Origin: Candidatus Oscillochloris fontis | GTDB lineage: Bacteria; Chloroflexota; Chloroflexia; Chloroflexales; Chloroflexaceae | Reading direction: 5' to 3' | Length of the DNA: 64,000 nt | NCBI RefSeq assembly: GCF_004138135.1 | Contig: NZ_RYFD01000004.1 | Coordinates: 1 to 64,000 of the forward strand | Part shown: positions 1 through 64,000 of the stretch, piece after piece | How the letters are laid out: every line of letters starts with the position of its first letter | Position numbering within the stretch: position 1 is the stretch's first letter | Notes under the pieces: model-generated | What the model was told of the DNA's origin: nothing | Seen by the model: the letters and a program-made list of their open reading frames with translations, nothing else | The model's database searches: none | Translations under genes and position numbers: made by a program

Positions 1-135
1 GTGGCTCGTCCATAGCGGTAGTATGCCGGATTCTACTGATTCTCGCAACTCAGGAGTGACCCACCCTGAACGGATACGGCGATCAGCGCCTTTGCGACGG
101 AGCATCCCACCTGCCGGATCGTCGTCTCGTGCCGC

Positions 136-2010
136 GTGCGTACCTACGACGCGCAGATCAACCCGGAGAATCGCCACTGGCACCTGCCCGGCTGGCCCAC
201 CGTCACCCTCGCCGATCTGACCCCGGCGCAGATGGAGCACTTCGTAGAGGCATGGTACGGCGCGGTCGCCATGGCCGACCCGAACATTGCGACGCAACGC
301 GCCGAGCGGGTGGCCGAGCTTCGCACCGCCCTCCAGGCACGCCCCGACCTGCGCGAGTTGGGGAAGCGCCCGCTGTTGCTGACGATCATGGCGCTGGTGC
401 ATCTGCGGCAGCGCAACTTGCCAGAGGATCGCGCCTCGCTCTACCGCGAGTGTGTCGAGATCCTGTTGGCGCGTTGGGAGTTGCGCGGCAAAGAAGAGAC
501 CGAGTACAAGGCGCTGATGGACTATATCGGTTTGCCAGGGATCGAGGTGAAGGCGCTGCGCCCCTTGCTGGCCGAGGTGGCCTTCACGGCGCACCAAGCG
601 CTCAGTGCGCAGAATCCGGGGGTGTTGAGCAGCGCCACGTTGCAGGTATTGGTGCAGAAGTTCCTAGCCACCAAGGGTCACCCGAATCCCTACGCAGGGG
701 CGCTGCGCTTCCTGGAGTATACCGACTACCGCGCCGGGCTGCTCCACGCCAGCGCTGCCGGCGCCGACTACCAGTTCGCCCATCTGACCTTTCAGGAGTA
801 CCTGGCGGGGTTGGCCTTGGTGGGGGCTGAGCGTCCAGTACAGGCCATCCTGGCGCGGCGTCACGATGAGCGTTGGCGCGTACCGATCTTCCTGGGCATC
901 GGCCATGCCGTGGGTGAGGGGCTACCCAGCCTCTTCCGCGACCTGCTCGACGAGCTGACCAGCGACGCCCAGACCCTCCAGGGGCAACGCGATCTGATCT
1001 TGGCCGCCGAGCTGGCCGCCGATGTGCGCTGGGAGCGCCTTGAGGGCACGGGCTTCAAGAAGTTGAAGACCGGCATCGTCCACGATTTGGCCGCAGTTGT
1101 CGAGGGAACCCTGCTCCCCGCCACCGAGCGCGTGCGCGCCGGGGAACTCCTGGCTGGCCTGGGCGACCCGCGCCCTGGGGTATGCAGCTTGCCCCCGGTG
1201 ATGGTGGAGATTGCGGGGGGGAGTTTTGGGATGGGGATTACTGCGGAGGAACATAAGGATCTGTATGGAGGGAAGGATTGGTACAAGAGATCGATCAATA
1301 CCCAACCCGTCATCGTGGCACCCTTTGCCCTCGCGCGCTACCCGGTGACGAATGCGCAGTACAAGCTGTTTATGGACAAGGATGGTTACAACCCGGAGCA
1401 ACCCTGGTGGGAGATTGGGCGTGACTGGTTAAAGCAGCAAGGTTATCGGCAGCCGCGCTTCTGGGATGACCCTCGCTTCGGCATTGCCCGCCCCAACCAC
1501 CCGGTGGTGGGTGTGAGTTGGTACGAGGCTACGGCTTTCTGTGCATGGCTAACGCAGCATCTCAAGGATGGCTACGTCTACTGCTTGCCGAGCGAGGCCG
1601 AGTGGGAGTTTGCCGCACGTGGTAGGGAGCGGCGCATGTATGCGTGGGGGAATGAGGAACCTGATGCGGAGCGGGCCAACTTCGATGGGATATATAACGG
1701 CACCACCGCCGTGGGCTGCTTCCCCGCCGGAGCCACCCCCGATACCGGGCTGCTGGATATGACCGGCACAGTTTGGGAGTGGACACGCAGTGCGTACCGG
1801 AACTACCCATTGACAAGTGAGACGGATACAGAAAGTCTTTACACAAAGCATAATAGTTCTAATCGAACATTCGTGCTGCGCGGCGGCTCGTGGCGCAATA
1901 CCCGCGTTGTCGCCCGTTGCGCCTATCGCGACGTTCTCAACCCCGCCTCGTTCAACGGCCTCCTCGGTTTTCGTCTTGCCCGTTTGTTCTCCTCGTCCTC
2001 GTCCTCATGA
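136..2010 (+). CDS. 5'-truncated NACHT / formylglycine-generating-enzyme-like (SUMF1) fusion protein
   Basis: The reading frame is open from about base 70, after in-frame stops at 13 and 67, and its first residues already match the middle of a NACHT domain (FATEHPTCRIVVSCR, then a WY-containing segment). Walker A and B are therefore missing and the gene looks truncated at its 5' end. The GTG at 136 is only the first possible start. Residues 1-350 are the helical part of a NACHT NTPase; from about residue 355 (VEIAGGSFGMG) to the end is a C-type-lectin-like FGE-sulfatase domain with the usual PVTNAQY, PVVGVSWYEA, LPSEAEWEFAARG, TGTVWEW and RGGSW motifs. Such fusions are typical of sensor or target-binding proteins rather than true sulfatase-maturing enzymes. 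The protein ends in a short poly-Ser tail. Expression of this remnant is uncertain. Confidence 0.75.
   Translation: MRTYDAQINPENRHWHLPGWPTVTLADLTPAQMEHFVEAWYGAVAMADPNIATQRAERVAELRTALQARPDLRELGKRPLLLTIMALVHLRQRNLPEDRASLYRECVEILLARWELRGKEETEYKALMDYIGLPGIEVKALRPLLAEVAFTAHQALSAQNPGVLSSATLQVLVQKFLATKGHPNPYAGALRFLEYTDYRAGLLHASAAGADYQFAHLTFQEYLAGLALVGAERPVQAILARRHDERWRVPIFLGIGHAVGEGLPSLFRDLLDELTSDAQTLQGQRDLILAAELAADVRWERLEGTGFKKLKTGIVHDLAAVVEGTLLPATERVRAGELLAGLGDPRPGVCSLPPVMVEIAGGSFGMGITAEEHKDLYGGKDWYKRSINTQPVIVAPFALARYPVTNAQYKLFMDKDGYNPEQPWWEIGRDWLKQQGYRQPRFWDDPRFGIARPNHPVVGVSWYEATAFCAWLTQHLKDGYVYCLPSEAEWEFAARGRERRMYAWGNEEPDAERANFDGIYNGTTAVGCFPAGATPDTGLLDMTGTVWEWTRSAYRNYPLTSETDTESLYTKHNSSNRTFVLRGGSWRNTRVVARCAYRDVLNPASFNGLLGFRLARLFSSSSSS
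1877..1985 (+). other. candidate diversity-generating-retroelement variable region
   Basis: The last 35 residues of the FGE-like domain (RGGSW, then an R-x-A-x-R-x3-NP pattern, ending GFRLA) sit where variable regions of retroelement-diversified C-lectin proteins sit. Positions that are usually Asn codons in template repeats are here Val, Tyr, Asp, Leu, Ala, Phe and Gly, and the stretch is poor in adenine. No reverse transcriptase or template repeat is visible in the window, so this is a resemblance only. Confidence 0.35.
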
Positions 2011-2200
2011 CTTTTCGGCTTTTTGTCTTGTTGTGCTTGTGAAGGGTTTGGTAGGGGATTGGGGCTGAGACAGGGGTGCTGGGGGTGCAGGGGGGCGCAG
2101 CATCCCCCTGCTCGCGATGTCGGTATTGCCTCTGCGCCCCTCGGCGTCCCTCGGCGGTTAATGACGGGTCGGGGGGATGGGGATGCGCCCGAACCCCACC

Positions 2201-2223
2201 GAGACGGCCCATCGGGCCGTCTC
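2201..2223. repeat. GAGACGG palindrome (10-bp arms, triloop)
   Basis: Perfect inverted repeat GAGACGGCCC-ATC-GGGCCGTCTC in the 270-bp gap between the FGE-like gene and the toxin gene. It could act as a terminator for either convergent gene, though no T-run follows. The rest of the gap holds G-rich sequence and CTCGG repeats with no convincing gene. Confidence 0.5.
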
Positions 2224-2280
2224 TACGGGATACCTCTGCGCTCCTCGGTGGTTCTTGTATTCTACTGCCAAGGGGCGTCT

Positions 2281-2601
2281 CTACCCGATAGCAACCTCTT
2301 CGTAGGTACCCACACTCGCTCGTTCAACAGCCGCTTGAACAGCATCAAGATGTCTCTGTATCTTGGGCCAAGATGTGGAGCAAAGAACCACAATGGCAAT
2401 GTGACGGGTATTCAGGTTTTGTTGGTAGCGGAGATTCTGATCGGTTGTGATTAGCAGGTCAATACCGGCTAATTCAGCTTGGGCGAGAAGTTGCCCATTA
2501 GCAAGTTCTGACCATCCCCGTTCATAGGTTGTCGTGACAAGATGCGTGCCGAGGTAGCGTCGAAGTGGGACAGGTGTACCTTGATCAAAGAGAATATTCA
2601 T
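2281..2601 (-). CDS. DUF5615 PIN-like toxin
   Basis: A 106-residue protein beginning MNILFDQGTPVPLRRYL with LITTDQNLRYQQ in the middle, the pattern of the DUF5615/Mut7-C PIN-like family. These are putative RNases acting as toxins, with acidic residues of the PIN fold at the start (D6) and in TTDQN. It overlaps the upstream antitoxin gene by 4 bases (ATGA), so the two are translationally coupled. Family function is inferred from other PIN toxins; the target RNA is unknown. Confidence 0.8.
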   Translation of the reverse strand: MNILFDQGTPVPLRRYLGTHLVTTTYERGWSELANGQLLAQAELAGIDLLITTDQNLRYQQNLNTRHIAIVVLCSTSWPKIQRHLDAVQAAVERASVGTYEEVAIG

Positions 2602-2828
2602 GCTGCTGCCCGTATGCTCAACACCGCAACTTCGTAGTTTAATACCGCTTCCACATCAACCCGTTGGACACCAGGAAACCATTCAAGAAATTGGTCTATG
2701 GTTGCGCCATCGCGTAGATTCTCAAACAACGCAGCAACTGGAACCCGTGTTCCCCGAAAGACCCATGCGCCACTTACCACATCAGGGTGCGACTCGACGG
2801 CTGCAAGATTCTTCCACGCTTCTTTCAT
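2598..2828 (-). CDS. DUF433 antitoxin
   Basis: A 76-residue DUF433 protein with the family core motif (SGAWVFRGTRVPVAALFENL, then a segment ending in FLEWFPGV). This family is a winged-helix DNA-binding antitoxin that pairs with DUF5615 toxins and usually represses its own promoter. A strong ribosome site (AAAGGAGG) lies just upstream of the ATG at 2828. The gene is the first of the two-gene operon. Confidence 0.85.
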   Translation of the reverse strand: MKEAWKNLAAVESHPDVVSGAWVFRGTRVPVAALFENLRDGATIDQFLEWFPGVQRVDVEAVLNYEVAVLSIRAAA

Positions 2829-2862
2829 CGCATGCCTCCTTTGGGGTGCATCCCCGGTCTTG

Positions 2863-2940
2863 TCCGCAGATGACGCAGATTACGCAGATTATGTTTTTAT
2901 TTTATCCTAAAAAATCTGCGTAATCTGCGTAATCTGCGGA
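2863..2940. repeat. CGCAGATTA palindromic repeat, copy 1
   Basis: Each arm is made of short CGCAGATTA units (about 28 bp per arm, one mismatch) around an AT-rich loop. It lies between the toxin-antitoxin promoter region and the PHP operon end. A second copy follows at 2987-3045 and a half copy at 17431-17473. Confidence 0.8.
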
Positions 2941-2955
2941 TAACCAACGTGATGC

Positions 2956-2989
2956 GCCCCGGTAGAGTGTCCGCCCCGGTAGAGTGTCC
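2956..2989. repeat. 17-bp tandem direct repeat
   Basis: GCCCCGGTAGAGTGTCC occurs twice head to tail, directly joined to the second CGCAGATTA palindrome. It may be a duplicated insertion target or a slip-strand product. Confidence 0.7.
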
Positions 2990-3045
2990 GCAGATTACGC
3001 AGATTTTGTTTTTTAATAATCTGCGCAATCTGCGTAATCTGCGGA
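2987..3045. repeat. CGCAGATTA palindromic repeat, copy 2
   Basis: Inverted arms built from the same CGCAGATTA unit as the preceding copy, around a T-rich loop. It ends immediately downstream of the PHP gene stop and could serve as its terminator. Confidence 0.75.
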
Positions 3046-3051
3046 TAATCC

Positions 3052-3876
3052 CTACCGCGACAGACGCGCCAAAAATGCCCCCACATTCTCCACCGGGATC
3101 TCGGCCAGCGGCTGGCGCGGGTGGTGGCTATCCGAGCCGCCCGATACGAGCAGTTTGTGCTGCTTGGCCTGCGCCAACAAGAACTGCTCGACCTGGGGCG
3201 TGTGGCTGGGGTAGTAGACCTCCAGCCCATCAAGGCCCACGGTGGCCAACGCGGCAATATCGGACGCATCGGCGGGGATGGCGTAGATGCCTTTGCTCCG
3301 CCCTGGGTGAGCCAGTAGCGCGATGCCTTTGAGCTTGTGCGCCACCTGGATTACCGCATCCACACCGAGTGGCCGGTACGCCCCCGCCATCTCGGTCAGG
3401 ATGTAGCGCATGCCCGCCTCCTCATGGCCCTCGCGGGGCTGGCGGTTGGGCAACTCGTTCTGCTTGGCGAGTGCCGTCGCTACATCGGCCACGTTGGGGC
3501 TGCGCCCCAGGCTCTCTAGCCCCTCTAGCCGCCAACCGCGTGCTGGGAGTTCCTGCATCAGCCGCTGGGCATCCTCGGCATTGCGCGTAAAGACCTCGGC
3601 ACAGAGCGCCAGCAACGCGGGCGCGTCAGGGGCAACGCCGTACACCAGGGTGTGCCAGAGCTTGCCGTTATAGGTGCTGTCAATCTCGACCCCCGGCACG
3701 ACCCAGATTCCATGTTCAGCCCCCGCTGCTTGCAGGGCACGCACATTCGCCGTGGTGTTGTGGTCGGTGGCGGCGATGACGCTTAGCCCCCGTTCTGCCG
3801 CCGCCGCCGCCAGTGCCGCAGGCTCCCAGAAGGCGTGGTGCGGGGTGGCGTTGGTATGAATGTGTAGATCGATCAT
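3052..3876 (-). CDS. PHP-domain metal-dependent phosphoesterase
   Basis: A 274-residue protein of the PHP family. The metal-binding motifs are all present: DLHIHT at the N terminus, ATDHN near residue 38, PGVEI near 63, LAHPG and GSDSHH in the C-terminal third. Family members hydrolyse phosphoesters such as nucleotide 3',5'-bisphosphates (RNase AM-like), but the substrate here cannot be read from sequence. The frame extends 12 codons upstream, but the ATG at 3876 (MIDLHIHT) gives the standard family N terminus and starts just 2 bases after the rhodanese stop. It is the last gene of a four-gene operon. Confidence 0.85.
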   Translation of the reverse strand: MIDLHIHTNATPHHAFWEPAALAAAAAERGLSVIAATDHNTTANVRALQAAGAEHGIWVVPGVEIDSTYNGKLWHTLVYGVAPDAPALLALCAEVFTRNAEDAQRLMQELPARGWRLEGLESLGRSPNVADVATALAKQNELPNRQPREGHEEAGMRYILTEMAGAYRPLGVDAVIQVAHKLKGIALLAHPGRSKGIYAIPADASDIAALATVGLDGLEVYYPSHTPQVEQFLLAQAKQHKLLVSGGSDSHHPRQPLAEIPVENVGAFLARLSR

Positions 3877-3878
3877 GC

Positions 3879-4454
3879 TTATGGCTCCACCGGATAGCCC
3901 GCCTGCACCCAATCCTGAAAGCCGCCCTCTAGCGCACTCACCTGCGGGTAGCCCAGATCAAGAAAGATCTGCGCCGCACGCTGGCTACTCTCCGGGCGCG
4001 TCGCATCACCATAGGCGATAAAGCGCGTCTCAGTGGGCAGCGCCGCCATCTGGGTCTGAAGATCGGTTGCGGTAAGGCTCAACGCCCCCGGAATATGCGC
4101 CGCGTTATAGTCACTTCCAGGGCGAATATCAATAAAGATCGCCGTACCCGCCTCTTGGTAGGCGCGTGCATCGGTTAGGCTGATCATCTCCACCGGCGGC
4201 CCATCGGGGTCAACCCCACCATGCGCCGAGGGCAGCGCGGTTGAATCGCGTGCCGGATCAAGCGTGGGGTGACCCGTCGGCAAGGCCACGGCGGTACCAT
4301 TCGCACTACTACTCGGACTCGGCGCATTGCGCAGCGTCAAGGTCAGGGTGACGAGGCCCGCCACCAGGATGATCGCGCCCACAATGATGACGGGCAAGAG
4401 CCAAACCGGGCCAGCGTTCGCCTCGTTGGGCGACGATTCGGGAGGAAGGGACAT
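3879..4454 (-). CDS. membrane-anchored rhodanese-like protein lacking the catalytic cysteine
   Basis: 191 residues. One transmembrane helix spans about residues 18-42, followed by a Ser/Pro/Thr-rich linker and a C-terminal rhodanese domain (about 90-190) that would lie outside the membrane. Recognisable motifs are FIDIRPGSDYNAAHIPGA and LEGGFQDWVQAGYPV. Where rhodaneses carry the active-site Cys, this protein reads AYGDATRPESS, so sulfur transfer is unlikely and a binding or regulatory role is more plausible. A good ribosome site (GAGGAGT) precedes the ATG. It is 14 bases downstream of the response regulator and shares its operon. Confidence 0.8.
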   Translation of the reverse strand: MSLPPESSPNEANAGPVWLLPVIIVGAIILVAGLVTLTLTLRNAPSPSSSANGTAVALPTGHPTLDPARDSTALPSAHGGVDPDGPPVEMISLTDARAYQEAGTAIFIDIRPGSDYNAAHIPGALSLTATDLQTQMAALPTETRFIAYGDATRPESSQRAAQIFLDLGYPQVSALEGGFQDWVQAGYPVEP

Positions 4455-4468
4455 AGACTCCTCAACGG

Positions 4469-5116
4469 CTATTCTAATTCAATGATCCCCAGCCGCAGTG
4501 CCATCAACACGGCCTGCATGCGGTTGGGTTGGCGCAGCTTATTCAGGATACTCTTAATATGTGAACGTACCGTCTCTTCTGTGACGGTCATCGCCTCGGC
4601 CATCTCCTTATTCGAGCGGCTCGTGGCCATCAGGCGCAGCACATCTAGTTCACGCGGGGTGAGTTGGGGCGGCAGGAGGGGTTGCTGTGGCCCATTCGAG
4701 GCGGAGAGACGCCGCAAGACGCGCCGCGTAATGCTCGGTTGCAGGTAGGCTTGGCCACTCGCCACCACCCGAATCGCGTGCAGCAACTCCTCGGCGGGCG
4801 CGTCCTTCAGCAGATACCCATCCGCATCATGTTCGAGGGCATTCATCACATCCTGTTCCGCATCAACCCCGGTGAGAATGAGTACCCGTGAACGCGGCGA
4901 GACTTCTTTGACCGCACGGCAGGTGAGTGCGCCGCCCATTCCCGGCATCTTGAGATCGAGGAGTACCACCTGTGGATGCAAGCTGCGCGCCTTCTCCACC
5001 GCCTGCATGCCGCTATCGGCATCCCCTACCACCTCAATATCATCCTCAAGGGTGAGCATACTCTGGATGCCATGACGAACAACAGCGTGGTCATCAACAA
5101 TCAGAACCCTGATCAT
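4469..5116 (-). CDS. NarL/FixJ-family response regulator
   Basis: 215 residues: receiver domain (1-120) with acidic pair D8-D9, phospho-acceptor D54 (LLDLKMPG) and conserved Lys in LLKDAP; LuxR-type HTH near residues 150-210 (LTPRELDVLRLM, then NKEMAEAMTVTEETVRSHI). It would be phosphorylated by the adjacent histidine kinase and bind DNA as a dimer. It is encoded 37 bases downstream of the kinase. Confidence 0.92.
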   Translation of the reverse strand: MIRVLIVDDHAVVRHGIQSMLTLEDDIEVVGDADSGMQAVEKARSLHPQVVLLDLKMPGMGGALTCRAVKEVSPRSRVLILTGVDAEQDVMNALEHDADGYLLKDAPAEELLHAIRVVASGQAYLQPSITRRVLRRLSASNGPQQPLLPPQLTPRELDVLRLMATSRSNKEMAEAMTVTEETVRSHIKSILNKLRQPNRMQAVLMALRLGIIELE

Positions 5117-5153
5117 AGATTGTACCCTTTATGTGATGCTTGCTCCCCCACCC

Positions 5154-6419
5154 TTAACGAAGTGGCAACGTCACCGTCAACGTCGTTCCACTACCCGGAG
5201 CGCTATCAATCCGAATCTGCCCGCCCAGCGCATCGGCACGCTCGCGCATACTTGAGAGGCCATAATGGCTGGCGTTTGAACGATCCGCCAGCACCTGCAC
5301 CGGATCAAAACCCTGGCCATTATCGGCGATACGCATCACCACCTCACCATCCTGGTACAACAGGGTCAATTTGGCTTGGCTTGCCTGGGCGTGCTTGACC
5401 ACATTATTCAGCACCTCTTGGGCGATACGGTAGAGTTGGCGACGCAACACCACCGGCAAACGATCAAACCCGCCATCCACATGCAAGAAGAGGCGTGGGC
5501 GCGGTGGAGGAGCGATCTCCTCAAAGTAGCCTGATAGCTCCTCCTTAAAACGTGCCGCATCGAGGTCATCGGGCCAGAGATCGAAGATCGCTCGCCGCAA
5601 CCCCTGGGCCGCGTGCTGGGCCTGGGGTAACAGGTAGACGAGTTGTTCACGCACCGCATCGGGGTGGGCGGGAAGTTGGCGAATACACGCACCAATGGTG
5701 TAGGTAATGCCATAGAGTTGCTGCGAGATCGCATCGTGGATCTCCATGGCAATGCGGCTACGCTCCTCCTCGACCGCAAGGCGTTGGGCGCGCCCAACCA
5801 CCGCCTGGATACCCCCGATCAGCACCGCCGTATGGCTGGCCACATGCTGAAGGGTATAGAGATCATCCATCGTCAGCGGCTCACCACGTAGCGGATTATC
5901 CACCAGGATCACCCCCAGCGGTTGACCGAGCAGCACCATCGGCAGGATCGCATAGCAACACAGCGCGAGTAGCTCGTTGGCATGCGGATCACCCGTGGGC
6001 GGGCGCTCATCGGTAATGAGCATCGGGGTACCCCGGCGCAACGCCTCGACAATCGCCCAACTCTCATCATCGGTGGGGAGGCGCTCGGTATGCGGCATAC
6101 GCTGAAGATGTGCCCCTGGGCCATCGGTGCTACACAACCAGCCGGTGAGTACCGCATCATGCGGCTCGATCATCGCCAGCACCGCCCGGTCGTAGCCCAA
6201 CTCAGAAGTAATCAGCGTCAAGACGCGCTCGTGGATCTCGGAAATATCCCCCGCCGTCTGCATCGCCACCGCCAGCGCATGGGTGACATAGAAGATCCGG
6301 GCGATGCGGCTCATCCGCAGCGCATCGCGCTCAAGCTCGGCAATGCGGTGGCGCAACAGATCGGGATCATCGGGCAGGGGTGTCGAATCTATCTGGTAAG
6401 ATCGGGGACTCATAAGCAT
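5154..6419 (-). CDS. GAF-domain sensor histidine kinase (HisKA_3 family)
   Basis: About 421 residues. A short coiled coil (LRHRIAELERD) leads into a GAF-like sensor domain (about 45-205), a HisKA_3 dimerisation domain with the phospho-accepting His at about residue 228 (MEIHDAISQQ), and a HATPase_c domain (IADNGQGFD; GLSSMRERADALGG). No transmembrane helix is seen, so a cytoplasmic signal is expected. The frame stays open to 6512, but the tandem ATGs at 6419 and 6413 give the more typical N terminus; neither has a clear ribosome site. First gene of the kinase-regulator-rhodanese-PHP operon. Confidence 0.88.
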   Translation of the reverse strand: MLMSPRSYQIDSTPLPDDPDLLRHRIAELERDALRMSRIARIFYVTHALAVAMQTAGDISEIHERVLTLITSELGYDRAVLAMIEPHDAVLTGWLCSTDGPGAHLQRMPHTERLPTDDESWAIVEALRRGTPMLITDERPPTGDPHANELLALCCYAILPMVLLGQPLGVILVDNPLRGEPLTMDDLYTLQHVASHTAVLIGGIQAVVGRAQRLAVEEERSRIAMEIHDAISQQLYGITYTIGACIRQLPAHPDAVREQLVYLLPQAQHAAQGLRRAIFDLWPDDLDAARFKEELSGYFEEIAPPPRPRLFLHVDGGFDRLPVVLRRQLYRIAQEVLNNVVKHAQASQAKLTLLYQDGEVVMRIADNGQGFDPVQVLADRSNASHYGLSSMRERADALGGQIRIDSAPGSGTTLTVTLPLR

Positions 6420-6573
6420 TTGCCGGGTGAAATACGAGGCCCAGGAGAGTAGCCTTCCCCCAGGCCCCTTCGTTACCGCCCATTTGCGCACACCAGCACA
6501 TTTAAAGGCCACTAGTCATGCGGTGATAGCGTCGTGTTCTTCCTTTGAACTACCGCCCCCTAGTATAGAGCTT

Positions 6574-6716
6574 GGGCAACATCCACCTCCGGTGGGGGTT
6601 CGGGGGCGGCGCAGCCGCCCCCGAAGATCTTTATTTTGTTGGGTTGTGGCGGCGTAGCCGCCACAACCCAACAAAAACCGGGTTTGGGGCTATGCCCCAT
6701 AGACGTTGCCCATGCC
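6574..6716. mobile_element. three-hairpin MITE-like repeat (family A), copy 1
   Basis: Near-complete copy. Short terminal inverted repeats (GGGCAAC/GTTGCCC) enclose a G/C-rich hairpin (GGGGGCGGC-GCA-GCCGCCCCC), the AGATCTTT spacer, a perfect 20-bp stem with triloop GTA (6634-6676), and a third hairpin based on GGGGC-TAT-GCCCC. It lies in the 570-bp gap upstream of the kinase gene. Confidence 0.8.
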
Positions 6717-6719
6717 GTG

Positions 6720-6868
6720 TGGCGGGGCGGGCCAGAATTGAACTAGCATCCGACGTTTGTTGCCGTGGCCGGTTGACCTGGCGTTCGGCGGTGAATGCTG
6801 AAACTGGCGCAATAGTCTGACATTGGTGCGGAGTTGGGCATTGCCTCTGCCAGTTGGGCTACCCCGCC
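6720..6868 (-). other. tRNA-like sequence with mismatched ends
   Basis: On the minus strand this begins with a good tRNA 5' half: acceptor strand GGCGGGG (6862-6868), TA, and a D-arm GCCCAACTGGCAGAGGC (6843-6859). About 95 bases later comes a good T-arm (GCTAG-TTCAATT-CTGGC, 6731-6747), then CCGCCCC-G-CCA at 6720-6730. The two acceptor strands mismatch at two positions and the spacing is about 55 bases too long for a tRNA. No clean anticodon arm is visible. Probably a decayed or rearranged tRNA gene. Confidence 0.45.
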
Positions 6869-6873
6869 GCAGG

Positions 6874-6964
6874 TGGTGGCGGGGGGAGGATTCGAACCTC
6901 CACTGGATACCCTCTTCCTATCAGCCTAAGCCTGAGATTCAGCTTGCGCTTCTGCGCATAGGCA
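6874..6964 (-). other. tRNA 3'-half-like sequence with encoded CCA
   Basis: On the minus strand: a long imperfect hairpin (CTATCA/TGATAG continuing into GCCTA/TAGGC), then a perfect T-arm (GGAGG-TTCGAAT-CCTCC), acceptor strand CCCCGCC, discriminator A and CCA. No matching 5' half lies upstream, but a perfectly complementary GGCGGGG with D-arm starts 5 bases after the CCA. The order (3' half, then 5' half) is that of a permuted tRNA, or of two tandem tRNA remnants. Confidence 0.45.
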
Positions 6965-6992
6965 TGATAGCCCACACACCAGATTGGTGCAA

Positions 6993-7724
6993 CTAGCTGA
7001 ACAAAAACCGAAACACCTTCTCGCCCAGTTTCTGCTCCTGGGCCTCGCTATTATTCGCCTCCTCACGCGCAAACTTGACCGCGTGTTGCAGCCGTTCCAC
7101 CCGCTCCAGCAAATCGCTCACCCGCTTGGCCGGTAGCGCCCCCGAAAATTTCACCGTGCGCCAGTAGCCCACCGTCACATCCTCGTAGTAGACCTCGACC
7201 TGCGCGGGGTGCTTCTCGGTCGCCTCGGCCTTAACGTGGTTGCGCGGAATCTTCTTGGTCTTCACCGTCTGCACCGCCTCAGTGGCCCAGCAGTTCGCCG
7301 AAGCATCGAAACTCCACGTCTCAGCAGCATCCAGCACCGGCAACTTCTTAATAAAAGTATGCAGATCCACCAACTGCTTTTCGAGGAAGAGCAGATAGGT
7401 GATCGGCACTTGGGGCAGCAGGATCTGCCCATCCACCACCACATCGGCACGGGCGATACAGTTGGTCCAATCTTTAGTGGCCGTAATATCGAAGAGCCGG
7501 GTCAGAATAGCGGCGGTCTGCTGGATCACCTCTTCAGCATTCACCTGCACCTTGGTTGATTCGGGTGGGAGTAGTTCGCCCTCATCATCCTTGGGGCGGT
7601 AAGTACGGGCAATCCCGCTCAGAAGTGCGGGTTTCTGGAGCACATGGTGGGCTTCAGTAAGCTCCTGGAAGGAACGACTCTTCACCCCTTTTTCAACCGC
7701 GATGATCTGGTTCAGACGCGCCAT
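6993..7724 (-). CDS. uncharacterised protein (MARLNQIIAVEKG family)
   Basis: 243 residues, soluble, with no enzyme motif that I can name. The frame opens at 7757, but the ATG at 7724 has a strong ribosome site (GGGAGGG) and gives an N terminus (MARLNQIIAVEKGVKSR) that I associate with a widespread uncharacterised bacterial family. The middle contains PPESTKVQ and the C-terminal third has a predicted coiled coil (LLERVERLQHAVKFAREEAN). It stands alone next to tRNA-like remnants, a context sometimes seen for integrated elements. Function unknown. Confidence 0.65.
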   Translation of the reverse strand: MARLNQIIAVEKGVKSRSFQELTEAHHVLQKPALLSGIARTYRPKDDEGELLPPESTKVQVNAEEVIQQTAAILTRLFDITATKDWTNCIARADVVVDGQILLPQVPITYLLFLEKQLVDLHTFIKKLPVLDAAETWSFDASANCWATEAVQTVKTKKIPRNHVKAEATEKHPAQVEVYYEDVTVGYWRTVKFSGALPAKRVSDLLERVERLQHAVKFAREEANNSEAQEQKLGEKVFRFLFS

Positions 7725-7800
7725 ACAGCCCTCCCTCTCAGCGTGCAGATTCAGCATTGATGGGTGCAGTATACACCAAGCGATACCCTAAACCCTCGTT

Positions 7801-7889
7801 TGTGTTCTGTTTTGGCGGCGCAGCCGCCAAAACAGAACACAAATATCTTTGGGCGCGGTACAGCCGCGCCCAAACCCCCACCCGCAACA
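7801..7889. repeat. family A repeat, copy 2 (partial, reversed)
   Basis: A 19-bp perfect stem with triloop GCA (7801-7841), the ATATCTTT spacer, a second hairpin (GGGCGCGG/CCGCGCCC) and the CCCCCACC end, in reverse order relative to copy 1. It lies in the region upstream of cbbL and may terminate or insulate transcription. Confidence 0.75.
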
Positions 7890-8002
7890 CACCCCCCTCT
7901 GAGGGTGAGGAATCCTACCCGCCTTGGTGATTTCCATCACAACATAAATTGTGTACCATACCTACAGTCAACAACGACGTGATAGCCGTGAGAGCCGCGT
8001 GA

Positions 8003-9469
<1,467 letters not shown>

Positions 9470-9488
9470 TGTCGCGCCGGAATGTTGC

Positions 9489-9560
9489 GTAGGGGCGAAG
9501 CATCGCCCCTTGCAATGCTACATAACTTCAGTGCATGGCTGGGCGATGCTTCGCCCCTAC
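9489..9560. repeat. GTAGGGGCGAAGCATCGCCC inverted repeat (family B), copy 1
   Basis: Perfect 20-bp outer arms (9489-9508 and 9541-9560) around a 32-base loop, located between cbbL and cbbS. In mRNA it would form a strong hairpin and could set the relative amounts of large- and small-subunit message. Confidence 0.85.
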
Positions 9561-9583
9561 TTTGATAGATGGAGCCAACTCTT

Positions 9584-10003
9584 ATGCGTATCACTCAGGG
9601 AACCTTCTCCTTTCTGCCCGATTTTACCGATGAGGAGATCAAGGCCCAGATTCAATACTGTCTTGATCGCGATTGGCCGATTGCCATCGAGTATACCGAT
9701 GATCCGCATCCGCGTAATGTCTACTGGGACATGTTCGGGATGCCCTTGTTTGATATCCGCGACCCGGCAGCGATCATGCAGACGCTGACCGAGTGCAAGG
9801 CCACTTTCCCCAACCACTACATTCGGATTTCCGGCTATGACCGTTCGCTCGGTCGCGCAACCACGGCGCTTCAGTTCATCGTCAATCGCCCTGCCAACGA
9901 GCCGGGCTTCCATGTCGAGCGTCAAGAGATGAGCGACCGCCGCATTCGCTACACCATCCGTTCGTATGCAGCCGATAAGCCGAGCGGTCAGCGCTACGAG
10001 TAA
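9584..10003 (+). CDS. cbbS: ribulose-1,5-bisphosphate carboxylase small subunit
   Basis: 139 residues, the usual length of red-type small subunits, with the family N terminus [19 protein letters not shown] and the [11 protein letters not shown] segment. It has the C-terminal beta-hairpin extension ([24 protein letters not shown]) typical of the red lineage. The ATG at 9584 is preferred over the in-frame ATG at 9569 because a GGAG box lies 9 bases upstream and the N terminus then matches the family. It forms the L8S8 complex with CbbL. Confidence 0.95.
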
Positions 10004-10008
10004 CTCTT

Positions 10009-10920
10009 ATGGCAGAGACAGGCAACGAATCGAACGAGCAGGTCAATCTGGATCAGGCATGGAGTGACTCCCAGATCCAGACTCTGCTCGACAAACTGGA
10101 CGAGGAACTGGTGGGGCTGGTGCCGGTGAAGACACGCATCCGCGAGATTGCAGCCATGTTGCTGGTAGCGCGCCTGCGAGAACAACACCATATGGCGACG
10201 GATCGCCCAACGCTCCATATGAGCTTCACTGGTCGCCCTGGTACCGGTAAAACCACCGTTGCTATGCGGATGGCGAAGATCCTCCATTCGCTTGGCTATG
10301 TACGCAAAGGCCACCTCGTGGTGGCCTCGCGTGACGACCTCGTGGGACAGTATGTCGGCCACACCGCGCCCAAGACCAAGGAGATGCTCAAGAAGGCGAT
10401 GGGGGGCGTCCTCTTTATTGACGAAGCCTACTACCTCTATCGTCCTGAAAATGAGCGTGACTACGGCCAAGAGGCGATTGAGATGCTGCTGATGGCCATG
10501 GAGAACCAACGCGATGATATGGTAGTCATTCTTGCTGGCTACAAAGATCGCATGGACACCTTCTTTCAGTCCAATCCAGGCTTCCACTCGCGCATCGCCC
10601 ATCATGTGGACTTTCCAGATTACAGTCTGGACGAGTTGGTGCAGATTGCTGATCTGATGGTACGGCAGCAGATGTATTCCTTCGATGCCGACTCGCGAGT
10701 AGCGTTTCGTGAGTATTTAGAGCTACGTCTACAGCAGCCGCATTTTGCCAATGCACGTAGCGTGCGGAATGCCATTGATCGGATCAAGTTACGGCAGGCC
10801 AACCGACTCGTTCAGGCTGGGGGCAGCATTGTGGCCAGCGAGTTAGCTCGTATTGATGTGGAAGATGTACGGGCTAGCCGGGTGTTTCGTGGCGGGATCT
10901 CCGCCGAACACATCGCATAA
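10009..10920 (+). CDS. cbbX: CbbX, red-type RuBisCO activase (AAA+)
   Basis: 303 residues. CbbX is an AAA+ motor that pulls on the C-terminal tail of CbbL to release inhibitory sugar phosphates. Visible motifs are Walker A (GRPGTGKTT, residues 75-83), pore-loop region [11 protein letters not shown], Walker B ([13 protein letters not shown]) and an arginine-rich C-terminal lid ([21 protein letters not shown]). It starts 5 bases after the cbbS stop, so it is expressed with RuBisCO. The pairing with a red-type large subunit is consistent. Confidence 0.95.
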
Positions 10921-10976
10921 CCGGCTTTGGCCGGGGAGGGCTGGGGGCAACGCTGCCCCATACATTCACGTTGGAA

Positions 10977-11003
10977 GCTAGGGCCGCATGCTGCGGCTCT
11001 AGC
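10977..11003. repeat. hairpin between cbbX and cbbP
   Basis: 12-bp stem (one G-T pair) with triloop TGC in the 118-base cbbX-cbbP gap, preceded by a smaller GGGGCA/TGCCCC hairpin. No T-run follows, so an mRNA-processing or stability element is more likely than a terminator. Confidence 0.5.
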
Positions 11004-11038
11004 CCCCACGCCATTTTGGAAGGGAAGCAACCACGACT

Positions 11039-12034
11039 ATGCGCAAGCGACCAATCATCTTGGGAATTGTGGGCGATAGTGCGGCGGGGAAGACGACGAT
11101 CACCTCCGGGCTAGTGAAGCTCCTAGGTGAGGATCGGGTGACCCACGTCTGCACCGATGATTATCATAAGTATGACCGGCGCGAACGGGCGGAGATCGGG
11201 ATTACGGCGCTGCATCCCGATTGTAACTATCTGGATGTGATGGAACTGCATCTGGAGCGCTTGCACTATGGTCAGCCGATCCTCAAACCAGTCTACGATC
11301 ATAGCACGGGCAGCTTGGTGCGCCCTGAATATATACAGCCCAAGGAGTTTGTGATTGTCGAGGGTCTTCTCGGCTTCTCCTCTCCGATCATGCGCCAATT
11401 CTATGATGTGAAGGTCTACCTCAATCCACCTGAGGATCTGCGCAGGGTCTGGAAGATTAAGCGTGATGTTGCCAAGCGTGGTTATGCGCCCGAACAGGTT
11501 CTGGCTGAAATGGAGAAGCGTGAGCCAGACTCGGCGGCCTTCATTCGCCCCCAGCGCGACCACGCTGATATTGTGGTGCAGTTCTACCCCCCGGCTGATG
11601 TGCCGGTCGAGGAGGCTGGGCCAACGCTCAATGCCCGCCTGACCCTGCGCCCGACCATTCCGCATCCAGACCTGACCTACCTGTGCGAGGATGGTACCAA
11701 GAGCCCTGGTGTGCGCCTAGAGTTAGGCCGCGATGGCAGCCGCCCAGTGGACATCCTGGAGATTGATGGCTCCGTCTCGCCAGAGAATGCGCGCCGCCTT
11801 GAGGATGTGATTTGGCAGCACCTCCCCGATCTCTCACCGATCCAAGGTGATCAGTTTGGTGACTACTTTGATCGCAGTGAGGTGCGCCATAGCGATCCGC
11901 TGGCGATCACCCAGTTGCTCCTCACCTACCATCTGCTGCGCCAGTACAGCGGGGTGGCGAACCTCCCCTTCGCCCGCCCCGTGGCCGCCCTGAGCCGAGT
12001 TACTCAGACCGCTACTCCGGTTGTTGGACGGTAG
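11039..12034 (+). CDS. cbbP: phosphoribulokinase
   Basis: 331 residues. It phosphorylates ribulose 5-phosphate to ribulose 1,5-bisphosphate, the substrate of RuBisCO, and with RuBisCO defines the Calvin cycle. The P-loop is GDSAAGKTT (residues 12-20). TDDYHKYDR, the catalytic-base region, and VIVEGLLGF (Walker B) are present. The protein is of the longer cyanobacterial/plant-like class rather than the proteobacterial one. The regulatory cysteines of chloroplast enzymes are not apparent. Last gene of the cbb cluster. Confidence 0.95.
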   Translation: MRKRPIILGIVGDSAAGKTTITSGLVKLLGEDRVTHVCTDDYHKYDRRERAEIGITALHPDCNYLDVMELHLERLHYGQPILKPVYDHSTGSLVRPEYIQPKEFVIVEGLLGFSSPIMRQFYDVKVYLNPPEDLRRVWKIKRDVAKRGYAPEQVLAEMEKREPDSAAFIRPQRDHADIVVQFYPPADVPVEEAGPTLNARLTLRPTIPHPDLTYLCEDGTKSPGVRLELGRDGSRPVDILEIDGSVSPENARRLEDVIWQHLPDLSPIQGDQFGDYFDRSEVRHSDPLAITQLLLTYHLLRQYSGVANLPFARPVAALSRVTQTATPVVGR

Positions 12035-12059
12035 GGATTGGCGACAGGGGGGTAGAGAC

Positions 12060-12088
12060 CAGGGCGGTGAGCCATGCTCACCGCCCTG
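12060..12088. terminator. bidirectional terminator between cbbP and the EamA gene
   Basis: Perfect 13-bp stem (CAGGGCGGTGAGC) with triloop CAT followed by TTGTT, midway between two convergent genes. Confidence 0.75.
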
Positions 12089-12091
12089 TTG

Positions 12092-13006
12092 TTATGCCTG
12101 TTTGGGGCCAGCCACCACGAGTGCGACGCCGACTGAGGCCAGGATCACTCCGGCAATCGCCATGAGGCCGAAGTGTTCGCCAAAGACGAAATAGGCTTCG
12201 AGGGCCGTGGCGGGTGGTACGAGGTAGAAGAGGCTGGTGACGCGCGCCGAAGAGTTGGCGCGGATCAGCAGCATGAGCAGCAAGATTGCGCCGAGTGAGA
12301 GGACGAAGACTAGCCAACTGAGCGCAAAGAGCAGTTGGGGTGTCCAGTTAATGACCCGTTGTTCAAAGGCAAATGCGGGGATGAGAATCAGTGCGCCCGC
12401 AGCAATATACTGCACCAGGGTGCCAGTGATGAGCGGCATTGAGCCGCCATGGCGCTTCTGGTAGAGTGTGCCGCCGGTGGTGCTGAAGAGCGCGATTATG
12501 ATCGCGATCAGGGTGGGGATGGTGATCATCACTCCATCTGCGCCAGGTGCGATCAGCTTTTCGAGCAAGACTAAGCCCGCTCCAACAAAGCCGAGCAGCA
12601 GGCCGATCCACTGGCGCAACACCACCGCCTCACGCAGCGTGATCTGGGCGAGCACGGCGGTGAGGATGGGTTGCAGGCTGACGATGAGCGAGGCGATGCC
12701 CGCTGACATACCGTGATCAATCGCATAGAAGACGCCCCCCAAGTAGCCGCCGTGAAGGAGTAACCCCACCACGGCAATGTGGCCGAGTTGTTCGCGGCGT
12801 GGCCAGGGGACGCGCAAAATGAGCGCGAGGCCCAACAAAAGGGTGATCACGATGATGAAGCGGATCAGCAGAAAGGTGAACGGCTCAACATAGGGTAGCC
12901 CATAGCGCGCACCGATAAATCCGGTACTCCAGAGCAGCACAAAGAGCCAGGGTGCCACCGCAGCAAATGCGGGGTGGCTCGTCAGGTGGGTTCGATGTTG
13001 AGGCAT
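12092..13006 (-). CDS. EamA/DMT-family transporter
   Basis: 304 residues with about ten hydrophobic helices in two EamA repeats, the layout of drug/metabolite exporters of the inner membrane. The first helix carries WLFVLLWSTGFIGARYGLPY and the repeat motif recurs in the second half. Substrate cannot be assigned. The frame extends to 13066; the ATG at 13006 is preferred because it begins just before the first membrane helix, but no clear ribosome site distinguishes the two. Confidence 0.85.
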   Translation of the reverse strand: MPQHRTHLTSHPAFAAVAPWLFVLLWSTGFIGARYGLPYVEPFTFLLIRFIIVITLLLGLALILRVPWPRREQLGHIAVVGLLLHGGYLGGVFYAIDHGMSAGIASLIVSLQPILTAVLAQITLREAVVLRQWIGLLLGFVGAGLVLLEKLIAPGADGVMITIPTLIAIIIALFSTTGGTLYQKRHGGSMPLITGTLVQYIAAGALILIPAFAFEQRVINWTPQLLFALSWLVFVLSLGAILLLMLLIRANSSARVTSLFYLVPPATALEAYFVFGEHFGLMAIAGVILASVGVALVVAGPKQA

Positions 13007-13110
13007 AACTGCTTGTGGGGCGAACCCCGCTTCTCCTTGTGCTAGTGTGATGAGCAACATAATCATACCCGAAAGTTGGGGAGTGTAAAGTGCTGCGCCC
13101 TTGCTGGTAG

Positions 13111-13256
13111 GGCATGTGCAAAGTCACCTCCGGTGGGGTTCGGGGGCGGCGCAGCCGCCCCCGCAGATATTTTTTGTTGTTTTTTGGCGGCGTAGCCGCC
13201 AAAAAACAACAAAAATGGGGCTTGGGGCGTAGCCCCAAGGACTTTGCACATGCCCT
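13111..13256. mobile_element. family A MITE-like repeat, copy 3, with flanking direct repeat
   Basis: Complete 146-bp copy. Terminal inverted repeats of 16 bp (GGGCATGTGCAAAGTC and its complement) enclose the GGGGGCGGC hairpin, the AGATATTTTT spacer, a perfect 21-bp stem with triloop GTA, and the TTGGGGC-GTA-GCCCCAA hairpin. GCCCTTGCTGGTAG occurs directly on both sides (13097-13110 and 13257-13270), as expected for a 14-bp target-site duplication. No transposase is encoded. Confidence 0.85.
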
Positions 13257-13287
13257 GCCCTTGCTGGTAGATCTGTAAATGTGGGTC

Positions 13288-13315
13288 TTGCAGTTTGCTG
13301 AAAATATGGTATGAT
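13288..13315 (+). promoter_or_regulatory. sigma-70-type promoter for the RRM gene
   Basis: TTGCAG (13288-13293), 16-base spacer, TATGAT (13310-13315). Transcription from here would give an untranslated leader of about 225 bases before the RRM gene. Confidence 0.65.
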
Positions 13316-13546
13316 AGCTGTGTTTGCTCAACGTAACACTGCGAGACCTGCATCAGAGACTCCGTAATTAGTCCCCTGGTCGCTCGACAGAACCTCTTCG
13401 CTCGAAGGTAATGTACGTTGTGGATCGCCGGAGCGAGACACCTCGGAATCTGCCGTGGTGCCGGCTGCACGGGATGGCCTTTTTAGTGACATGCTGGCGA
13501 CGACTGTGGTTCGTCAGCGATGATCATCTGCGTCATGCAGAGGAGA

Positions 13547-13900
13547 ATGAACTCGATGCTGGTCAAGCTGTTTGTTGGTAACTTGCCCTGGAGCGTTGGC
13601 GATGCTGACCTTGAGCGGATCTTCGCGTCCCATGGTGATGTGCAGAGTGCGCGCGTGATCAATGATCGTGACACGGGCCGCTCGCGTGGTTTCGGTTTCG
13701 TCGAGATGGATGTCGACGATGTTGCGGAAGTAATCCGCGCCACCGATGGCCATGAGATTGATGGTCGCCCGCTGCGCGTCAATGAGGCCGAGGACAAGGG
13801 TCGCGGCGGACGCGGTGGCTTCGGTGGTGGCGGCGGCGGTGGTGGCCGCGACCGCGGTGGCTTCGGTGGCGGTAACCGCGGCGGGCGCGACCGCTACTAA
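13547..13900 (+). CDS. glycine-rich RRM RNA-binding protein
   Basis: 117 residues: one RRM domain (about 4-82) with RNP2 KLFVGNLPW and RNP1 SRGFGFVEM, then a Gly/Arg-rich tail (GGRGGFGGGGGG type). This is the architecture of the cyanobacterial Rbp and plant GRP cold-induced RNA-binding proteins, which act as RNA chaperones. The ATG at 13547 is chosen because AGAGGAGA lies immediately upstream; the earlier ATG at 13520 has none. The long leader and the downstream DEAD-box helicase fit a cold-response context. Confidence 0.9.
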   Translation: MNSMLVKLFVGNLPWSVGDADLERIFASHGDVQSARVINDRDTGRSRGFGFVEMDVDDVAEVIRATDGHEIDGRPLRVNEAEDKGRGGRGGFGGGGGGGGRDRGGFGGGNRGGRDRY

Positions 13901-13910
13901 GTCATAATGG

Positions 13911-14001
13911 GCATAGGAGCTATGCTTCCTATACCCTCCAGTAACTACTCCGCAGAGGCGCGGAGGGAGGGTCACATATTCCGACTCTCCTCTCCGCGCC
14001 T
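13911..14001. repeat. hairpins between RRM and helicase genes
   Basis: A small hairpin (GCATAG-GAG-CTATGC, 13911-13925) follows the RRM stop. An 11-bp inverted repeat (GAGGCGCGGAG at 13954 and CTCCGCGCCTC at 13991) follows it. These fill most of the 218-base gap; no gene is seen there. Confidence 0.5.
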
Positions 14002-14118
14002 CACGGTGTCTCTATTCGTATTGTCTGTTTTGATATGCGCCGCATTTCCCTTTTCGGCGCACCCTACCGGCCGTATAGAGCCACACCTCTCCTGCGGCCG
14101 CCCCATAAAGGAGCCGCG

Positions 14119-15387
14119 TTGAATTTCGCTGATTTTGCCCTTCATTCTGCCCTGATGCAGAATGTCTCCGCCCAAGGCTTTACCCAGCCTACCCCCATCC
14201 AAGCCCAAACTATCCCCCTTGCGCTCTCTGGTGAGAACCTCATCGGTCTGGCCCAAACGGGTACTGGCAAGACGGCTGCGTTTGTCCTGCCCATCCTCCA
14301 ACGTCTACTCCAGAATCGTCAGCGCGGCACTCAGGCGCTGATTGTGACGCCGACCCGTGAATTGGCCGAGCAGATTAACGAGACTATTCGTGATCTGGCT
14401 CAGGGTACCGGGTTGCGGAGTGCGCCGATTTATGGCGGGGTAGGGATGGAGCCACAGGAGCGTGCCTTGCGCGCTGGGGTTGAGATTGTAGTCGCTTGCC
14501 CTGGGCGCCTGATTGATCATATGAGTCGCGGCAGTGCGCGCCTTGATGGTGTGCAGATGTTGGTGCTGGATGAGGCGGATCGGATGTTGGATATGGGCTT
14601 TCTGCCTGCGATCCAGCGCATCCTGAGTGCGCTTCCAATCCGCCGCCAGACGATGCTCTTCTCGGCTACGTTGCCGTCTGAGTTGCAGAATCTGGCTGCC
14701 ACTACCGCCCCGAATGCGAAGGTTGTGCAGATTGGCCTAGTGCGCCCGGCCCATACGATCACGCACGCGATCTATCCGGTGCCCCCGCACCGTAAGACGG
14801 CGCTGTTGCTCGATCTGCTGCACAAGGCCAATAGTGGCTCGGTGTTGATCTTTACCCGCACCAAGCACCGCGCTAACCGGCTGCTCCAGCAGATTGCTCG
14901 CGAGGGGCATAGCGCCGCTGTTCTGCACAGCAACAAGTCGCAGAACCAGCGCCAGTTGGCTCTCGATGGCTTCCGCGATGGGCGCTTCCGTATTCTGGTG
15001 GCGACCGACATTGCGGCGCGTGGCTTGGATGTCGAGCGTATTTCGCATGTGATCAACTATGACATCCCCGATACGCCGGATGCCTACATTCACCGCATTG
15101 GGCGCACTGGGCGGGCCACCCGCAGTGGCGACGCCTTCACGCTGGTGACACCAGAGGATTCGGCACAGGTGCGCCAGATCGAACGCGCCATCGGTGCGCC
15201 ACTGGAGCGTCGCCAACTGACGGGCTTTGACTATAACGCCCAGGTACCGGCAGTCAATCTGGATGAGCGCCCGCCACGCCAGCCGCGCCACGAGAGCCGG
15301 AGCGCCCCGCGCACGTCGGTGCCGCCGCGCAGCAGTGCCGGTAACGCTCCGCGCCGCGATCAGCGGCCAGCGCGTCGCCCGGTGTAG
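14119..15387 (+). CDS. DEAD-box RNA helicase (RhlE-like)
   Basis: 422 residues with the full motif set: Q motif (GFTQPTPIQ), motif I AQTGTGKT, Ia PTRELAEQ, II DEAD (VLDEADRMLDMGF), III SAT, and IV-VI (FTRTKHRANRL; ARGLDV; HRIGRTGRA), followed by an Arg/Pro-rich basic tail. It unwinds structured RNA, probably in ribosome assembly or cold adaptation. The upstream frame is open to 14035, but TTG at 14119 has AAAGGAG five bases before it and gives the usual N terminus (NFADFALHSALM). The TAG stop belongs to a family B repeat. Confidence 0.92.
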   Translation: MNFADFALHSALMQNVSAQGFTQPTPIQAQTIPLALSGENLIGLAQTGTGKTAAFVLPILQRLLQNRQRGTQALIVTPTRELAEQINETIRDLAQGTGLRSAPIYGGVGMEPQERALRAGVEIVVACPGRLIDHMSRGSARLDGVQMLVLDEADRMLDMGFLPAIQRILSALPIRRQTMLFSATLPSELQNLAATTAPNAKVVQIGLVRPAHTITHAIYPVPPHRKTALLLDLLHKANSGSVLIFTRTKHRANRLLQQIAREGHSAAVLHSNKSQNQRQLALDGFRDGRFRILVATDIAARGLDVERISHVINYDIPDTPDAYIHRIGRTGRATRSGDAFTLVTPEDSAQVRQIERAIGAPLERRQLTGFDYNAQVPAVNLDERPPRQPRHESRSAPRTSVPPRSSAGNAPRRDQRPARRPV

Positions 15388-15456
15388 GGGCGAAGCATCG
15401 CCCGCCATGGAGCAGGGAAACCCGAACAAGGTTGGCGGGCGACGCTTCGCCCCTAC
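15384..15456. repeat. family B inverted repeat, copy 2 (supplies helicase stop codon)
   Basis: Arms GTAGGGGCGAAGCATCGCCC (15384-15403) and its near-complement (15437-15456, one change). The TAG at 15385-15387 is the helicase stop codon, so the repeat begins inside the gene. Confidence 0.85.
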
Positions 15457-15464
15457 TTGTCCTA

Positions 15465-15510
15465 ACAAAAAACTGGGGTTTGGGGCGTAGCCCCAAACCC
15501 CAGTTTTTTA
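15465..15510. terminator. A/T-ended GC hairpin (family A third-hairpin type)
   Basis: AAAAAACTGGGGTTTGGGGC pairs perfectly with the following complement around triloop GTA and ends in TTTTTT, so it works as a rho-independent terminator between helicase and pgi. The core is the same GGGGC-GTA-GCCCC hairpin found in family A repeats. Confidence 0.8.
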
Positions 15511-15583
15511 TGCAACTCGTAACCAGTTGCGGTATGATTGACGCGCCCATAAGCAACCCTATCTGCGAGAAAGCGAGTAGTCC

Positions 15584-17209
<1,626 letters not shown>

Positions 17210-17216
17210 TTGGCTG

Positions 17217-17310
17217 TTGCCATAGGCAAAGTCATCTCCGATGGGGCTGCACCCCAAACCTGCTTTTTTCTCGTATGTTGGCGGCGAAGCCGCCAACATA
17301 CGAGAAAAGT
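17217..17310. repeat. family A repeat, copy 4 (partial, reversed)
   Basis: Contains GGCAAAGTCATCTCC, the GGGGCTGCACCCC hairpin and a perfect ~20-bp stem around a GAA loop (TTTTCTCGTATGTTGGCGGC arm). It begins 7 bases after the pgi stop. Confidence 0.75.
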
Positions 17311-17355
17311 GTTGGTAGCGCGAAAAAGTTCTGGGATGGCGGGGATGCGGCGCGG

Positions 17356-17420
17356 GGCTTCGACAAGCTCAGCCACCGCGCCGCTGGCTGAGCTTGTCGA
17401 AGCCGAGCTTGTCGAAGCCA
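17356..17420. repeat. GGCTTCGACAAGCTCAGCC inverted repeat (family D), copy 1
   Basis: GGCTTCGACAAGCTCAGCCA is followed by its inverse and then a partial third arm ending GCTTGTCGAAGCC. The same sequence is nested in another repeat at 26582-26638. Confidence 0.8.
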
Positions 17421-17430
17421 CCGCACCACA

Positions 17431-17473
17431 TTTTTTACCCTAAAAAATCTGCGCAATCTGCGTAATCTGCGGA
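17431..17473. repeat. CGCAGATTA repeat, half copy
   Basis: Right half of the palindromes at 2863-2940 and 2987-3045 (ACCCTAAAAAATCTGCGCAA onward), without its left arm. Together with the two preceding repeats it forms the left border of the ssp island. Confidence 0.7.
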
Positions 17474-17517
17474 CACTCCATCATCCCCCAGCGCAGGTGG
17501 TTTAACCATATTTTCAT

Positions 17518-17548
17518 ATTCCCATAGATGGGAATTTTGCGGTACAAT
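17518..17548 (+). promoter_or_regulatory. putative ssp operator and -10 box
   Basis: A perfect 18-bp palindrome, ATTCCCAT-AG-ATGGGAAT (17518-17535), lies 7 bases before a TACAAT (-10 like, 17543-17548) and about 50 bases before the sspB ATG. It occupies the -35 region, which has no consensus box, as expected for either a repressor or an activator site. Confidence 0.5.
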
Positions 17549-17583
17549 GCTTGGTGGTACCCACATGCATCTACGGAACCGCC

Positions 17584-18519
17584 ATGCTCGCCACCACCTT
17601 CGACCCAGCTCTGCTCAGCTTCAGTGGGCATGAGACCTTCATCTTACGTAGTCACTGGCTCAAAAAAGCCTACGATCTGCTCCGCACTCAGCCCGATCTC
17701 TTCTTCCTCGAAGATGCCTTTGTGCGCTTGGGGGTGGGCAAGAATATGGCCCACTCCATCCGCTATTGGGGCCGCGTCTGTCATGTCTTTGAGCGTAGTG
17801 AAGATGGCGCGAGCTATCGCCCCACGTGGCTGGGTGATGCGCTGCTTGCCGATGATCAGGGCTGGGACCCCTTTTTGGTGACGCCCACTAGCCGCTGGTT
17901 GCTGCACTGGCAGATCTGTGCCGGGTCTGCGGCGGTGTTTACGTGGTTCTTCACCTTCAACATGCTGCGGCGCGGAGAGTTTAGTAGCTCCCAATTGGCG
18001 CAGCAGGTGAGCCATGTGCTGGCGCAGATTGGGGCGAAGGTGCCTTCGGCGGCGACATTGGGGCGCGATATTGATTGTATGCTGCGTTGCTATGTGCGCC
18101 CCTCTGCGACGCTGCGCGGTGCGCCGCTTGAGGAATCTTTGCAGTGTCCGCTGCACGATCTGGAATTGATCCAGATCTTGCCCGGTCAGGGGACGTACCG
18201 CCTCGCCGGGGGCGCACACGCCGATCTGCCCGATCAGTTGGTGGCGCTCGCGGCATGGTTTCAGGCACGCCACCTGGGGCGGGCCACGCTGGCCTTTAAT
18301 GATCTGGCGTATGCGGAACGTTCGCCAGGGCGGGTCTTTCGCCTGGATGAAGATTCGCTCTTGACCCGTCTGTTGCACATGGAGCAGATCACTCAGGGGC
18401 AGGCGACCTTCTCGGAGAGTGGCGGGATTCGGCAGTTGGCATGGCGCAACCTTGAGGATGCTGCGTATCCGCGTGAGCTGTTGCAGGCTGCGTTTGCCCA
18501 GGAGCGCCACTATGTCTGA
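17584..18519 (+). CDS. sspB: SspB-like DUF4007 protein of the phosphorothioation system
   Basis: 311 residues from the ATG at 17584 (LATTFDPALLSFSGHETFILRSHWLKKAYDLL). The N terminus with SGHETFxLR and the overall size match the DUF4007 family; SspB of the Ssp single-strand phosphorothioation systems is the member with a known role, as a nickase needed to insert sulfur into the DNA backbone. It is the first gene of a run followed by a large ATPase and a PAPS-reductase-like protein, the SspB-C-D order. An upstream TTG at 17551 is in frame but less likely. The sspB name rests on family and gene order. Confidence 0.8.
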   Translation: MLATTFDPALLSFSGHETFILRSHWLKKAYDLLRTQPDLFFLEDAFVRLGVGKNMAHSIRYWGRVCHVFERSEDGASYRPTWLGDALLADDQGWDPFLVTPTSRWLLHWQICAGSAAVFTWFFTFNMLRRGEFSSSQLAQQVSHVLAQIGAKVPSAATLGRDIDCMLRCYVRPSATLRGAPLEESLQCPLHDLELIQILPGQGTYRLAGGAHADLPDQLVALAAWFQARHLGRATLAFNDLAYAERSPGRVFRLDEDSLLTRLLHMEQITQGQATFSESGGIRQLAWRNLEDAAYPRELLQAAFAQERHYV

Positions 18520-21500
18520 ACGCCGCCTCCCCATGGTTGCGCCGCGTTTTACCCGTGCGGTGCATATCCGCCGCGATTTCCGCGATCTGCGCTACCGCCT
18601 CGATGGCTACCACGTGACGCCGCTGGTGCGTCAGGTGGCGGGGCGCATCGTGGCGGGGCTGGCGGCGCAGAGTGGCGAGCGTGCCTTTTCGCTGATTGGC
18701 CCGTTTGGAGCCGGGAAGTCGGCCTTTGGCCTCTTTGTGGCCCACTTCCTCCAGCGCAAACCCGAATCGCGCCAGCATCTGCTCGATGCGCTGCATGTGG
18801 CCACGCCCGATCCGCTCTTGCCGCTGGCTGCGCCGCGCATGGTGGTGGCGCTGATTGCGGGCAACAATAGCTCGCTGCGCCACGCCATCCTGATGGGCAT
18901 GCTGGAGGCGCTGGCCGATCCGCGTCTGCGTGCGCCGCAGCTTGATGATCTGCGTGAGCAGATTCGTCAGGCCAGCCGCGCTGAGAGCCTCGACCCGGAG
19001 CGGGTGGCGCAACTGGCCAGCCATGTGGCTGCTGCGCTGCGTTCGCATGGCGAATACCAGGGCTTGGTGCTGCTGATTGATGAGCTCGGTCAGTTTTTGG
19101 ACTATGCGGCGCGCCAAGATGAGGAGCGCGATCTCTTTGTGTTGCAGAGTGTCGCCGAGGCGGCGGCGCGCAGTGGTGAAGATCGGCTGCTGGTGATCAC
19201 GATTCTGCACCAGGCGTTTGAGCGCTACACGCTGAATGCGGGCCTCGCTCGGCGGATCGAGTGGGCCAAGGTGCAGGGTCGCTTTGTGGATCTGCCCTTC
19301 CAGGAACCCGCCAGCCAGATGGTGCGCATGGTGGCGCTGGCGCTGCGTCCGAGCGGCAAAGATCCCTATCAGGCGGCACGAGCGGTATGGGCGGAGCAGA
19401 TGGCGGCGCAGAGCGAGGCGCTGGGCTTGCGCCCGGTGGAGATCGCGGCCCACGAGTGGCCCCAGATCTTGGCCGATTCTTATCCCATCCATCCCACCGT
19501 GCTGGTCGCGCTGCCGCAGCTCTTCCGCCAACTCGCGCAGAATGAGCGCTCGCTCTTCGCCTTTCTGCACTCGGATGAGCCGTGGGGCTTGCGTGATGCG
19601 CTTCAGGCAGAAGCTCCGCCCGCCACGCTGCCGATCTACCGCCTCACCCACCTCTACGCCTATGTTGAAGCGAGTCTGGGGCCGAGCCTCTTTGCGCGTG
19701 CGCGGGGCCAGCGTTGGGCCGAGTTGGCCGAGGTGCGCACGCTGTTGGGCAACGGCGATCCCGCGCTGCTCGATCTGCTCACGGTGATCGGGACGATTGG
19801 GGCGATGGAGCGCTCCTCTGGCTTGCGCGCCAGTCAGGCGATCCTCGCCTTTGCTTTGGATGCGGAGGTGAGTGATGGGCTGTTGGCGCTGCAAGCGCGG
19901 CGCATGATCACCTTCCGCCAGCACCGCGATAGCTACATTATTTGGGAAGGCAGCGATCTGGATCTGGAGGCGTTGACGCAGGTGGCGCGCCGCGATCTGG
20001 GTGAGCGGGCCACCCTGGCCGGGTTGCTGCAACACCACGCCGACACGACCCCGCGTGTGGCGCGGCGGCATAGTTACCGCAGCGGGGCTACCCGCCTCTT
20101 TGCGGTGCGCTATCTCGATGCGGCGCAGCTCGATGCGCCTCCCGCCCCGACGGCGGGCTGCGATGGCGAGGTGGTGCATGTTGTGCCTAATGACGATGAC
20201 GATCTGCACCGTGCCGAAGCCTGGGCGCAGCAGGCGGCGCGCCGCGATGAGCCAGAACGGATTGCGGTGTTGCCCCAGCGCGTGCGCGAGTTGCGCAATG
20301 TGCTGCTCGATGTGGCTGCGCTGCGCCACTTGCTAGAGGAGCAGCCGGAGTTAGAACATGATCGCCCGGCGCGGCGTGAAGTGGCGGGACGGCTGATCGA
20401 GGCCCAGCAGACCCTGGCCGGGGTGATGAACGAGACCTACGCAGGGCGTCACGGGCGCTGGTTCTACCGCAGCCAGCCCCAGCCGATCTTCAGTGCCAGC
20501 CAGATTGATGATCTGCTCTCGCAGGCTGCCGACGCCACCTACCCGCAGACGCCACGGGTCTGGAACGAGTTGATCGTGCGCCGCCAACTCTCTTCGGCAG
20601 CGGCCAAGGCGCGCCGCAATCTGATCGAGGCCATGCTCGATCACCCCGACCAGGAGTTGCTGGGTATCCGTGGCTACCCGCCGGAGCGGGCGATCTATGC
20701 GAGTGTGCTGCGTATGAGTGGGCTGCACCGCCCCAATGCGGCTGGAGTGTGGGAGATCGGGCCACCCCCGGATGACGATCCGCTCCACCTACGCCCGGCG
20801 TGGTCGGCGCTGGAGGCGCTGCTGCTTGCCGAAGATGCGGAACCGCTGCCCCTAACCAGCCTCTTTGCCCGCCTTGAGGCCGCGCCGTTTGGGGTGAAGC
20901 CGGGGCTGATTCCGCTGCTCTTCATGGCCTTCTACCTCACCCGTGCGGGCGAGATCAACTTCTACGAGCGTGGCACCTTCGTTCCCGACCCCGACATGGC
21001 CACCTTCGAGCGGCTCTTGGCGCGCCCGGAGCCGTTTGGGGTACGCCTGTGCCGCGCCGACGGGGCGCGCTGGCAGGTCTACCAGCAGCTTGCCGCCGCG
21101 TTGGCTCCGGCGGCGCTCACCAAGCCGGTGCAACCGGCGCTGCTGGCGGTGGCCATCCCGCTGCTGCGCCAATACCGCCACCTGCCCGCCTACAGCCAGC
21201 AGACCAAGCGGGTGAGTCGGCAGGCGCAGGCCATCCGGCGGGCGCTGCGCGAGGCGCGTGCGCCCGATGAGTTGCTTTTTGAGCGCCTGCCCACCGCCTG
21301 CGATCTGCCTGCCTTCCGCGCCGATACCCAGGTGGATGCGCAACGGGTAGACGATTTTGTCAGCGCGGTGCTGGCGGGGATGCAGGAACTCCAACATGCC
21401 TACACGCACCTGATCGGCCAGATCGCGGCCCAGATTGAACGCGCCTTCGGCCTGCGCCAAGGATGTGCCGAGCTTCAGGCGCGCTACGATTTGATTGCCG

Positions 21501-21922
21501 AACGCAGCAACGATACCCAACTGCGCATGTTGGGGGTGCGCCTAGAGAACGCCAGCCCCGACGGGCATGCCTGGGTCGAGAGCATCGCCGCGCTGCTCGG
21601 CAAGCGGCCCCCGGAGCAGTGGGGGGATGACGATCTGCCCCGCTTTGAGGATGCGGTGGCCCAGTTGGGGCAACGCTTCCGCGCCGCCGAGGAGCTGGCC
21701 ATCATCGCCCAGCGCGTCCCCGCCGAGGCGGCGCTCCTGCGGGTGGGCCTCTCGAACGGGCAGCACGAGCGCAGCCGGGTGCTGCACATGGACCAGACCG
21801 ACCCCGCAGTGGCACGTTTGCGCAACGAACTGGGCGATCTGCTCCAGCGCCACCAGGGGCTGACGAGTGAGCAGCGGGCGGCGGCGCTGGCTGTTCTTCT
21901 GCAAGGCGTGTTAGAGGAGTAG
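18512..21922 (+). CDS. sspC: SspC-like large P-loop ATPase
   Basis: 1136 residues. Near the N terminus it has Walker A GPFGAGKS (residues 63-70) and, near 185, a Walker B-like LVLLIDELGQFLDY, reminiscent of BrxC/PglY-type ATPases; the rest is a long helical region with no enzyme motif I recognise. In Ssp systems the SspC ATPase works with SspB and SspD in DNA phosphorothioation. The ATG at 18512 overlaps the sspB stop by 8 bases and has AGGAG upstream. The TAG stop lies within a family B repeat, so the native C terminus may once have been different. Confidence 0.78.
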   Translation: MSERRLPMVAPRFTRAVHIRRDFRDLRYRLDGYHVTPLVRQVAGRIVAGLAAQSGERAFSLIGPFGAGKSAFGLFVAHFLQRKPESRQHLLDALHVATPDPLLPLAAPRMVVALIAGNNSSLRHAILMGMLEALADPRLRAPQLDDLREQIRQASRAESLDPERVAQLASHVAAALRSHGEYQGLVLLIDELGQFLDYAARQDEERDLFVLQSVAEAAARSGEDRLLVITILHQAFERYTLNAGLARRIEWAKVQGRFVDLPFQEPASQMVRMVALALRPSGKDPYQAARAVWAEQMAAQSEALGLRPVEIAAHEWPQILADSYPIHPTVLVALPQLFRQLAQNERSLFAFLHSDEPWGLRDALQAEAPPATLPIYRLTHLYAYVEASLGPSLFARARGQRWAELAEVRTLLGNGDPALLDLLTVIGTIGAMERSSGLRASQAILAFALDAEVSDGLLALQARRMITFRQHRDSYIIWEGSDLDLEALTQVARRDLGERATLAGLLQHHADTTPRVARRHSYRSGATRLFAVRYLDAAQLDAPPAPTAGCDGEVVHVVPNDDDDLHRAEAWAQQAARRDEPERIAVLPQRVRELRNVLLDVAALRHLLEEQPELEHDRPARREVAGRLIEAQQTLAGVMNETYAGRHGRWFYRSQPQPIFSASQIDDLLSQAADATYPQTPRVWNELIVRRQLSSAAAKARRNLIEAMLDHPDQELLGIRGYPPERAIYASVLRMSGLHRPNAAGVWEIGPPPDDDPLHLRPAWSALEALLLAEDAEPLPLTSLFARLEAAPFGVKPGLIPLLFMAFYLTRAGEINFYERGTFVPDPDMATFERLLARPEPFGVRLCRADGARWQVYQQLAAALAPAALTKPVQPALLAVAIPLLRQYRHLPAYSQQTKRVSRQAQAIRRALREARAPDELLFERLPTACDLPAFRADTQVDAQRVDDFVSAVLAGMQELQHAYTHLIGQIAAQIERAFGLRQGCAELQARYDLIAERSNDTQLRMLGVRLENASPDGHAWVESIAALLGKRPPEQWGDDDLPRFEDAVAQLGQRFRAAEELAIIAQRVPAEAALLRVGLSNGQHERSRVLHMDQTDPAVARLRNELGDLLQRHQGLTSEQRAAALAVLLQGVLEE

Positions 21923-21991
21923 GGGCGAAGCATCGCCCACCAATCGCCACCGTCTCCCCTGCCATCATGGTGGGCGATGCTTCGCCCCTAC
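21919..21991. repeat. family B inverted repeat, copy 3 (supplies sspC stop codon)
   Basis: Perfect 20-bp arms (21919-21938 and 21972-21991). As at the helicase gene, the TAG stop of sspC (21920-21922) is bases 2-4 of the repeat. It fills nearly the whole gap to sspD. Confidence 0.85.
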
Positions 21992-22021
21992 GGGATGATA
22001 AAGAAACCCGGAAGTACCCCC

Positions 22022-22852
22022 ATGGACGACGAACGCATCATCCAGAGTTGGGCCGAGCGCCCTGGCCGTCATATTGTCAACCTGAGCGGCGGCAAGGACA
22101 GCACCGCGCTGGCGATCTTCCTGCGCGACAAGATCCCGCAGGTGGAGTACCTCTTTTGTGATACGCACAAAGAGCTGAGCGAAACCTACGAGTACCTAGA
22201 TCGGCTCTCGGCCTACCTGCAACGCCCGATCATCAAGCTCAACGCCCAGCGCGGCTTCGACCACTGGCTCGATATGTATGGTGGCATGCTGCCCTCGGCG
22301 CAGGTGCGCTGGTGTACGCGCAAGCTGAAGATCGAACCCTTCGAGAACTACGTGGGCAGCGAGATCGTTTGGAGCTACGTGGGCATCCGCGCCGACGAAG
22401 CGCGCAGTGGCTATGTCTCGACCAAACCCAACATCCACCCGATCTTCCCCTTCAAGGAGTTCGGGTTGGGGCTGGGCGACATCGAGCGGCTTTTGGAGGA
22501 GAGCGGCCTGGGTCTGCCCAGTTACTACGAATGGCGCCAGCGCAGCGGCTGTTTCTTCTGCTTCTACCAGCGCAACAGCGAGTGGGTGGGCCTGATGGAG
22601 CGCCACCCGGAGCTTTTTGCGCAGTCCAAAGCCTACGAGAGCGAGCGTGGCGGCGAACAATTCACCTGGCGGCAGGGCGAGAGCCTGAGTACGTTAGAAC
22701 AGCCGGAACGAGTCGCCCAGATTAAGCGCGAGCATGAGCGGCGGATGGCCCGCGAGCGTGCCAACCGCCCCGACCGCCCCTTGATCGAGGTGATCGGGGC
22801 GGCATTGGATGCCGAGGATGATGATCAGGGGTGCGATATTTGCCATTTGTAG
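22022..22852 (+). CDS. sspD: SspD/DndC-like PAPS reductase-family sulfur transferase
   Basis: 276 residues. The PP-loop SGGKDST (residues 22-28) is that of the PAPS reductase/ATP pyrophosphatase family that includes DndC and SspD, which adenylate and sulfurate the DNA backbone. Cysteines in RWCTRKLK, in GCFFCFYQRN (CxxC) and in the C-terminal GCDICHL (CxxC) could hold an Fe-S cluster or carry sulfur. The ATG at 22022 was chosen because it starts just ahead of the conserved region; ATG at 21995 is possible. No cysteine desulfurase (sspA) is adjacent, so sulfur must come from an enzyme encoded elsewhere. Confidence 0.88.
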   Translation: MDDERIIQSWAERPGRHIVNLSGGKDSTALAIFLRDKIPQVEYLFCDTHKELSETYEYLDRLSAYLQRPIIKLNAQRGFDHWLDMYGGMLPSAQVRWCTRKLKIEPFENYVGSEIVWSYVGIRADEARSGYVSTKPNIHPIFPFKEFGLGLGDIERLLEESGLGLPSYYEWRQRSGCFFCFYQRNSEWVGLMERHPELFAQSKAYESERGGEQFTWRQGESLSTLEQPERVAQIKREHERRMARERANRPDRPLIEVIGAALDAEDDDQGCDICHL

Positions 22853-22889
22853 GACGCTGCTTCCACTTGGGTGCAAGAGAAGCCTCATG

Positions 22890-22971
22890 TTGACGCAAAG
22901 GCGCAAAGACGCAAAGGTTTTGATGGGAGCCGATATGGATGGGGCTTTGCGCCTTGGCGCCTTTGCGTCAA
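22890..22971. repeat. TTGACGCAAAGGCGCAAAG inverted repeat (family C), copy 1
   Basis: Left arm of repeated GCGCAAA/GACGCAAA units (22890-22917) pairs with a right arm ending CCTTTGCGTCAA (to 22971). It lies between sspD and sspF. Confidence 0.85.
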
Positions 22972-23019
22972 AACCGCGATGCTAGGAGAAGCGCGAACAT
23001 ATTGTAGGAGGAGTTGGCT

Positions 23020-24807
23020 ATGGCGAGTGTGAGCAATCCATTCGTTGACTACCTGAACCGCTACACCACTGCCTCGCCCGATCATGAGGCGGCCTTCGAT
23101 GAATTTCTCTCCCAGATCGCGCCGCCCTCCGGCCAGCCGCTGCACCTCCCAACCCAGGTTGAGAACTTCCTCAACGTGAGTTTTGCCCAACCCGATCCGC
23201 CCTCGGTCATCCTGACCGGCAATGCCGGGGATGGCAAGACCTACCTGTGTCGCCAGATCATCAACGCTACCACCAAGCAGCCGCTCCACGATTGGGAGCG
23301 GCTCCAGCACGAGCCGATCATGCTCAATGGGAAGCGTCTCTATGTGATCAAGGATCTCTCCGAGTTGGGCGACGCCCAGGGTACGGCGCTGCTGCACCGC
23401 GTGGCCGCAACCCTCAGTGGGGAGAGCGAGGAGCGCTACCTGATCGCGGCCAACGAGGGGCGGCTGCGGGCGCTGGCCGGTAATGATGTCACACTCGCCC
23501 CTCTCTACAACCTGATCCACGACCAACTCACGTTGGGTGAAGCCAATGGGGCGCGAGTCTTGGTGATCAACCTGACCAAAGTGACCACCTCCTCGTTCGT
23601 GCGCAAAACCCTGGAGTGGATGACCGCTCCAGTTCACTGGCAGGCGTGTGATGGGTGTGAGAGCCGCGCTGCATGCCCGCTGGCCTACAATGCGCGCCAA
23701 CTGAGCCAAAAACCCATTGCCGACCGCGTCCAGATGCTCTACCAACTCCTCGAACATCTGGAGATCCACGTCACCATGCGTGACATGCTCATCCACCTCG
23801 CCTATACCCTCACCGCCAACCAACGCTGCCAACACCTGCAACACATGCACGTGGCGCATCGGGATCTGAGTGCGCTGGTCTACTACGAAAATATCTGGGG
23901 CCACAATGGCCACCCCGACTTCCGGCGCAAGGCGAGTGTGGTGCAGCACCTAGAGCGTCTGCACATCGGCAACCACTCGCTCTTCGAGTTGGACAACTTC
24001 ATTGTGAGTGGCGGCGAGAGCGCAGAGGAGCAGGAGCAGCATCAGCGACTCTTTCCTTCCGATGTAGATCTGAACCAGCGCCGGTTTGAGCAGGAGCGCC
24101 GTGCATACATTGAGGGTGGTGCCGAAACCGGGGCGCAGCAAGAAACTCCTATGCTCGCGTGGTTGCCCCACTGTCGGCGCAAACTCTTCTTCGAGTGGCA
24201 CGCAAATCCACAGGTCAACCGGCTCATTCCCTTCCTCTTCTTGGCCGACTACCTCGATCTCCTTGAGAATGAACAGCGGCATAAAGAATCGATCCGCCGC
24301 GATCTGGTACTGGGCCTCAATCGCGCCTTCTCGCGGCTCTACCTGAATGAGCGCGACAACCTCTATATTACCAGCCAATACCTGCACAGTACCGAACAGC
24401 CGCGCCCACTCGTGCGCCTCACCATCCCCATTCAGGGCATTGATCTGCGGGTGGATCGGCGGAGACATGCTGCCTACAACTATGATCGTGCCGACCTCGC
24501 GTTGGTGATCGCGCCACCACCGGCGCTCACGATGCATGCCGGGGTGCCGCCCAAGCCAGAGAGTTGGCGCATGAACCTGCTGCTCTTCGAGTACCTCATG
24601 CGCCTCGCCCATGGCGGCACCTTCAATATTCTGGCCGAAGAGTGTGAACTGAGCGTGCGCAGCCTCAAAGATCGTCTGTTGCGTGCATTTGTGAGTGAAA
24701 CAGCAGCTACGGATCGGATGGTTGAGTTCTTCGTAGCTGAACAGCGCCGCTATGCGTTGCGCAAACTCAGTATTGATGAGCAGGGTACTATTCGTGCTTC
24801 GTTCTGA
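23020..24807 (+). CDS. sspF: SspF-like ATPase of the phosphorothioation-dependent restriction module
   Basis: 595 residues. Walker A is GNAGDGKT (residues 67-74). A Cys cluster C210-x2-C213-x5-C219 (CDGCESRAACPLAY) suggests a bound metal. The size and order (ATPase, unknown protein, FtsK-like translocase) match the SspFGH and DndFGH/DptFGH restriction modules, which attack DNA lacking phosphorothioates. AGGAGGAG (23006-23013) fixes the ATG at 23020. The symbol is given by gene order; sequence alone supports only a P-loop protein. Confidence 0.72.
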   Translation: MASVSNPFVDYLNRYTTASPDHEAAFDEFLSQIAPPSGQPLHLPTQVENFLNVSFAQPDPPSVILTGNAGDGKTYLCRQIINATTKQPLHDWERLQHEPIMLNGKRLYVIKDLSELGDAQGTALLHRVAATLSGESEERYLIAANEGRLRALAGNDVTLAPLYNLIHDQLTLGEANGARVLVINLTKVTTSSFVRKTLEWMTAPVHWQACDGCESRAACPLAYNARQLSQKPIADRVQMLYQLLEHLEIHVTMRDMLIHLAYTLTANQRCQHLQHMHVAHRDLSALVYYENIWGHNGHPDFRRKASVVQHLERLHIGNHSLFELDNFIVSGGESAEEQEQHQRLFPSDVDLNQRRFEQERRAYIEGGAETGAQQETPMLAWLPHCRRKLFFEWHANPQVNRLIPFLFLADYLDLLENEQRHKESIRRDLVLGLNRAFSRLYLNERDNLYITSQYLHSTEQPRPLVRLTIPIQGIDLRVDRRRHAAYNYDRADLALVIAPPPALTMHAGVPPKPESWRMNLLLFEYLMRLAHGGTFNILAEECELSVRSLKDRLLRAFVSETAATDRMVEFFVAEQRRYALRKLSIDEQGTIRASF

Positions 24808-24819
24808 TGAGGTAACGCG

Positions 24820-26496
24820 ATGACGAGCATCTATGGTGGGCCTGAAAGTACACAAAAAGAACAGTTCCCTATCGCAGCATGGATCTGGGGCCACCGGCTA
24901 CGCACCGGCCAGACCTGGATCGAATATATGCTCGAATTTCTCAGCGTCCTCTCCGGCTATGATTACCAACTCGGTCGTGGTCTGCGTGGCGGCGATGCGG
25001 ATCTCGCCTACTCCATCCCCAAGCGGCTGGGTCTGCGGCGCTTCATCTTCTACGATGGCCACGAGAAGAGCCGCGATAGTCGTGATACGCGTGCCCTCAA
25101 CGAGTTGCGCGACCAACTCAGACGCACCATGCCCACGCTCAATGGCCATGCGGATGCCGACCTGATGGAGCAGGTGCGTTCGCTACTGCGCTCCTTCTCG
25201 GCCATTGAAGAGGCGCGCTCCTGGTATGCCAAGGCGCTGTTTCCAGTACACGAGGAGTTCTTGCTCTGGGAGGCGTTGCGCAAAGGCTCAACCAAGAACA
25301 ACTATACCGCCTCGGTTGACGATCTCGAACTGTCCAGCCTCGATAAATCCATGGATTTCCGCGCCCGCAACTTCTTCGCCCGTGGCGGTGAGATCTACTA
25401 CCTCATCCTCTCCGCCGGTACCGAGCATGACCCGGAGTTGCGTAGCCGTATTGGCGAGCGGCTGCACCACCTGCTCACCAACCACAACACCACTCTGGGC
25501 CAGATCGCCCAGATCATTGACCGCACATGGAGCGATCTGGCACTCAATAGTGATCACGAGGGTATGATCACGGGCAAACTGGGCTGGATTCTCGATCCCC
25601 AATGCGCACTCTATCGCCAAATTGCCGAGGATCTGGATACCTTCCTCGATAACCAACTCGATTCGCTCGAATGCCTAGAGCTACTCGCCCACCTGATCAG
25701 TTTTCACATGCTGCTCTACATTTACCACCGTGCCCACCCGGCCAGCCACCCCGAAGGCCATGCGGCGGGGAGTTGTATTGAGGCGTGTCGTCCGGAGTTG
25801 CTAATAGATGTGCTGGGCGAGCAGGATGGCGGCATTATGCGCAACCAATCGGCGCGCAGCCTGCGCCAGCACGAGGATTGGCAACTTCAGCAGGCGTACA
25901 GTTTCATTAACCAGAAGATTAGTACCTGGGTCAATCAATATGCGGGTGCTCCCGATCTGCACGAGCGGCTTGATGAAGAGATTCGCCAATTTTTCAGTAC
26001 CAGTGGTCGCAAGATCAAGCAAGACTATGACGCGCAGATCAAGGCAGTCGAGCGAAAATACGATCCAACCGCAACGGATCGTGATCTCCTGATCCAAATC
26101 TACAGCCAGACCGTCTTTAGCGTACTCGAATCGGAATTCCGCAAGAACTTCCTCAGCGTCCACCGCAAGATCGGGCGCGCCATTGGCATGATCGCGCCGC
26201 GCAAGGGGCCGCAGCCGCGCTTTGTTTTGGGCGATACGCTGCTCAAAACGCTGATTATGGCGCTCTTGCCGCGCAACGCCCCGCCCATCCCCTTCGGGAC
26301 GCTGCTCGAACGGCTCTACGAGCGCTATGGCATCATCATCGGGCCGGGTGAGGTGAGTAAGGCCGGGTTGTTGGAGCGCCTGCGTATCAACGAGGAGTAC
26401 TACACCCGCAACCGCGATGCCCTGCGCGACCGCATGTTGCGCGCTGGGTTGCTTCAGCACTATTCGGATGCAACGGCATTGGTGCAGCGGGGTTAA
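24820..26496 (+). CDS. sspG: SspG-like protein of the restriction module
   Basis: 558 residues, no P-loop, no membrane helix, mainly helical. The N-terminal part has a conserved-looking segment (AAWIWGHRLRTGQTWIEYMLEFL). By position between the ATPase and the FtsK-like gene it corresponds to SspG (DptG-like). Its biochemical role is not evident from motifs. It begins 12 bases after sspF, with GAGG 9 bases upstream, so the two are co-transcribed. Confidence 0.68.
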   Translation: MTSIYGGPESTQKEQFPIAAWIWGHRLRTGQTWIEYMLEFLSVLSGYDYQLGRGLRGGDADLAYSIPKRLGLRRFIFYDGHEKSRDSRDTRALNELRDQLRRTMPTLNGHADADLMEQVRSLLRSFSAIEEARSWYAKALFPVHEEFLLWEALRKGSTKNNYTASVDDLELSSLDKSMDFRARNFFARGGEIYYLILSAGTEHDPELRSRIGERLHHLLTNHNTTLGQIAQIIDRTWSDLALNSDHEGMITGKLGWILDPQCALYRQIAEDLDTFLDNQLDSLECLELLAHLISFHMLLYIYHRAHPASHPEGHAAGSCIEACRPELLIDVLGEQDGGIMRNQSARSLRQHEDWQLQQAYSFINQKISTWVNQYAGAPDLHERLDEEIRQFFSTSGRKIKQDYDAQIKAVERKYDPTATDRDLLIQIYSQTVFSVLESEFRKNFLSVHRKIGRAIGMIAPRKGPQPRFVLGDTLLKTLIMALLPRNAPPIPFGTLLERLYERYGIIIGPGEVSKAGLLERLRINEEYYTRNRDALRDRMLRAGLLQHYSDATALVQRG

Positions 26497-26518
26497 TTGG
26501 GTAGCTCAAAGCCCCTTG

Positions 26519-26659
26519 TTGACGCAAAGGCGCAATGACGCAAAGGTTTGTTCGTGTGAAAACATTCTGCGATGCGCCGTATGGCTTCGACAAGCTCAGC
26601 CATCGGCGCGGTGGCGGTGGCTGAGCCTGTCGAAGCCACCGCCAGCGTCTTTGCGTTAA
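26519..26659. repeat. nested repeat: family C split by family D
   Basis: The outer arms are family C (TTGACGCAAAGGCGCAATG... at 26519 and GCGTCTTTGCGTTAA ending 26659). The inner pair is family D (TGGCTTCGACAAGCTCAGCC, 26582-26601, and its inverse, 26619-26638). The arrangement suggests one palindrome inserted into the loop of another. Located between sspG and sspH. Confidence 0.8.
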
Positions 26660-26681
26660 ACCTTGGATGCAAGGAGAAGTT

Positions 26682-29600
26682 ATGCCTGAGAATACCGATT
26701 CCATAATCGCCGCTGCGCTGCGCCGCTATCTGGCGACAAAGATCCGTGCCTCCGCCAATACCCGCACCTTCTTCCGTATCTCCGGCTTCCGCGAAGCGGT
26801 CTACCAGGAGTTGCTCGCTGCATTAGCGCAAACAGCATGGCGGCTTGCCGAGAAGGATCTACTGGTATGTAGTATTGATCCCATCCCCGGCTATCCTGAA
26901 CAGGCGCTCCCAGCGCACCGCTCGGCCACATGGTACCGCAACACGGTGCAGGATGGGCAGGCGCTCATCCTCATCCAGAACCGCCGCAGTACCGATGCCC
27001 AGAGCCTCAAGGATCTCTTCTCGGTTACGGAAATGACCATCTCGCAGGATGGGATTCATGCGCTGCTCGATACCTGTTTCACCCACTACCAACTCAACAC
27101 CGAGGCCAATCAGCGCGACGGGATCATCCAATTTGTGCGCCGCTTTGCCAAGGTGATCCACGAGCCACAGTTGCGCGATCTGGTCGAGTTTTTGGTCGAG
27201 GTGGATCGCAGCATGGCCGAGCAACCCGGTATGGATGTGCAGCATGCTCTGGTTGGTGCGCTGCCCTGGCTGGGACTCTTCCGCTGCAAAGAGCTGGCGA
27301 CGGTGAAGAGTGGCCACAGCGACAAGCTCCTGCGCCAAGTCTGGAATGCTGCCCGCATTGGTGACGAGGTGCTGGAGGAACGTCAGTATAGCGACTATCT
27401 GGAGCGTCTTCAGCATGCAACTTTCGACGATCTGAATGGCGCTTCGGCTGCCCAGAAGCGCCACTTGCTGGCGCGTTTCATTGCCGGTGAACTGCGCAAC
27501 GACCGCGATGCGCAGTTGGAGGTGCTGAAGATTGATTGGGAAGAGATCAAGCAGATCATCCTGAGCAAGACGCGCAATACCGCCCAGCAGAAGTTGGCGA
27601 CGCTGGCTACCCAAATCCAGGTGTTAGCCGAAGAAGAGCGGCTGGGTGGTGACGATGTTCAGGAGGTACTTGATGACCTGCGCAATAGTACCGAACCCGA
27701 TCCAGAGACGCTTGACCGACTGCTGATCGAGCAGGGCGATGCGCTGCCCAAAAAACTGAAGACCGATCTCCAGCGGCTGGTCAAACCGCGTACCCAACGC
27801 CACACCGATTTCCTCGTCGGGGTGGTGAGTGTGGCCCTAACGCTACTCGCTCCGCACCAGCATGATCTGGTAGCCGGAACACGGCTCCAGGTGCAGGTCA
27901 ATCTGCGGGGGGCCAAGAAGAGTGAGCACCTCAATGAAGCCTGTGCCACCTTCCGCACCCTCTATGGGGGCATCGAGAAGGCATGGAAACAACTAGATTG
28001 GGATCTTCAGGCGCTCTGGGATCAGAGTGAGCAAGAGCCGAGTGGAGAAGAGGAAGAGGGCCAGAACGAGCCTGAACAGGAGCGCGAGATCCGTCAGGAG
28101 ATTCCCTTCCGCCTCATCCTGCTGGGGCCGGACGGGAAGGAGCGTAGCCGTGCCGAGTTGATCTGGATCTACCGCGCCGATAGCCCCGCCGGGGCCACCC
28201 ACCAGACCTTGGCCGCCGAGCGCAGGCAGATTGGTGCCAGCGAGCCATTGCGGCTGCGCGTGCCGGTCTTCAACACCTGCCCGGAGAGTAGCGTGATTGA
28301 TGATCTGGACATCAGCCGCCCGGTTCGTTCCTTTGGCGCATGGTTTGAGCAGGCCAATAGCCTCGCCGATCTACTCGAACGTAGCCTGCACAAGCGGGTA
28401 CAACCGGGTGTATGGCAGGTGGTGAGCGAGGCGCTGCGCAACCTCGAACATGCCTGGGCCGCCTTGGTGCAATCCAGCCAGCAGGGCTTGCTGGCTACAG
28501 ATCTGGAGCCGCTGCTGCACGCCTACGAGCACCTGCTAGATCGGGTGATTAGCAACTTTCAGAGTGGCAACGAGATCAGCTATGGCTATCGTGTGCTCAA
28601 CCAAGCCTGGATGATCAGCCACCCCCACGAACCCAACTGGGCGCTGATGCCGCTCTTCCACCCGCTCAAACTGCTCTGGTGGCGCGAGCGCAGCCGCTAC
28701 TTCAGCCAGATCCTGAGCCACCTGCTCGATCCCGCCACGCCCGCCACCATTGTGGACGAGCCGCGCTTCCGGCGCGAACTGCGGGCCACCTATGGCTCAA
28801 GTGGCTTCCCACCGCTCATCGCGCTGCCATTCAAGGACGGGAAGCCCGCCGAGTACTTTGTCGCCGCCGAAGAGAGCGATGGCTACGAACTCTTCTTCCG
28901 CGAAGCGCAACGCACCGATGCGTTTGGGATGGAGAGTGAAGACTCGGATGACGAACAGGAGATCGCTGCCCAACGTGCCGTTGAGGGCATTACGGCGGTG
29001 ATTCAAGACTACATCGAGACCTACCCGTTTGTGCGCGATGGCCTCGAAATCCTCCTCTTTGAGTGCCGCAACGGCGCACTGCCCGGTCTCCTCATTGAGC
29101 GCCTGCATCAGATCGGCAAGCGCCGCGATTGGCATGTGCGCATCAACATGGTGGTGCATACCACTGATCGCGGTGCGCCGATCTTCCGCCGCGTCAGCGA
29201 GTGGGTGGAGCGTGAGCGCCTGCCGAGTAGCCGCGAGGCGCGTACCTACTTCCCTTCGATTACCCTACAGGTGATGCAAGAATCTTCCCACACCGCCCTC
29301 TTCCAGCGCTGCGCAGATAGCGATCTGATCATCTTGGCCGATGTCTTGGCCGAACGCGGCCAACGGATGAGTGCCAAGATCGATCCCGACCTCGCTACCG
29401 ATCTGCCCAGTATGGGCTATCTCCCCACCTACCGAGCGCAGCAGGAACCCTTCCAAGTGGGTGAACTCCAGCGCAACTTGTTGCTCACCCCGCCCCACCA
29501 GCCGCGTATGAGTCGCCTCTTCATGCTCAGCCAGTATGCGGCCATCGAGCGCCGTAAAGTGCAACTCGACCAGCAGGCCCGCTTCTACCGCGAGATGAGC

Positions 29601-31910
29601 CTGGAGGCATGGCAGCCGGAGATTAGTGCCATGCATGACCACTTCAACTGGGTGGTCTGCTACGACCCGACGATTGACCGCTTCTTGATCGAGAGTACCT
29701 TCCCCGATCAGGTGCAACTCATCCGCTACTCGCTGGGCCTCGGTGCCAAACGCCAACACAACCTGACCGTCTCTTCCTCCCATAAAGCTCAGGACATTGT
29801 GGTACGTCGCTTGGCCGCTCGCTTGGCGCAGATGTTGGAGCACCACGATTCGTCCGATTTCCTCCAGCATGTGGCCCAGCGTTTGGTGGAAGAGGCCAAG
29901 CTGATTTCGGGCGATATTGTGCTGCGTGCGGCTGGGCCGGGTATGTTCCTCAACGAACTGATTGGCCTGGTGAGCGCCAAATTTGCTACCGAGGAGCGCT
30001 ACCGTAGCAGCAATCCCGACACCCTCAGCACCTGGATTCTGCTCGATGATGTGGAACACTGGTTTAGTGGCAAATTCCCCGACCTGCTCTTTGTTGCGAT
30101 CTCCGCGAGCGAGAACGGCCAACTCAAGCTACACCTAGAGGTGATCGAGGCCAAATGTATTGGCGTACAAGCCTTTGATGCCGAAGCGCGTGACGCCCAA
30201 CACCAAGTATTGAAAGGCATACAACGCATTGGAAGCGCCTTCGCCAGTGGTGCGCAGCATCTTGACGCCCTCAACTGGTACGATCAACTCTACCGTGCCA
30301 TCGTTGGCAACCTTCAGGTCGAGATCGCCCAGGAAGAGGTGTGGAAACTCTTCCGTGAACACCTGCACCAAGGAGCCTTCGAGCTTGATCTGAGTGGCCA
30401 CACATGGGTCTTCTGCTACGATAGCCAAGCAGAAATTACCAACGGCCCCAGTGAAGATCACTTCGGCAAGGGCGAGAGCGATCTACCCCTCCTGGCCCAT
30501 CACTACGGGCGCAACGAACTATGTGCGCTGCTACGTCGCCTGATCGAGCACCACACTGGGCCTAGCCCGCATCCAGAGTTGTGGATACCGCGCCAGGCAG
30601 TAGCGACGCAAGATGTTGCGTCGCTACCGGGGACGCAAGATGTTGCGTCGCTACCGGGGACGCAAGATGTTGCGTCGCTACCGGGGACGCAAGATGTTGC
30701 GTCGCTACCGGGGACGCAAGATGTTGCGTCGCTACCGGGGACGCAAGATGTTGCGTCGCTACCGGGGACGCAAGATGTTGCGTCGCTACCGACACAACCG
30801 CCCCCACCCGACAAAACCGTAACCGAACACGAATCCGAATGGGTAGCCAACAAAGCCCGCGACCTTGAACGAGTCCTGCGGCGGCGCGGCATCCAGATCA
30901 TGAAGATCAACCCCGCCGACGCCGATGTTGGCCCCAGCATCGTGCGCTTCAAGTTCCGCTTGGCCGGTAACGAGTCGCTCAAAAAGGTGCAGGCGATGGC
31001 CGAAGATCTGGCCCGCGACTTGGCGCTGCCGGGGACACCCATCATTGATAACATCAGCCGCAGCACCTTTGCCGGGATTGATATTCCCCGCGAGCGGAGC
31101 GAAACCATCCCACTGCGCCCGCTGCTTGATGCGTTGGGGCAACCCGGCTCGGCTGAGTTACCCATCATCCTCGGCAAGACCCCCGATGGTAGCCTCATCT
31201 GCGAGGATCTGGCCGATTTCCCGCACCTGCTGGTGGCTGGCGCAACCGGATCGGGCAAGTCGGTCTTTTTGCGTAGCCTCCTACTCAGCCTGCTCACCCA
31301 GTATCGCCCCGGCGGCCTCGAACTGCTCATCGTTGACCCCAAACGCACCGACTTCACCTTCTTCAACCGCTTGCCCTACCTGCGTGGGGGTAAGGTGATC
31401 GTGGATGGCAACGAGGCCCGCACAGCCCTGCTCGAACTCGCCCGCAGCGAGATGCAGCGCCGCCAAGACCTGATCGCCAACCGCAGTATGCGCATGAAGG
31501 AATTTAACCAGCGTTACCCCGACGAAGCCCAACCGCCCATTGTGGCCCTGATTGATGAGTATGCCCTACTCACCAACATGATGGACAAAAAAGATCGCGA
31601 ATCCTTTGAACAAGATCTCATGATCCTCGCTGCTGCCTCGCGGGCGGTCAGCATCCACCTGATCATTGCCACCCAACACCCCAGCGCCGAGATCGTCACC
31701 TCCAAACTCAAAGCCAACCTCGATGCGCGCATCGCCTTCAAAGTGGCGACCAACACCAACTCGCGGGTGGTGCTGGACACACCGGGGGCCGAAAATCTAC
31801 TGGGCAATGGCGATATGCTCTTCCGGCGCAAGAGCGGCGAGATTGTCCGCATCCAAGCGCCATTTATGGACGAGATGGCGATGATGGAGTATTTGAAACA
31901 GATTGGGTGA
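26682..31910 (+). CDS. sspH: SspH-like FtsK/HerA-family DNA translocase with possible nuclease centre
   Basis: 1742 residues. The C-terminal ~350 residues are an FtsK/SpoIIIE-like motor: Walker A GATGSGKS near residue 1520, LIVDPKRTDF, Walker B VALIDEYALL, and the sensor-like IIATQHPSAE. Upstream, LLDDVEHWF (D1122/D1123) and LEVIEAKC (E1156-A-K1158) resemble a PD-(D/E)xK nuclease core. Between the two, residues ~1309-1370 are seven copies of TQDVASLPG from a 27-bp DNA repeat plus a proline-rich stretch, an evident flexible linker. The ATG at 26682 has AAGGAG upstream. Its 3' end overlaps the convergent DUF6544 gene by 47 bases. Confidence 0.8.
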   Translation: MPENTDSIIAAALRRYLATKIRASANTRTFFRISGFREAVYQELLAALAQTAWRLAEKDLLVCSIDPIPGYPEQALPAHRSATWYRNTVQDGQALILIQNRRSTDAQSLKDLFSVTEMTISQDGIHALLDTCFTHYQLNTEANQRDGIIQFVRRFAKVIHEPQLRDLVEFLVEVDRSMAEQPGMDVQHALVGALPWLGLFRCKELATVKSGHSDKLLRQVWNAARIGDEVLEERQYSDYLERLQHATFDDLNGASAAQKRHLLARFIAGELRNDRDAQLEVLKIDWEEIKQIILSKTRNTAQQKLATLATQIQVLAEEERLGGDDVQEVLDDLRNSTEPDPETLDRLLIEQGDALPKKLKTDLQRLVKPRTQRHTDFLVGVVSVALTLLAPHQHDLVAGTRLQVQVNLRGAKKSEHLNEACATFRTLYGGIEKAWKQLDWDLQALWDQSEQEPSGEEEEGQNEPEQEREIRQEIPFRLILLGPDGKERSRAELIWIYRADSPAGATHQTLAAERRQIGASEPLRLRVPVFNTCPESSVIDDLDISRPVRSFGAWFEQANSLADLLERSLHKRVQPGVWQVVSEALRNLEHAWAALVQSSQQGLLATDLEPLLHAYEHLLDRVISNFQSGNEISYGYRVLNQAWMISHPHEPNWALMPLFHPLKLLWWRERSRYFSQILSHLLDPATPATIVDEPRFRRELRATYGSSGFPPLIALPFKDGKPAEYFVAAEESDGYELFFREAQRTDAFGMESEDSDDEQEIAAQRAVEGITAVIQDYIETYPFVRDGLEILLFECRNGALPGLLIERLHQIGKRRDWHVRINMVVHTTDRGAPIFRRVSEWVERERLPSSREARTYFPSITLQVMQESSHTALFQRCADSDLIILADVLAERGQRMSAKIDPDLATDLPSMGYLPTYRAQQEPFQVGELQRNLLLTPPHQPRMSRLFMLSQYAAIERRKVQLDQQARFYREMSLEAWQPEISAMHDHFNWVVCYDPTIDRFLIESTFPDQVQLIRYSLGLGAKRQHNLTVSSSHKAQDIVVRRLAARLAQMLEHHDSSDFLQHVAQRLVEEAKLISGDIVLRAAGPGMFLNELIGLVSAKFATEERYRSSNPDTLSTWILLDDVEHWFSGKFPDLLFVAISASENGQLKLHLEVIEAKCIGVQAFDAEARDAQHQVLKGIQRIGSAFASGAQHLDALNWYDQLYRAIVGNLQVEIAQEEVWKLFREHLHQGAFELDLSGHTWVFCYDSQAEITNGPSEDHFGKGESDLPLLAHHYGRNELCALLRRLIEHHTGPSPHPELWIPRQAVATQDVASLPGTQDVASLPGTQDVASLPGTQDVASLPGTQDVASLPGTQDVASLPGTQDVASLPTQPPPPDKTVTEHESEWVANKARDLERVLRRRGIQIMKINPADADVGPSIVRFKFRLAGNESLKKVQAMAEDLARDLALPGTPIIDNISRSTFAGIDIPRERSETIPLRPLLDALGQPGSAELPIILGKTPDGSLICEDLADFPHLLVAGATGSGKSVFLRSLLLSLLTQYRPGGLELLIVDPKRTDFTFFNRLPYLRGGKVIVDGNEARTALLELARSEMQRRQDLIANRSMRMKEFNQRYPDEAQPPIVALIDEYALLTNMMDKKDRESFEQDLMILAAASRAVSIHLIIATQHPSAEIVTSKLKANLDARIAFKVATNTNSRVVLDTPGAENLLGNGDMLFRRKSGEIVRIQAPFMDEMAMMEYLKQIG
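30606..30791. repeat. 27-bp palindromic unit repeated seven times inside sspH
   Basis: Unit ACGCAAGATGTTGCGTCGCT plus ACCGGGG, contiguous and essentially identical, in frame as TQDVASLPG; the last copy lacks the final codon. Each unit contains the palindrome GACGCAA-GATG-TTGCGTC. A related palindrome lies in intergenic DNA at 63333-63379. Confidence 0.95.
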
Positions 31911-32694
31911 CGTTATACTCCACCTCACGCACCTCCATGTAGGCGTAGGAAAACTCGCCACTTGGTAGGTGCCAGTGTGCTTCACCGTGCGGCATGAGGT
32001 GGCCATTCACCATCTGCCAGCCACTCACCGGGGTGGACCAGCGCACGAACTCGTAGCTCTGGCCATTCGTGGTGCGCGAGCGGTCATCCGAGTAGAAGTT
32101 GCGCAACGCGCCGTTGGCATCGAAACTCAGTACCGCATGAATGGTGTTGCCCGCATTCGTGAAGGTTGCCCGCACTGTTTGGGGGTCAAGTTCCTCCCAC
32201 ACAATCTGGGGGTCAATCAGGGTGGCCGGAGCCAGCAGACACATATCGTTAAAGAGTGTCACCGTCTCGCCACGATCCATCTCTGGCCCGCGTGCATTCA
32301 CGATCCTCAAGAGCGTCGCAATCTTCACCTCAAAGGTTGCGTGCGGGCCAATGTAGCGGTGGTACGCCTGCACAGGCACCCCAAACATCGTCGTATCCAC
32401 CAGAAACAGGCGTGTATGTGGGCCAACAAAACTCTGCTGATCAATCTCCACCTGCATCCAGCCATCATTGGGGCCATTACGCAACCCTCCGCGCATCTGG
32501 AGCCGGTAGTTGCTCACCCGTGGCTGGCCCACCACCCCGGCAAAGCGGAGATACTGCTGCACCGCCGTTGGCAGATGTGCCAGATCAGCCTCGGTCACTA
32601 TCTCGGTCTGATTGGTGTGGCTGGCCATCCCGGCGGCCACATCACGCCCGTACTGAGCGCGGTAGCTCCAGGGGGCCACGAGTAGATACTTCAT
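31864..32694 (-). CDS. DUF6544-like protein
   Basis: 276 residues, mostly beta-rich, beginning MKYLLVAPWSYRAQYGRDV. A conserved-looking core reads LPTAVQQYLRFAGVVGQPRVSNYRLQMRGGLR, typical of the DUF6544 family of unknown function, which resembles lipocalin/LolA-like folds. The ATG at 32694 overlaps the stop of the 77-codon gene before it (ATGA), and the upstream part of the frame is ignored for that reason. Tail-to-tail overlap with sspH is 47 bases. Confidence 0.7.
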   Translation of the reverse strand: MKYLLVAPWSYRAQYGRDVAAGMASHTNQTEIVTEADLAHLPTAVQQYLRFAGVVGQPRVSNYRLQMRGGLRNGPNDGWMQVEIDQQSFVGPHTRLFLVDTTMFGVPVQAYHRYIGPHATFEVKIATLLRIVNARGPEMDRGETVTLFNDMCLLAPATLIDPQIVWEELDPQTVRATFTNAGNTIHAVLSFDANGALRNFYSDDRSRTTNGQSYEFVRWSTPVSGWQMVNGHLMPHGEAHWHLPSGEFSYAYMEVREVEYNVTQSVSNTPSSPSRP

Positions 32695-32924
32695 AATGCA
32701 CCTTCGGTTTCCATCATCAACATACGCAACACACACCCACGGTTATGCAGATGGCGAATAATCCCAATCATGCCCGCCTGATCGGTGCGCAGATGGCTCA
32801 GTGTTGTCACGGTGTCACCAAGCACCATACGTGTCTCAGGCGGGCAGCAGGCCGCCAGAAAATCTGCGTCTAAGCGCCCCAGCACCTCGATGTGGTAGTT
32901 GTGGATACATGCTGCGCTGTTCAT
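32691..32924 (-). CDS. small conserved protein, uncharacterised
   Basis: 77 residues with one beta-beta-alpha-beta-like unit (HIEVLGRLDADFLAA, then DTVTTLSHLRTDQAGMIGIIRHLHNRGCVLRML). This resembles a common unnamed actinobacterial/Chloroflexota family of about 80 residues found next to membrane proteins. It is translationally coupled on both sides (4-base overlaps). No catalytic motif. Confidence 0.7.
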   Translation of the reverse strand: MNSAACIHNYHIEVLGRLDADFLAACCPPETRMVLGDTVTTLSHLRTDQAGMIGIIRHLHNRGCVLRMLMMETEGAL

Positions 32925-33790
32925 GGCTGTTCCTTGATATGGCCAAAGATCTGCCCTAACAAAACCGCCGCCACGAGACTCAGTACGACAAAGGGGGCGA
33001 CATAACTGGCATACTGCGCCGGGGTAAGGATGATCCCGTCTAACGCCTGCATAATGGACTGACTAGCAACAACAAACCCAATACTCACATTCAGGCTGAG
33101 CAGAATCGCGGCCAGCAACGTCCCTAGCGGCTTTGCCTGCCAAACCAGCACCATCGCCAACCATGCCGCAGGCAGAATGATGCCCAGATCCAGCACATAG
33201 GTCGCCTCGGTGTGGTAATGGCCCAGATGCGCTGGCACCTGCTGTGTCACCATACTCACCACAATATCCACGATCCAGATCGCCAGCGACATCCCCGCGA
33301 GGAAGAGAAACCCACTCAACCAACGCCGAGGCAAGCGCGGGTTGGTCTGCTGCGCCAATGCAGCCAGATCTATCGAGCGGAATGCCAGCACAAAGCTGAA
33401 GAAACTCAACCCGGCACAACCGATATAGACCAGCAGCAACGGGTTGTAGACCGCACCGAGGGCTAACGAGGTGGCATTGTAGAGCGTATAGGCCAGCATA
33501 CAGGTCAGGAAGATGCGTGTACGCATGCCGCCACGCACATCCAACCAGATCGCCAGCAACAACGCAGGCAGCGCCAAAAAGAGCGTAATCGCATCGGTGC
33601 CGCGCAGAATAGGGGCCTTGAAGGCCGAATCATGGGCATAGATCCCGTGCCCATAGATCGCAACCTCCTGCCCATACTGATTCACAAATATGGACGGCCC
33701 TGGCCCACCAGTGCTAAAGAGTCCCATTCCGGCATAGCTGGCTACCAGCAGGGCAATCAGGAGGCTCATCCATCGCAGGGGGATATTCAT
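32921..33790 (-). CDS. multi-pass membrane protein, uncharacterised
   Basis: 289 residues with about seven or eight hydrophobic helices and a longer extracytoplasmic loop after the first (TGGPGPSIFVNQYGQEVAIYG). No transporter signature is recognised. It is the first gene of a three-gene overlapping operon with the small protein and the DUF6544-like protein. The upstream region is shared with a divergent Uma2 gene. Confidence 0.7.
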   Translation of the reverse strand: MNIPLRWMSLLIALLVASYAGMGLFSTGGPGPSIFVNQYGQEVAIYGHGIYAHDSAFKAPILRGTDAITLFLALPALLLAIWLDVRGGMRTRIFLTCMLAYTLYNATSLALGAVYNPLLLVYIGCAGLSFFSFVLAFRSIDLAALAQQTNPRLPRRWLSGFLFLAGMSLAIWIVDIVVSMVTQQVPAHLGHYHTEATYVLDLGIILPAAWLAMVLVWQAKPLGTLLAAILLSLNVSIGFVVASQSIMQALDGIILTPAQYASYVAPFVVLSLVAAVLLGQIFGHIKEQP

Positions 33791-33844
33791 CGGGGTACTC
33801 CTCTCGTGATCTATTCCCCCCTAGTATAGATAGGCACATCAAAA

Positions 33845-33872
33845 CAAGGACTACATACCAATGTAGTCCTTG
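33845..33872. promoter_or_regulatory. 12-bp palindrome overlapping the Uma2 promoter
   Basis: CAAGGACTACAT-ACCA-ATGTAGTCCTTG is perfect and its right end overlaps TTGATG (33870-33875), the -35 box of the promoter TTGATG-17-TACAAT (33893-33898). A likely operator in the divergent gap. Confidence 0.6.
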
Positions 33873-33899
33873 ATGTAGCCACCTCTCCGTGCTACAATT

Positions 33900-33937
33900 G
33901 AAGAACCTCCCCCAAAATAATCAATGCGAGGTTCTTC
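33900..33937 (+). promoter_or_regulatory. inverted repeat over the Uma2 ribosome site
   Basis: GAAGAACCTC (33900-33909) and GAGGTTCTTC (33928-33937) are perfect inverses. The right arm contains the Shine-Dalgarno GAGG of the Uma2 gene. If transcription starts at or before 33900 the site would be sequestered; from the predicted promoter part of the left arm might be missing. Confidence 0.45.
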
Positions 33938-33938
33938 T

Positions 33939-34553
33939 ATGACTGCCCAACCCAAACCCACGATCAGCGAAGAGATGTACCTTGAAGCTGAACGTACCAG
34001 CCCCAAAAAACACGAATATTACGCTGGTGAAGTCTATGCAATGGCAGGTGCAAGCGAACAACACAACATCATCGCCATGAATGTTGCGGCACTCCTGCAT
34101 GCCCTGTTGCGTGGGCGTTCATGTCGGGCGTACCCTAGTGATATGCGTGTCAAGATCATCAAGACTGGCCTCTATACCTATCCTGATTTCACCATTGTAT
34201 GTGGCCAATCCCAATTTATTGATTCTGAAAAACGCGATACCCTGATCAATCCTACAGTTATCATCGAAATTCTTTCGCCCTCTACAGAGCGCTATGATCG
34301 TAGTCTCAAATTTCAGCACTACCGTACACTCGATTCGCTCCAAGAATATATCCTCATCGCGCAAGATCGCTATCATATTGAACGCTTTGTGCGTCAAGAA
34401 AACAATGAATGGCTGCTATCCGATGCTTTTGGTCGTACAGAGAGCATTCCAATAGCCGCCATTCAGGCTCGTTTGCGCCTAGAAGATGTCTACGAACAAG
34501 TCACGATGGCCTCAAATATGCTGAACATGTACCCGCATCCTGATCAAAGTTGA
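33939..34553 (+). CDS. Uma2-family (DUF820) putative endonuclease
   Basis: 204 residues of the Uma2 family, with the restriction-endonuclease-like fold. The features are SEEMYLEAERTSPKKHEYYAGEVYAMAGAS, a YPDFTIVCG segment giving the Asp, and a VIIEILSPSTERYDRSLKFQHY segment giving Glu. These proteins are abundant in Chloroflexota and cyanobacteria; their cellular role is unclear. The ATG at 33939 follows a GAGG; an in-frame ATG at 33924 is the alternative. Codon use is more A/T-rich than its neighbours. Confidence 0.85.
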   Translation: MTAQPKPTISEEMYLEAERTSPKKHEYYAGEVYAMAGASEQHNIIAMNVAALLHALLRGRSCRAYPSDMRVKIIKTGLYTYPDFTIVCGQSQFIDSEKRDTLINPTVIIEILSPSTERYDRSLKFQHYRTLDSLQEYILIAQDRYHIERFVRQENNEWLLSDAFGRTESIPIAAIQARLRLEDVYEQVTMASNMLNMYPHPDQS

Positions 34554-34569
34554 TGCAGATCCCGCTGCC

Positions 34570-37104
34570 CTACACGTACCCCAACGCCCGCGCCCGCTCT
34601 ATCGCCTGTACCTGCTTGTTCACCCCCAGCTTGCTGTACAGCCCCTTGATGTGGTAGCGCACCGTGTTGACACTCACCACCAACTGTGCGGCAATCTGGG
34701 TGTAGCTGTAGCCCGCCGCTAACAACCGCAGCACCTCGATCTCGCGTTCGCTCAGTGGCTCCACCAGCGCACCGGGGCTGGGTGTCGTCAACACCAACCG
34801 ATCATCCACAAAACTGCGCTGATACCCCTCACTCGCCCCTAGCTGCCGCGCACGCTCCAACCACGCCGTTCCACCCCCGGCTTGCGCACCCAGGATCAGG
34901 GCGTGGATTAGGCTCCCGTGGCGTTGCCCCTGCTCCGCCGCCGCGCAGATCCGTTCCGCCAGACTCAGCCCATCCGGGTGTTGGCTGGCCACCATCCAAC
35001 GCAGCCACGCCAAATGCAACCGCTCACTCTGCTGGCTGACCGGCGCATCCGCAGCGATGCCGCTGCTCCGCAAGCATGCTGCGGCCTCGTCGAGACGCTG
35101 CTGGGCCACCAGCAACGCCACCTTCCCCACCAGCCAGTCGCTACGCACCCACCCCGGTACCCCCTGCGCCAAAAGTGCCTCGGCCTCCCCCAGATTCTGC
35201 GCCGCTGCTGCCAGATCGCCCGCGCCCTGCTGGAACCGCGCCAAGTGAATCTTGCCATACGCCAACGAGGCGGTATGACCGCTCAGGGTCGCTAGGTGTA
35301 TCCCGCGTTGCAGGGTTTCTCGCGCTGCCTCCAACCGCCCCCACTCGTAATAGACCTGAGCGAGAGCAATGTGAACCGCCCCCACCATAAATGGAGCCGT
35401 CTCCAGCGCTGCGGTCTGAGCCAGCGCATCTTCGGCAATGCGCACGAAGAAGTGCAGTTGCCCGCTCTGAAGCGTGAGTAGCGCCAGGTGGGCCACGGCC
35501 AACATCGCGGTGACGTGATCCCCAATCTGTTGCCCGGTCTGGATGGCGCGCTGGAGGTGCGCAATGGCGCTCGCAAACGCCCCCGTCTGCCGCTGGGCCG
35601 CCCCCATCGCCAGTGCGATCAGGGCGCTGAGGCGCAGATCACCGACCGGGGCTAAGCTACGTGCCTCTTCTGCCAAGGCCAGTGCCTCCGCCACCTGCCC
35701 GCGCATCTGAGCCAGATTGGCGTGTAGCGCCAGCATATTGGCGCGCAACATCGGCTGATCGGCTGCCGATTGCGTGATCATCGCTTGGGCCACGGCCACA
35801 TAGGGTTCGATCTGCTCGAAGCGCCCCCGCAGCAGCGCCGCCCATGCAAACCCCAAGCTGGTACGCGGGCTGCTCGCGTGCCACTCGGCGGGGAGGCGCT
35901 GCATCCAGCGCTCCATGCTCCGCGCATACCCCTGGTTGATCAGCCACCAGTGGTGCGCTTCGAGTAACTCCACCACCTGGGGGTAGTCGGCGGCGGCAAG
36001 GCTGTGCTCAATCGCCAATGCGGGGAGATCGTGAGCGGCATGCCACGCACTCGCCCGTTGGTGCAACGCAACAATCCGTTCGGGGTAGGTACGCCGCAGT
36101 TGGTGGTGCAGCAATTCACCAAACAGGTGGTGGTAACGGTACCAGTGTCCGCCATCATCAAGCGGAATAATGAACAGATTGGCCCGTACCAGCCGCTCAA
36201 GCAACTCGGCACTATCCTTGCGCCCCGTCAGCGCCACACACAGATCGCCACTCAATTGGTGCAGCATCGCCGTCAGCAGCAGAAACTCCTGCACATCAGC
36301 CGCTTGGGTCTTGAGCGCCTCTTCGGTCAGGTAGGCGAGAATAAAGCGGTGTGTCCCGCTCAGAGACTCCACAAACGCACGCGGATTGGTGTGGCCCTGA
36401 AGCGACAACCCCGCCAACTGAAGCCCCGCAGGCCAGCCCTCGGTGCGCTCGGTCAGGCGCGCCACATCCGCATCACCCAGATCTAGCCCCAGGGCATGCA
36501 AAAAGGCCCGACTCTCAGCCAACGAGAAGCGCAGATCCGCCGCCCGGATCTCATTCAACAACCCGTGCGCCCGCAGCCGCGCCAACGGCAAGGGCGGGTC
36601 CTCGCGGGTGATCAGGATCAGGTGCAGGTTGGTCGGGTGCTGGCTCAGAATAGCCGTGAGGATGTCGAGGATGCGCTGATCCTGAAGATGCTGCACGTCA
36701 TCCAAGACCAGGATGCGCGGGCTAGGTAGTTCAAGCAGGGCATTGATCAGCGTGGTGCGCAGAATCTCATCTGGAGGCAGTTGTTCAGCCTGAAGTGCGG
36801 CAAAGAGATCGCTACAGAAGGTAGATTCGTGCTGGCGCAATGCAGCAACGAAGTAGCGCAAAAAGCGCCCCGGATCATCGTCGGCCTCTTCCAACGCCAA
36901 CCATGCGGCTGGGTGGCTCGGCGCGTGGGGGCCAAAGAGCCAGCCGCTGATCAGCACGCTCTTGCCATACCCCGCCGGGGCCGACACCAGCGTCGCTGCC
37001 CCTCGCAGCCCCATGTTGAGGAGTGCGTGTAACCTGGGCCGCTCGATCTCGCTTGGCGGGCGGGCCGGGGGGAAGAACTTGGTGTTGAGTAGGCGTTGGT
37101 GCAT
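34570..37104 (-). CDS. MalT/LuxR-type ATP-dependent transcriptional regulator
   Basis: 844 residues: N-terminal STAND NTPase (Walker A SAPAGYGKS; RILVLDDVQHL as Walker B), a helical TPR-like middle, and a C-terminal LuxR HTH (LSEREIEVLRLLAAGYSYTQIAAQLVVSVNTVRYH). This is the MalT-like class that activates genes when an inducer binds the TPR part. The frame stays open through repeat DNA up to 37314, but ATG 37104 (MHQRLLNTKFFPP) is the family start with GAAGGTGG upstream. The inducer is unknown. Confidence 0.9.
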   Translation of the reverse strand: MHQRLLNTKFFPPARPPSEIERPRLHALLNMGLRGAATLVSAPAGYGKSVLISGWLFGPHAPSHPAAWLALEEADDDPGRFLRYFVAALRQHESTFCSDLFAALQAEQLPPDEILRTTLINALLELPSPRILVLDDVQHLQDQRILDILTAILSQHPTNLHLILITREDPPLPLARLRAHGLLNEIRAADLRFSLAESRAFLHALGLDLGDADVARLTERTEGWPAGLQLAGLSLQGHTNPRAFVESLSGTHRFILAYLTEEALKTQAADVQEFLLLTAMLHQLSGDLCVALTGRKDSAELLERLVRANLFIIPLDDGGHWYRYHHLFGELLHHQLRRTYPERIVALHQRASAWHAAHDLPALAIEHSLAAADYPQVVELLEAHHWWLINQGYARSMERWMQRLPAEWHASSPRTSLGFAWAALLRGRFEQIEPYVAVAQAMITQSAADQPMLRANMLALHANLAQMRGQVAEALALAEEARSLAPVGDLRLSALIALAMGAAQRQTGAFASAIAHLQRAIQTGQQIGDHVTAMLAVAHLALLTLQSGQLHFFVRIAEDALAQTAALETAPFMVGAVHIALAQVYYEWGRLEAARETLQRGIHLATLSGHTASLAYGKIHLARFQQGAGDLAAAAQNLGEAEALLAQGVPGWVRSDWLVGKVALLVAQQRLDEAAACLRSSGIAADAPVSQQSERLHLAWLRWMVASQHPDGLSLAERICAAAEQGQRHGSLIHALILGAQAGGGTAWLERARQLGASEGYQRSFVDDRLVLTTPSPGALVEPLSEREIEVLRLLAAGYSYTQIAAQLVVSVNTVRYHIKGLYSKLGVNKQVQAIERARALGYV

Positions 37105-37107
37105 GGC

Positions 37108-37431
37108 CACCTTCGGTGGGGGTTCGGGGGCGGCGCAGCCGCATAGGCATTCGGTTACGCGTCGTATTGCACCCTGGTTGTTGACCACAGAGGACGCAGA
37201 GGAACGCAGAGGAAGAACCGGAGGTTGTACCCGCAGGTATCTCGAAACCCATCCCTCTGCGTACCTCTGTGTCCTCTGCGGTTGAGTTGTACCCGCAGGT
37301 ATCTCGAAACCCATCCCTCTGCGTACCTCTGTGTCCTCTGCGGTTGATATGCTTTACCATCAAGGATGCGGAGGGGCTTCACCACGATGAAGCCCCTCCT
37401 TAACCAAACGCCAATACGGCGGCAGCCGCCC
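37108..37431. repeat. repeat cluster: broken family A element holding a 62-bp tandem repeat
   Basis: A family A start (CACCTTCGGTGGGGGTTCGG, then GGGGGCGGCGCAGCCGC to about 37142) breaks off. A GCAGCCGCCCCCATT end reappears near 37424-37437. Between them lie ACAGAGGACGCAGAGG-type palindrome arms and a 62-bp unit present twice in tandem (37225-37286, 37287-37348). No gene is seen in this 333-base gap. Confidence 0.7.
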
Positions 37432-37437
37432 CCATTC

Positions 37438-38559
37438 CTACCGCAAACCCTCAGCCACCTGAACCGCCTCATCACCCGTCAACTTCCCGGCGATGAGTAG
37501 CTTAATCCCGTCCTCTTCCCAGGTCAGCAGGCTGCCCTGTCCCTCGGCGGTGATCAGCGTTGCGGGCTGGCCGCGCACCGTGATCTGCTGCACGTTGCTC
37601 CCCGCTGGCGGTTCGCGGTCATCTTGCATGTCGCCGTTGCTCTGCACCAGGCTCATGCTGCTATTCTCGCTCTTGTAGTTCATAATCACCGTATCGGTGC
37701 CGACCACGCGCACCTCAACCAGCAACATCTCGGCAGGCAAGAAACTCGGCTCACGCAGCGTAAAGCTCACACTCGTGCGCGCCTCGTCCAACGTGGCCTG
37801 CTTCGGCCCCATCTCGGCGATCAGGTCAGCCGCTTGCACCACGGTCGCATCGGCGGGCGGGGTGAAGGTGAAGAGATCCGCGCTCATTCCGGCATTGACC
37901 TCGATGCTGCGCACTTCCACACTCCCATTCCCAAAGTCGCTCGCATCCAGGGTGAGCTTGAGTGGCATCGCCAACTCTGCGTCCACCCACATCATACCCT
38001 CGATGATGCCATCAAGCTTGAGGTTGGCACTCGTCTCGGCGCTCGGAGTCACTTTCACCTTCCAGGTCGCTTTACCCGCCACCTGTTCCTCACCCAGCAC
38101 TTCTAGGGTCACCGCATCCAAGCCCTGCTGCACAATATCCTGCAACACCACGGTCGCTCCAGCGGGGCTATTCGGCGCATACTCCTTCATCTCCGCCGCC
38201 GTCCCGGTGACAACCGTATTCTCACTGGGGTTATAGAGCCAGAACTGCTCGCCGTCACTCACCACTAAGGAACCCACCATCTCTGGCTGGCTGGCCTCAA
38301 GGATCTGGGCGCGCACCCGTGCCTTGGGGTGTCCATCTTCAGCAGCAGGCAGTTTCTGCATCCAACCCTCAATCACCAGATTGCCCGACTGCTCCGGCGA
38401 GGTGAAGCTGATCGCCACAACTGCGTGCAGATCGTTCGTACTCTCCCGCGCCGCCTCCATCTTGGCGACGATCTCTTCCGCAGTTGGCAACTGCGTTGTA
38501 CACGCGCCCAAGAGCAGCGCACTGATCAACAAACTGATAAGCATAAACCAACGTCGCAT
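37438..38559 (-). CDS. LolA-like lipoprotein
   Basis: 373 residues with a lipoprotein signal peptide and lipobox LLGAC (Cys20). The mature part has a LolA/RseB-like beta-sheet domain (AEEIVAKMEAARESTNDLHAVV; GEQFWLYNPSENTVV) followed by a second, DUF4367-like region that includes VRGQPATLI. Members in Gram-positives and Chloroflexota are thought to bind lipid or sense envelope state. It would be anchored on the outer face of the cytoplasmic membrane. No close operon partner. Confidence 0.8.
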   Translation of the reverse strand: MRRWFMLISLLISALLLGACTTQLPTAEEIVAKMEAARESTNDLHAVVAISFTSPEQSGNLVIEGWMQKLPAAEDGHPKARVRAQILEASQPEMVGSLVVSDGEQFWLYNPSENTVVTGTAAEMKEYAPNSPAGATVVLQDIVQQGLDAVTLEVLGEEQVAGKATWKVKVTPSAETSANLKLDGIIEGMMWVDAELAMPLKLTLDASDFGNGSVEVRSIEVNAGMSADLFTFTPPADATVVQAADLIAEMGPKQATLDEARTSVSFTLREPSFLPAEMLLVEVRVVGTDTVIMNYKSENSSMSLVQSNGDMQDDREPPAGSNVQQITVRGQPATLITAEGQGSLLTWEEDGIKLLIAGKLTGDEAVQVAEGLR

Positions 38560-38668
38560 AACGCCTCCTCTTTTGAATCTGGATTCTCGCTACTTCTGTT
38601 GTACCATACTCAAGTGGCTCGATTCTAGATCATGTCTGTGATCCAGATGTTAGAGATTGTTACCAAAA

Positions 38669-38742
38669 GTAGGGGCGAAGCATCGCCCGCCACACCAGTT
38701 CGTGTTCCGCAGACCACCTAGTGGGCGATGCTTCGCCCCTAC
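38669..38742. repeat. family B inverted repeat, copy 4
   Basis: Arms GTAGGGGCGAAGCATCGCCC (38669-38688) and its perfect inverse (38723-38742), in the divergent gap between the lipoprotein and GNAT genes. Confidence 0.85.
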
Positions 38743-38838
38743 GACCGATCCCGGTTGGGTCAAAAGGCTGATGGCTACACCGGGTGTACCCGGTACGATA
38801 TGCTACAGTTCGACACAAAGGGGGAACGTTTCGCAGAG

Positions 38839-38904
38839 TTGACGCAAAGGCGCAAGGACGCAAAGGTTGTTAAAGGCTTTGCGCCTTTGCGTCTTGGCGT
38901 CAAA
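38839..38904. repeat. family C inverted repeat, copy 3
   Basis: TTGACGCAAAGGCGCAAGG arm and a right arm ending GTCTTGGCGTCAA, just upstream of the GNAT gene ribosome site. With the family B copy it fills much of the 380-base gap. Confidence 0.8.
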
Positions 38905-38940
38905 ACGAATAATTCCCCCCACCCCAACGGAGGCACCCTG

Positions 38941-39942
38941 ATGTCCACCAACCTACAGCGCACCCCGGTTCTTGCCGGTATCCAAATGCGCCGCTTTTCC
39001 GGCAGTGACGCCGATTTTGCTGCTGCGGTCGAGATTACCAACCAGGTCTACCCTGAATACCCCGATACGGTTGATGAGTGGCGCTTTGGTGATGCCAATC
39101 GCCCTGCCCATGTGCTCCAGGTACGCTGGTTCGCCGATCTGGATGGGGTTCCGGTTGCCTATGGCACCTACCACCACCACGAGGGTATGTACCATCCGCA
39201 GAAGTTCGGTCTCTTCGTCTATGTGCGCCCAGAATACCAGGGGCGCGGCATTGGAGCCGCGCTCTATGATCACCTGATCAGCGATCTCGAACCACAGCGC
39301 CCGATCATGCTTCGCTCGCGCACCCGCGCAGATATGCAGCGCAGCCTGCACTTCTTGTTGGATCGCGGCTTTCAGGAGGGCATGCGTGAGTGGGAATCGC
39401 GCCTTGATGTGGCTGCGTTTGATCCCACACCCTATGCCGATCACGAGGCCATCCTGCACGCCGAGCGCATCCGTGTTATCACCGTGGCCGAATTGCTCGA
39501 ACACGATCCGGCCTGCCGCGAGAAGCTCTGGCAACTCGAAACCGAACTGATGCACGATGTCCCGCATCCCGATGCACCGACCGAGATAACGCTGGAGTCC
39601 TTCGAGAACTGGATCTTTAAGAATCCCAACTTCTTACCGCAAGGCTTCTTTGTGGCCCTCGATGGCTCCAACTATGTTGGTCTGAGCGCCCTCTGGAAGA
39701 GCCAGGCCGATGCCACCGAACTCTACACCGGCCTGACCGGGGTGCGCCGCGCTTACCGCCGCCGGGGCATTGCGCTGGCACTCAAACTGCGTGCCATTGC
39801 CTACGCCCAACAGCACCAGATCCGCACCCTCAAGACCTGGAACGAGTCCAACAACCGGGCCATGCTGAGCATTAACGAGATGTTGGGCTTTGTGAAGCAG
39901 CCCGCGTGGGTCAATTTCGCCAAGCAACTGCGTGAGGGCTAA
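38941..39942 (+). CDS. two-domain GNAT acetyltransferase
   Basis: 333 residues with two GNAT folds. The first (about 15-145) has an acetyl-CoA loop in EYQGRGIGAALYDHL; the second (about 175-330) has a loop in VRRAYRRRGIALALKLRA and the ESNNRAMLSINEMLGF motif near the end. Tandem GNATs include mycothiol synthase-like enzymes; the substrate here is unknown. A GGAGG box and ATG at 38941 set the start, although the frame is open upstream through repeat DNA. Five bases separate it from the next gene. Confidence 0.88.
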   Translation: MSTNLQRTPVLAGIQMRRFSGSDADFAAAVEITNQVYPEYPDTVDEWRFGDANRPAHVLQVRWFADLDGVPVAYGTYHHHEGMYHPQKFGLFVYVRPEYQGRGIGAALYDHLISDLEPQRPIMLRSRTRADMQRSLHFLLDRGFQEGMREWESRLDVAAFDPTPYADHEAILHAERIRVITVAELLEHDPACREKLWQLETELMHDVPHPDAPTEITLESFENWIFKNPNFLPQGFFVALDGSNYVGLSALWKSQADATELYTGLTGVRRAYRRRGIALALKLRAIAYAQQHQIRTLKTWNESNNRAMLSINEMLGFVKQPAWVNFAKQLREG

Positions 39943-39947
39943 CCCGT

Positions 39948-41039
39948 ATGCCCCTACCATACTTGCACCTGACTGGCAGCCCATACCAGCAGGGCTGCCA
40001 ACACGGCGCGGCGCTGCGTAGCGCGATTGGCACCAATCTCGCCATCTACTTCGCCCGCTTCGAGCGTGAACTGCACCTTACGCGTGCCGAAACGCTGCGC
40101 CGCGCCCGCGTCTATGCCGAGGCGCTAGAGTCCCAAAGCCCCGCCTACGCCGCTGCGATGCGTGGGATTGCCGATGCTTCGGGCTACAGTTACGCCGAGA
40201 TCGCCGCGCTGAATGTGCGCTACGAGCTCTTCTACCACCAGTTCGGTGTCAATGCCATGGCTGATGGTTGCACCGCTATTGCGCTGCTCCCCACGGTGAC
40301 AGCCGATGGGCATCTGTGGCTGGCCGAGAACTGGGACTGGATCGCCGGGGTGCGCGGGGCCATCCTACACAGCCGTACCGAGGACGGCATGACGATCCGC
40401 GCCTTTACCGAGGCCGGGATCGTAGGCGGCAAGATCGGGTTCAACTCGGCAGGGCTGGGGCTACTCATCAACGGCCTCACCAGCAGTGAGGATGATTGGG
40501 CACGCTTGCAGCGCCCCTTCCACCTGCGCTGCTACGAGATCCTGCACAGCCGCAGCCTCGATGCCGCCATCGCCATCGTCATGGATGCACCGCGCTCCTG
40601 CTCGGCCAACTTCCTACTGGCTCAAGTACCCGATCGCGCCGTTACCATCGAGAGTACACCCCACCGCGCCGTGCTGCGCGCCGCCCAAACGGGCTACCTC
40701 GTCCACACCAACCACTTCGTGGATGCCGCACTGCTTGGCGTCCACGAGCCACCCGTCGAATCCTGCCCGCACTCCCATTGGCGCCTCGAACGCAGCGAAC
40801 AACTCCTGGCTGGTCAGCGCAACCTCGGTCTCAGCCACCTCCAAGCCCTCCTGCGCGATCACCAGCAGCACCCGTATGGGATCTGCTTCCACATTGATCC
40901 CGCCGAGCCACCCACCGAACACTACCAGACGGTCGTCTCGGTGATTATGGATCTGCATGCCCAGCGCTTCTATCTGAGTGACGGGCCGCCGTGTGTGCAT
41001 GCGTATGGGGTTGATGCCGAAGGGTCGCTCGCCGTATAG
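39948..41039 (+). CDS. C45-family acyltransferase/peptidase-like NTN hydrolase
   Basis: 363 residues related to acyl-CoA:6-aminopenicillanic-acid acyltransferase. DGCTAIAL carries the Cys (C108) that becomes the N-terminal nucleophile after self-cleavage in this family. GHLWLAENWDW and LVHTNHF are further family motifs. It likely hydrolyses or transfers acyl groups on amides; natural bacterial substrates are mostly unknown. It is probably co-transcribed with the GNAT gene, hinting at paired acylation and deacylation of one compound (inference). Confidence 0.85.
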   Translation: MPLPYLHLTGSPYQQGCQHGAALRSAIGTNLAIYFARFERELHLTRAETLRRARVYAEALESQSPAYAAAMRGIADASGYSYAEIAALNVRYELFYHQFGVNAMADGCTAIALLPTVTADGHLWLAENWDWIAGVRGAILHSRTEDGMTIRAFTEAGIVGGKIGFNSAGLGLLINGLTSSEDDWARLQRPFHLRCYEILHSRSLDAAIAIVMDAPRSCSANFLLAQVPDRAVTIESTPHRAVLRAAQTGYLVHTNHFVDAALLGVHEPPVESCPHSHWRLERSEQLLAGQRNLGLSHLQALLRDHQQHPYGICFHIDPAEPPTEHYQTVVSVIMDLHAQRFYLSDGPPCVHAYGVDAEGSLAV

Positions 41040-41102
41040 TAGCGACCCACTCGACGTACCTCTAGGGCGCTTAGAAATGTTCTCTGAGCATAACTAAAGG
41101 CA

Positions 41103-43466
41103 TCAACTCCTCGATATTACAGGCAGGTATACGAAGAAGACTGTCACATCCACAGGAGTTGTTCGATACGCGATGGTGCCTACCCCCAGTTGGCCATACA
41201 CATCCCAACCCCAACATGTCACCCCGCCGCCAGTGGTCAGGGCGCAGGTATGCACGTCGCCTGCGGCGACGTCCGCTACCCCACTCGAAAGCCCCACCAC
41301 ATCCATCGGTATGCTGCGCTGGGTCATCATCCCGTTGCCCAGTTGGTAATACTTGTTCCACCCCCAGCAGGTGACTCCGCCGCCGGTGGTCAGGGCGCAG
41401 GTGTGCGCGTAGCCTGCGGTGATGGCCGCCACCCCGCTCGACAGCCCATTCACTGCCACCGGTGTCATGCGCTGGTTCGTCGTCCCGTCGCCCAGTTGAC
41501 CATACCAGTTCCATCCCCAGCATGCAACCTCGCCACTGGTGATCAGGGCGCAGGTGTGCGCATAGCCTGTGGCGATGGCCGCCACCCCACTCGAAAGCCC
41601 CTCCACCTGCACCGGTGTGCTGTGATTGGTTCTCGTCCCGTCGCCCAGTTGGTCTTCTGCGTTCCTTCCCCAGCATAAGACCGCGCCGCCGGTGGTCAGG
41701 GCGCAGGTATGATTATCGCCTGCGGCAATGGCCGCCACCCCGCTCGAAAGCCCAGCTACATTCACCGGCGTGCGGCGCTGGGTCGTTGTCCCGTCGCCCA
41801 ATTGGCCATACCAGTTCGCACCCCAGCAGGTGACCCCACCGTCGGTGGTCAGGGCGCAGGTGTGAGACCCGCCTGCGGTGATGGCCACCACCCCGCTCGA
41901 AAGCCCCGCCACATCCACCGGTGTGCTGCGTTGGGTCGTCGTTCCGTCGCCCAGTTGGCCAGACCCGTTCGCGCCCCAGCATGTGACCCCGCCATCATCG
42001 GTCAGGGCGCAAGTGTGAGACCCGCCTGCGGTGATGGCCGCCACCCCGCTCGAAAGCCCCTCCACATTCACTGGTGTGCTACGCTGGGTCGTCGTCCCGT
42101 CGCCTAGTTGGCCAGACTCATTATTGCCCCAGCATGTGACGCCGCCGCTAGTGCTCAGGGCGCAGGTATGATCGTCGCCTGCGGCGATGGCCGCCACCCC
42201 GCTCGAAAGCCCCTCCACATTCACTGGTGTGCTACGCTGGGTCGTCGTCCCGTCGCCCAGTTGGCCAGACCAGTTCCTTCCCCAGCATGCGACCCCGCCG
42301 ACGGTGGTCATGGCGCAGGTATGATCGTCGCCTGCGGCGATGGCCGCCACGCTGCTCGAAAGCCCCTTCACTACCACCGGTGTGCTTTGCTGAGTTGTCG
42401 TCTCGTCGCCCAGTTGGCTATACCCGTTCCTTCCCCAGCATGAGACCGCGCCGCCGGTGGTTATGGCACAGGTATGATCGTCGCCTGCGGCGATGGCCGC
42501 CACCCCGCTCGAAAGCCCCACCACATCTACCAGTGTGCTGCGCTCGTCCGTCGTCCCGTCGCCCAGTTGGCCAGACCAGTTTGCGCCCCAGCAGGTAACC
42601 GCGCCGCCGGTGGTCAGGGCGCAGGTGTGAGAACCGCCTGCGGTGATAGCCGCTACCTCGCTCGAAAGCCCATGCACTGCCGTCGGTATGCTGCGCTGGT
42701 CTGTCGTTCCGTCACCCAGTTGGCCATTCCAGTTCCTTCCCCAGCATGAGACCGCGCCGCCAGTGGTCAGGGCGCAGGTGTGAGAACCGCCTGCGGTGAT
42801 AGCCGCCACACCGCTCGAAAGCCCATTCACTGCCGTCGGTATGCTGCGCTGGATCGTCGTCCCGTCGCCCAGTTGGCCATACCCGTTCGACCCCCAGCAT
42901 GTGACGCCGCCATCGGTGGTCAGGGCGCAGGTATGATAGTCGCCTGCGGCGATGGCCGCCACCCCGCTCGAAAGCCCCGCCACCTGCACCGGTGTGCGGC
43001 GCTGGATCGTGATCCCGTTGCCCAGTTGGCCAGACTCGTTATTGCCCCAGCATGAGACTCCGCCACTGGTGGTCAGGGCGCAGGTATGATAGTCGCCTGC
43101 GGCGATGGCAACCACCCCGCTCGAAAGCCCATTCACTGCCACCGGTGTACTACGCTGGATCGTCGTCCCGTCGCCCAGTTGGCCAAACTCATTATTGCCC
43201 CAGCATAAGACCGCGCTGCCGGTGGTCAGGGTGCAGGTGTGAGAAATGCCTGCTGCGATGGGTGTTGTATGCTGTGCAGAGGCTATGTTGGCATCCAACA
43301 TGGTCGCAGGAAGTTCATCGTTCGGATTGGTGGGGGACAAGGCAACGATATCAGATTTGCTTGTCACCGAGGGTACGGATTGGGGAACCCATGCGGCGGC
43401 AGGAGCCGCATTACCGATCAGCAAACCTAGGCAGACCAGCGATGCAAGTAGCCATTGTGTTCTCAT
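41103..43466 (-). CDS. secreted RCC1-repeat (beta-propeller) protein
   Basis: 787 residues. A signal peptide (WLLASLVCLGLLIGNAAPAAA) precedes 14 near-identical repeats of about 50 residues with consensus HTCALTTGGxVxCWGxN, GQLGDGTTTQRSTPV, VxGLSSGVAAIxAG. These are RCC1/BIP-type propeller blades; two seven-bladed rings could form. Two Cys per repeat may form disulfides outside the cell. The C terminus FFVYLPVISRS resembles a short tail I associate with secreted Chloroflexota proteins. The ATG at 43466 is chosen because the signal peptide starts there. Function is probably surface binding. Confidence 0.85.
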   Translation of the reverse strand: MRTQWLLASLVCLGLLIGNAAPAAAWVPQSVPSVTSKSDIVALSPTNPNDELPATMLDANIASAQHTTPIAAGISHTCTLTTGSAVLCWGNNEFGQLGDGTTIQRSTPVAVNGLSSGVVAIAAGDYHTCALTTSGGVSCWGNNESGQLGNGITIQRRTPVQVAGLSSGVAAIAAGDYHTCALTTDGGVTCWGSNGYGQLGDGTTIQRSIPTAVNGLSSGVAAITAGGSHTCALTTGGAVSCWGRNWNGQLGDGTTDQRSIPTAVHGLSSEVAAITAGGSHTCALTTGGAVTCWGANWSGQLGDGTTDERSTLVDVVGLSSGVAAIAAGDDHTCAITTGGAVSCWGRNGYSQLGDETTTQQSTPVVVKGLSSSVAAIAAGDDHTCAMTTVGGVACWGRNWSGQLGDGTTTQRSTPVNVEGLSSGVAAIAAGDDHTCALSTSGGVTCWGNNESGQLGDGTTTQRSTPVNVEGLSSGVAAITAGGSHTCALTDDGGVTCWGANGSGQLGDGTTTQRSTPVDVAGLSSGVVAITAGGSHTCALTTDGGVTCWGANWYGQLGDGTTTQRRTPVNVAGLSSGVAAIAAGDNHTCALTTGGAVLCWGRNAEDQLGDGTRTNHSTPVQVEGLSSGVAAIATGYAHTCALITSGEVACWGWNWYGQLGDGTTNQRMTPVAVNGLSSGVAAITAGYAHTCALTTGGGVTCWGWNKYYQLGNGMMTQRSIPMDVVGLSSGVADVAAGDVHTCALTTGGGVTCWGWDVYGQLGVGTIAYRTTPVDVTVFFVYLPVISRS

Positions 43467-43624
43467 TAGATTCTTTCTAATATGGGTTCCGGTGATGGTT
43501 AGGCATGCACGACATTTACAAACCGTGTTCTCATACAATACCCTCGCCAAAAGTAAGTGTTCACGATTGGGGTAAAAAACCTTCGCGTCTTCGCGTGAAC
43601 AATAACGTTTCTCTTACCCCAAGT

Positions 43625-43722
43625 GTGAACAGTTACCGCCAAAATCATACCGCGATCAACTCCGTTTCAGCCGGATGAATCCGACCAAGTTGGTTCTGTT
43701 TGATCACCCCGTAACTGTTCAC
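43625..43722. repeat. 12-bp inverted repeat GTGAACAGTTAC
   Basis: GTGAACAGTTAC (43625-43636) and its inverse GTAACTGTTCAC (43711-43722) flank a 74-base stretch. Variants of the motif joined to TTGGGGTAAA occur at 43556, 47206 and 59513 near family C palindromes, so it may be part of a larger repeat unit. Confidence 0.5.
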
Positions 43723-43743
43723 GCTGCCCCGAACATCAAGATT

Positions 43744-43810
43744 TTGACGCAAAGACGCAAAGGCGCAAAGCCTGCAACAAAACCTTTGCGTCTTCGCGCC
43801 TTTGCGTCAA
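43744..43810. repeat. family C inverted repeat, copy 4
   Basis: TTGACGCAAAGACGCAAAGG arm and a right arm ending CGCCTTTGCGTCAA. The 668-base gap between the RCC1 and beta-helix genes holds this, the GTGAACAGTTAC repeat and their upstream regions; no gene is seen. Confidence 0.85.
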
Positions 43811-44134
43811 CCTGTCGTTTTGGGTAGGAGTGGCAATCCGTTTACCCCCATCGTGAACGGATACGATCACCCCAACGATACGACAAAAGCCCTTTGCGTG
43901 CGAATCGTTCGACGGCACCGCATCCATGGTGCTTCCGATGTTGCGCAAATGTTTGATTGTTAAAGAACCAATGAGCGGGTCATTTTGGCGAGAGTCTTGC
44001 ACGGTGACACGAGTTATAATGATACCTCAAAGCCTATGTTCACCTCTCCCGTGATCCATGGCTGAGGCTATACCATAGCTGTGGGGATTAATCCGCACAC
44101 TTGCTATCCTAACTACTACAAAGGAATTGCCTGT

Positions 44135-45709
44135 ATGCGTAAGCTCATTCCCCACGTACTCACCATTTTGGTTAGCTTACTCCTCTTTGGGGTCAGCCAG
44201 ATCTTTGCGCATCCTGGTGTTACATCAACAACACTACCATCCGCATTTACCTATCAGGGTCAACTCCTTGATGGTGATCAGCCTGCGAATGGTACCTATA
44301 GCCTAACATTTCGGCTCTACGATGCGCTTGTTACGGGGACACAGATTGGGAATACCGTCGTTGTGAACGAGGTAACGGTTACGCACGGTATCTTCACGGT
44401 GCAGCTAGATTTTGGAACCGGGGCTTTTGCGGGGCCACGCTATCTTGAAATCGAGGTGGGCAATACCCTCCTCAGCCCACGCCAACCCATCACCCCTGCG
44501 CCAACGGCCCTCTATGCAGCAAGTACCCCCTGGACAGGTCTCATTGGCATACCTGAGGGTTTAGCCGATGGCGACAATGATACCACCTATACTGCCGGTA
44601 TCGGCTTGGCTCTTGAAAATACTACCTTCCGTGCCCAAGGCAGTCCTTACGCCCAGGTGATCACCGTTGCCACGAGTGGGGGCGACTTCACCAGCATTCA
44701 AGCAGCAATTGACAGCATTACTGATGCTGGCGCAACCAAGCCGTACCTCATCTTCATTGCCCCTGGCATCTACACCGAACATGTAATCCTCAAACCCTAC
44801 ATAACCCTCGAAGGATCGGGAGAAGAAGCCACGGTTATCCGTTGGACGGGCGGCGATCAGTATTTTTTGAGTGGAAATGCGAGCGTCACACTTACCGGAT
44901 CAGCGCATGCAACTGTGCGCTCCATGACTATTGAAAGCGATGGTACTGGGAAAACGTATAGTATCGCATCCTACAATCCTAGTACGGCGACAACAACGTT
45001 TCAGGATGTTATGATCAAAGCGGCTGGTGGTACGGAAAACTACGGAATTTATAATAATTACGGATTGATTAAAATGAACAATGTTCAAGTTCATGTAAGT
45101 GGAGGGACAAGTATCAATAGGGGTATAAATTTGTCTGGAAATTTCCATCTAGACAATATAACTATCACCGTTACAGGTGCAGGTAGCTCAACTAATCAAG
45201 GCATTTCTATTAGTGGCGCAGGCTCCATCATGAACCTGACCGCCACCGTTACCGGTGGTAACAGAAGCACTGCTATCCACAATGAAGCAATACAATCAAC
45301 ACCAACCCTGATGAATGTGATCGCTTCTGCATCGGGGGCAACCACAGACAACTATGGTATGTTCAATTTTGCCGCCAAACCGAAGCTGATCAATGGAATC
45401 CTCACCGCGACGGGTGGCACCAATAGTTATGGTGTCTTCAGCACCTTTATGTCAGAACCTACGCTGACCAACGTGACTGCGACTGCGACGGGTGGAACGA
45501 AAAACTATGGTATCTATACCCTTGGCACGAGCACCGCAACGAGCACCGCAACGATCTCTACGTCGGTATTCACTGGAAGTACCAACAGTGCCTATCAGTC
45601 GGGTAGTATCGTAAAGATTACCCAGAGCCAACTCAACGGCCCGCTCTCCACTGGGTTGACCTGTTTCGGTAACTACAATGCAAACTTGGCTGCCGTGACG
45701 TGCCCATAG
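44135..45709 (+). CDS. secreted parallel beta-helix protein
   Basis: 524 residues. Signal peptide (LTILVSLLLFGVSQIFAHPG), then a beta-sandwich-like segment (SAFTYQGQLLDGDQPANGTYSLTFRL...), then a right-handed beta-helix (about 195-510) with a pectinesterase-like opening (DFTSIQAAIDSI) and repeats rich in Gly, Thr and Asn (NYGIYN, TNYGMF types). No catalytic residues of pectinesterase are clear, so a surface or adhesive role is likely. ATG at 44135 follows AAAGGAA. Lower G+C than its neighbours in the helix part. Confidence 0.75.
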   Translation: MRKLIPHVLTILVSLLLFGVSQIFAHPGVTSTTLPSAFTYQGQLLDGDQPANGTYSLTFRLYDALVTGTQIGNTVVVNEVTVTHGIFTVQLDFGTGAFAGPRYLEIEVGNTLLSPRQPITPAPTALYAASTPWTGLIGIPEGLADGDNDTTYTAGIGLALENTTFRAQGSPYAQVITVATSGGDFTSIQAAIDSITDAGATKPYLIFIAPGIYTEHVILKPYITLEGSGEEATVIRWTGGDQYFLSGNASVTLTGSAHATVRSMTIESDGTGKTYSIASYNPSTATTTFQDVMIKAAGGTENYGIYNNYGLIKMNNVQVHVSGGTSINRGINLSGNFHLDNITITVTGAGSSTNQGISISGAGSIMNLTATVTGGNRSTAIHNEAIQSTPTLMNVIASASGATTDNYGMFNFAAKPKLINGILTATGGTNSYGVFSTFMSEPTLTNVTATATGGTKNYGIYTLGTSTATSTATISTSVFTGSTNSAYQSGSIVKITQSQLNGPLSTGLTCFGNYNANLAAVTCP

Positions 45710-45731
45710 GGTACCCAAACTTCCCGCAAGC

Positions 45732-46520
45732 TCAAAACTTCCCAGAAGTTCGCGTATAAACCCAACTCGCCCCGGCCACCCCCACCAGCACCAAGCCTAG
45801 CAGCAACACCACCACCGGCGGCACCCCGGCGGGTGCCGGAGCCGCCTTGCCCATTGCTACTTCGGGTGTCGCACTCTCGCTCATGCTCATGGTTCCCGCC
45901 GCCATTTCAGCATCACTCGGCGCGGTCTGACGCGCCATATCGCTATTCACCATCGGCTCGCTCGGTAGCGTCATCACCGATGCCGACTCAGTCGCAGTGA
46001 CCGGCTCGGAGTTGGCGGGCAGCGCCATCGTCCCGGCAGCGGCCTCCGGTAGCGCTGTCGCCTCGACCGGCAGCATCATCGCGGCGGCACTCTCGGTGGT
46101 TACCGGAGCTGCCTCATACAGTGCCGGGGCGGTGGCTTGCACCATCATGGGGGCCGGTGCTGCCGCCATCTGGCCGCTCATTCCGCCCAGCATCTGGAGG
46201 CTGGCCAACAACACCAACATCAGACCGGCCAAGCCACTCCCAAGCTGGCCAAACCAAACCAGCGCCCATCCAGAACGGCGCGGCTGTACTTTGGCCGGAT
46301 CGAGCGTAAACGAGCGTGGCGGAGTCCGCGTGGGCAACTCGCGCAGCAGCGCGGTGGTGCTACGCAACTCCTCAAGCTCAGAGCGCAAACGCGGATCGTC
46401 GGCCAAACGCCGCTCAAGATCGCTGCGTGTCGGCCCCTCAAGCTGGCCATCCAGATAGGCCGAGAGCAATTCCAGATCCTGCTCTGGCAGAGGCGAAAAT
46501 TGTGGCTGGGGTGTCTTCAT
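45732..46520 (-). CDS. membrane anti-sigma factor (no zinc motif)
   Basis: 262 residues. The cytoplasmic N-terminal part reads LELLSAYLDGQLEGPTRSDLERRL, the usual anti-sigma helical domain but without the HxxxCxxC zinc motif. Two hydrophobic helices (about 95-115 and 235-255) flank an Ala/Met/Pro-rich, low-complexity extracytoplasmic region. It follows the ECF sigma gene by 24 bases and most likely sequesters that sigma factor at the membrane. Confidence 0.8.
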   Translation of the reverse strand: MKTPQPQFSPLPEQDLELLSAYLDGQLEGPTRSDLERRLADDPRLRSELEELRSTTALLRELPTRTPPRSFTLDPAKVQPRRSGWALVWFGQLGSGLAGLMLVLLASLQMLGGMSGQMAAAPAPMMVQATAPALYEAAPVTTESAAAMMLPVEATALPEAAAGTMALPANSEPVTATESASVMTLPSEPMVNSDMARQTAPSDAEMAAGTMSMSESATPEVAMGKAAPAPAGVPPVVVLLLGLVLVGVAGASWVYTRTSGKF

Positions 46521-46544
46521 GGTGGTATCTGTCGCGGTGTGCTG

Positions 46545-47144
46545 CTACCTATCTTCATGACGAAACTTTGCCGGTAGCAGTTCCCCGGCACGCAGAATAT
46601 CGCGCAGCCGCGCCCGCCCCCGGCTCAACCGCGACTTGACCGTACCGAGACTGGTAGCAGTGATGGCCGCGATCTCATCATACGCCATACCCTGAATATC
46701 ACTCAGAATAATCACCACGCGCTGATCTTCGGGGAGTTGGGCTAAGCCCTGCTGAATCGCCGCTGCCAACTCGTGGCGCAACGCAACCTCATCGGGGTGT
46801 TCGTGGGGGTCGGGCAGATCGAAGCCGCGCCCTTCATCATCGGATGTCCCCAGCGCATCGAGCGAGGTGGATGGGCGACGCTTGCGGGCGCGCAGCACAT
46901 CATAGCAGGCATTGGTGGCAATCCGTAGCAACCAAGATCGGAACAGACCGCCGCGAAAGCGGCCCAGATTGCGGTACGCGGAGATGAACGTATCTTGGGC
47001 CACATCCGCTGCCGCTTCGGCATCGCCCAACATACGGTAACACAGGTTATAGACCCGCGACTCATAGAGTCGCACAAGCTGGTTGAACGCCTCAACATCG
47101 CCTCGCTGGGCCGACTCGATGATGCGCTCTTCTTCATTCAACAT
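46545..47144 (-). CDS. ECF-type RNA polymerase sigma factor
   Basis: 199 residues with sigma region 2 (FNQLVRLYESRVYNLCYRMLGDAEAAADVAQDTFI) and region 4 (LPEDQRVVIILSDIQGMAYDEIAAITATSLGTVKSRLSRGR). This is a typical group 4 sigma factor controlled by the adjacent anti-sigma factor. The inducing signal is unknown. Confidence 0.92.
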   Translation of the reverse strand: MLNEEERIIESAQRGDVEAFNQLVRLYESRVYNLCYRMLGDAEAAADVAQDTFISAYRNLGRFRGGLFRSWLLRIATNACYDVLRARKRRPSTSLDALGTSDDEGRGFDLPDPHEHPDEVALRHELAAAIQQGLAQLPEDQRVVIILSDIQGMAYDEIAAITATSLGTVKSRLSRGRARLRDILRAGELLPAKFRHEDR

Positions 47145-47234
47145 AGCGGCACCGGCGCTGCCTCACTGCGGCGACACGGGTTGTATTATACCCTAAGCGT
47201 AACTCTTCACACTTGGGGAAACAGCAGCCTTGTG

Positions 47235-47314
47235 TTGACGCCAAGGCGCAAAGACGCAAAGGTTTCGATGGGAGCCTCTAGGGAAATCTTTGCGCCTTGG
47301 CGTCTTGGCGTCAA
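47235..47314. repeat. family C inverted repeat, copy 5
   Basis: TTGACGCCAAGGCGCAAAG arm and a right arm ending GTCTTGGCGTCAA, between the sigma factor gene start and the RibD-like gene end. Confidence 0.85.
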
Positions 47315-47329
47315 AACGTGAGTAACAGT

Positions 47330-48196
47330 TTAAAGCAACGCCAGTCGCTGAAAAAGATAATCCCCGGCCCGCCGCAAGCTCAAGAGGCGCAGACGCGGCG
47401 GATCATCGGGGCTAAACCCTACCCCCTCGATCAGACTTGGGCGCGGTGGACGCCCCGGCGGGCTACCGATGATGATCGGGCTATTGGTCAGGAAGGTCTC
47501 GTCGAGTAGGCGCTGGGCCACCAACGTCCCATAGATCATGGCCCCACCTTCACTCAACAGGCTACGCACCCCCATGTGCTGGCGCAGATCGGCACACAAA
47601 CCGATCAGATCCACCGTTTCACTGCGTGAAATATGGTAGCTCACCCCTGGGCGCTCGCCCAAGCGTGTATAGGCCCGCGTCGCCCCCGCCGGGGTGGTGG
47701 CAATCAGCACCGGTTGCGGATCACCCCGCAAGGCGGCGGCATTGGCGGGCAGATCGCCACTGCTGGTTACTACTACCAATAGTGGAATGGGCGTGCGGCC
47801 TTCCGCCAAACGCAGATCCGCAAAGAACTGCGCATCCGCTGAAAACGCCTGCGTCGGCGTCCACAGATGTCGCCGCGCCACCTGAAGCGTCCCCGCACCA
47901 GTCAGGATGGCGTCGGCACGCGCCCGTAGCAACCCCATCAGCCACGTATCGTGGGGGGCACAACGGCTTACCGCGCCACCCCCAGATCGCCCCGGCTCGG
48001 CAAAGGAGATGCGCCCATCGTGGGAAGCAACAAAATTGGTGAAGGTGTAGGGGCGATCTGCATGCGCCGGGGGCAAATACCAGTTACTGGCATAGATCGC
48101 CTGGGCTGCCTCTGGAAGACCGACTCCCAAGTGGGGGGCATCGTCGAAGAGCAGCGTGTAAGCGCTACCGGGGCCAATCGGATTCATGTGCGTCAC
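47330..48196 (-). CDS. RibD C-terminal-like (dihydrofolate reductase fold) reductase
   Basis: 288 residues of the RibD_C/bacterial deaminase-reductase family. The features are RPYTFTNFVASHDGRISF, the RARADAILTGAGTL motif that binds NADPH, and LLSEGGAMIYGTLVAQRLLDE near the C terminus. The deaminase half of full RibD is absent. It could reduce a pyrimidine or pterin intermediate, but riboflavin genes are not adjacent. It starts with GTG at 48196, overlapping the previous stop by 4 bases (GTGA); ATG at 48187 is an alternative. Confidence 0.82.
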   Translation of the reverse strand: MTHMNPIGPGSAYTLLFDDAPHLGVGLPEAAQAIYASNWYLPPAHADRPYTFTNFVASHDGRISFAEPGRSGGGAVSRCAPHDTWLMGLLRARADAILTGAGTLQVARRHLWTPTQAFSADAQFFADLRLAEGRTPIPLLVVVTSSGDLPANAAALRGDPQPVLIATTPAGATRAYTRLGERPGVSYHISRSETVDLIGLCADLRQHMGVRSLLSEGGAMIYGTLVAQRLLDETFLTNSPIIIGSPPGRPPRPSLIEGVGFSPDDPPRLRLLSLRRAGDYLFQRLALL

Positions 48197-48891
48197 GAAC
48201 TCGCCAGATCTCCAATGCGGCTCAACCCGGCAACCACATGGTGACCAGATTCAACCAGGATGCGCGCCACATCGCGTTGCAGATAGAGATCTGTTCGCGA
48301 TCCAAAGCGCACGGTTCCTAACCGTGTCCCAGGATTGACCGCATCACCAACCGCGACTTTAGAGACAATTCGTCGCCCAAGTGGCCCCGCGATCTGGACA
48401 ATCAAGATCGGCCCCCAGGCCGTCTCAATGCCAATATAGACCCGCTCGTTACGATCACCTGCCTGCACATTGCTCACCGGGCCATACTCGCCATTGACAT
48501 GCTCCATGTAGCGCACCGTCCCCGCCGCTGGGCTGCGACAGACCGGCACATCAATCGGTGAAACCGCAATTGCCATCCGCACACAGTCGGTATGCAAGAA
48601 GCGATGTTCATAGATCTCATCAATCAGGAGCAGACTGCCATCAGCCGGAGCAAAGATCGCATGGGGATCAGATGGGGTTACGCGCTCAGGATCACGGTAG
48701 AGGGCCGCCGCGAGGGCCGTAAGCGCAAGGGGCAAAGGCGCAAAACGCGGGCGTAACCCCAAGGTTAAGCCGGTAAGCCCCAGGCCAATACCGAGCAACG
48801 GGGTCGCCTCTGCGTCAAAACCAGGGATGCGTGAGGAACGCTCCTTGGCTGGAGTCTGTGGTGGGCTAGGTTCTGGTGTATGCGCTTCCAT
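48193..48891 (-). CDS. psd: phosphatidylserine decarboxylase-like proenzyme
   Basis: 232 residues, the short form. After an acidic/Pro-rich N terminus and one or two hydrophobic segments, it carries DPHAIFAPADGS, IAVSPIDVPVCRSPAAG and the self-cleavage motif VRFGSRTDLYL, where the Ser of GS becomes the pyruvoyl group. It would make phosphatidylethanolamine (or a related lipid) from phosphatidylserine. His in the usual HVxRSP region is replaced by Asp-Val (IDVPVCRSP), also seen in related short enzymes. Coupled to the downstream RibD-like gene. Confidence 0.82.
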   Translation of the reverse strand: MEAHTPEPSPPQTPAKERSSRIPGFDAEATPLLGIGLGLTGLTLGLRPRFAPLPLALTALAAALYRDPERVTPSDPHAIFAPADGSLLLIDEIYEHRFLHTDCVRMAIAVSPIDVPVCRSPAAGTVRYMEHVNGEYGPVSNVQAGDRNERVYIGIETAWGPILIVQIAGPLGRRIVSKVAVGDAVNPGTRLGTVRFGSRTDLYLQRDVARILVESGHHVVAGLSRIGDLASS

Positions 48892-48930
48892 AACCTGATT
48901 CTAGCATGGCTAGAGGTCTCGCGCAATAGA

Positions 48931-49003
48931 GGGACGGCGAAGCCACCCCCGAAGATCTTTTTTGGTGGTATTTGGCGGTATAGCCGCCAAATACCACCAA
49001 AAA
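48931..49003. repeat. family A repeat, copy 6 (partial)
   Basis: Degenerate first hairpin (GGGACGGCGAAGCCACCCCC), AAGATCTTTT spacer and a ~20-bp second stem containing GGTGGTATTTGGCGG with loop ATA and one G-T pair. It sits between psd and the XRE gene. Confidence 0.75.
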
Positions 49004-49018
49004 AGAAAGATCGTTCAC

Positions 49019-49708
49019 CTACCCCTCGGCCAAGAGAGTCGCAATATACTGCAACGACGCTCGCCGCCCCTGGGGGTGCAGTTTGCGCCACAGCGTAATC
49101 AGATGTTCTTCATCTGCACTTATCCCCGTTACGAGCGGGGGGGCGCTCAACAATTCACTACTCACCGCCTCAATCGTAGCGATGGCCTCAACCTCTACGA
49201 ATGGCTCCGCTTCAGGAGCCACCTGTTCAGCAAGATTCCCACCATTCTTCATGACATGATTGGCCACTACCAGATTTGCCATCTTCAGGCTGTCAATCTC
49301 TAATACCTCAGCAATGCTCATCGCCTGATCGGCATCGGGTAAGGTATGGCCATTCAGGTAGTTGCGTAGTGCCCCATCGCTGATTTTGGTTTGCTTCGCC
49401 AGTTTGGAACGGGTTCCCCACTGATTGATCTGATCTTGTAACCATTCACTAAAGACAGGCGCAGCTTCGGGCAAGAAATCCATACGCTGGCGCACATCAT
49501 CTACAGGGATATCCAACCTCTCGCTGATGCGATCTATCGTCTTCTGACGTGGACGTTGGGTCTTGCCTGCGATAAATTGACGCAGCGAGATGGTACCAAC
49601 GTCAATATCATCAGCGAATGCGTTGATCGAGATACGACGATCCATCGCAGCATGGAAGAGAAGTACCGAGAGTGGTAACTTCTCAGGATAGGCGCTCGTG
49701 GTGGACAT
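49019..49708 (-). CDS. two-domain XRE-type DNA-binding regulator
   Basis: 229 residues with two helix-turn-helix domains: one near residues 25-75 (ISINAFADDIDVGTISLRQFIAGKTQRP) and one near 95-150 (SKLAKQTKISDGALRNYLNGHTLPDADQA). The C-terminal part is acidic with no recognised domain. It probably controls its own promoter, where a palindrome lies between -35 and -10, and perhaps the divergent S9 peptidase gene. Confidence 0.8.
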   Translation of the reverse strand: MSTTSAYPEKLPLSVLLFHAAMDRRISINAFADDIDVGTISLRQFIAGKTQRPRQKTIDRISERLDIPVDDVRQRMDFLPEAAPVFSEWLQDQINQWGTRSKLAKQTKISDGALRNYLNGHTLPDADQAMSIAEVLEIDSLKMANLVVANHVMKNGGNLAEQVAPEAEPFVEVEAIATIEAVSSELLSAPPLVTGISADEEHLITLWRKLHPQGRRASLQYIATLLAEG

Positions 49709-49801
49709 GTTTGTCTACTCCTGATGATCGCTAATCTACCAATTGGTTGTACTAATGCGATGAGAAATAGCGTGAATGTTGATATGATTCTATTAAAATG
49801 G

Positions 49802-49830
49802 AGTATAAATCTATCGAACGATACTGTCAA
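49802..49830 (-). promoter_or_regulatory. consensus promoter with internal palindrome for the XRE gene
   Basis: On the minus strand TTGACA (49825-49830), 17-base spacer, TATACT (49802-49807). The spacer contains the inverted repeat TATCG-TT-CGATA (49812-49823), a likely operator. The rest of the 344-base divergent gap is A/T-rich; TACAAT at 49979 may be the -10 box of the peptidase gene. Confidence 0.7.
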
Positions 49831-50052
49831 GCATAGATTCTCCGAATCGGCGCTTTTTGTGTGATTCCGTGTTATTTCATGGCATTTTCCTGAAAAGAGT
49901 CATCGAATCAAGCACATCTATCGCCTATTACGCTTCACAAGCCGCCCATACGCCCCTCCTTGGGCAAGCCAATGTGTTACAATAGAAGGTGATCAGACTT
50001 GTCATGTGCTCTGGTGTCGCAGCATATAGAATTGAGAACTCTGAGCAAATTC

Positions 50053-52095
50053 GTGACTAGCCATCGCCAACCTTTCACTGTTGAGGATCTCTACGATCTT
50101 GCCTGGCTGGAAGATGCCCAAATCAGCCCGGATGGTCAGCAGATCGCTGTGGTTCAGGTTTCGGTTGATCGACAAGCCAACGGCTACCAACGATCAATCT
50201 TCTTGGTGCCCGTGGATGGCGGGCCAATGCGGCGCTTTACGTCCGGGAGCGGTCAGGATCGTCAACCCCGCTGGAGTCCCGATGGGCGTGCGCTGGCGTT
50301 TGTCTCCACCCGTAACCACCCCCAGGGCCAGATCTATCGCATTCGCCTCGACGGCGGCGAGGCGCAATGTCTCACCGCGCTCCCCAATGGGGCCAGCGAT
50401 CCCGTCTGGAGTCCTGATGGCCGCATGATCGCCTGTCTCTCCAGCGTGAATGCCGAGGAGCGCAGCCGCGAGGAGCGTAACGAGCCACCACCCGCCCCCA
50501 GCGATGCGTGGGCCGCTCGCCGCGCCCAAGAAGAACGCGCACATGCCGAGGCCCAACGCTTCGACCCGCGTGTGATTACGAAGTTGCCCTACCGCAGTGG
50601 TACGAGCTACTTCGATGATCGCCACCGTCATATCTATGTGATCGAGGTGCCGGCTGGTGATCTCGAAGCCCCACCGACCCCGCGCCGTATCACCCACGGC
50701 GATCTGCACCACGCCGCACCAGCTTGGATGCCCGATGGCTTGAGCCTGCTCACCACCGCCAGCCGCGATCCTGATGCTGACTCGCTCTTTGCCTATGAGG
50801 ATGTCCTGCGGGTTCCTGTGGATGGCGCATCCGCCCAACGCCTCACCGGCGCTGGTTATACCTGCCTCACGCCCCAATCCGCCCCCGATGGCAGCCAGAT
50901 CGCCTTCCGCCGCATCCGCGAGGATCGCCTGCTTGCCGATGGTGCCCACGTGGCGGTGATGCCCGCTACGGGTGGCCCCATCCAAGAAGTGACCGGCGCA
51001 ATTGACCGTAATATCGATCAGTTCGCCTGGGATGCCGCTGGTCAGTCAATCTATCTCCTCTCCGGCTGGCATGGGGTTGCCCATATCAGCAGCAGCGGGT
51101 TGCCCGCCAACTCCACCTATACCACTGTGGTGGGCGGCGCACGCCTCATCAGCGAGTTCTCGGTTGCCGGTGATGGAACCCTCGCCTGGATTGCCGGGAG
51201 TACCGAATATCCATGTAACCTCTATGTGCGGCTCCCCGATGGCAGCGAACGCCAACTTACCCAGATCAACCAGCAACTCCTCGATCAACGCATCATCACG
51301 CCCTTTGAGGAACTGCACTATCTGGCATCCGATGGGGCTGACGTTCAGGGATGGGTGCTCTATCCACCCGACTTTACACCAACCAAACCCGCACCGCTGG
51401 TCGTTCATATCCATGGTGGCCCGCACGTCATGTGGGGGCCGGGTTATCGGTCTATGTGGCACGAGTGGCAGACTATCGCCGCCAGTGGCTACATCTGCTT
51501 CTTTTGTAATCCGCGTGGCAGCGAGGGCTACGGTACCGCCTGGCGTGAGGCCATCCACGGTAATTGGGGCTATGCCGACCAAGGCGATATCCATGCCGGG
51601 ATTGATCTCCTGATTGCTCGTGGTCATGTTGATTCGCAACGGATTGCGATCACTGGTGGTTCCTATGGTGGCTATATGACCGCATGGATGATCAGTCACA
51701 GCGACCGCTTCTGTTGTGCGGTGGCTGCCCGTGGGGTCTACAATCTGCTCACCGAACATAGCACCAGTGATGCCCATGAATTGATCGAACACGAGTTTCG
51801 TGCATACCCATGGGAAAATGCCGCTCAACTCTGGGCGCATTCGCCCCTTGCCCACGCGCATCAGATCACAACCCCCCTGTTGCTGCTGCATAGCGAACAG
51901 GATTACCGCGTGCCGATTAGCGAGGCCGAGCAACTCTTTGCCATCCTACGCCGTCAAAAGAAGACCGTTGAATTGGTGCGCTACCCGCGTGAAGGCCACG
52001 AACTTACCCGCGCCGGTGAACCCAATCATCGCGCCGACCATATGCGCCGCACGCTGGCTTGGTTTTATCGCTACTGCCAGGAGACCTCACCATGA
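50053..52095 (+). CDS. S9-family (acylaminoacyl/dipeptidyl) peptidase
   Basis: About 680 residues: an N-terminal beta-propeller of TolB-like repeats (WSPDGR, PVWSPDGRMIAC), then an alpha/beta-hydrolase domain. The nucleophile is Ser537 in ITGGSYGGYMTAW; Asp is in LLHSEQDYRVP and His in PREGHELTR. It probably degrades peptides in the cytoplasm, as no signal peptide is seen. The GTG at 50053 starts the conserved region; the frame opens at a TTG at 49999. The small HisKA-like gene overlaps its stop. Confidence 0.88.
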   Translation: MTSHRQPFTVEDLYDLAWLEDAQISPDGQQIAVVQVSVDRQANGYQRSIFLVPVDGGPMRRFTSGSGQDRQPRWSPDGRALAFVSTRNHPQGQIYRIRLDGGEAQCLTALPNGASDPVWSPDGRMIACLSSVNAEERSREERNEPPPAPSDAWAARRAQEERAHAEAQRFDPRVITKLPYRSGTSYFDDRHRHIYVIEVPAGDLEAPPTPRRITHGDLHHAAPAWMPDGLSLLTTASRDPDADSLFAYEDVLRVPVDGASAQRLTGAGYTCLTPQSAPDGSQIAFRRIREDRLLADGAHVAVMPATGGPIQEVTGAIDRNIDQFAWDAAGQSIYLLSGWHGVAHISSSGLPANSTYTTVVGGARLISEFSVAGDGTLAWIAGSTEYPCNLYVRLPDGSERQLTQINQQLLDQRIITPFEELHYLASDGADVQGWVLYPPDFTPTKPAPLVVHIHGGPHVMWGPGYRSMWHEWQTIAASGYICFFCNPRGSEGYGTAWREAIHGNWGYADQGDIHAGIDLLIARGHVDSQRIAITGGSYGGYMTAWMISHSDRFCCAVAARGVYNLLTEHSTSDAHELIEHEFRAYPWENAAQLWAHSPLAHAHQITTPLLLLHSEQDYRVPISEAEQLFAILRRQKKTVELVRYPREGHELTRAGEPNHRADHMRRTLAWFYRYCQETSP

Positions 52096-52352
52096 GCGAT
52101 CAGACCCTTCGGCAGGACCCACAGCAGTGGGATAACCTGCAACCCGATCAGGTGATTGACCACCTGATCTATGAGATCTACAATCCAGTCAGTCTGCTCG
52201 GCAGCCAACTGAAACGCCTTACCGATGATGATGACCCGCTCTCGGAGGAGGATTATGAGTCCATCTTCGAGCAGATGCACCACGCAGTGCGCCAACTCAG
52301 CCGCACGGTGGTTCACCTCAAGCGCTATAGCGAAGGGCGCAAGGTGCGCTAA
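52092..52352 (+). CDS. HisKA-like mini-protein without phospho-acceptor histidine
   Basis: 86 residues, two predicted helices (IDHLIYEIYNPVSLLGSQLKRL; YESIFEQMHHAVRQLSRTVVHLKRY) that resemble the dimerisation hairpin of sensor kinases. The expected H-E/D-x-x-N/T-P motif reads YEIYNPVS, so the His is Tyr. No ATPase domain follows. It overlaps the peptidase stop (ATGA) and has AGGAG upstream. It may dimerise with and modulate a kinase, which is inference. Confidence 0.65.
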   Translation: MSDQTLRQDPQQWDNLQPDQVIDHLIYEIYNPVSLLGSQLKRLTDDDDPLSEEDYESIFEQMHHAVRQLSRTVVHLKRYSEGRKVR

Positions 52353-52364
52353 GCAATAATCAAG

Positions 52365-52406
52365 GTGGGGGTGTTGGTGGCTATGCCACCAACACCCCCA
52401 CTTTTT
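52365..52406 (+). terminator. strong rho-independent terminator
   Basis: Perfect 17-bp stem (GTGGGGGTGTTGGTGGC arm) with triloop TAT, followed by TTTTT, 13 bases after the mini-protein stop. Confidence 0.9.
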
Positions 52407-52589
52407 GTAATTTCCGCGTATTTTACCGAAACTTTACACAAACCTTAACCTACGTTCAAAAAACCCTGCTACTATACATATCACCGTGATATGGAACCTA
52501 TAGCCCCGGACTCTGAAAGTCACTGGGTTGCACCCCGCTCGCAACGAGCATGTGGTGTTCACTATGGCTTTGTGCGTCCATCTTGGGGG

Positions 52590-52748
52590 CAGAGCATGGG
52601 CAAAGTCCTTGGGGCTGCGCCCCAAACCCTACGTTTTTGTTGTTTTTTGGCGGCGAAGCCGCCAAAAAACAACAAAAAAAGATCTTCGGGGGCGGCGAAG
52701 CCGCCCCCGAACCCCCACCGGAGGTGATGGGGGTAGGCACATGCTCTG
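52590..52748. mobile_element. family A MITE-like repeat, copy 7 (complete, reversed)
   Basis: Outer CAGAGCATG/CATGCTCTG inverted ends; inside, in reverse order to copy 3, the TTGGGGC-TGC-GCCCCAA hairpin, a ~21-bp stem with loop GAA, the AGATCTTC spacer, the GGGGGCGGC hairpin and CCCCCACCGGAGGTGATGG. It occupies much of the 435-base gap upstream of the symporter pair. Confidence 0.85.
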
Positions 52749-52787
52749 TGTCTGTCGGGTCGTCGTTGTGTGTAAAGGAGTAGTGGT

Positions 52788-53054
52788 ATGTCGAAGCAGA
52801 GTGCGGAAGAGCGAGCCATTGGGTACTGGAAGGCCAATATCAGCCTGATCGGTATTCTCTTGGCGATTTGGGCGATTGTCTCGTTTGGGCTAGGGTACCT
52901 CCTAGCGAACCCACTGAATGGGATCATGATTGGAAATGTGCCCTTCCCCTTCTGGATGGCACAGCAGGGCGCGATCATCACCTTCGTGATCTTGATCTTC
53001 GCCTACGCCAAGATTATGGACGGCATTGACGCAAAGTTTGATGTGAACGAGTAG
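52788..53054 (+). CDS. DUF4212 small subunit of a sodium:solute symporter
   Basis: 88 residues with two membrane helices (SLIGILLAIWAIVSFGLGYLL; GAIITFVILIFAYAKIMDGI), the DUF4212 family found immediately before VC_2705-type sodium:solute symporters. AAAGGAG lies upstream. It is 18 bases from the symporter gene and presumably required for it. Confidence 0.9.
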   Translation: MSKQSAEERAIGYWKANISLIGILLAIWAIVSFGLGYLLANPLNGIMIGNVPFPFWMAQQGAIITFVILIFAYAKIMDGIDAKFDVNE

Positions 53055-53072
53055 GTTTAAGGAGCCAGCTTT

Positions 53073-54770
53073 ATGAGTGAAGTGATGATTTGGACGATTG
53101 TATTCGTCGTCCTCTCCTTTGGTCTCTATATGTACATTGGCTTCGCCGCCCGCGTGCGTGACACCAAGGGCTTCTATGTTGCCGGTCAGGGTGTGCCAGC
53201 CATCGCCAACGGCGCCGCTACTGCGGCAGACTGGATGAGCGCCGCGTCGTTCATCTCGATGTCGGGTCTGATCTCGACCATGGGTTTCGATGGTGCGGTC
53301 TACCTGCTGGGCTGGACGGGTGGCTACGTGTTGTTGGCCCTCTTGCTGGCTCCTTATCTGCGTAAGTTTAACAAGTACACCGTTCCCGACTTTGTGGGTG
53401 ACCGCTACTACTCCAATGTTGCGCGTGCCGTTGCTGCCGTCTCGGCGGTCTTCATCTCGATGACCTACGTGGCCGGTCAGATGCGTGGCGTGGGCGTGGT
53501 CTTCAGCCGCTTCCTCGGTCTCGACATCAACACAGGTGTGGTTGTCGGTATGATCATCGTGGCCTTCTTCGCCGTGCTCGGCGGTATGAAGGGCATCACC
53601 TGGACCCAGGTGGCGCAGTTCTTCGTACTGATCGTCGCCTTCATCATCCCGGCGGTGGCCATCTCGATGAAGCTGACCGGCAACCCCATCCCGCAGTTGG
53701 GCTTGGTCTTCAGCGACATTGTGCCCAAGCTGAACCAGCTCCAAGTTGACCTCGGCTTCAAGGAGTATACCCAGCCCTTCCGCTCGCGCTCGATGATTGA
53801 CGTGATCTGCATTACCTTCTCGCTCATGGCCGGTACTGCTGGTCTGCCCCACGTTATCGTGCGCTTCTACACCGTGCCGAACGTGCGCGCGGCGCGCTAC
53901 TCGGCTGGCTATGCGCTGCTCTTCATCTCCTTGCTCTACCTGACCGCCCCGGCGCTAGCGGTCTTCGCTCGCTACAACCTGATCCAGACCCTGCACAACA
54001 AGCCGCTCACCGAAGTGCGCCAGTTGGATTGGGTCAATAGCTGGGAAAAGACCAAGCTGCTCAAGTTCGATGACAAGAATGCTGATGGGATTGTCGAACT
54101 GAAGCCAGTCGCCAAGGACTCGGAAATCACGATTGACAACGACATCATCGTGCTGGCTACGCCTGAGATTGCGCAACTCGCGCCCTTCGTGATCGGTCTG
54201 GTTGCCGCTGGTGCGTTGGCCGCCGCGCTCTCAACGGCGTCGGGTCTGCTCCTGGTGGTCTCAAGTTCGGTCGCTCACGATATCTACTACCGCCTCATCA
54301 ACCCCAAGGCGAGCGAGGCCCAGCAGTTGCTGGTCGGTCGTATCGTCATCTTCATCGCGGTAGTCGCGGCAGGCTACTTCGGTATCAACCCGCCCGGCTT
54401 TGTGGCTGAGGTGGTGGCCTTCGCCTTCGGTCTGGCCGCTGCGAGCTTCTTCCCGATCATTCTGCTCGGGATCTTCGACAAGCGCACCAACAGCCAGGGT
54501 GCCATCGCGGGTATGTTGACGGGTATGATCTTCACTGCCGGGATGATCATTATGATGCGCTCGGTGCAACTGCTCGGTACGGCCACCCCGATCATGACCG
54601 ACTTCATGGGCATCTCGGCTCAGGGTGTGGGTGTGGTTGGCCTGATCCTCAACCTCGTAGTGACGCTGGTGGTCTCGCGGGTCACCCCGCCCCCGCCCGC
54701 TCACATCCAGGAGATGGTCGAGAGCGTGCGCGTGCCTCGTGGTGCGGGTTCGGCTTCGGCTGCTCACTAA
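53073..54770 (+). CDS. VC_2705/ActP-type sodium:solute (organic acid) symporter
   Basis: 565 residues, about 13 membrane helices of the SSS/LeuT-like fold. Motifs include AATAADWMSAASFISMSGLIS and GTAGLPHVIVRFYTVPN. A hydrophilic insertion (about residues 315-365) with an EF-hand-like DDKNADGIVEL is typical of the VC_2705 subgroup. It probably imports acetate or another short-chain acid with Na+ in the cytoplasmic membrane, useful for photoheterotrophic growth (inference). A GGAG box precedes the start. Confidence 0.9.
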   Translation: MSEVMIWTIVFVVLSFGLYMYIGFAARVRDTKGFYVAGQGVPAIANGAATAADWMSAASFISMSGLISTMGFDGAVYLLGWTGGYVLLALLLAPYLRKFNKYTVPDFVGDRYYSNVARAVAAVSAVFISMTYVAGQMRGVGVVFSRFLGLDINTGVVVGMIIVAFFAVLGGMKGITWTQVAQFFVLIVAFIIPAVAISMKLTGNPIPQLGLVFSDIVPKLNQLQVDLGFKEYTQPFRSRSMIDVICITFSLMAGTAGLPHVIVRFYTVPNVRAARYSAGYALLFISLLYLTAPALAVFARYNLIQTLHNKPLTEVRQLDWVNSWEKTKLLKFDDKNADGIVELKPVAKDSEITIDNDIIVLATPEIAQLAPFVIGLVAAGALAAALSTASGLLLVVSSSVAHDIYYRLINPKASEAQQLLVGRIVIFIAVVAAGYFGINPPGFVAEVVAFAFGLAAASFFPIILLGIFDKRTNSQGAIAGMLTGMIFTAGMIIMMRSVQLLGTATPIMTDFMGISAQGVGVVGLILNLVVTLVVSRVTPPPPAHIQEMVESVRVPRGAGSASAAH

Positions 54771-56576
54771 TCATCTGGCCCTCACCCCCCTGCCCCCCTC
54801 TCCCGCTTGCGGGAGAGGGGGGTTCGCTTTCACCACCATTCGCCCCTGCTCCTTAGCCCACGCCAGCGCCTCACCCTGTTGCTCGGCATCGGCTCCCTCC
54901 AGCGCAATCCCCGCGCCTCCGGCGACTCGCCACGCTCCTAACGGTAACACCTCCCCCGCCACGGCCACGTAGCGCCACAGCACCTCGGCCACACCTGCGT
55001 ATGCCTCCGGCTCCACCTGCGCGACCCACGGCAGCACCAGCCAGAGCCGCAGCCGCACTTGGGAGTCATTCAGGTAGACATTCACGCGATCTAGGTAACT
55101 GGGTTGGTAGGGGAGTGCCCTACGCCAAGCACGCAGCGCTTCAACCCTCGGCAATTCATCCCTGACATGCAGGAAGAGATCAACCACACTACTCGGATTG
55201 GCTTGCATCAATGTATGCAGATCAGGTGTACACGAGTCGAGATCTTCAATGTTGAGATGCTGGACGATCTGGAACGTGCCTGCGGGCTGTGTGGCGCGCA
55301 CCGGCGGCATACCCTCGCGGCCATCCGGGGGATACCCCGCCTCCGCCTTCAACTCGCGCCGCAAGTGGCGCAACTCGACATAACTCAGGCCGGACGTGGC
55401 CAGAATCGTGTAGGGCGGGCGCTCCTGAAAGATGAGGCCGTGCTGGGCGGCTTCGCGGCGCAGGCGTGTACCCGGTAGCACCTGGAGCATGAAGGTGTCG
55501 TAGTGGGCTAGCCCGTGGGCTTGCAGGAAGGCGCGGGTCGTGGCCACTCCCGCCGCATCATCGCCGGGGAGACCGAGAATGACATCAAGCAGCACCTCAA
55601 TCCCCGCCGCTCTGAGCCGCTGCACCCCCGTCAGCCAGCGCTCTAAGTCGGTGTGGCGCGTAATGGTGCGCAGCACGACCGGGTTGGCACTCTGCAAGCC
55701 CACCTCAACCACCGCCACGTTGGCGGCTACCAGCGCTGCCACTGCTGCATCATCCAAATACTCGGCGCGCAGTTCGGCATAGAAGGTCTGCTGGCGATCC
55801 GCATTCAGTTCGGCCAGTGCGTACATGAGTGGCCAGAAGATCGGTTGCAGATTGAGGTTGGCCTCGACAAAGTGAACTCGCTTGATGCCCCGCTCGCGAC
55901 CCCATGCGATCTCGGCCAGCACCCGTTCGAGGCTAAAACTGGATTGCTCGTTATGGCGACCGTAGAGGCAGTAGCTACAGGTGTAGGGGCAGAAGCGCGA
56001 GATTTCGATGGGTTGCAGGCTATCCAACGGCAGATCGAGCCAGCCGGTGAGGTAGGGGGAGGGAAGTTGCATGAGGTCAGGGAGGGGCGTATGCGGCGGA
56101 GCGAAGAGCGGGGCCACCCCCGTGATCCGTGCGCGAGCGGCGGGGTCACACCCAGCCACCCACCAAGCCAGAATCTCCACGAAGGTGGCCTCACCTGGCC
56201 CCACCACCGCCAGATCAACCGCCGGGTGGTGCAGAATCCAGGGGTTGTCGGGCTGCACTTCGGGGCCACCCACCACCACCACCACATGCGGCAGGTATTC
56301 TTTGACCCGTTGGGCGATGCTGAGCGAGCGCTCGCTGTTCCAGCTATAGAGCGAGAAGGCCAGCAGATCGGGGGCATGCGCAACAATCGCCGCCACCACC
56401 GCCGCATCCCCGCCATGATCGACGAGAGAGCGGGGGAGAATGTTGAAACGCACGCGCTTCGCCCACCCCTGGGCTTGTGCATAGGCCACGAGGTAGCCGA
56501 TAGCTAAAGGGGTGTTGAGTAGTGGGCTGCTCGGCACCGGCAACTGGGTCAGCAAAACTGAAGGGAATGACTGCAT
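54771..56576 (-). CDS. B12-binding-domain radical SAM protein (DUF4080 type)
   Basis: 601 residues: cobalamin-binding domain (about 1-150, VVVVGGPEVQPDNPWIL), radical SAM core with CPYTCSYCLYG (CxxxCxxC) binding the 4Fe-4S cluster, then a DUF4080-like C-terminal region. The substrate is unknown. The ATG at 56576 (MQSFPSVLLTQLPVPSSP) gives the standard B12-radical SAM N terminus; the longer frame from 56708 is not needed. The last ~15 residues (PPLPQAGEGGRGVR...) are translated from an intergenic-type palindrome, so the true tail may be repeat-derived. Confidence 0.85.
   Translation of the reverse strand: MQSFPSVLLTQLPVPSSPLLNTPLAIGYLVAYAQAQGWAKRVRFNILPRSLVDHGGDAAVVAAIVAHAPDLLAFSLYSWNSERSLSIAQRVKEYLPHVVVVVGGPEVQPDNPWILHHPAVDLAVVGPGEATFVEILAWWVAGCDPAARARITGVAPLFAPPHTPLPDLMQLPSPYLTGWLDLPLDSLQPIEISRFCPYTCSYCLYGRHNEQSSFSLERVLAEIAWGRERGIKRVHFVEANLNLQPIFWPLMYALAELNADRQQTFYAELRAEYLDDAAVAALVAANVAVVEVGLQSANPVVLRTITRHTDLERWLTGVQRLRAAGIEVLLDVILGLPGDDAAGVATTRAFLQAHGLAHYDTFMLQVLPGTRLRREAAQHGLIFQERPPYTILATSGLSYVELRHLRRELKAEAGYPPDGREGMPPVRATQPAGTFQIVQHLNIEDLDSCTPDLHTLMQANPSSVVDLFLHVRDELPRVEALRAWRRALPYQPSYLDRVNVYLNDSQVRLRLWLVLPWVAQVEPEAYAGVAEVLWRYVAVAGEVLPLGAWRVAGGAGIALEGADAEQQGEALAWAKEQGRMVVKANPPLPQAGEGGRGVRAR
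54782..54826. repeat. CTCACCCCCCTGCCCCCCTC / CGGGAGAGGGGGG repeat
   Basis: A common bacterial intergenic repeat type with hairpin CCCCCCTCTCCCGC-TT-GCGGGAGAGGGGGG. It forms both the 3' end of the radical SAM gene and a likely terminator for the convergent symporter gene. Confidence 0.75.
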
Positions 56577-56690
56577 AGGTGGCTCAACGCCCCCGCCTCC
56601 CCCGCGCCTGCCCGTCTTTACTTTCTCAAAACTTCTGGGTTGGGGGAGTATAGGCGAGGATGGGGATTCTGTCAAATCAAAAAAATCTAT

Positions 56691-56719
56691 TTGACATCTT
56701 TTGCCCATCCTGCTATACT
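56691..56719 (+). promoter_or_regulatory. consensus sigma-70 promoter of the lysine operon
   Basis: TTGACA (56691-56696), 17-base spacer, TATACT (56714-56719). It is the strongest promoter match in the window on the plus strand and lies about 45 bases before the leader peptide. Confidence 0.85.
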
Positions 56720-56763
56720 CCGCCCGTCAGCCAACGAGCAAAGTAAGTGAAGACTAAACGGCC

Positions 56764-56826
56764 ATGCCCATTGCCATCTCGAAGCAGGTTAAGCGCGTGA
56801 AGAAGCCAGCCCACCGGTCTGGTTAG
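56764..56826 (+). CDS. lysine-rich leader peptide of the lysine operon
   Basis: A 20-codon open frame (ATG 56764, TAG 56824-56826) encoding MPIAISKQVKRVKKPAHRSG. Four of 20 codons are AAG Lys (at 56782, 56791, 56800 and 56803, the last two adjacent), followed by six codons to the stop. The codons for Arg-Ser-Gly-stop overlap the 5' arm of the antiterminator (56816-56823). The ribosome site is weak (GTGAAG region about 12 bases upstream). Its composition and position fit a ribosome-stalling attenuator peptide that senses lysyl-tRNA. Confidence 0.65.
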   Translation: MPIAISKQVKRVKKPAHRSG

Positions 56827-56891
56827 CGTTGCTTGCACGAGGTATCGAGTGTAGGCCCGGCTCACCAGACTAGGGGTGAGGCGGGTCTTTT
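56816..56891 (+). promoter_or_regulatory. transcription attenuator (terminator/antiterminator) of the lysine operon
   Basis: Terminator: CCCGGCTCACC (56856-56866) pairs with GGTGAGGCGGG (56875-56885), ten of eleven pairs, followed by TCTTTT. Antiterminator: GGTCTGGT (56816-56823) pairs with ACCAGACT (56864-56871), which overlaps the terminator stem and loop, so the two exclude each other. With Lys scarce, a ribosome stalled at the Lys codons leaves GGTCTGGT free; with Lys plentiful, it covers that arm at the stop codon and the terminator forms. Confidence 0.65.
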
Positions 56892-57024
56892 GCGTTATAC
56901 CGCGAATGTTGGGAGTTCGTTATGAAGCAGTGTCGCTTTATGCCAATGACGGTCGTCTATACGCCACGCCGTTGCCGCCCCGAGCTGTTCGGCTCGTGTC
57001 AAGTCAGACAGGAGTTGCTAGGCC

Positions 57025-58152
57025 ATGTCGTTCCCTGATCAGTTCTACTTCGTTGAAACCACCCTCCGTGAGGGTGAGCAGTTCGCCGGGGCACGTTTTA
57101 CGAGTGAGCAACGTGTTGCCATTGCCGATGCGGTTGATGCCTTCGGCGTGGAGTATATCGAACTCACCTCGCCCGCTGCCTCACCCCAGAGCGCCCGCGA
57201 CCTCGCCATGATTGCCCGCCGGGGACTCAAGGCGCGCATCCTGACCCACATCCGCTGCCACATGGACGATGCTCGCCTCGCGGTCGAGTCGGGGGTCAAT
57301 GGGGCCAATCTGCTCTTTGCGACCTCTGAGCAGTTGCGCCAGGTGAGCCACGGTCGGACCCTCGATGAGATTATCGAGCGCGCCGTTGAGGTCATCGCCT
57401 ACCTCAAGAGCCACGGCCTTGAAGTGCGCTTCTCCTGCGAAGATAGCTTCCGTACCCCCCTCCCCGATCTCATTCGCGTCTACAAAGCCATTGACAGCCT
57501 GGGCGTTAAGCGCATCGGACTCGCCGATACCGTCGGCGTTGCTTCGCCACGCGAAGTCTATAACGTGCTTTCCGCCATCCGCGCCGAAGTGAGCTGCGAC
57601 ATCGAGTTCCACGGCCATAATGATAGCGGCTGTGCAATTGCCAACGCCTTCTGCGCATGGGAAGGTGGCGCAACCCATATTGACGTGACGGTGCTGGGTA
57701 TCGGTGAGCGCAACGGTATTGCCTCGCTGGGCGGCATGATCGCCCGCTTGGCGGCGATAGACCCGGCGTTGGTCTCCCGTTATAATGTCGAGATGCTCAA
57801 CGAGATTGACCAGATGGTCGCTGAGATGGTCGGGATAACCATCCCCTTCAATAGCTGCATCACCAGCCCCACTGCCTTTACCCACAAGGCTGGCATGCAC
57901 ACCAAGGCGGTGCTGGCCGATCCGCGCAGCTACGAAATCCTCGATCCGAGTATGTTCGGGCGCACCCGCACCGTGGCGGTGGCGCATCGCTTGGTGGGTT
58001 GGCACGCGATTGCCGAGCGTGCCCGCGAACTGGGCATCTATCTGAGTGAATCCCAGGCGCGCGCCGCTGCCGCCCGTATTAAGGCGCTCGGCGATGAGCA
58101 TGATATTGATGGCACGACGGTTGATGAGTTATTGTACGAATACGCGGAGTAA
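57025..58152 (+). CDS. lysS: homocitrate synthase (alpha-aminoadipate lysine pathway)
   Basis: 375 residues of the DRE-TIM metallolyase family: [12 protein letters not shown] at the N terminus, metal-binding [12 protein letters not shown], and [13 protein letters not shown]. It condenses 2-oxoglutarate and acetyl-CoA to homocitrate. NifV and 2-isopropylmalate synthase are relatives; the context (homoaconitase, homoisocitrate dehydrogenase, LysW/X/Y) decides for lysine synthesis. It lacks the long C-terminal regulatory domain of LeuA. AGGAG lies upstream of the ATG. First enzyme gene of the operon, about 130 bases after the attenuator. Confidence 0.9.
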
Positions 58153-58164
58153 ATACAGGTAGTT

Positions 58165-59394
58165 ATGGCACAGACATTGAGCGAGCAGATCCTCTCGCAG
58201 GCGGCAGGGAAGCCGGTGCGCGCAGGTGAGGTGGCCACGGTGGCGGTCGATCTGGTGATGATGCACGATAGCCTTTCGCCCAGCATCATCAAGATCATGG
58301 AGCAGGAGTTGGGCGCTGAGCGGGTCTGGGACCCGGAGCGTGTCGCGGTGGTGGTGGATCACGTCGCTCCGGCGGCCACCGTGCAGACTGCCGAGAAGCA
58401 GAATGAAGTGCGGCGCTGGGTGCAGCGCCAGGGGATTACCCACTTCTATGATGTGGGCCGGGGTATTTCGCACCCGGTGTTGGTGGAAGAGGGTGTCGCG
58501 CAGCCCGGTATGGTGATCGTGGGCAGCGATAGCCACTCGACTGCCTACGGCTGCGTCGGGGCTTTCGGCAGTGGCATGGGGTCAACCGACATTGCCCTGG
58601 CGGCTGCCACCGGGCGCACCTGGTTCCGCGTTCCCGAAACGGTGCTGGTACGCGCCACCGGGCGCTTCCGCCCCGGTGTGAATGCTAAGGATCTGGCGCT
58701 GCGTGCCGCCCGCGAGCTGCGCGCCGATGGGGCTACCTACGCTGCCGTCGAGTGGCACGGCGTCGAGTTCCTTACCGTCATGGAGCGCATGACCCTGGCC
58801 ACGCTCTCGATTGAGGTCGGCGCGAAGGCCGGGTTGGTGCCGCCGGTCGGCATCCCCCAGGTCGCCCCAGAGTGGTTGCGCGTCGAGGAGGGTGCCACCT
58901 ACAGCCGGGTGGTGGAGGTGGATCTCGATACCCTCCAGCCCCAGGTGAGTGCGCCCAGCTTTGTAGACAACGTCAGCGATCTGGGCGATCTGGGCCGCGT
59001 GGCGGTGGATGTGGTCTACTTGGGTACCTGCACCAATGGCCACTACGAGGACATGGCCGCTGCCGCACGCATCCTAGCGGGCAAGCAGGTGGCCCCCGGC
59101 GTGCGCCTGATGGTCGTACCGGCCAGCCGCGATGCCATGCTGCGCGCCACCCAGGATGGCACGCTGGCCACCCTGCTCGCCGCTGGTGCCGCAATTGGTA
59201 CCCCCGGCTGCGGTGCCTGCATCGGTCGCCACATGGGCGTGCTTGGCCCCGGCGAGACCTGCCTCTTCACCGGCAACCGCAACTTCCGTGGCCGTATGGG
59301 CAGCCCTGAGGCCAACATCTACCTGGCTTCGGCAGAAGTTGCCGCCGCGACCGCGCTGGCCGGGTATATCGCCGATCCGCAAGACGTACTGTAG
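58165..59394 (+). CDS. lysT: homoaconitase large subunit
   Basis: 409 residues, aconitase-family large subunit of the IPM-isomerase/homoaconitase type. The 4Fe-4S ligands are in YLGTCTNGHYED and GTPGCGACIGRHMG (Cys-x2-Cys), and VGSDSHSTAYGCVGAFGSGMGS is the substrate-binding motif. It isomerises homocitrate to homoisocitrate with LysU. Placement 12 bases after the homocitrate synthase gene supports the lysine rather than the leucine role. Confidence 0.9.
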   Translation: MAQTLSEQILSQAAGKPVRAGEVATVAVDLVMMHDSLSPSIIKIMEQELGAERVWDPERVAVVVDHVAPAATVQTAEKQNEVRRWVQRQGITHFYDVGRGISHPVLVEEGVAQPGMVIVGSDSHSTAYGCVGAFGSGMGSTDIALAAATGRTWFRVPETVLVRATGRFRPGVNAKDLALRAARELRADGATYAAVEWHGVEFLTVMERMTLATLSIEVGAKAGLVPPVGIPQVAPEWLRVEEGATYSRVVEVDLDTLQPQVSAPSFVDNVSDLGDLGRVAVDVVYLGTCTNGHYEDMAAAARILAGKQVAPGVRLMVVPASRDAMLRATQDGTLATLLAAGAAIGTPGCGACIGRHMGVLGPGETCLFTGNRNFRGRMGSPEANIYLASAEVAAATALAGYIADPQDVL

Positions 59395-59418
59395 CACTAA
59401 TCTCCTAGCATCCCGGTT

Positions 59419-59498
59419 TTGACGCAAAGACGCCAAGGCGCAACGTCTTCAATAGAAGTTCCAATCAAAATCTTTGCGTCTTTGCGCCTTTGCGTCAA
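59419..59498. repeat. family C inverted repeat, copy 6, inside the lysine operon
   Basis: TTGACGCAAAGACGCCAAGG arm and right arm ending CGCCTTTGCGTCAA, filling the 156-base gap between lysT and lysU. Confidence 0.85.
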
Positions 59499-59550
59499 GA
59501 AGAGCATACTGTTTACCCCAAAAGTGAGCAGATACTTGGAGGCACCCATT

Positions 59551-60051
59551 ATGGCCCGTGTCTGGATCTTCGGCCAGGACATCAACACCGACCAGATCGT
59601 CCCTGGCCGTTACGCGCCGATCATGCTCAAGAATGAGGATGATCTGCGCCTCTACCCGTTTGTCGAACATCGCCCCGAATTTGCCTCGACGGTGCGCTCC
59701 GGTGACATCATTGTGGCCGGGAACAACTTCGGCTGTGGCAGTTCGCGTGAATATGCCCCGCTGGCGCTCAAGATGGTCGGGGTGGGCGCGATCATCGCGC
59801 CACTCTTTGCGCGCATCTTCTTTCGCAACGCGCTCAACCTGGGTATCCCCTGTTTCACCGCCGATCTGACCGGCCAGCTTGCCGATGGTGAGCAGGTTGA
59901 TCTGAATCTGGAAGCGGGCCGTATCACCAGCGCCGATGGTCGCGAGTTGGCACTGCCGCCACCGCCCACCTTCCTGCGTGAGGTCTGGTCTGCGGGTGGG
60001 ATCGTGCCCTTCTACCGCCAGCACGGGCGCTTTCCGGGGGAGGCCGCCTAA
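59551..60051 (+). CDS. lysU: homoaconitase small subunit
   Basis: 166 residues, the swivelling subunit of homoaconitase, with GRYAPIM near the N terminus and GNNFGCGSSREYAPLALKMVGVGAIIAPLFARIFFRNA, the family signature. It completes the active site of LysT. The ATG at 59551 has TGGAGG upstream; the frame is open back to 59419 only because it runs through a repeat. Its stop overlaps the next start by one base (TAATG). Confidence 0.92.
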   Translation: MARVWIFGQDINTDQIVPGRYAPIMLKNEDDLRLYPFVEHRPEFASTVRSGDIIVAGNNFGCGSSREYAPLALKMVGVGAIIAPLFARIFFRNALNLGIPCFTADLTGQLADGEQVDLNLEAGRITSADGRELALPPPPTFLREVWSAGGIVPFYRQHGRFPGEAA

Positions 60052-61067
60052 TGCGTGTCTGTGTCATCCCCGGCGACGGGATTGGCCCGGAGGTACTCGC
60101 GGCTGCCATCCAGGTGCTGCGGGTTGTTGCTCCCGATGTGGAGGTGAATGAGGCCGACGCAGGTTGGGCCACCTTCCAGCGGGTAGGCGTTGCGCTGCCC
60201 CCCGAAACCCTGGGCGCAGCGCGTGAGGCCGACGCGGTGCTGTTTGGCGCGGTCGCCTCACCTAGCCACAGTGTCCCCGGCTACCGCAGCCCGATTGTGG
60301 CGCTGCGCCGCGAACTCGATCTCTATGCCAACATCCGCCCCACCAGCAACGCGCAACAGCGCACGCCCGATGGGCCAGTGGTGGATCTGGTGGTGGTACG
60401 CGAAAATACCGAGGGCATGTATATTGGCCGCGAGCGGCTGGAGGATGATGGCGATACGGCGATTGCCGAGCGCCAGATTACCCGCCGCGCCAGCACTCGC
60501 ATTGTGCGTGCCGCCTATGATCTCGCCCGCAGCCGGGCAGCGGCAGGGCGAGCTAACCCCACCGTCACCATCGTGCATAAGGCGAATGTGCTGCGCATCA
60601 GCGATGGCCTCTTCCGCACGGTGGCGTTGGAGGTTGCAGCGGGCTACCCCGACATCCGCACCGATGAACTGCTGGTAGATGTGGCGGCTATGCGGCTCGC
60701 CCAGAACCCGGAGCGCTTCGATGTGGTGGTGAGTACCAACCTCTTTGGCGACATCCTCTCGGATGTGGCCTGCATCCACGGGGGTGGCTTGGGGCTGGCC
60801 GCAAGTGCCAATTTAGGCGAAGGCCGGGCGCTCTTCGAGCCGGTGCATGGCGCGGCTCCCGACATTGTCGGCAAGGGCATCGCCAACCCACTGGCCGCGA
60901 TAGAGTGTGTGGCGATGCTTCTTGAGTGGCGCCACCGGGTTGATGCCGCCCAGCGGGTGCGTGCCGCCGCCACGGCGGTGATCGCCCACGGTCCGCGCAC
61001 GCCCGATCTGGGCGGGGACGCCACCACCGCTGCGGTCACTCAGGCGGTGATTGATCGTTTGGGCTAA
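60051..61067 (+). CDS. homoisocitrate dehydrogenase
   Basis: 338 residues of the beta-decarboxylating dehydrogenase family (IPMDH/ICDH/HICDH): VIPGDGIGPEVL at the N terminus, RENTEGMYIGRE, HKANVLRISDGLF and NLFGDILSDVACIHGG at the cation/substrate site. It oxidises homoisocitrate to 2-oxoadipate with NAD(P)+. Sequence alone cannot fully exclude LeuB or isocitrate dehydrogenase; gene order makes the lysine role most likely. Confidence 0.9.
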   Translation: MRVCVIPGDGIGPEVLAAAIQVLRVVAPDVEVNEADAGWATFQRVGVALPPETLGAAREADAVLFGAVASPSHSVPGYRSPIVALRRELDLYANIRPTSNAQQRTPDGPVVDLVVVRENTEGMYIGRERLEDDGDTAIAERQITRRASTRIVRAAYDLARSRAAAGRANPTVTIVHKANVLRISDGLFRTVALEVAAGYPDIRTDELLVDVAAMRLAQNPERFDVVVSTNLFGDILSDVACIHGGGLGLAASANLGEGRALFEPVHGAAPDIVGKGIANPLAAIECVAMLLEWRHRVDAAQRVRAAATAVIAHGPRTPDLGGDATTAAVTQAVIDRLG

Positions 61068-61107
61068 TAAGGTTTACTAACATCATCATTCTTGAAGGAG
61101 ATAGACC

Positions 61108-61275
61108 ATGATCGCGACATGCCCTGAGTGCGCTGCTGAGATCAGCCTGCCCGCCGATACCCTGGAGAGTGAGATCATCTCGTGCCCTGAGTGCGGCGCT
61201 GAACTTGAGGTGATCAGCCTCACCCCGCCGACCCTGGCCTTGGCCCCTGAGGTGGAAGAGGATTGGGGCGAGTAA
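61108..61275 (+). CDS. lysW: LysW amino-group carrier protein
   Basis: 55 residues, too short for many gene callers but unmistakable: two CPEC zinc knuckles (residues 5-8 and 26-29) and an acidic C terminus ending EDWGE. LysW carries alpha-aminoadipate on the gamma-carboxyl of its last Glu, shielding the amino group through the following steps. A strong AAGGAG lies upstream. A hairpin follows before lysX. Confidence 0.95.
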
Positions 61276-61286
61276 CGTGGCTCGGC

Positions 61287-61312
61287 TGCCGCCGCGTGAT
61301 GGCGCGGCGGCA
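61287..61312 (+). promoter_or_regulatory. GC hairpin between lysW and lysX
   Basis: TGCCGCCGCG pairs with CGCGGCGGCA around a 6-base loop. With no T-run it is probably an mRNA stability or processing element, which would let the carrier LysW be made in excess of the enzymes. Confidence 0.5.
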
Positions 61313-61331
61313 CCTCTAGAGGAGCATAAAC

Positions 61332-62174
61332 ATGCGTATTGCTGTTCTGGCCTCGCGCGTGCGCGCCGAGGAGAAGTTGATCTTTGCTGAACTGGAACGT
61401 CGCGGCCTTGATTATGTGAAAATCGATGATCGTGAAGAGATCTTCGATCTGCACCAGCGCGAGTATCCGTTTGATGTGGTGTTGGAGCGCTGTATTCAAC
61501 ACAGCCGCGCCCTCTACATGCTCAAGATTTTCAACGATGCTGGAGTCCCGACGGTCAATACCTACCATGTCGCCAGCACCTGTGGCGACAAATTCCTGAC
61601 CACCCAGGCGCTGGTGCATGCCGGGGTACCCACGCCGCGCAACCTGCTCGCCTTCACCCCGGAGAGCGCCCTGGAGGGCATTGAGCAGATGGGCTACCCG
61701 GTCGTGCTCAAGCCCGTGGTCGGTTCCTGGGGGCGCATGGTCAGCAAGATCAACGACCGTGATGCCGCCGAGGCTATTCTGGAGCATCGTGATGTATTGG
61801 GCAACTACCAGCATTCGATCTTCTACATCCAAGAGTACATCAAGAAGCCCGGTCGTGACATCCGCTCGTTTGTGGTGGGCGACGACTGCATCGGGGCGAT
61901 CTACCGTGCCAGCGAGCACTGGATCACCAACACGGCGCGTGGCGGGCAAGCCTCGAACTGCCCGCTCACCCCGGAGTTGGCCGATCTGAGCGTGCGCGCC
62001 GCCCATGCGGTTGGGGGCGGTGTGGTGGCGGTGGATTTGCTCGAAACAGAGGACGGCCAACTGCTGGTGAACGAGGTCAACTACACGATGGAGTTCCGCA
62101 ACAGCATTGATACCACCGGGGTGGACATTCCGGCGCGGATCATTGACTACACGTTGCGTATCGCACGCGGGTAA
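61332..62174 (+). CDS. lysX: LysX, alpha-aminoadipate--LysW ligase
   Basis: 280 residues, ATP-grasp family (RimK-like). [38 protein letters not shown] and [18 protein letters not shown] are the nucleotide- and metal-binding motifs. It joins the amino group of alpha-aminoadipate to the C-terminal Glu of LysW using ATP. Adjacent lysW supports this over ArgX or RimK. AGAGGAG precedes the start. Confidence 0.93.
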
Positions 62175-62183
62175 GATCACGCA

Positions 62184-62274
62184 GGGTGGGGGTTCGGGGG
62201 CGGCGCAGCCGCCCCCGAAGATCTTTTTGGGTTGCTGGTTGACGGCAAAGCCGTCAACCAGCAACCCAAAAAAC
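62184..62274. repeat. family A repeat, copy 8 (partial), inside the lysine operon
   Basis: GGGTGGGGGTTCGGGGGCGG hairpin part, AAGATCTTTT spacer and a perfect 20-bp stem (62227-62246 with 62250-62269) around loop AAA. The stem sequence (TTGGGTTGCTGGTTGACGGC) differs from that of every other copy but remains fully paired. Confidence 0.8.
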
Positions 62275-62284
62275 GAGGAATACC

Positions 62285-63319
62285 ATGACACGGGTAAGTA
62301 TTGTCGGTGCCTCCGGCTATGTAGGTGGCGAGTTGCTGCGCCTGCTGCTCTGGCACCCCGAAGTAACGGTCGTTCAGGCCACTAGCGGGCGCAATGCGGG
62401 GCGCTATCTCTACCAAGTACACCCCAACCTGCGCGGGCGCACCAGCCTTCAGTTTGTGCATCCCGACAAACTGGAGCCGTGCGATCTGCTCTTCCTGGCC
62501 CTGCCCCACGGCGAGGCGGCACGGGCGATGCAGCGCTACACCGGCCTTGCCGAGCGCATCATTGACTGTAGCGCCGACTTCCGCCTGAGCGATCCTGCCG
62601 CCTACAAGCGCTGGTACGGTGAGGATCACCCCGCCCCCGAATGGCTGGGCCGCTTTGTGTATGGTTTGCCCGAAGTGAGCCGCGAGGCGCTGCGTGGGGC
62701 CAAATATGCCAGCGGGGTGGGCTGTAACGCCACCGCCAGTAATCTGGCCCTGCTGCCCCTGGTGCGCGCCGGGCTGATTGACACCAGCAAACCGGTGTTG
62801 ATCGAGGTCAAAGTGGGTTCCTCCGAAGGTGGTGCCAGCAGCACCGACAGCAGCCACCACCCGGAGCGCGCCGGTGCGGTACGCTCGTTCGCCCCGGTGG
62901 GCCACCGCCACACCGCCGAGATCGAGCAGGTGACGGGCCTGAGTACTCCGCACCTCTCGATCACCTCGGTGGAACTGGTGCGCGGCGCGTTGGCCACCGC
63001 CCACGCCTTTGCCGTCCGCCCCATCGCCGACAAAGACCTCTGGCAAGCCTATCGCGGCTTCGCCAAAGAGCAACCCTTTGTGCGTCTGGTGAAGGAGCGC
63101 CAGGGTATCTACCGCTACCCCGAACCAAAGATCTTGGCCGGGAGCAACTTCGCCGACCTCGGCTTCGCGCTTGACCCAGAGAGCGGGCGGATTGTCAGCA
63201 TCTGCGCGATTGACAACCTGATGAAGGGTGCGGCAGGCAGCGCGGTGCAGTGTATGAACCTGATGCTCGGCTTTGAAGAGACGCTGGGGCTAGAATTCCC
63301 CGGCCTACACCCGGTGTAG
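62285..63319 (+). CDS. lysY: LysY, LysW-aminoadipyl-phosphate reductase
   Basis: 344 residues of the N-acetyl-gamma-glutamyl-phosphate reductase (ArgC) family: VGASGYVGGELLRLLLWHPEV (NADPH-binding), catalytic Cys in YASGVGCNATASNLALLPL, and the His-containing segment in PVGHRHTAEIEQ. It reduces LysW-aminoadipyl phosphate to the semialdehyde. Context makes it LysY rather than ArgC. The kinase (lysZ), aminotransferase (lysJ) and deacylase (lysK) are not in the window and must lie elsewhere. GAGGAA lies upstream. Confidence 0.92.
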   Translation: MTRVSIVGASGYVGGELLRLLLWHPEVTVVQATSGRNAGRYLYQVHPNLRGRTSLQFVHPDKLEPCDLLFLALPHGEAARAMQRYTGLAERIIDCSADFRLSDPAAYKRWYGEDHPAPEWLGRFVYGLPEVSREALRGAKYASGVGCNATASNLALLPLVRAGLIDTSKPVLIEVKVGSSEGGASSTDSSHHPERAGAVRSFAPVGHRHTAEIEQVTGLSTPHLSITSVELVRGALATAHAFAVRPIADKDLWQAYRGFAKEQPFVRLVKERQGIYRYPEPKILAGSNFADLGFALDPESGRIVSICAIDNLMKGAAGSAVQCMNLMLGFEETLGLEFPGLHPV

Positions 63320-63332
63320 GCATAACCGCCGT

Positions 63333-63379
63333 AGGGACGCAAGATATTGCGTCTTGCGTCTTGCGTCTTGCGTCTCTAC
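63333..63379. repeat. GACGCAAGATATTGCGTC repeat (intergenic relative of the sspH repeat)
   Basis: GTAGGGACGCAAGATATTGCGTC followed by three more TTGCGTC units and TCTACG. The palindromic core matches that of the sspH tandem repeat except for one base in the loop. Located between lysY and the convergent last gene. Confidence 0.75.
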
Positions 63380-64000
63380 GACCCCAAAAAAACCACCACC
63401 TCAAAGAAACGTGGATTCAAGAACCACCACGTCCCCCACGCATTAGACACAACCCCCAACAGAATCAACACCCGCATCGGCCAACCCACCCGCGTCTTGG
63501 CAGCCAGCGCCAGTAAGACAAGCGCGCTCGGCAGCAGATCCAAGCTAAAACGGTACCCGAACTGCCACCAACCCGTGTTGTAGTAACTCATCAGGGGGAT
63601 GAGCAGCAATCCGACGGCCACCCACGCCCCAACTACGAGTGTGCGGGGTTGCCGTGCCCATGCCAGCATAATCAGGGCTGGCGTGGTGAAGAGAATACTC
63701 ATACCTTCTAGGCTGGGAACGATCATCCGTCGTTCAGCATCCCAGACTGGCCCCGCCAATAGCATCACCCAAAGATTGTGGGGAATATAGAAGCTATGAA
63801 ACTGACCATAGGTCTGGAGGTCAGCAGTAAGTGATGGGTTCACATTCTGGGTTAGATAGCCAAAATCGAGCGGGTTATCAAAACGGGCATAGTTATAACT
63901 CAGCAAGAACAACACCGCCAAGCCCATAGGGGCGATGGTCGCAATACCCCAACCCAACCACTTACGCCAATCGCTCCAAGCCCCCCATCCCCGATGCTGC
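63376..64000 (-). CDS. membrane glycosyltransferase-like protein (partial)
   Basis: The gene runs off the window end: the frame stays open to 64000, so the N terminus is missing. The visible ~208 residues contain several membrane helices and the segment LLSYNYARFDNPLDFGY, typical of large Chloroflexota membrane proteins of the polyprenyl-phosphate-dependent glycosyltransferase (GT39/ArnT-like) group; the catalytic N-terminal part is not visible. Function is therefore tentative. Confidence 0.6.
   Translation of the reverse strand, partial: QHRGWGAWSDWRKWLGWGIATIAPMGLAVLFLLSYNYARFDNPLDFGYLTQNVNPSLTADLQTYGQFHSFYIPHNLWVMLLAGPVWDAERRMIVPSLEGMSILFTTPALIMLAWARQPRTLVVGAWVAVGLLLIPLMSYYNTGWWQFGYRFSLDLLPSALVLLALAAKTRVGWPMRVLILLGVVSNAWGTWWFLNPRFFEVVVFLGS

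What the first reader, a model, noticed from the sequence alone, without database searches (positions are those of the whole stretch)
17584..31910. SspBCD-SspFGH phosphorothioation defence island without a local sspA
Seen: DUF4007-like protein, large P-loop ATPase, DndC/SspD-like PP-loop protein, P-loop ATPase with Cys cluster, unknown protein, and a 1742-residue FtsK-like protein, all in one direction. Known: sspBCD-sspFGH cassettes insert single-strand phosphorothioates and damage unmodified phage DNA. Inference: a full defence system in a phototroph, with sulfur supplied by a distant cysteine desulfurase.
Basis: partly seen in the sequence, partly recalled or inferred. Interest (0 to 1): 0.7.

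Follow-up and report, generated by a model that had tools for sequence, protein, structure and literature searches.

The report
Ssp sulfur-DNA defence operon in phototroph
This is a complete, intact copy of a known bacterial anti-virus system that tags the cell's own DNA with sulfur and attacks untagged DNA; it is ordinary in kind, but model-based evidence here suggests which of its proteins cuts DNA and that its attack module resembles the separate Dnd system.

Summary
Six intact genes at 17584-31910, all on the + strand, match SspB, SspC, SspD, SspF, SspG and SspH models over nearly full length, in the order of the described SspBCD-SspFGH phosphorothioate defence system (PMC8092258). No cysteine desulfurase lies in the 64 kb window. 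The genome has a class I desulfurase on another contig that fits the SspA model; it looks like a housekeeping gene, found in 57 of 61 genomes searched. This is not unusual: the founding system itself was shown with iscS rather than sspA. The host has type II reaction-centre genes. So this is a new member of a known kind.

Two inferences go beyond the papers I could search. SspG models to the DndG fold (Z 15.7, next hit 4.9). SspH carries a conserved acidic...D...ExK signature in a domain whose best structural matches are mostly PD-(D/E)XK nucleases, just before its FtsK motor. I therefore propose that SspFGH is a distant relative of DndFGH, with SspH as the cutter. In passing: a seven-copy 27-bp hairpin repeat expands the SspH linker, and relatives pair sspBCD with a PglZ-BrxL cassette. 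Phosphorothioate itself was not tested.

The parts
17584..18519 (+). sspB: DUF4007 protein, 311 aa (alternative start TTG 17551); DNA-binding and nicking subunit of the modification module
   Evidence: PADLOC SspB 6.3e-84, Pfam DUF4007 2.5e-69; solved Streptomyces SspB 6juf/6lb9 at E 1.3e-36
18512..21922 (+). sspC: large AAA+ (Orc/Cdc6, BrxC-like) ATPase, 1136 aa, Walker A GPFGAGKS, Walker B VLLIDE
   Evidence: PADLOC SspC E=0 over profile positions 2-1053/1054; motifs
22022..22852 (+). sspD: PP-loop ATP pyrophosphatase, PAPS-reductase family, 276 aa (ORF opens at 21977); SGGKDS, C98, and CxxC...CxxC (C177/C180, C271/C274)
   Evidence: PADLOC SspD 1.1e-113; these Cys residues and the PP-loop are invariant in 15 homologues; only PAPS_reduct gene in the genome
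23020..24807 (+). sspF: P-loop NTPase with Walker A GNAGDGKT and a Cys cluster, 595 aa (alternative start 23014)
   Evidence: PADLOC SspF 1.5e-273; Walker A, W207, C210, C219 near-invariant in 15 homologues
24820..26496 (+). sspG: 558 aa; predicted DndG-like fold
   Evidence: PADLOC SspG 1.9e-47 and 5.3e-45; model pLDDT 83.6, pTM 0.88; best structural match DndG 7exx, Z 15.7, 383 aligned, next Z 4.9
26682..31910 (+). sspH: 1742 aa; large N-terminal part, PD-(D/E)XK-like domain, linker, FtsK_alpha and FtsK/HerA motor
   Evidence: PADLOC SspH E=0; Pfam FtsK_alpha and FtsK_SpoIIIE
29544..30566 (+). SspH residues 955-1295 (the segment modelled): predicted PD-(D/E)XK nuclease domain; acidic E1092 (codon 29955), D1134 (30081), E1156-x-K1158 (30147-30155)
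   Evidence: D1134 and E1156 invariant in 12 SspH from several phyla, K1158 in 11 of 12; model pLDDT 85; VIA matches HamA, McrC, MspJI, Shedu, BsmI, FokI at Z 4.7-7.7, with no significant Foldseek hit
30605..30791 (+). tandem array, 27 bp x 6.9 copies, 100% identical, in frame (7 x TQDVASLP, SspH residues 1309-1370), made of the hairpin GTAGCGACGCAA-NNNN-TTGCGTCGCTAC
   Evidence: 112 places in the genome with up to 3 mismatches, reversed control 0
30819..31907 (+). SspH FtsK_alpha plus FtsK motor (residues about 1380-1742; Walker A GATGSGKS at 1520, Walker B VALIDE at 1621)
   Evidence: (FtsK 2iuu at 1.8e-50)
17356..17404 (.). inverted pair of the palindromic repeat GGCTTCGACAAGCTCAGCCA upstream of sspB
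26583..26637 (.). inverted pair of the same palindromic repeat inside the 185-bp sspG-sspH gap
   Evidence: the gap is about 5-30 bp in relatives

Best explanation
It is an SspBCD-SspFGH phosphorothioate restriction-modification system in a Chloroflexota phototroph. By homology: SspD receives sulfur from a cysteine desulfurase encoded elsewhere (most likely the class I enzyme at C127, because it fits the SspA model as well as the DndA model) and activates the DNA phosphate with ATP; SspB binds and nicks the target; SspC drives the complex along DNA; the product is a single-stranded phosphorothioate mark. SspFGH then damages DNA without the mark. My proposal for the effector, from models and conservation only: SspG is a DndG-like DNA-reading subunit, SspF a nucleotide-binding regulator, and SspH the executioner, in which an FtsK motor pulls DNA towards a PD-(D/E)XK-like nuclease domain that is held off until the mark is found missing. 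Shown here: gene content, order, intact motifs, the desulfurase elsewhere, conservation of the candidate catalytic residues. Inferred: every biochemical step in this organism.
For: Near full-length matches of five of six proteins to the Ssp models and strong SspG matches. Same gene order as in the described system (PMC8092258). PP-loop and all six SspD cysteines except none lost: C46, C98, C177, C180, C271, C274 invariant in 15 homologues. Walker motifs intact in SspC, SspF, SspH. SspB matches solved SspB 6juf. Single PAPS_reduct gene in the genome, so no DndC or BrxP as an alternative. No SspE, PglZ or BrxL in the window. Class I desulfurase L002 scores 1e-146 to the SspA model. SspH D1134 and E1156 invariant, K1158 11/12; structural neighbours mostly PD-(D/E)XK nucleases. 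SspG to DndG Z 15.7 against 4.9 for the next.
Against: No measurement of phosphorothioate or defence. The SspH nuclease call rests on Z values below 8, which the tool says can be chance, with no significant Foldseek hit and no Pfam nuclease match; one homologue (L036) has Q for K1158. Mostly helical models can reach Z near 14 by chance, so Z 15.7 for SspG is strong chiefly because it stands alone; no sequence-level link to DndG was found. Desulfurase substitution is not universal: in V. cyclitrophicus the sspA mutant lost PT although iscS was present (PMC7188994). The 185-bp gap with a palindrome before sspH could weaken co-expression.
Confidence: 0.85

Rival explanations
1. The modification half works, but the SspFGH half is wholly or partly silenced (hairpin array in SspH, palindrome insertion before sspH), leaving an orphan epigenetic mark.
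For: Seven-copy hairpin array inside sspH; sspG-sspH gap of 185 bp against about 5-30 bp in relatives.
Against: sspH is open over 1742 codons with Walker and nuclease motifs intact; the array sits in a linker (residues about 1290-1387) that varies from 33 to 113 residues in 12 homologues without clear sequence conservation; 27 bp units keep the frame.
Confidence: 0.1
2. A Type 4 BREX or other PT-linked system rather than Ssp.
For: SspB, SspC and SspD share homology with Type 4 BREX components (PMC12839542); SspC also matches a BrxC model at 8.9e-170.
Against: SspC scores E=0 (1172 bits) to its SspC model against 565 bits for BrxC; no PglZ or BrxL in the window; sspFGH present.
Confidence: 0.03
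3. Sulfur comes from SufS (suf operon, L001) rather than from the class I enzyme.
For: SufS is present beside sufD and a SufU-like gene.
Against: SspA, DndA and the documented IscS substitutes are class I; SufS fits the SspA model only at 1e-48 against 1e-146 for the class I gene.
Confidence: 0.12

Closest known systems
SspABCD/IscS-SspBCD-SspFGH of Vibrio anguillarum FF-93 (PMC8092258)
   Same: Same six genes in the same order; no dedicated sspA needed, iscS used instead; no sspE.
   Different: Distant host phylum; palindromic repeats in the sspG-sspH gap and within the SspH linker. Sequence identity to FF-93 was not measured here.
DndFGH (DptFGH)
   Same: Three-gene effector; SspG model matches DndG 7exx at Z 15.7 over 383 residues; DndH is described as a protein of about 1700 residues with a REase domain followed by a C-terminal HerA/FtsK domain (PMC10853773), the order proposed here for SspH.
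   Different: No sequence similarity reported (PMC8092258) or found here; pairs with double-stranded PT.
Type 4 BREX
   Same: Shares homologues of SspB, SspC and SspD.
   Different: Needs PglZ and BrxL, absent from this window but present beside sspBCD in several relatives.
MADS (mad7, mad8)
   Same: SspG matches MAD7 (NCBIfam 2.2e-11, below its cut-off) and SspH matches mad8 (5.7e-24, motor region).
   Different: MADS is tied to methylation, not phosphorothioation; scores are below those for Ssp.

Membership tests
SspBCD modification module | SspB, SspC and SspD as a three-gene operon | tested here: met
   adjacent or overlapping genes 17584-22852
SspBCD modification module | Intact SspD PP-loop and conserved cysteines; SspC Walker A and B | tested here: met
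SspBCD modification module | A cysteine desulfurase (SspA or IscS type) in the genome | tested here: met
   Class I desulfurase L002 on C127, SspA model 1e-146; not local
SspBCD modification module | Single-stranded phosphorothioate at 5'-CCA-3' | not testable with these tools
   Needs DNA from cells, LC-MS/MS
SspBCD modification module | Nicking activity of SspB | not testable with these tools
   Only homology to solved SspB 6juf/6lb9
SspFGH effector | SspF (Walker A), SspG and SspH (FtsK-like C-terminus) next to sspBCD | tested here: met
SspFGH effector | Damages DNA lacking PT, toxic without sspBCD, protects against phage | not testable with these tools
   Shown for FF-93 only (PMC8092258)
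SspE effector | SspE in the locus or genome | tested here: not met
   No SspE match in the window; the genome's two GmrSD_N genes are NsnA-like, 474 and 488 aa
DndFGH | DndG fold | tested here: met
   SspG model to 7exx, Z 15.7, 383 aligned; predicted model only
DndFGH | Sequence match to the dnd_assoc_1 (TIGR03236) or PADLOC Dnd models | tested here: inconclusive
   No TIGR03236 match in this genome or 399 others of its phylum, but nothing rang in the controls either; no Dnd model among PADLOC matches of 14 SspG
PD-(D/E)XK nuclease (SspH domain) | Acidic-D-ExK residues conserved and fold | tested here: inconclusive
   Residues conserved; structural matches consistent but Z below 8
Type 4 BREX | PglZ and BrxL with the PAPS reductase | tested here: not met
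   Neither found in the window with relatives' proteins as queries

The most novel reading that the evidence does not exclude
SspFGH and DndFGH are one superfamily of effectors: SspG is a diverged DndG, and SspH like DndH carries a restriction-nuclease domain directly before a HerA/FtsK motor, so single-strand and double-strand phosphorothioate systems share one cutting machine fitted to different modification modules.
Probability: 0.55. Interest if true: 0.55.

Novelty: new member of a known kind. Interest (0 to 1): 0.33.

Why it matters
As a locus it extends a known anti-phage system to a phototrophic Chloroflexota and shows that its distribution there is patchy, as expected of a mobile defence module. 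Of more general use is the proposal, from conservation and models, that SspH is the nuclease of SspFGH (the founding paper assigned no nuclease to any of the three) and that SspG is a DndG fold; both can be tested by single point mutants. The relatives also suggest a partner for part of the many sspBCD loci (about 84% in PMC8092258) that had no known effector.

Tried and rejected
SspD has no sequence relative in the PDB at E<=0.01. SspE in the genome: two GmrSD_N proteins are NsnA-like, not SspE. A second PAPS reductase or DndC: none. Empty insertion site next to pgi in sister species: only pgi and, in one, the DEAD helicase matched in the stretches fetched, so no empty site could be drawn. 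L003 (TIGR01976 family, no clear catalytic Cys in the expected place) and L004 (reads as a SerC-type aminotransferase) rejected as desulfurases. Sequence-level link of SspG to DndG and of the SspH domain to known nucleases: none in PDB sequences, Pfam or PADLOC. Foldseek gave no significant match for either model. No paper in the library holds both DndG and SspG, or SspBCD with BREX and PglZ; subscription papers, including the original SspABCD-SspE paper, were not available.
Full report
OBSERVATION. The stretch 17584-31910 holds six ORFs on the + strand without internal stops. Pfam gives DUF4007, PAPS_reduct, FtsK_alpha and FtsK_SpoIIIE. SspB also matches the solved Streptomyces SspB, 6juf/6lb9.

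INTEGRITY. SspD keeps the PP-loop SGGKDS and cysteines 46, 98, 177, 180, 271 and 274, all invariant in 15 homologues of the order. SspC (GPFGAGKS, VLLIDE), SspF (GNAGDGKT) and SspH (GATGSGKS, VALIDE) keep their Walker motifs.

HOST AND SULFUR SUPPLY. The window lies in a 4.46 Mb, 139-contig genome estimated 99.99% complete. Two adjacent reaction-centre genes (Photo_RC) on C26 agree with a phototroph. No desulfurase is in the window. The genome has a SufS in a suf operon (L001) and a class I, NifS/IscS-type enzyme (L002, C127) that scores 1e-146 to the SspA model and 6e-149 to DndA. The class I gene occurs in 57 of 61 genomes of the order whether or not they have sspD, so I read it as a housekeeping enzyme. 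The absence of a local sspA is not special: in the founding report SspBCD of V. anguillarum FF-93 worked with IscS, and the authors note that sspA may lie elsewhere (PMC8092258). Among 100 sspD loci held here, 33 have a class I desulfurase in the same stretch; these stretches differ in length and some are cut by contig ends, so that is a lower bound. A caution: in V. cyclitrophicus iscS did not replace a deleted sspA (PMC7188994).

DISTRIBUTION. SspD is found in 24 of 61 genomes of the order, SspG in 8 of 41 of the family and in none of five other species of the genus. The pattern is patchy, in line with horizontal spread reported for the family (PMC8092258). In relatives sspBCD sits beside sspFGH, beside sspE, or beside a cassette of a second DUF4007 protein, a small P-loop protein, a second SspC/BrxC-like ATPase, a PglZ-like protein and BrxL. 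In 80 loci from other phyla, 13 had SspF, SspG or SspH homologues (one of them, L056, is the same contig as a relative), 7 SspE.

HOW IT LIKELY WORKS. Modification follows from the families: desulfurase to SspD, ATP activation, nicking and recognition by SspB, movement by SspC, giving a single-stranded phosphorothioate (PMC8092258, PMC10853773). The effector was known to damage unmodified DNA but no subunit had been assigned the cutting role in that paper. Here, in 12 SspH sequences from several phyla, D1134 and E1156 are invariant, K1158 is kept in 11 and an acidic residue aligns at 1092, the layout of PD-(D/E)XK nucleases. The modelled segment 955-1295 (pLDDT 85.0, pTM 0.85) has its best structural matches to Hachiman HamA (Z 7.7 and 7.4), McrC (7.0), MspJI (6.1), Shedu SduA (5.9), BsmI (5.3) and FokI (4.9), among some unrelated rows. 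These Z values are under the tool's caution line of 8 and Foldseek found nothing significant, so the call is likely but unproven. The SspG model (pLDDT 83.6) matches DndG 7exx at Z 15.7 over 383 residues with 12% identity; the next match is 4.9. Mostly helical models can reach high Z by chance, but one isolated match to the equivalent subunit of the equivalent module is hard to dismiss. DndH is described as about 1700 residues with a REase domain followed by a C-terminal HerA/FtsK domain (PMC10853773), the order seen in SspH. I conclude that SspFGH probably works like DndFGH and may be its distant homologue; the two were reported to share no significant sequence identity (PMC8092258), and I found no sequence-level link either.

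THE SspH LINKER. Between the nuclease-like domain and FtsK_alpha, all homologues have a poorly conserved linker of 33 to 113 residues. In this genome it contains seven identical 27-bp units in frame (30605-30791), each carrying the hairpin GTAGCGACGCAA-NNNN-TTGCGTCGCTAC. The hairpin family occurs at 112 places in the genome with up to 3 mismatches, against 0 for the reversed control; in a sample of loci most copies lie outside long ORFs. A second palindrome, GGCTTCGACAAGCTCAGCCA, forms inverted pairs upstream of sspB and in the 185-bp sspG-sspH gap, which is about 5-30 bp in relatives.

VERDICT. The system is a new member of a known kind; the general points of interest are the proposed nuclease in SspH, the DndG-like SspG, and the PglZ-BrxL partner of sspBCD in relatives.

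Noticed in passing
window 30605-30791: Seven identical 27-bp units, each with a 12-bp-arm hairpin of a genome-wide palindrome family (112 places), inserted in frame in the linker of SspH before the FtsK domain.
   Followed up: partly
window 17356-17404 and 26583-26637: Inverted pairs of the palindrome GGCTTCGACAAGCTCAGCCA upstream of sspB and inside the sspG-sspH gap, which is much wider here (185 bp) than in relatives.
   Followed up: partly
L035:7654-17769; also L033, L037, L038, L044, L048: In relatives, sspBCD or sspD is followed by a cassette of a second DUF4007 protein, a small P-loop protein, a second SspC/BrxC-like ATPase, a PglZ-like protein and BrxL: a recurrent Type 4 BREX-like partner, in L033 together with sspF and sspG remnants.
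   Followed up: partly
L046:10422-12164 and L041:12611-14437: Histidine-kinase/MORC-type ATPase proteins (weak MzaB match for L046) lie next to or near sspD in loci without FGH, SspE or PglZ; L045 has a similar one after SspE.
   Followed up: no
L053:1126-2550 and L054:1060-2526: Two GmrSD_N (DUF262) proteins in the same genome that match the PADLOC NsnA model (2e-112 and 2e-116).
   Followed up: no
window 41185-43261: Tandem array with period 153 bp, 13.6 copies at 81% match, in the region of an 815-aa ORF on the - strand.
   Followed up: no
window 37224-37347: Perfect 62-bp direct duplication at the start of a LuxR/MalT-type regulator ORF (34570-37314, - strand).
   Followed up: no
window 63347-63375: Short TTGCGTC tandem run, the same heptamer as an arm of the sspH hairpin repeat.
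   Followed up: no

Follow-up and report, generated by a model that had tools for sequence, protein, structure and literature searches.

The window (the whole stretch of DNA analyzed, 64,000 nucleotides from Candidatus Oscillochloris fontis) carries, on its plus strand, a promoter, a short Lys-rich frame, overlapping hairpins and a second small frame upstream of a cluster of lysine biosynthesis genes. The features are as follows:

56691-56719, plus strand: near-consensus sigma-70-type promoter, TTGACA-17-TATACT (11/12 positions), with TG before the -10 box
56764-56826, plus strand: putative leader peptide ORF of 20 codons, MPIAISKQVKRVKKPAHRSG and a stop codon, with four AAG Lys codons
56782-56805, plus strand: Lys codon cluster (candidate sensor), AAG at 56782, 56791, 56800 and 56803
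56816-56823, plus strand: antiterminator 5' arm GGTCTGGT, made of the last leader codons; 94.4% of cells paired in alignment A1
56832-56857 (limits approximate), plus strand: apical stem of the antiterminator hairpin, GCTTGCAC...GTGTAGGC, from folding
56854-56891, plus strand: intrinsic terminator, stem 56854-56866/56875-56887, TTTT tail
56864-56871, plus strand: antiterminator 3' arm ACCAGACT, pairing with 56816-56823 and overlapping the terminator 5' arm and loop
56922-57038, plus strand: uORF2, a conserved small ORF of 38 aa, overlapping the lysS start by 14 nt
57025-58152, plus strand: lysS, homocitrate synthase (TIGR02146, 441 bits over cut-off)
58165-59394, plus strand: lysT, homoaconitase large subunit (TIGR01343)
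59551-60051, plus strand: lysU, homoaconitase small subunit (NF010629; start inferred from the profile match)
60051-61067, plus strand: hicDH, homoisocitrate/isopropylmalate dehydrogenase family gene (TIGR02088, just below cut-off)
61108-61275, plus strand: lysW carrier protein (TIGR01206, over cut-off)
61332-62174, plus strand: lysX (TIGR02144, over cut-off)
62285-63319, plus strand: lysY/argC-type reductase (TIGR01850, over cut-off)

The profile matches and the gene order lysS-T-U-hicDH-W-X-lysY bore out the alpha-aminoadipate lysine operon proposed in the sequence-only reading and placed it in the alpha-aminoadipate/LysW type. The upstream elements described in that reading (consensus promoter, 20-codon frame with four AAG codons, terminator hairpin, and a competing stem whose left arm is the last codons of the leader) were all located at the positions given above. 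Given that Lys makes up 1.6% of the residues encoded by the genes of the window, at least four Lys in 19 codons would arise with a probability of ~2e-4. The terminator has a folding energy of -24.9 kcal/mol and was not flagged by a simple terminator scan of the window. In the window copy, the antiterminator domain gave a z-score of -4.5, with 0 of 200 shuffles as good, whereas the single-sequence fold of the whole 170-nt leader was only moderately better than its shuffles (z -1.4), as expected because the structures are alternative. By eye, there is no clear Shine-Dalgarno sequence in the window before the leader start at 56764. The Rfam scan of the window returned no family at gathering score, with neither a lysine riboswitch nor a T-box at the locus.

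Two further features of the intergenic DNA were observed. The promoter is one of a divergent pair (56647-56719), with a minus-strand TTGACA at 56675 leading to TATACT at 56647 and facing a B12/radical-SAM gene (54771-56573); the two divergent -35 regions form an inverted repeat, TGTCAAAT...ATTTGACA. Similar intergenic sequences translating to PPPKIFxxCxL... lie at ~52500-52740 and 62107-62290 of the window, the second with a strong terminator-like hairpin at 62193-62219, and the two have the appearance of an intergenic repeat present in dispersed copies.

A search for LysS of this type covered 61 genomes, and the upstream regions of ~43 loci of the host's order were read. The same parts precede lysS in ~40 same-order relatives (families f1-f3, of which f1 comprises Oscillochloris, Chloroflexus, Viridilinea and Chloroploca), and an equivalent promoter was also seen in the upstream sequences of relatives. 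Virtually every complete upstream region has a Lys-rich leader frame that ends close to the arm; the 37 leaders listed for the order have 2-4 Lys each (median 4; two only in L021), amounting to 18% of residues compared with 1.6% Lys in the window genes, and the last Lys codon lies 12-17 nt upstream of the antiterminator arm. In nearly every lysS-bearing relative examined within the order, the frame, Lys codons, antiterminator and terminator were kept, the conservation in relatives by which the sequence-only reading was to be checked. The leader ATG lies only ~9 nt downstream of the -10 box in L007-L010 and L025, which suggests that the leader-peptide mRNA may be leaderless in Chloroflexus and some others. 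Some relatives have weak U-tracts (Chloroflexus L008 and L009), and none was recognized in L010.

Compensatory change, the second check, was evident in the terminator, which in f1 was 92.6% paired with 22 double-change cells, a result matched by 0 of 500 shuffles. The f1 antiterminator arms (94.4% paired) are nearly invariant, so covariation within this family is weak (36 of 500 shuffles for cells paired; 1-12 of 500 for the whole hairpin on the main measures). Between families, the antiterminator showed compensatory or re-registered pairing: f3 retains pairing in a changed register (GAGTCTGG with CCAAGGCTC), as does L030 (GCGGGTC with GACCCGC, register shifted). The arms also prefer the partners of their own family, with duplex energies in f1 of -17.8 for own partners versus -11.6 for f3 partners, and in f3 of -21.7 for own partners versus -15.2 and -13.3 across families. 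All 42 folded loci gave a single long antiterminator hairpin, topped by an apical stem, between arm and terminator; the median z-score was -4.05, and in 36 of the loci at most 2 of 200 shuffles were as good. When the 20-nt arm alone was shuffled, z-scores in f1 were mixed owing to its high GC content, and the whole antiterminator domain gave a clearer signal. A pause hairpin (segment 1:2, from the KKP codons to the arm) was 87.7% paired, compared with 87.0% in shuffles.

The conserved frame, Lys codons, competing hairpins and lysine operon support the earlier reading of the locus as a leader-peptide lysine attenuator. We consider it highly probable that the locus is a ribosome-mediated transcription attenuator of the alpha-aminoadipate lysine operon, responding to charged tRNA-Lys. 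The parts, their geometry and their conservation are documented by sequence and comparison, and from these we infer leader translation, stalling and control of read-through. In the proposed mechanism, RNA polymerase would start at the 56691-56719 promoter with a ribosome trailing on the 20-codon leader. A shortage of charged tRNA-Lys would stall this ribosome on the AAG cluster and leave the arm at 56816-56823 free to pair with 56864-56871 in the long antiterminator hairpin; since this hairpin occupies part of the terminator 5' arm, polymerase is proposed to read into lysS-T-U-hicDH-W-X-lysY. With ample lysine, the ribosome would reach the stop codon and mask the arm, and the terminator (56854-56891) would form.

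This scheme was modeled by folding only the RNA left free by the ribosome, whose 3' edge was assumed to lie at +13 nt. For a ribosome with K7, K10 or K13 in its A site, the antiterminator was predicted to form before the terminator 3' arm is made and to stay in the minimum free energy (MFE) structure even with the terminator complete. At K14, the second Lys of AAG AAG, the antiterminator again formed first, but the full-length MFE structure was the terminator. With the ribosome at the stop codon, the terminator alone could form. In these modeled folds, the regulatory codons and the stop are positioned for the ribosome to select the structure, with K14 ambiguous.

A homologous element with a different codon run was found elsewhere in the same genome. 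A covariance model built from Lys attenuators only (R1) also matched a second site, more weakly, in many genomes (per-genome E ~4e-6 to 0.03). Among the sites read, the majority precede argG, or a phosphoglycerate-mutase-like gene with argJ downstream, and have Arg-rich leaders; gene names at the second sites of R1 and of a joint model (R2) come from reading the protein sequences. In the host's own genome, the homologous Arg-coded attenuator lies on the minus strand of contig C60 (34655-34764, locus L183) before argG, with the leader MIKDQNVSQQKRRRQRRPQPATRPG and a stop codon, and counterparts before argG or the mutase-argJ pair occur in ~25 relatives. R2, built on both Lys and Arg members, identified a single copy of each type in most genomes of f1 and f2. 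Judged by sequence, the amino acid specificity resides in the codon run, because the homologous scaffold with Arg codons precedes arginine genes in the same order. Model matches were also observed upstream of LysE-type exporter genes (L173, L175, L176, L189), where one leader is Lys-rich (AKQQKRAKKPDNVSG) and the others are Gln/Arg-rich, a poor fit to a simple lysine-starvation logic.

Because the lysine leader itself contains Arg codons (KQxKRxKKPxxR) and the chemistry of the two pathways overlaps, a genuine attenuator could instead respond jointly to the charging of Lys and Arg tRNAs. The window leader has two Arg codons, and most relatives have an Arg after the second Lys; however, the conserved feature is the Lys codons, and a separate Arg-coded copy stands before the argG/argJ genes. 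We therefore regard joint sensing as unlikely.

The second small frame, uORF2, shows its own pattern of conservation. In 26 f1 loci the core TPRxCRPELFGSCQVR is preserved, and most of the codon changes are silent (summed over sequence pairs, 1875 codon differences are synonymous and 845 non-synonymous; codon positions 1/2/3 carry 861/341/2244 differences); RPELF is retained in f3. The uORF2 profile matches lysS upstream regions only, with the remaining matches at noise level, and the peptide had no NCBIfam match and no credible Pfam match. In most loci it overlaps or abuts the lysS start, so translational coupling of the two frames is likely. A simple Shine-Dalgarno-sequestering hairpin in the f1 uORF2 was considered and was not convincing. 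In place of uORF2, f2 has frames in which a conserved Ser-Lys-Arg precedes a hairpin covering the lysS ribosome-binding site, an arrangement that, hypothetically, would suit a Lys-sensitive translational switch. uORF2 is a candidate regulatory peptide.

In f4 genomes (G042, G048, G051 and others; L170-L172), a Lys attenuator lies directly before lysT, and a close AAA-type lysS was not found in these genomes. The absence of uORF2 at these sites led us to reject it as a part of the attenuator. This absence also bears on the alternative that lysS is controlled mainly at the level of translation through uORF2 (56922-57038), with the upstream terminator setting only a basal level. Purifying selection on the peptide, its overlap with lysS and the f2 hairpin after the conserved Ser-Lys-Arg codons would fit such control, but the f4 attenuators exist without uORF2 and the attenuator parts are independently conserved, making this alternative very improbable. 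A more elaborate proposal, which we put forward tentatively and hold to be rather unlikely as a whole, is that lysS is under two stacked and differently built controls, the Lys attenuator and uORF2 as a nascent-peptide or codon sensor of lysS translation, with the attenuator drawn from a Chloroflexota scaffold family that is switched between Lys and Arg by swapping the codon run. A further alternative, also very improbable, is that the leader ORF is incidental and that the terminator is controlled independently of translation by a lysine-binding RNA or a protein that binds RNA: the long conserved antiterminator hairpin could bind something, but it matches no Rfam family, the Lys runs, stop position and spacing are conserved though the nucleotides vary (AAG or AAA), and the homologous scaffold carries Arg codons before arginine genes.

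Similar leaders are not confined to the host's order. A first LysS screen outside the order found almost no leaders and suggested an order-only element, a view overturned by the named set. Of 151 lysS upstream regions, 53 have a Lys-cluster ORF by strict criteria with a terminator after it; the second-ranking amino acid reached 11, and Lys on the opposite strand 1. Since the loci are related, the count does not represent independent events. Lys leaders with terminators occur in named Caldilineaceae (e.g., VAKKKSKKQKPD, with CTGTCTGG pairing to CCAGACAG), as well as in other Anaerolineae MAGs and one Fimbriimonadia MAG. Another leader form, with the conserved peptide LVKPLHKRGAKPRLQDWVPIA and a terminator before lysS, was found in Acidobacteriota MAGs (L127, L132, L134, L139, L140, L142, L151). 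By eye, a tandem pair of leader-terminator units lies upstream of lysS in L141 and L163. The lysine attenuator of the sequence-only reading is supported, and its breadth had been understated, given that similar leaders extend to further classes of Chloroflexota and to some other phyla and that an Arg version lies in the same genome.

Other sensors occupy the same operon elsewhere in the phylum. In f7, of the same class as the host, T-boxes precede the lysS operon (103.8, 85.6 and 85.5 bits, of which the first alone exceeds the gathering score), and by eye an AAG can be read from the alignment as the specifier. A lysine riboswitch precedes the operon in family f43 and in L066 and L158. Across other Chloroflexota, the orthologous lysS operon with a T-box or lysine riboswitch was found at L044-L046, L059, L060, L066, L079, L080, L083 and L158. 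Among the 61 genomes of the host's order, the lysine riboswitch RF00168 was found in none, and the T-box RF00230 was present away from this locus in 56.

Leader-peptide attenuation is a classical mechanism, and an attenuator of this type was reportedly described by Tsubouchi et al. (2005, J Biol Chem) for the lysine gene cluster of Thermus thermophilus. That system is reported to resemble ours in its pathway, its leader peptide upstream of the lysine cluster and its transcription attenuation, whereas Thermus belongs to a different phylum. The trp, his, leu and thr attenuators of E. coli likewise combine a leader ORF containing regulatory codons, an antiterminator competing with an intrinsic terminator and a stop that masks an arm; in contrast, the locus described here has Lys specificity and an antiterminator arm inside the last leader codons, and it matched none of the Rfam attenuator families. 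A survey that included Chloroflexi reported Rfam attenuators only for His, Leu, Thr and Trp, plus Ile/Val and Phe, listed none for Lys or Arg, and suggested a gammaproteobacterial origin of attenuators (Sun et al. 2013, PMC3766115). Our literature search likewise found no description in Chloroflexota, in agreement with the sequence-only reading; the kind of element is known, and the taxon, the Arg copy and the second frame appear undescribed. Our findings place lysine leader-peptide attenuation, and arginine attenuation by codon swap, deep in Chloroflexota and possibly beyond, and the Lys/Arg pair within one genome makes the swapping of codon runs directly testable. RF00168 and RF00230 share the position of the attenuator upstream of lysS in other Chloroflexota, although both are absent at the window locus. 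Exchange of sensors on orthologous operons has been documented, for example, between a T-box and a His leader peptide on hisS (Naville and Gautheret 2010, PMC2965389). The lysS operon resembles that case in that the same gene is under different RNA sensors by lineage, and differs from it in that three sensors occur within one phylum, so that a leader peptide, T-box or riboswitch on one operon provides a natural test of RNA sensor replacement.
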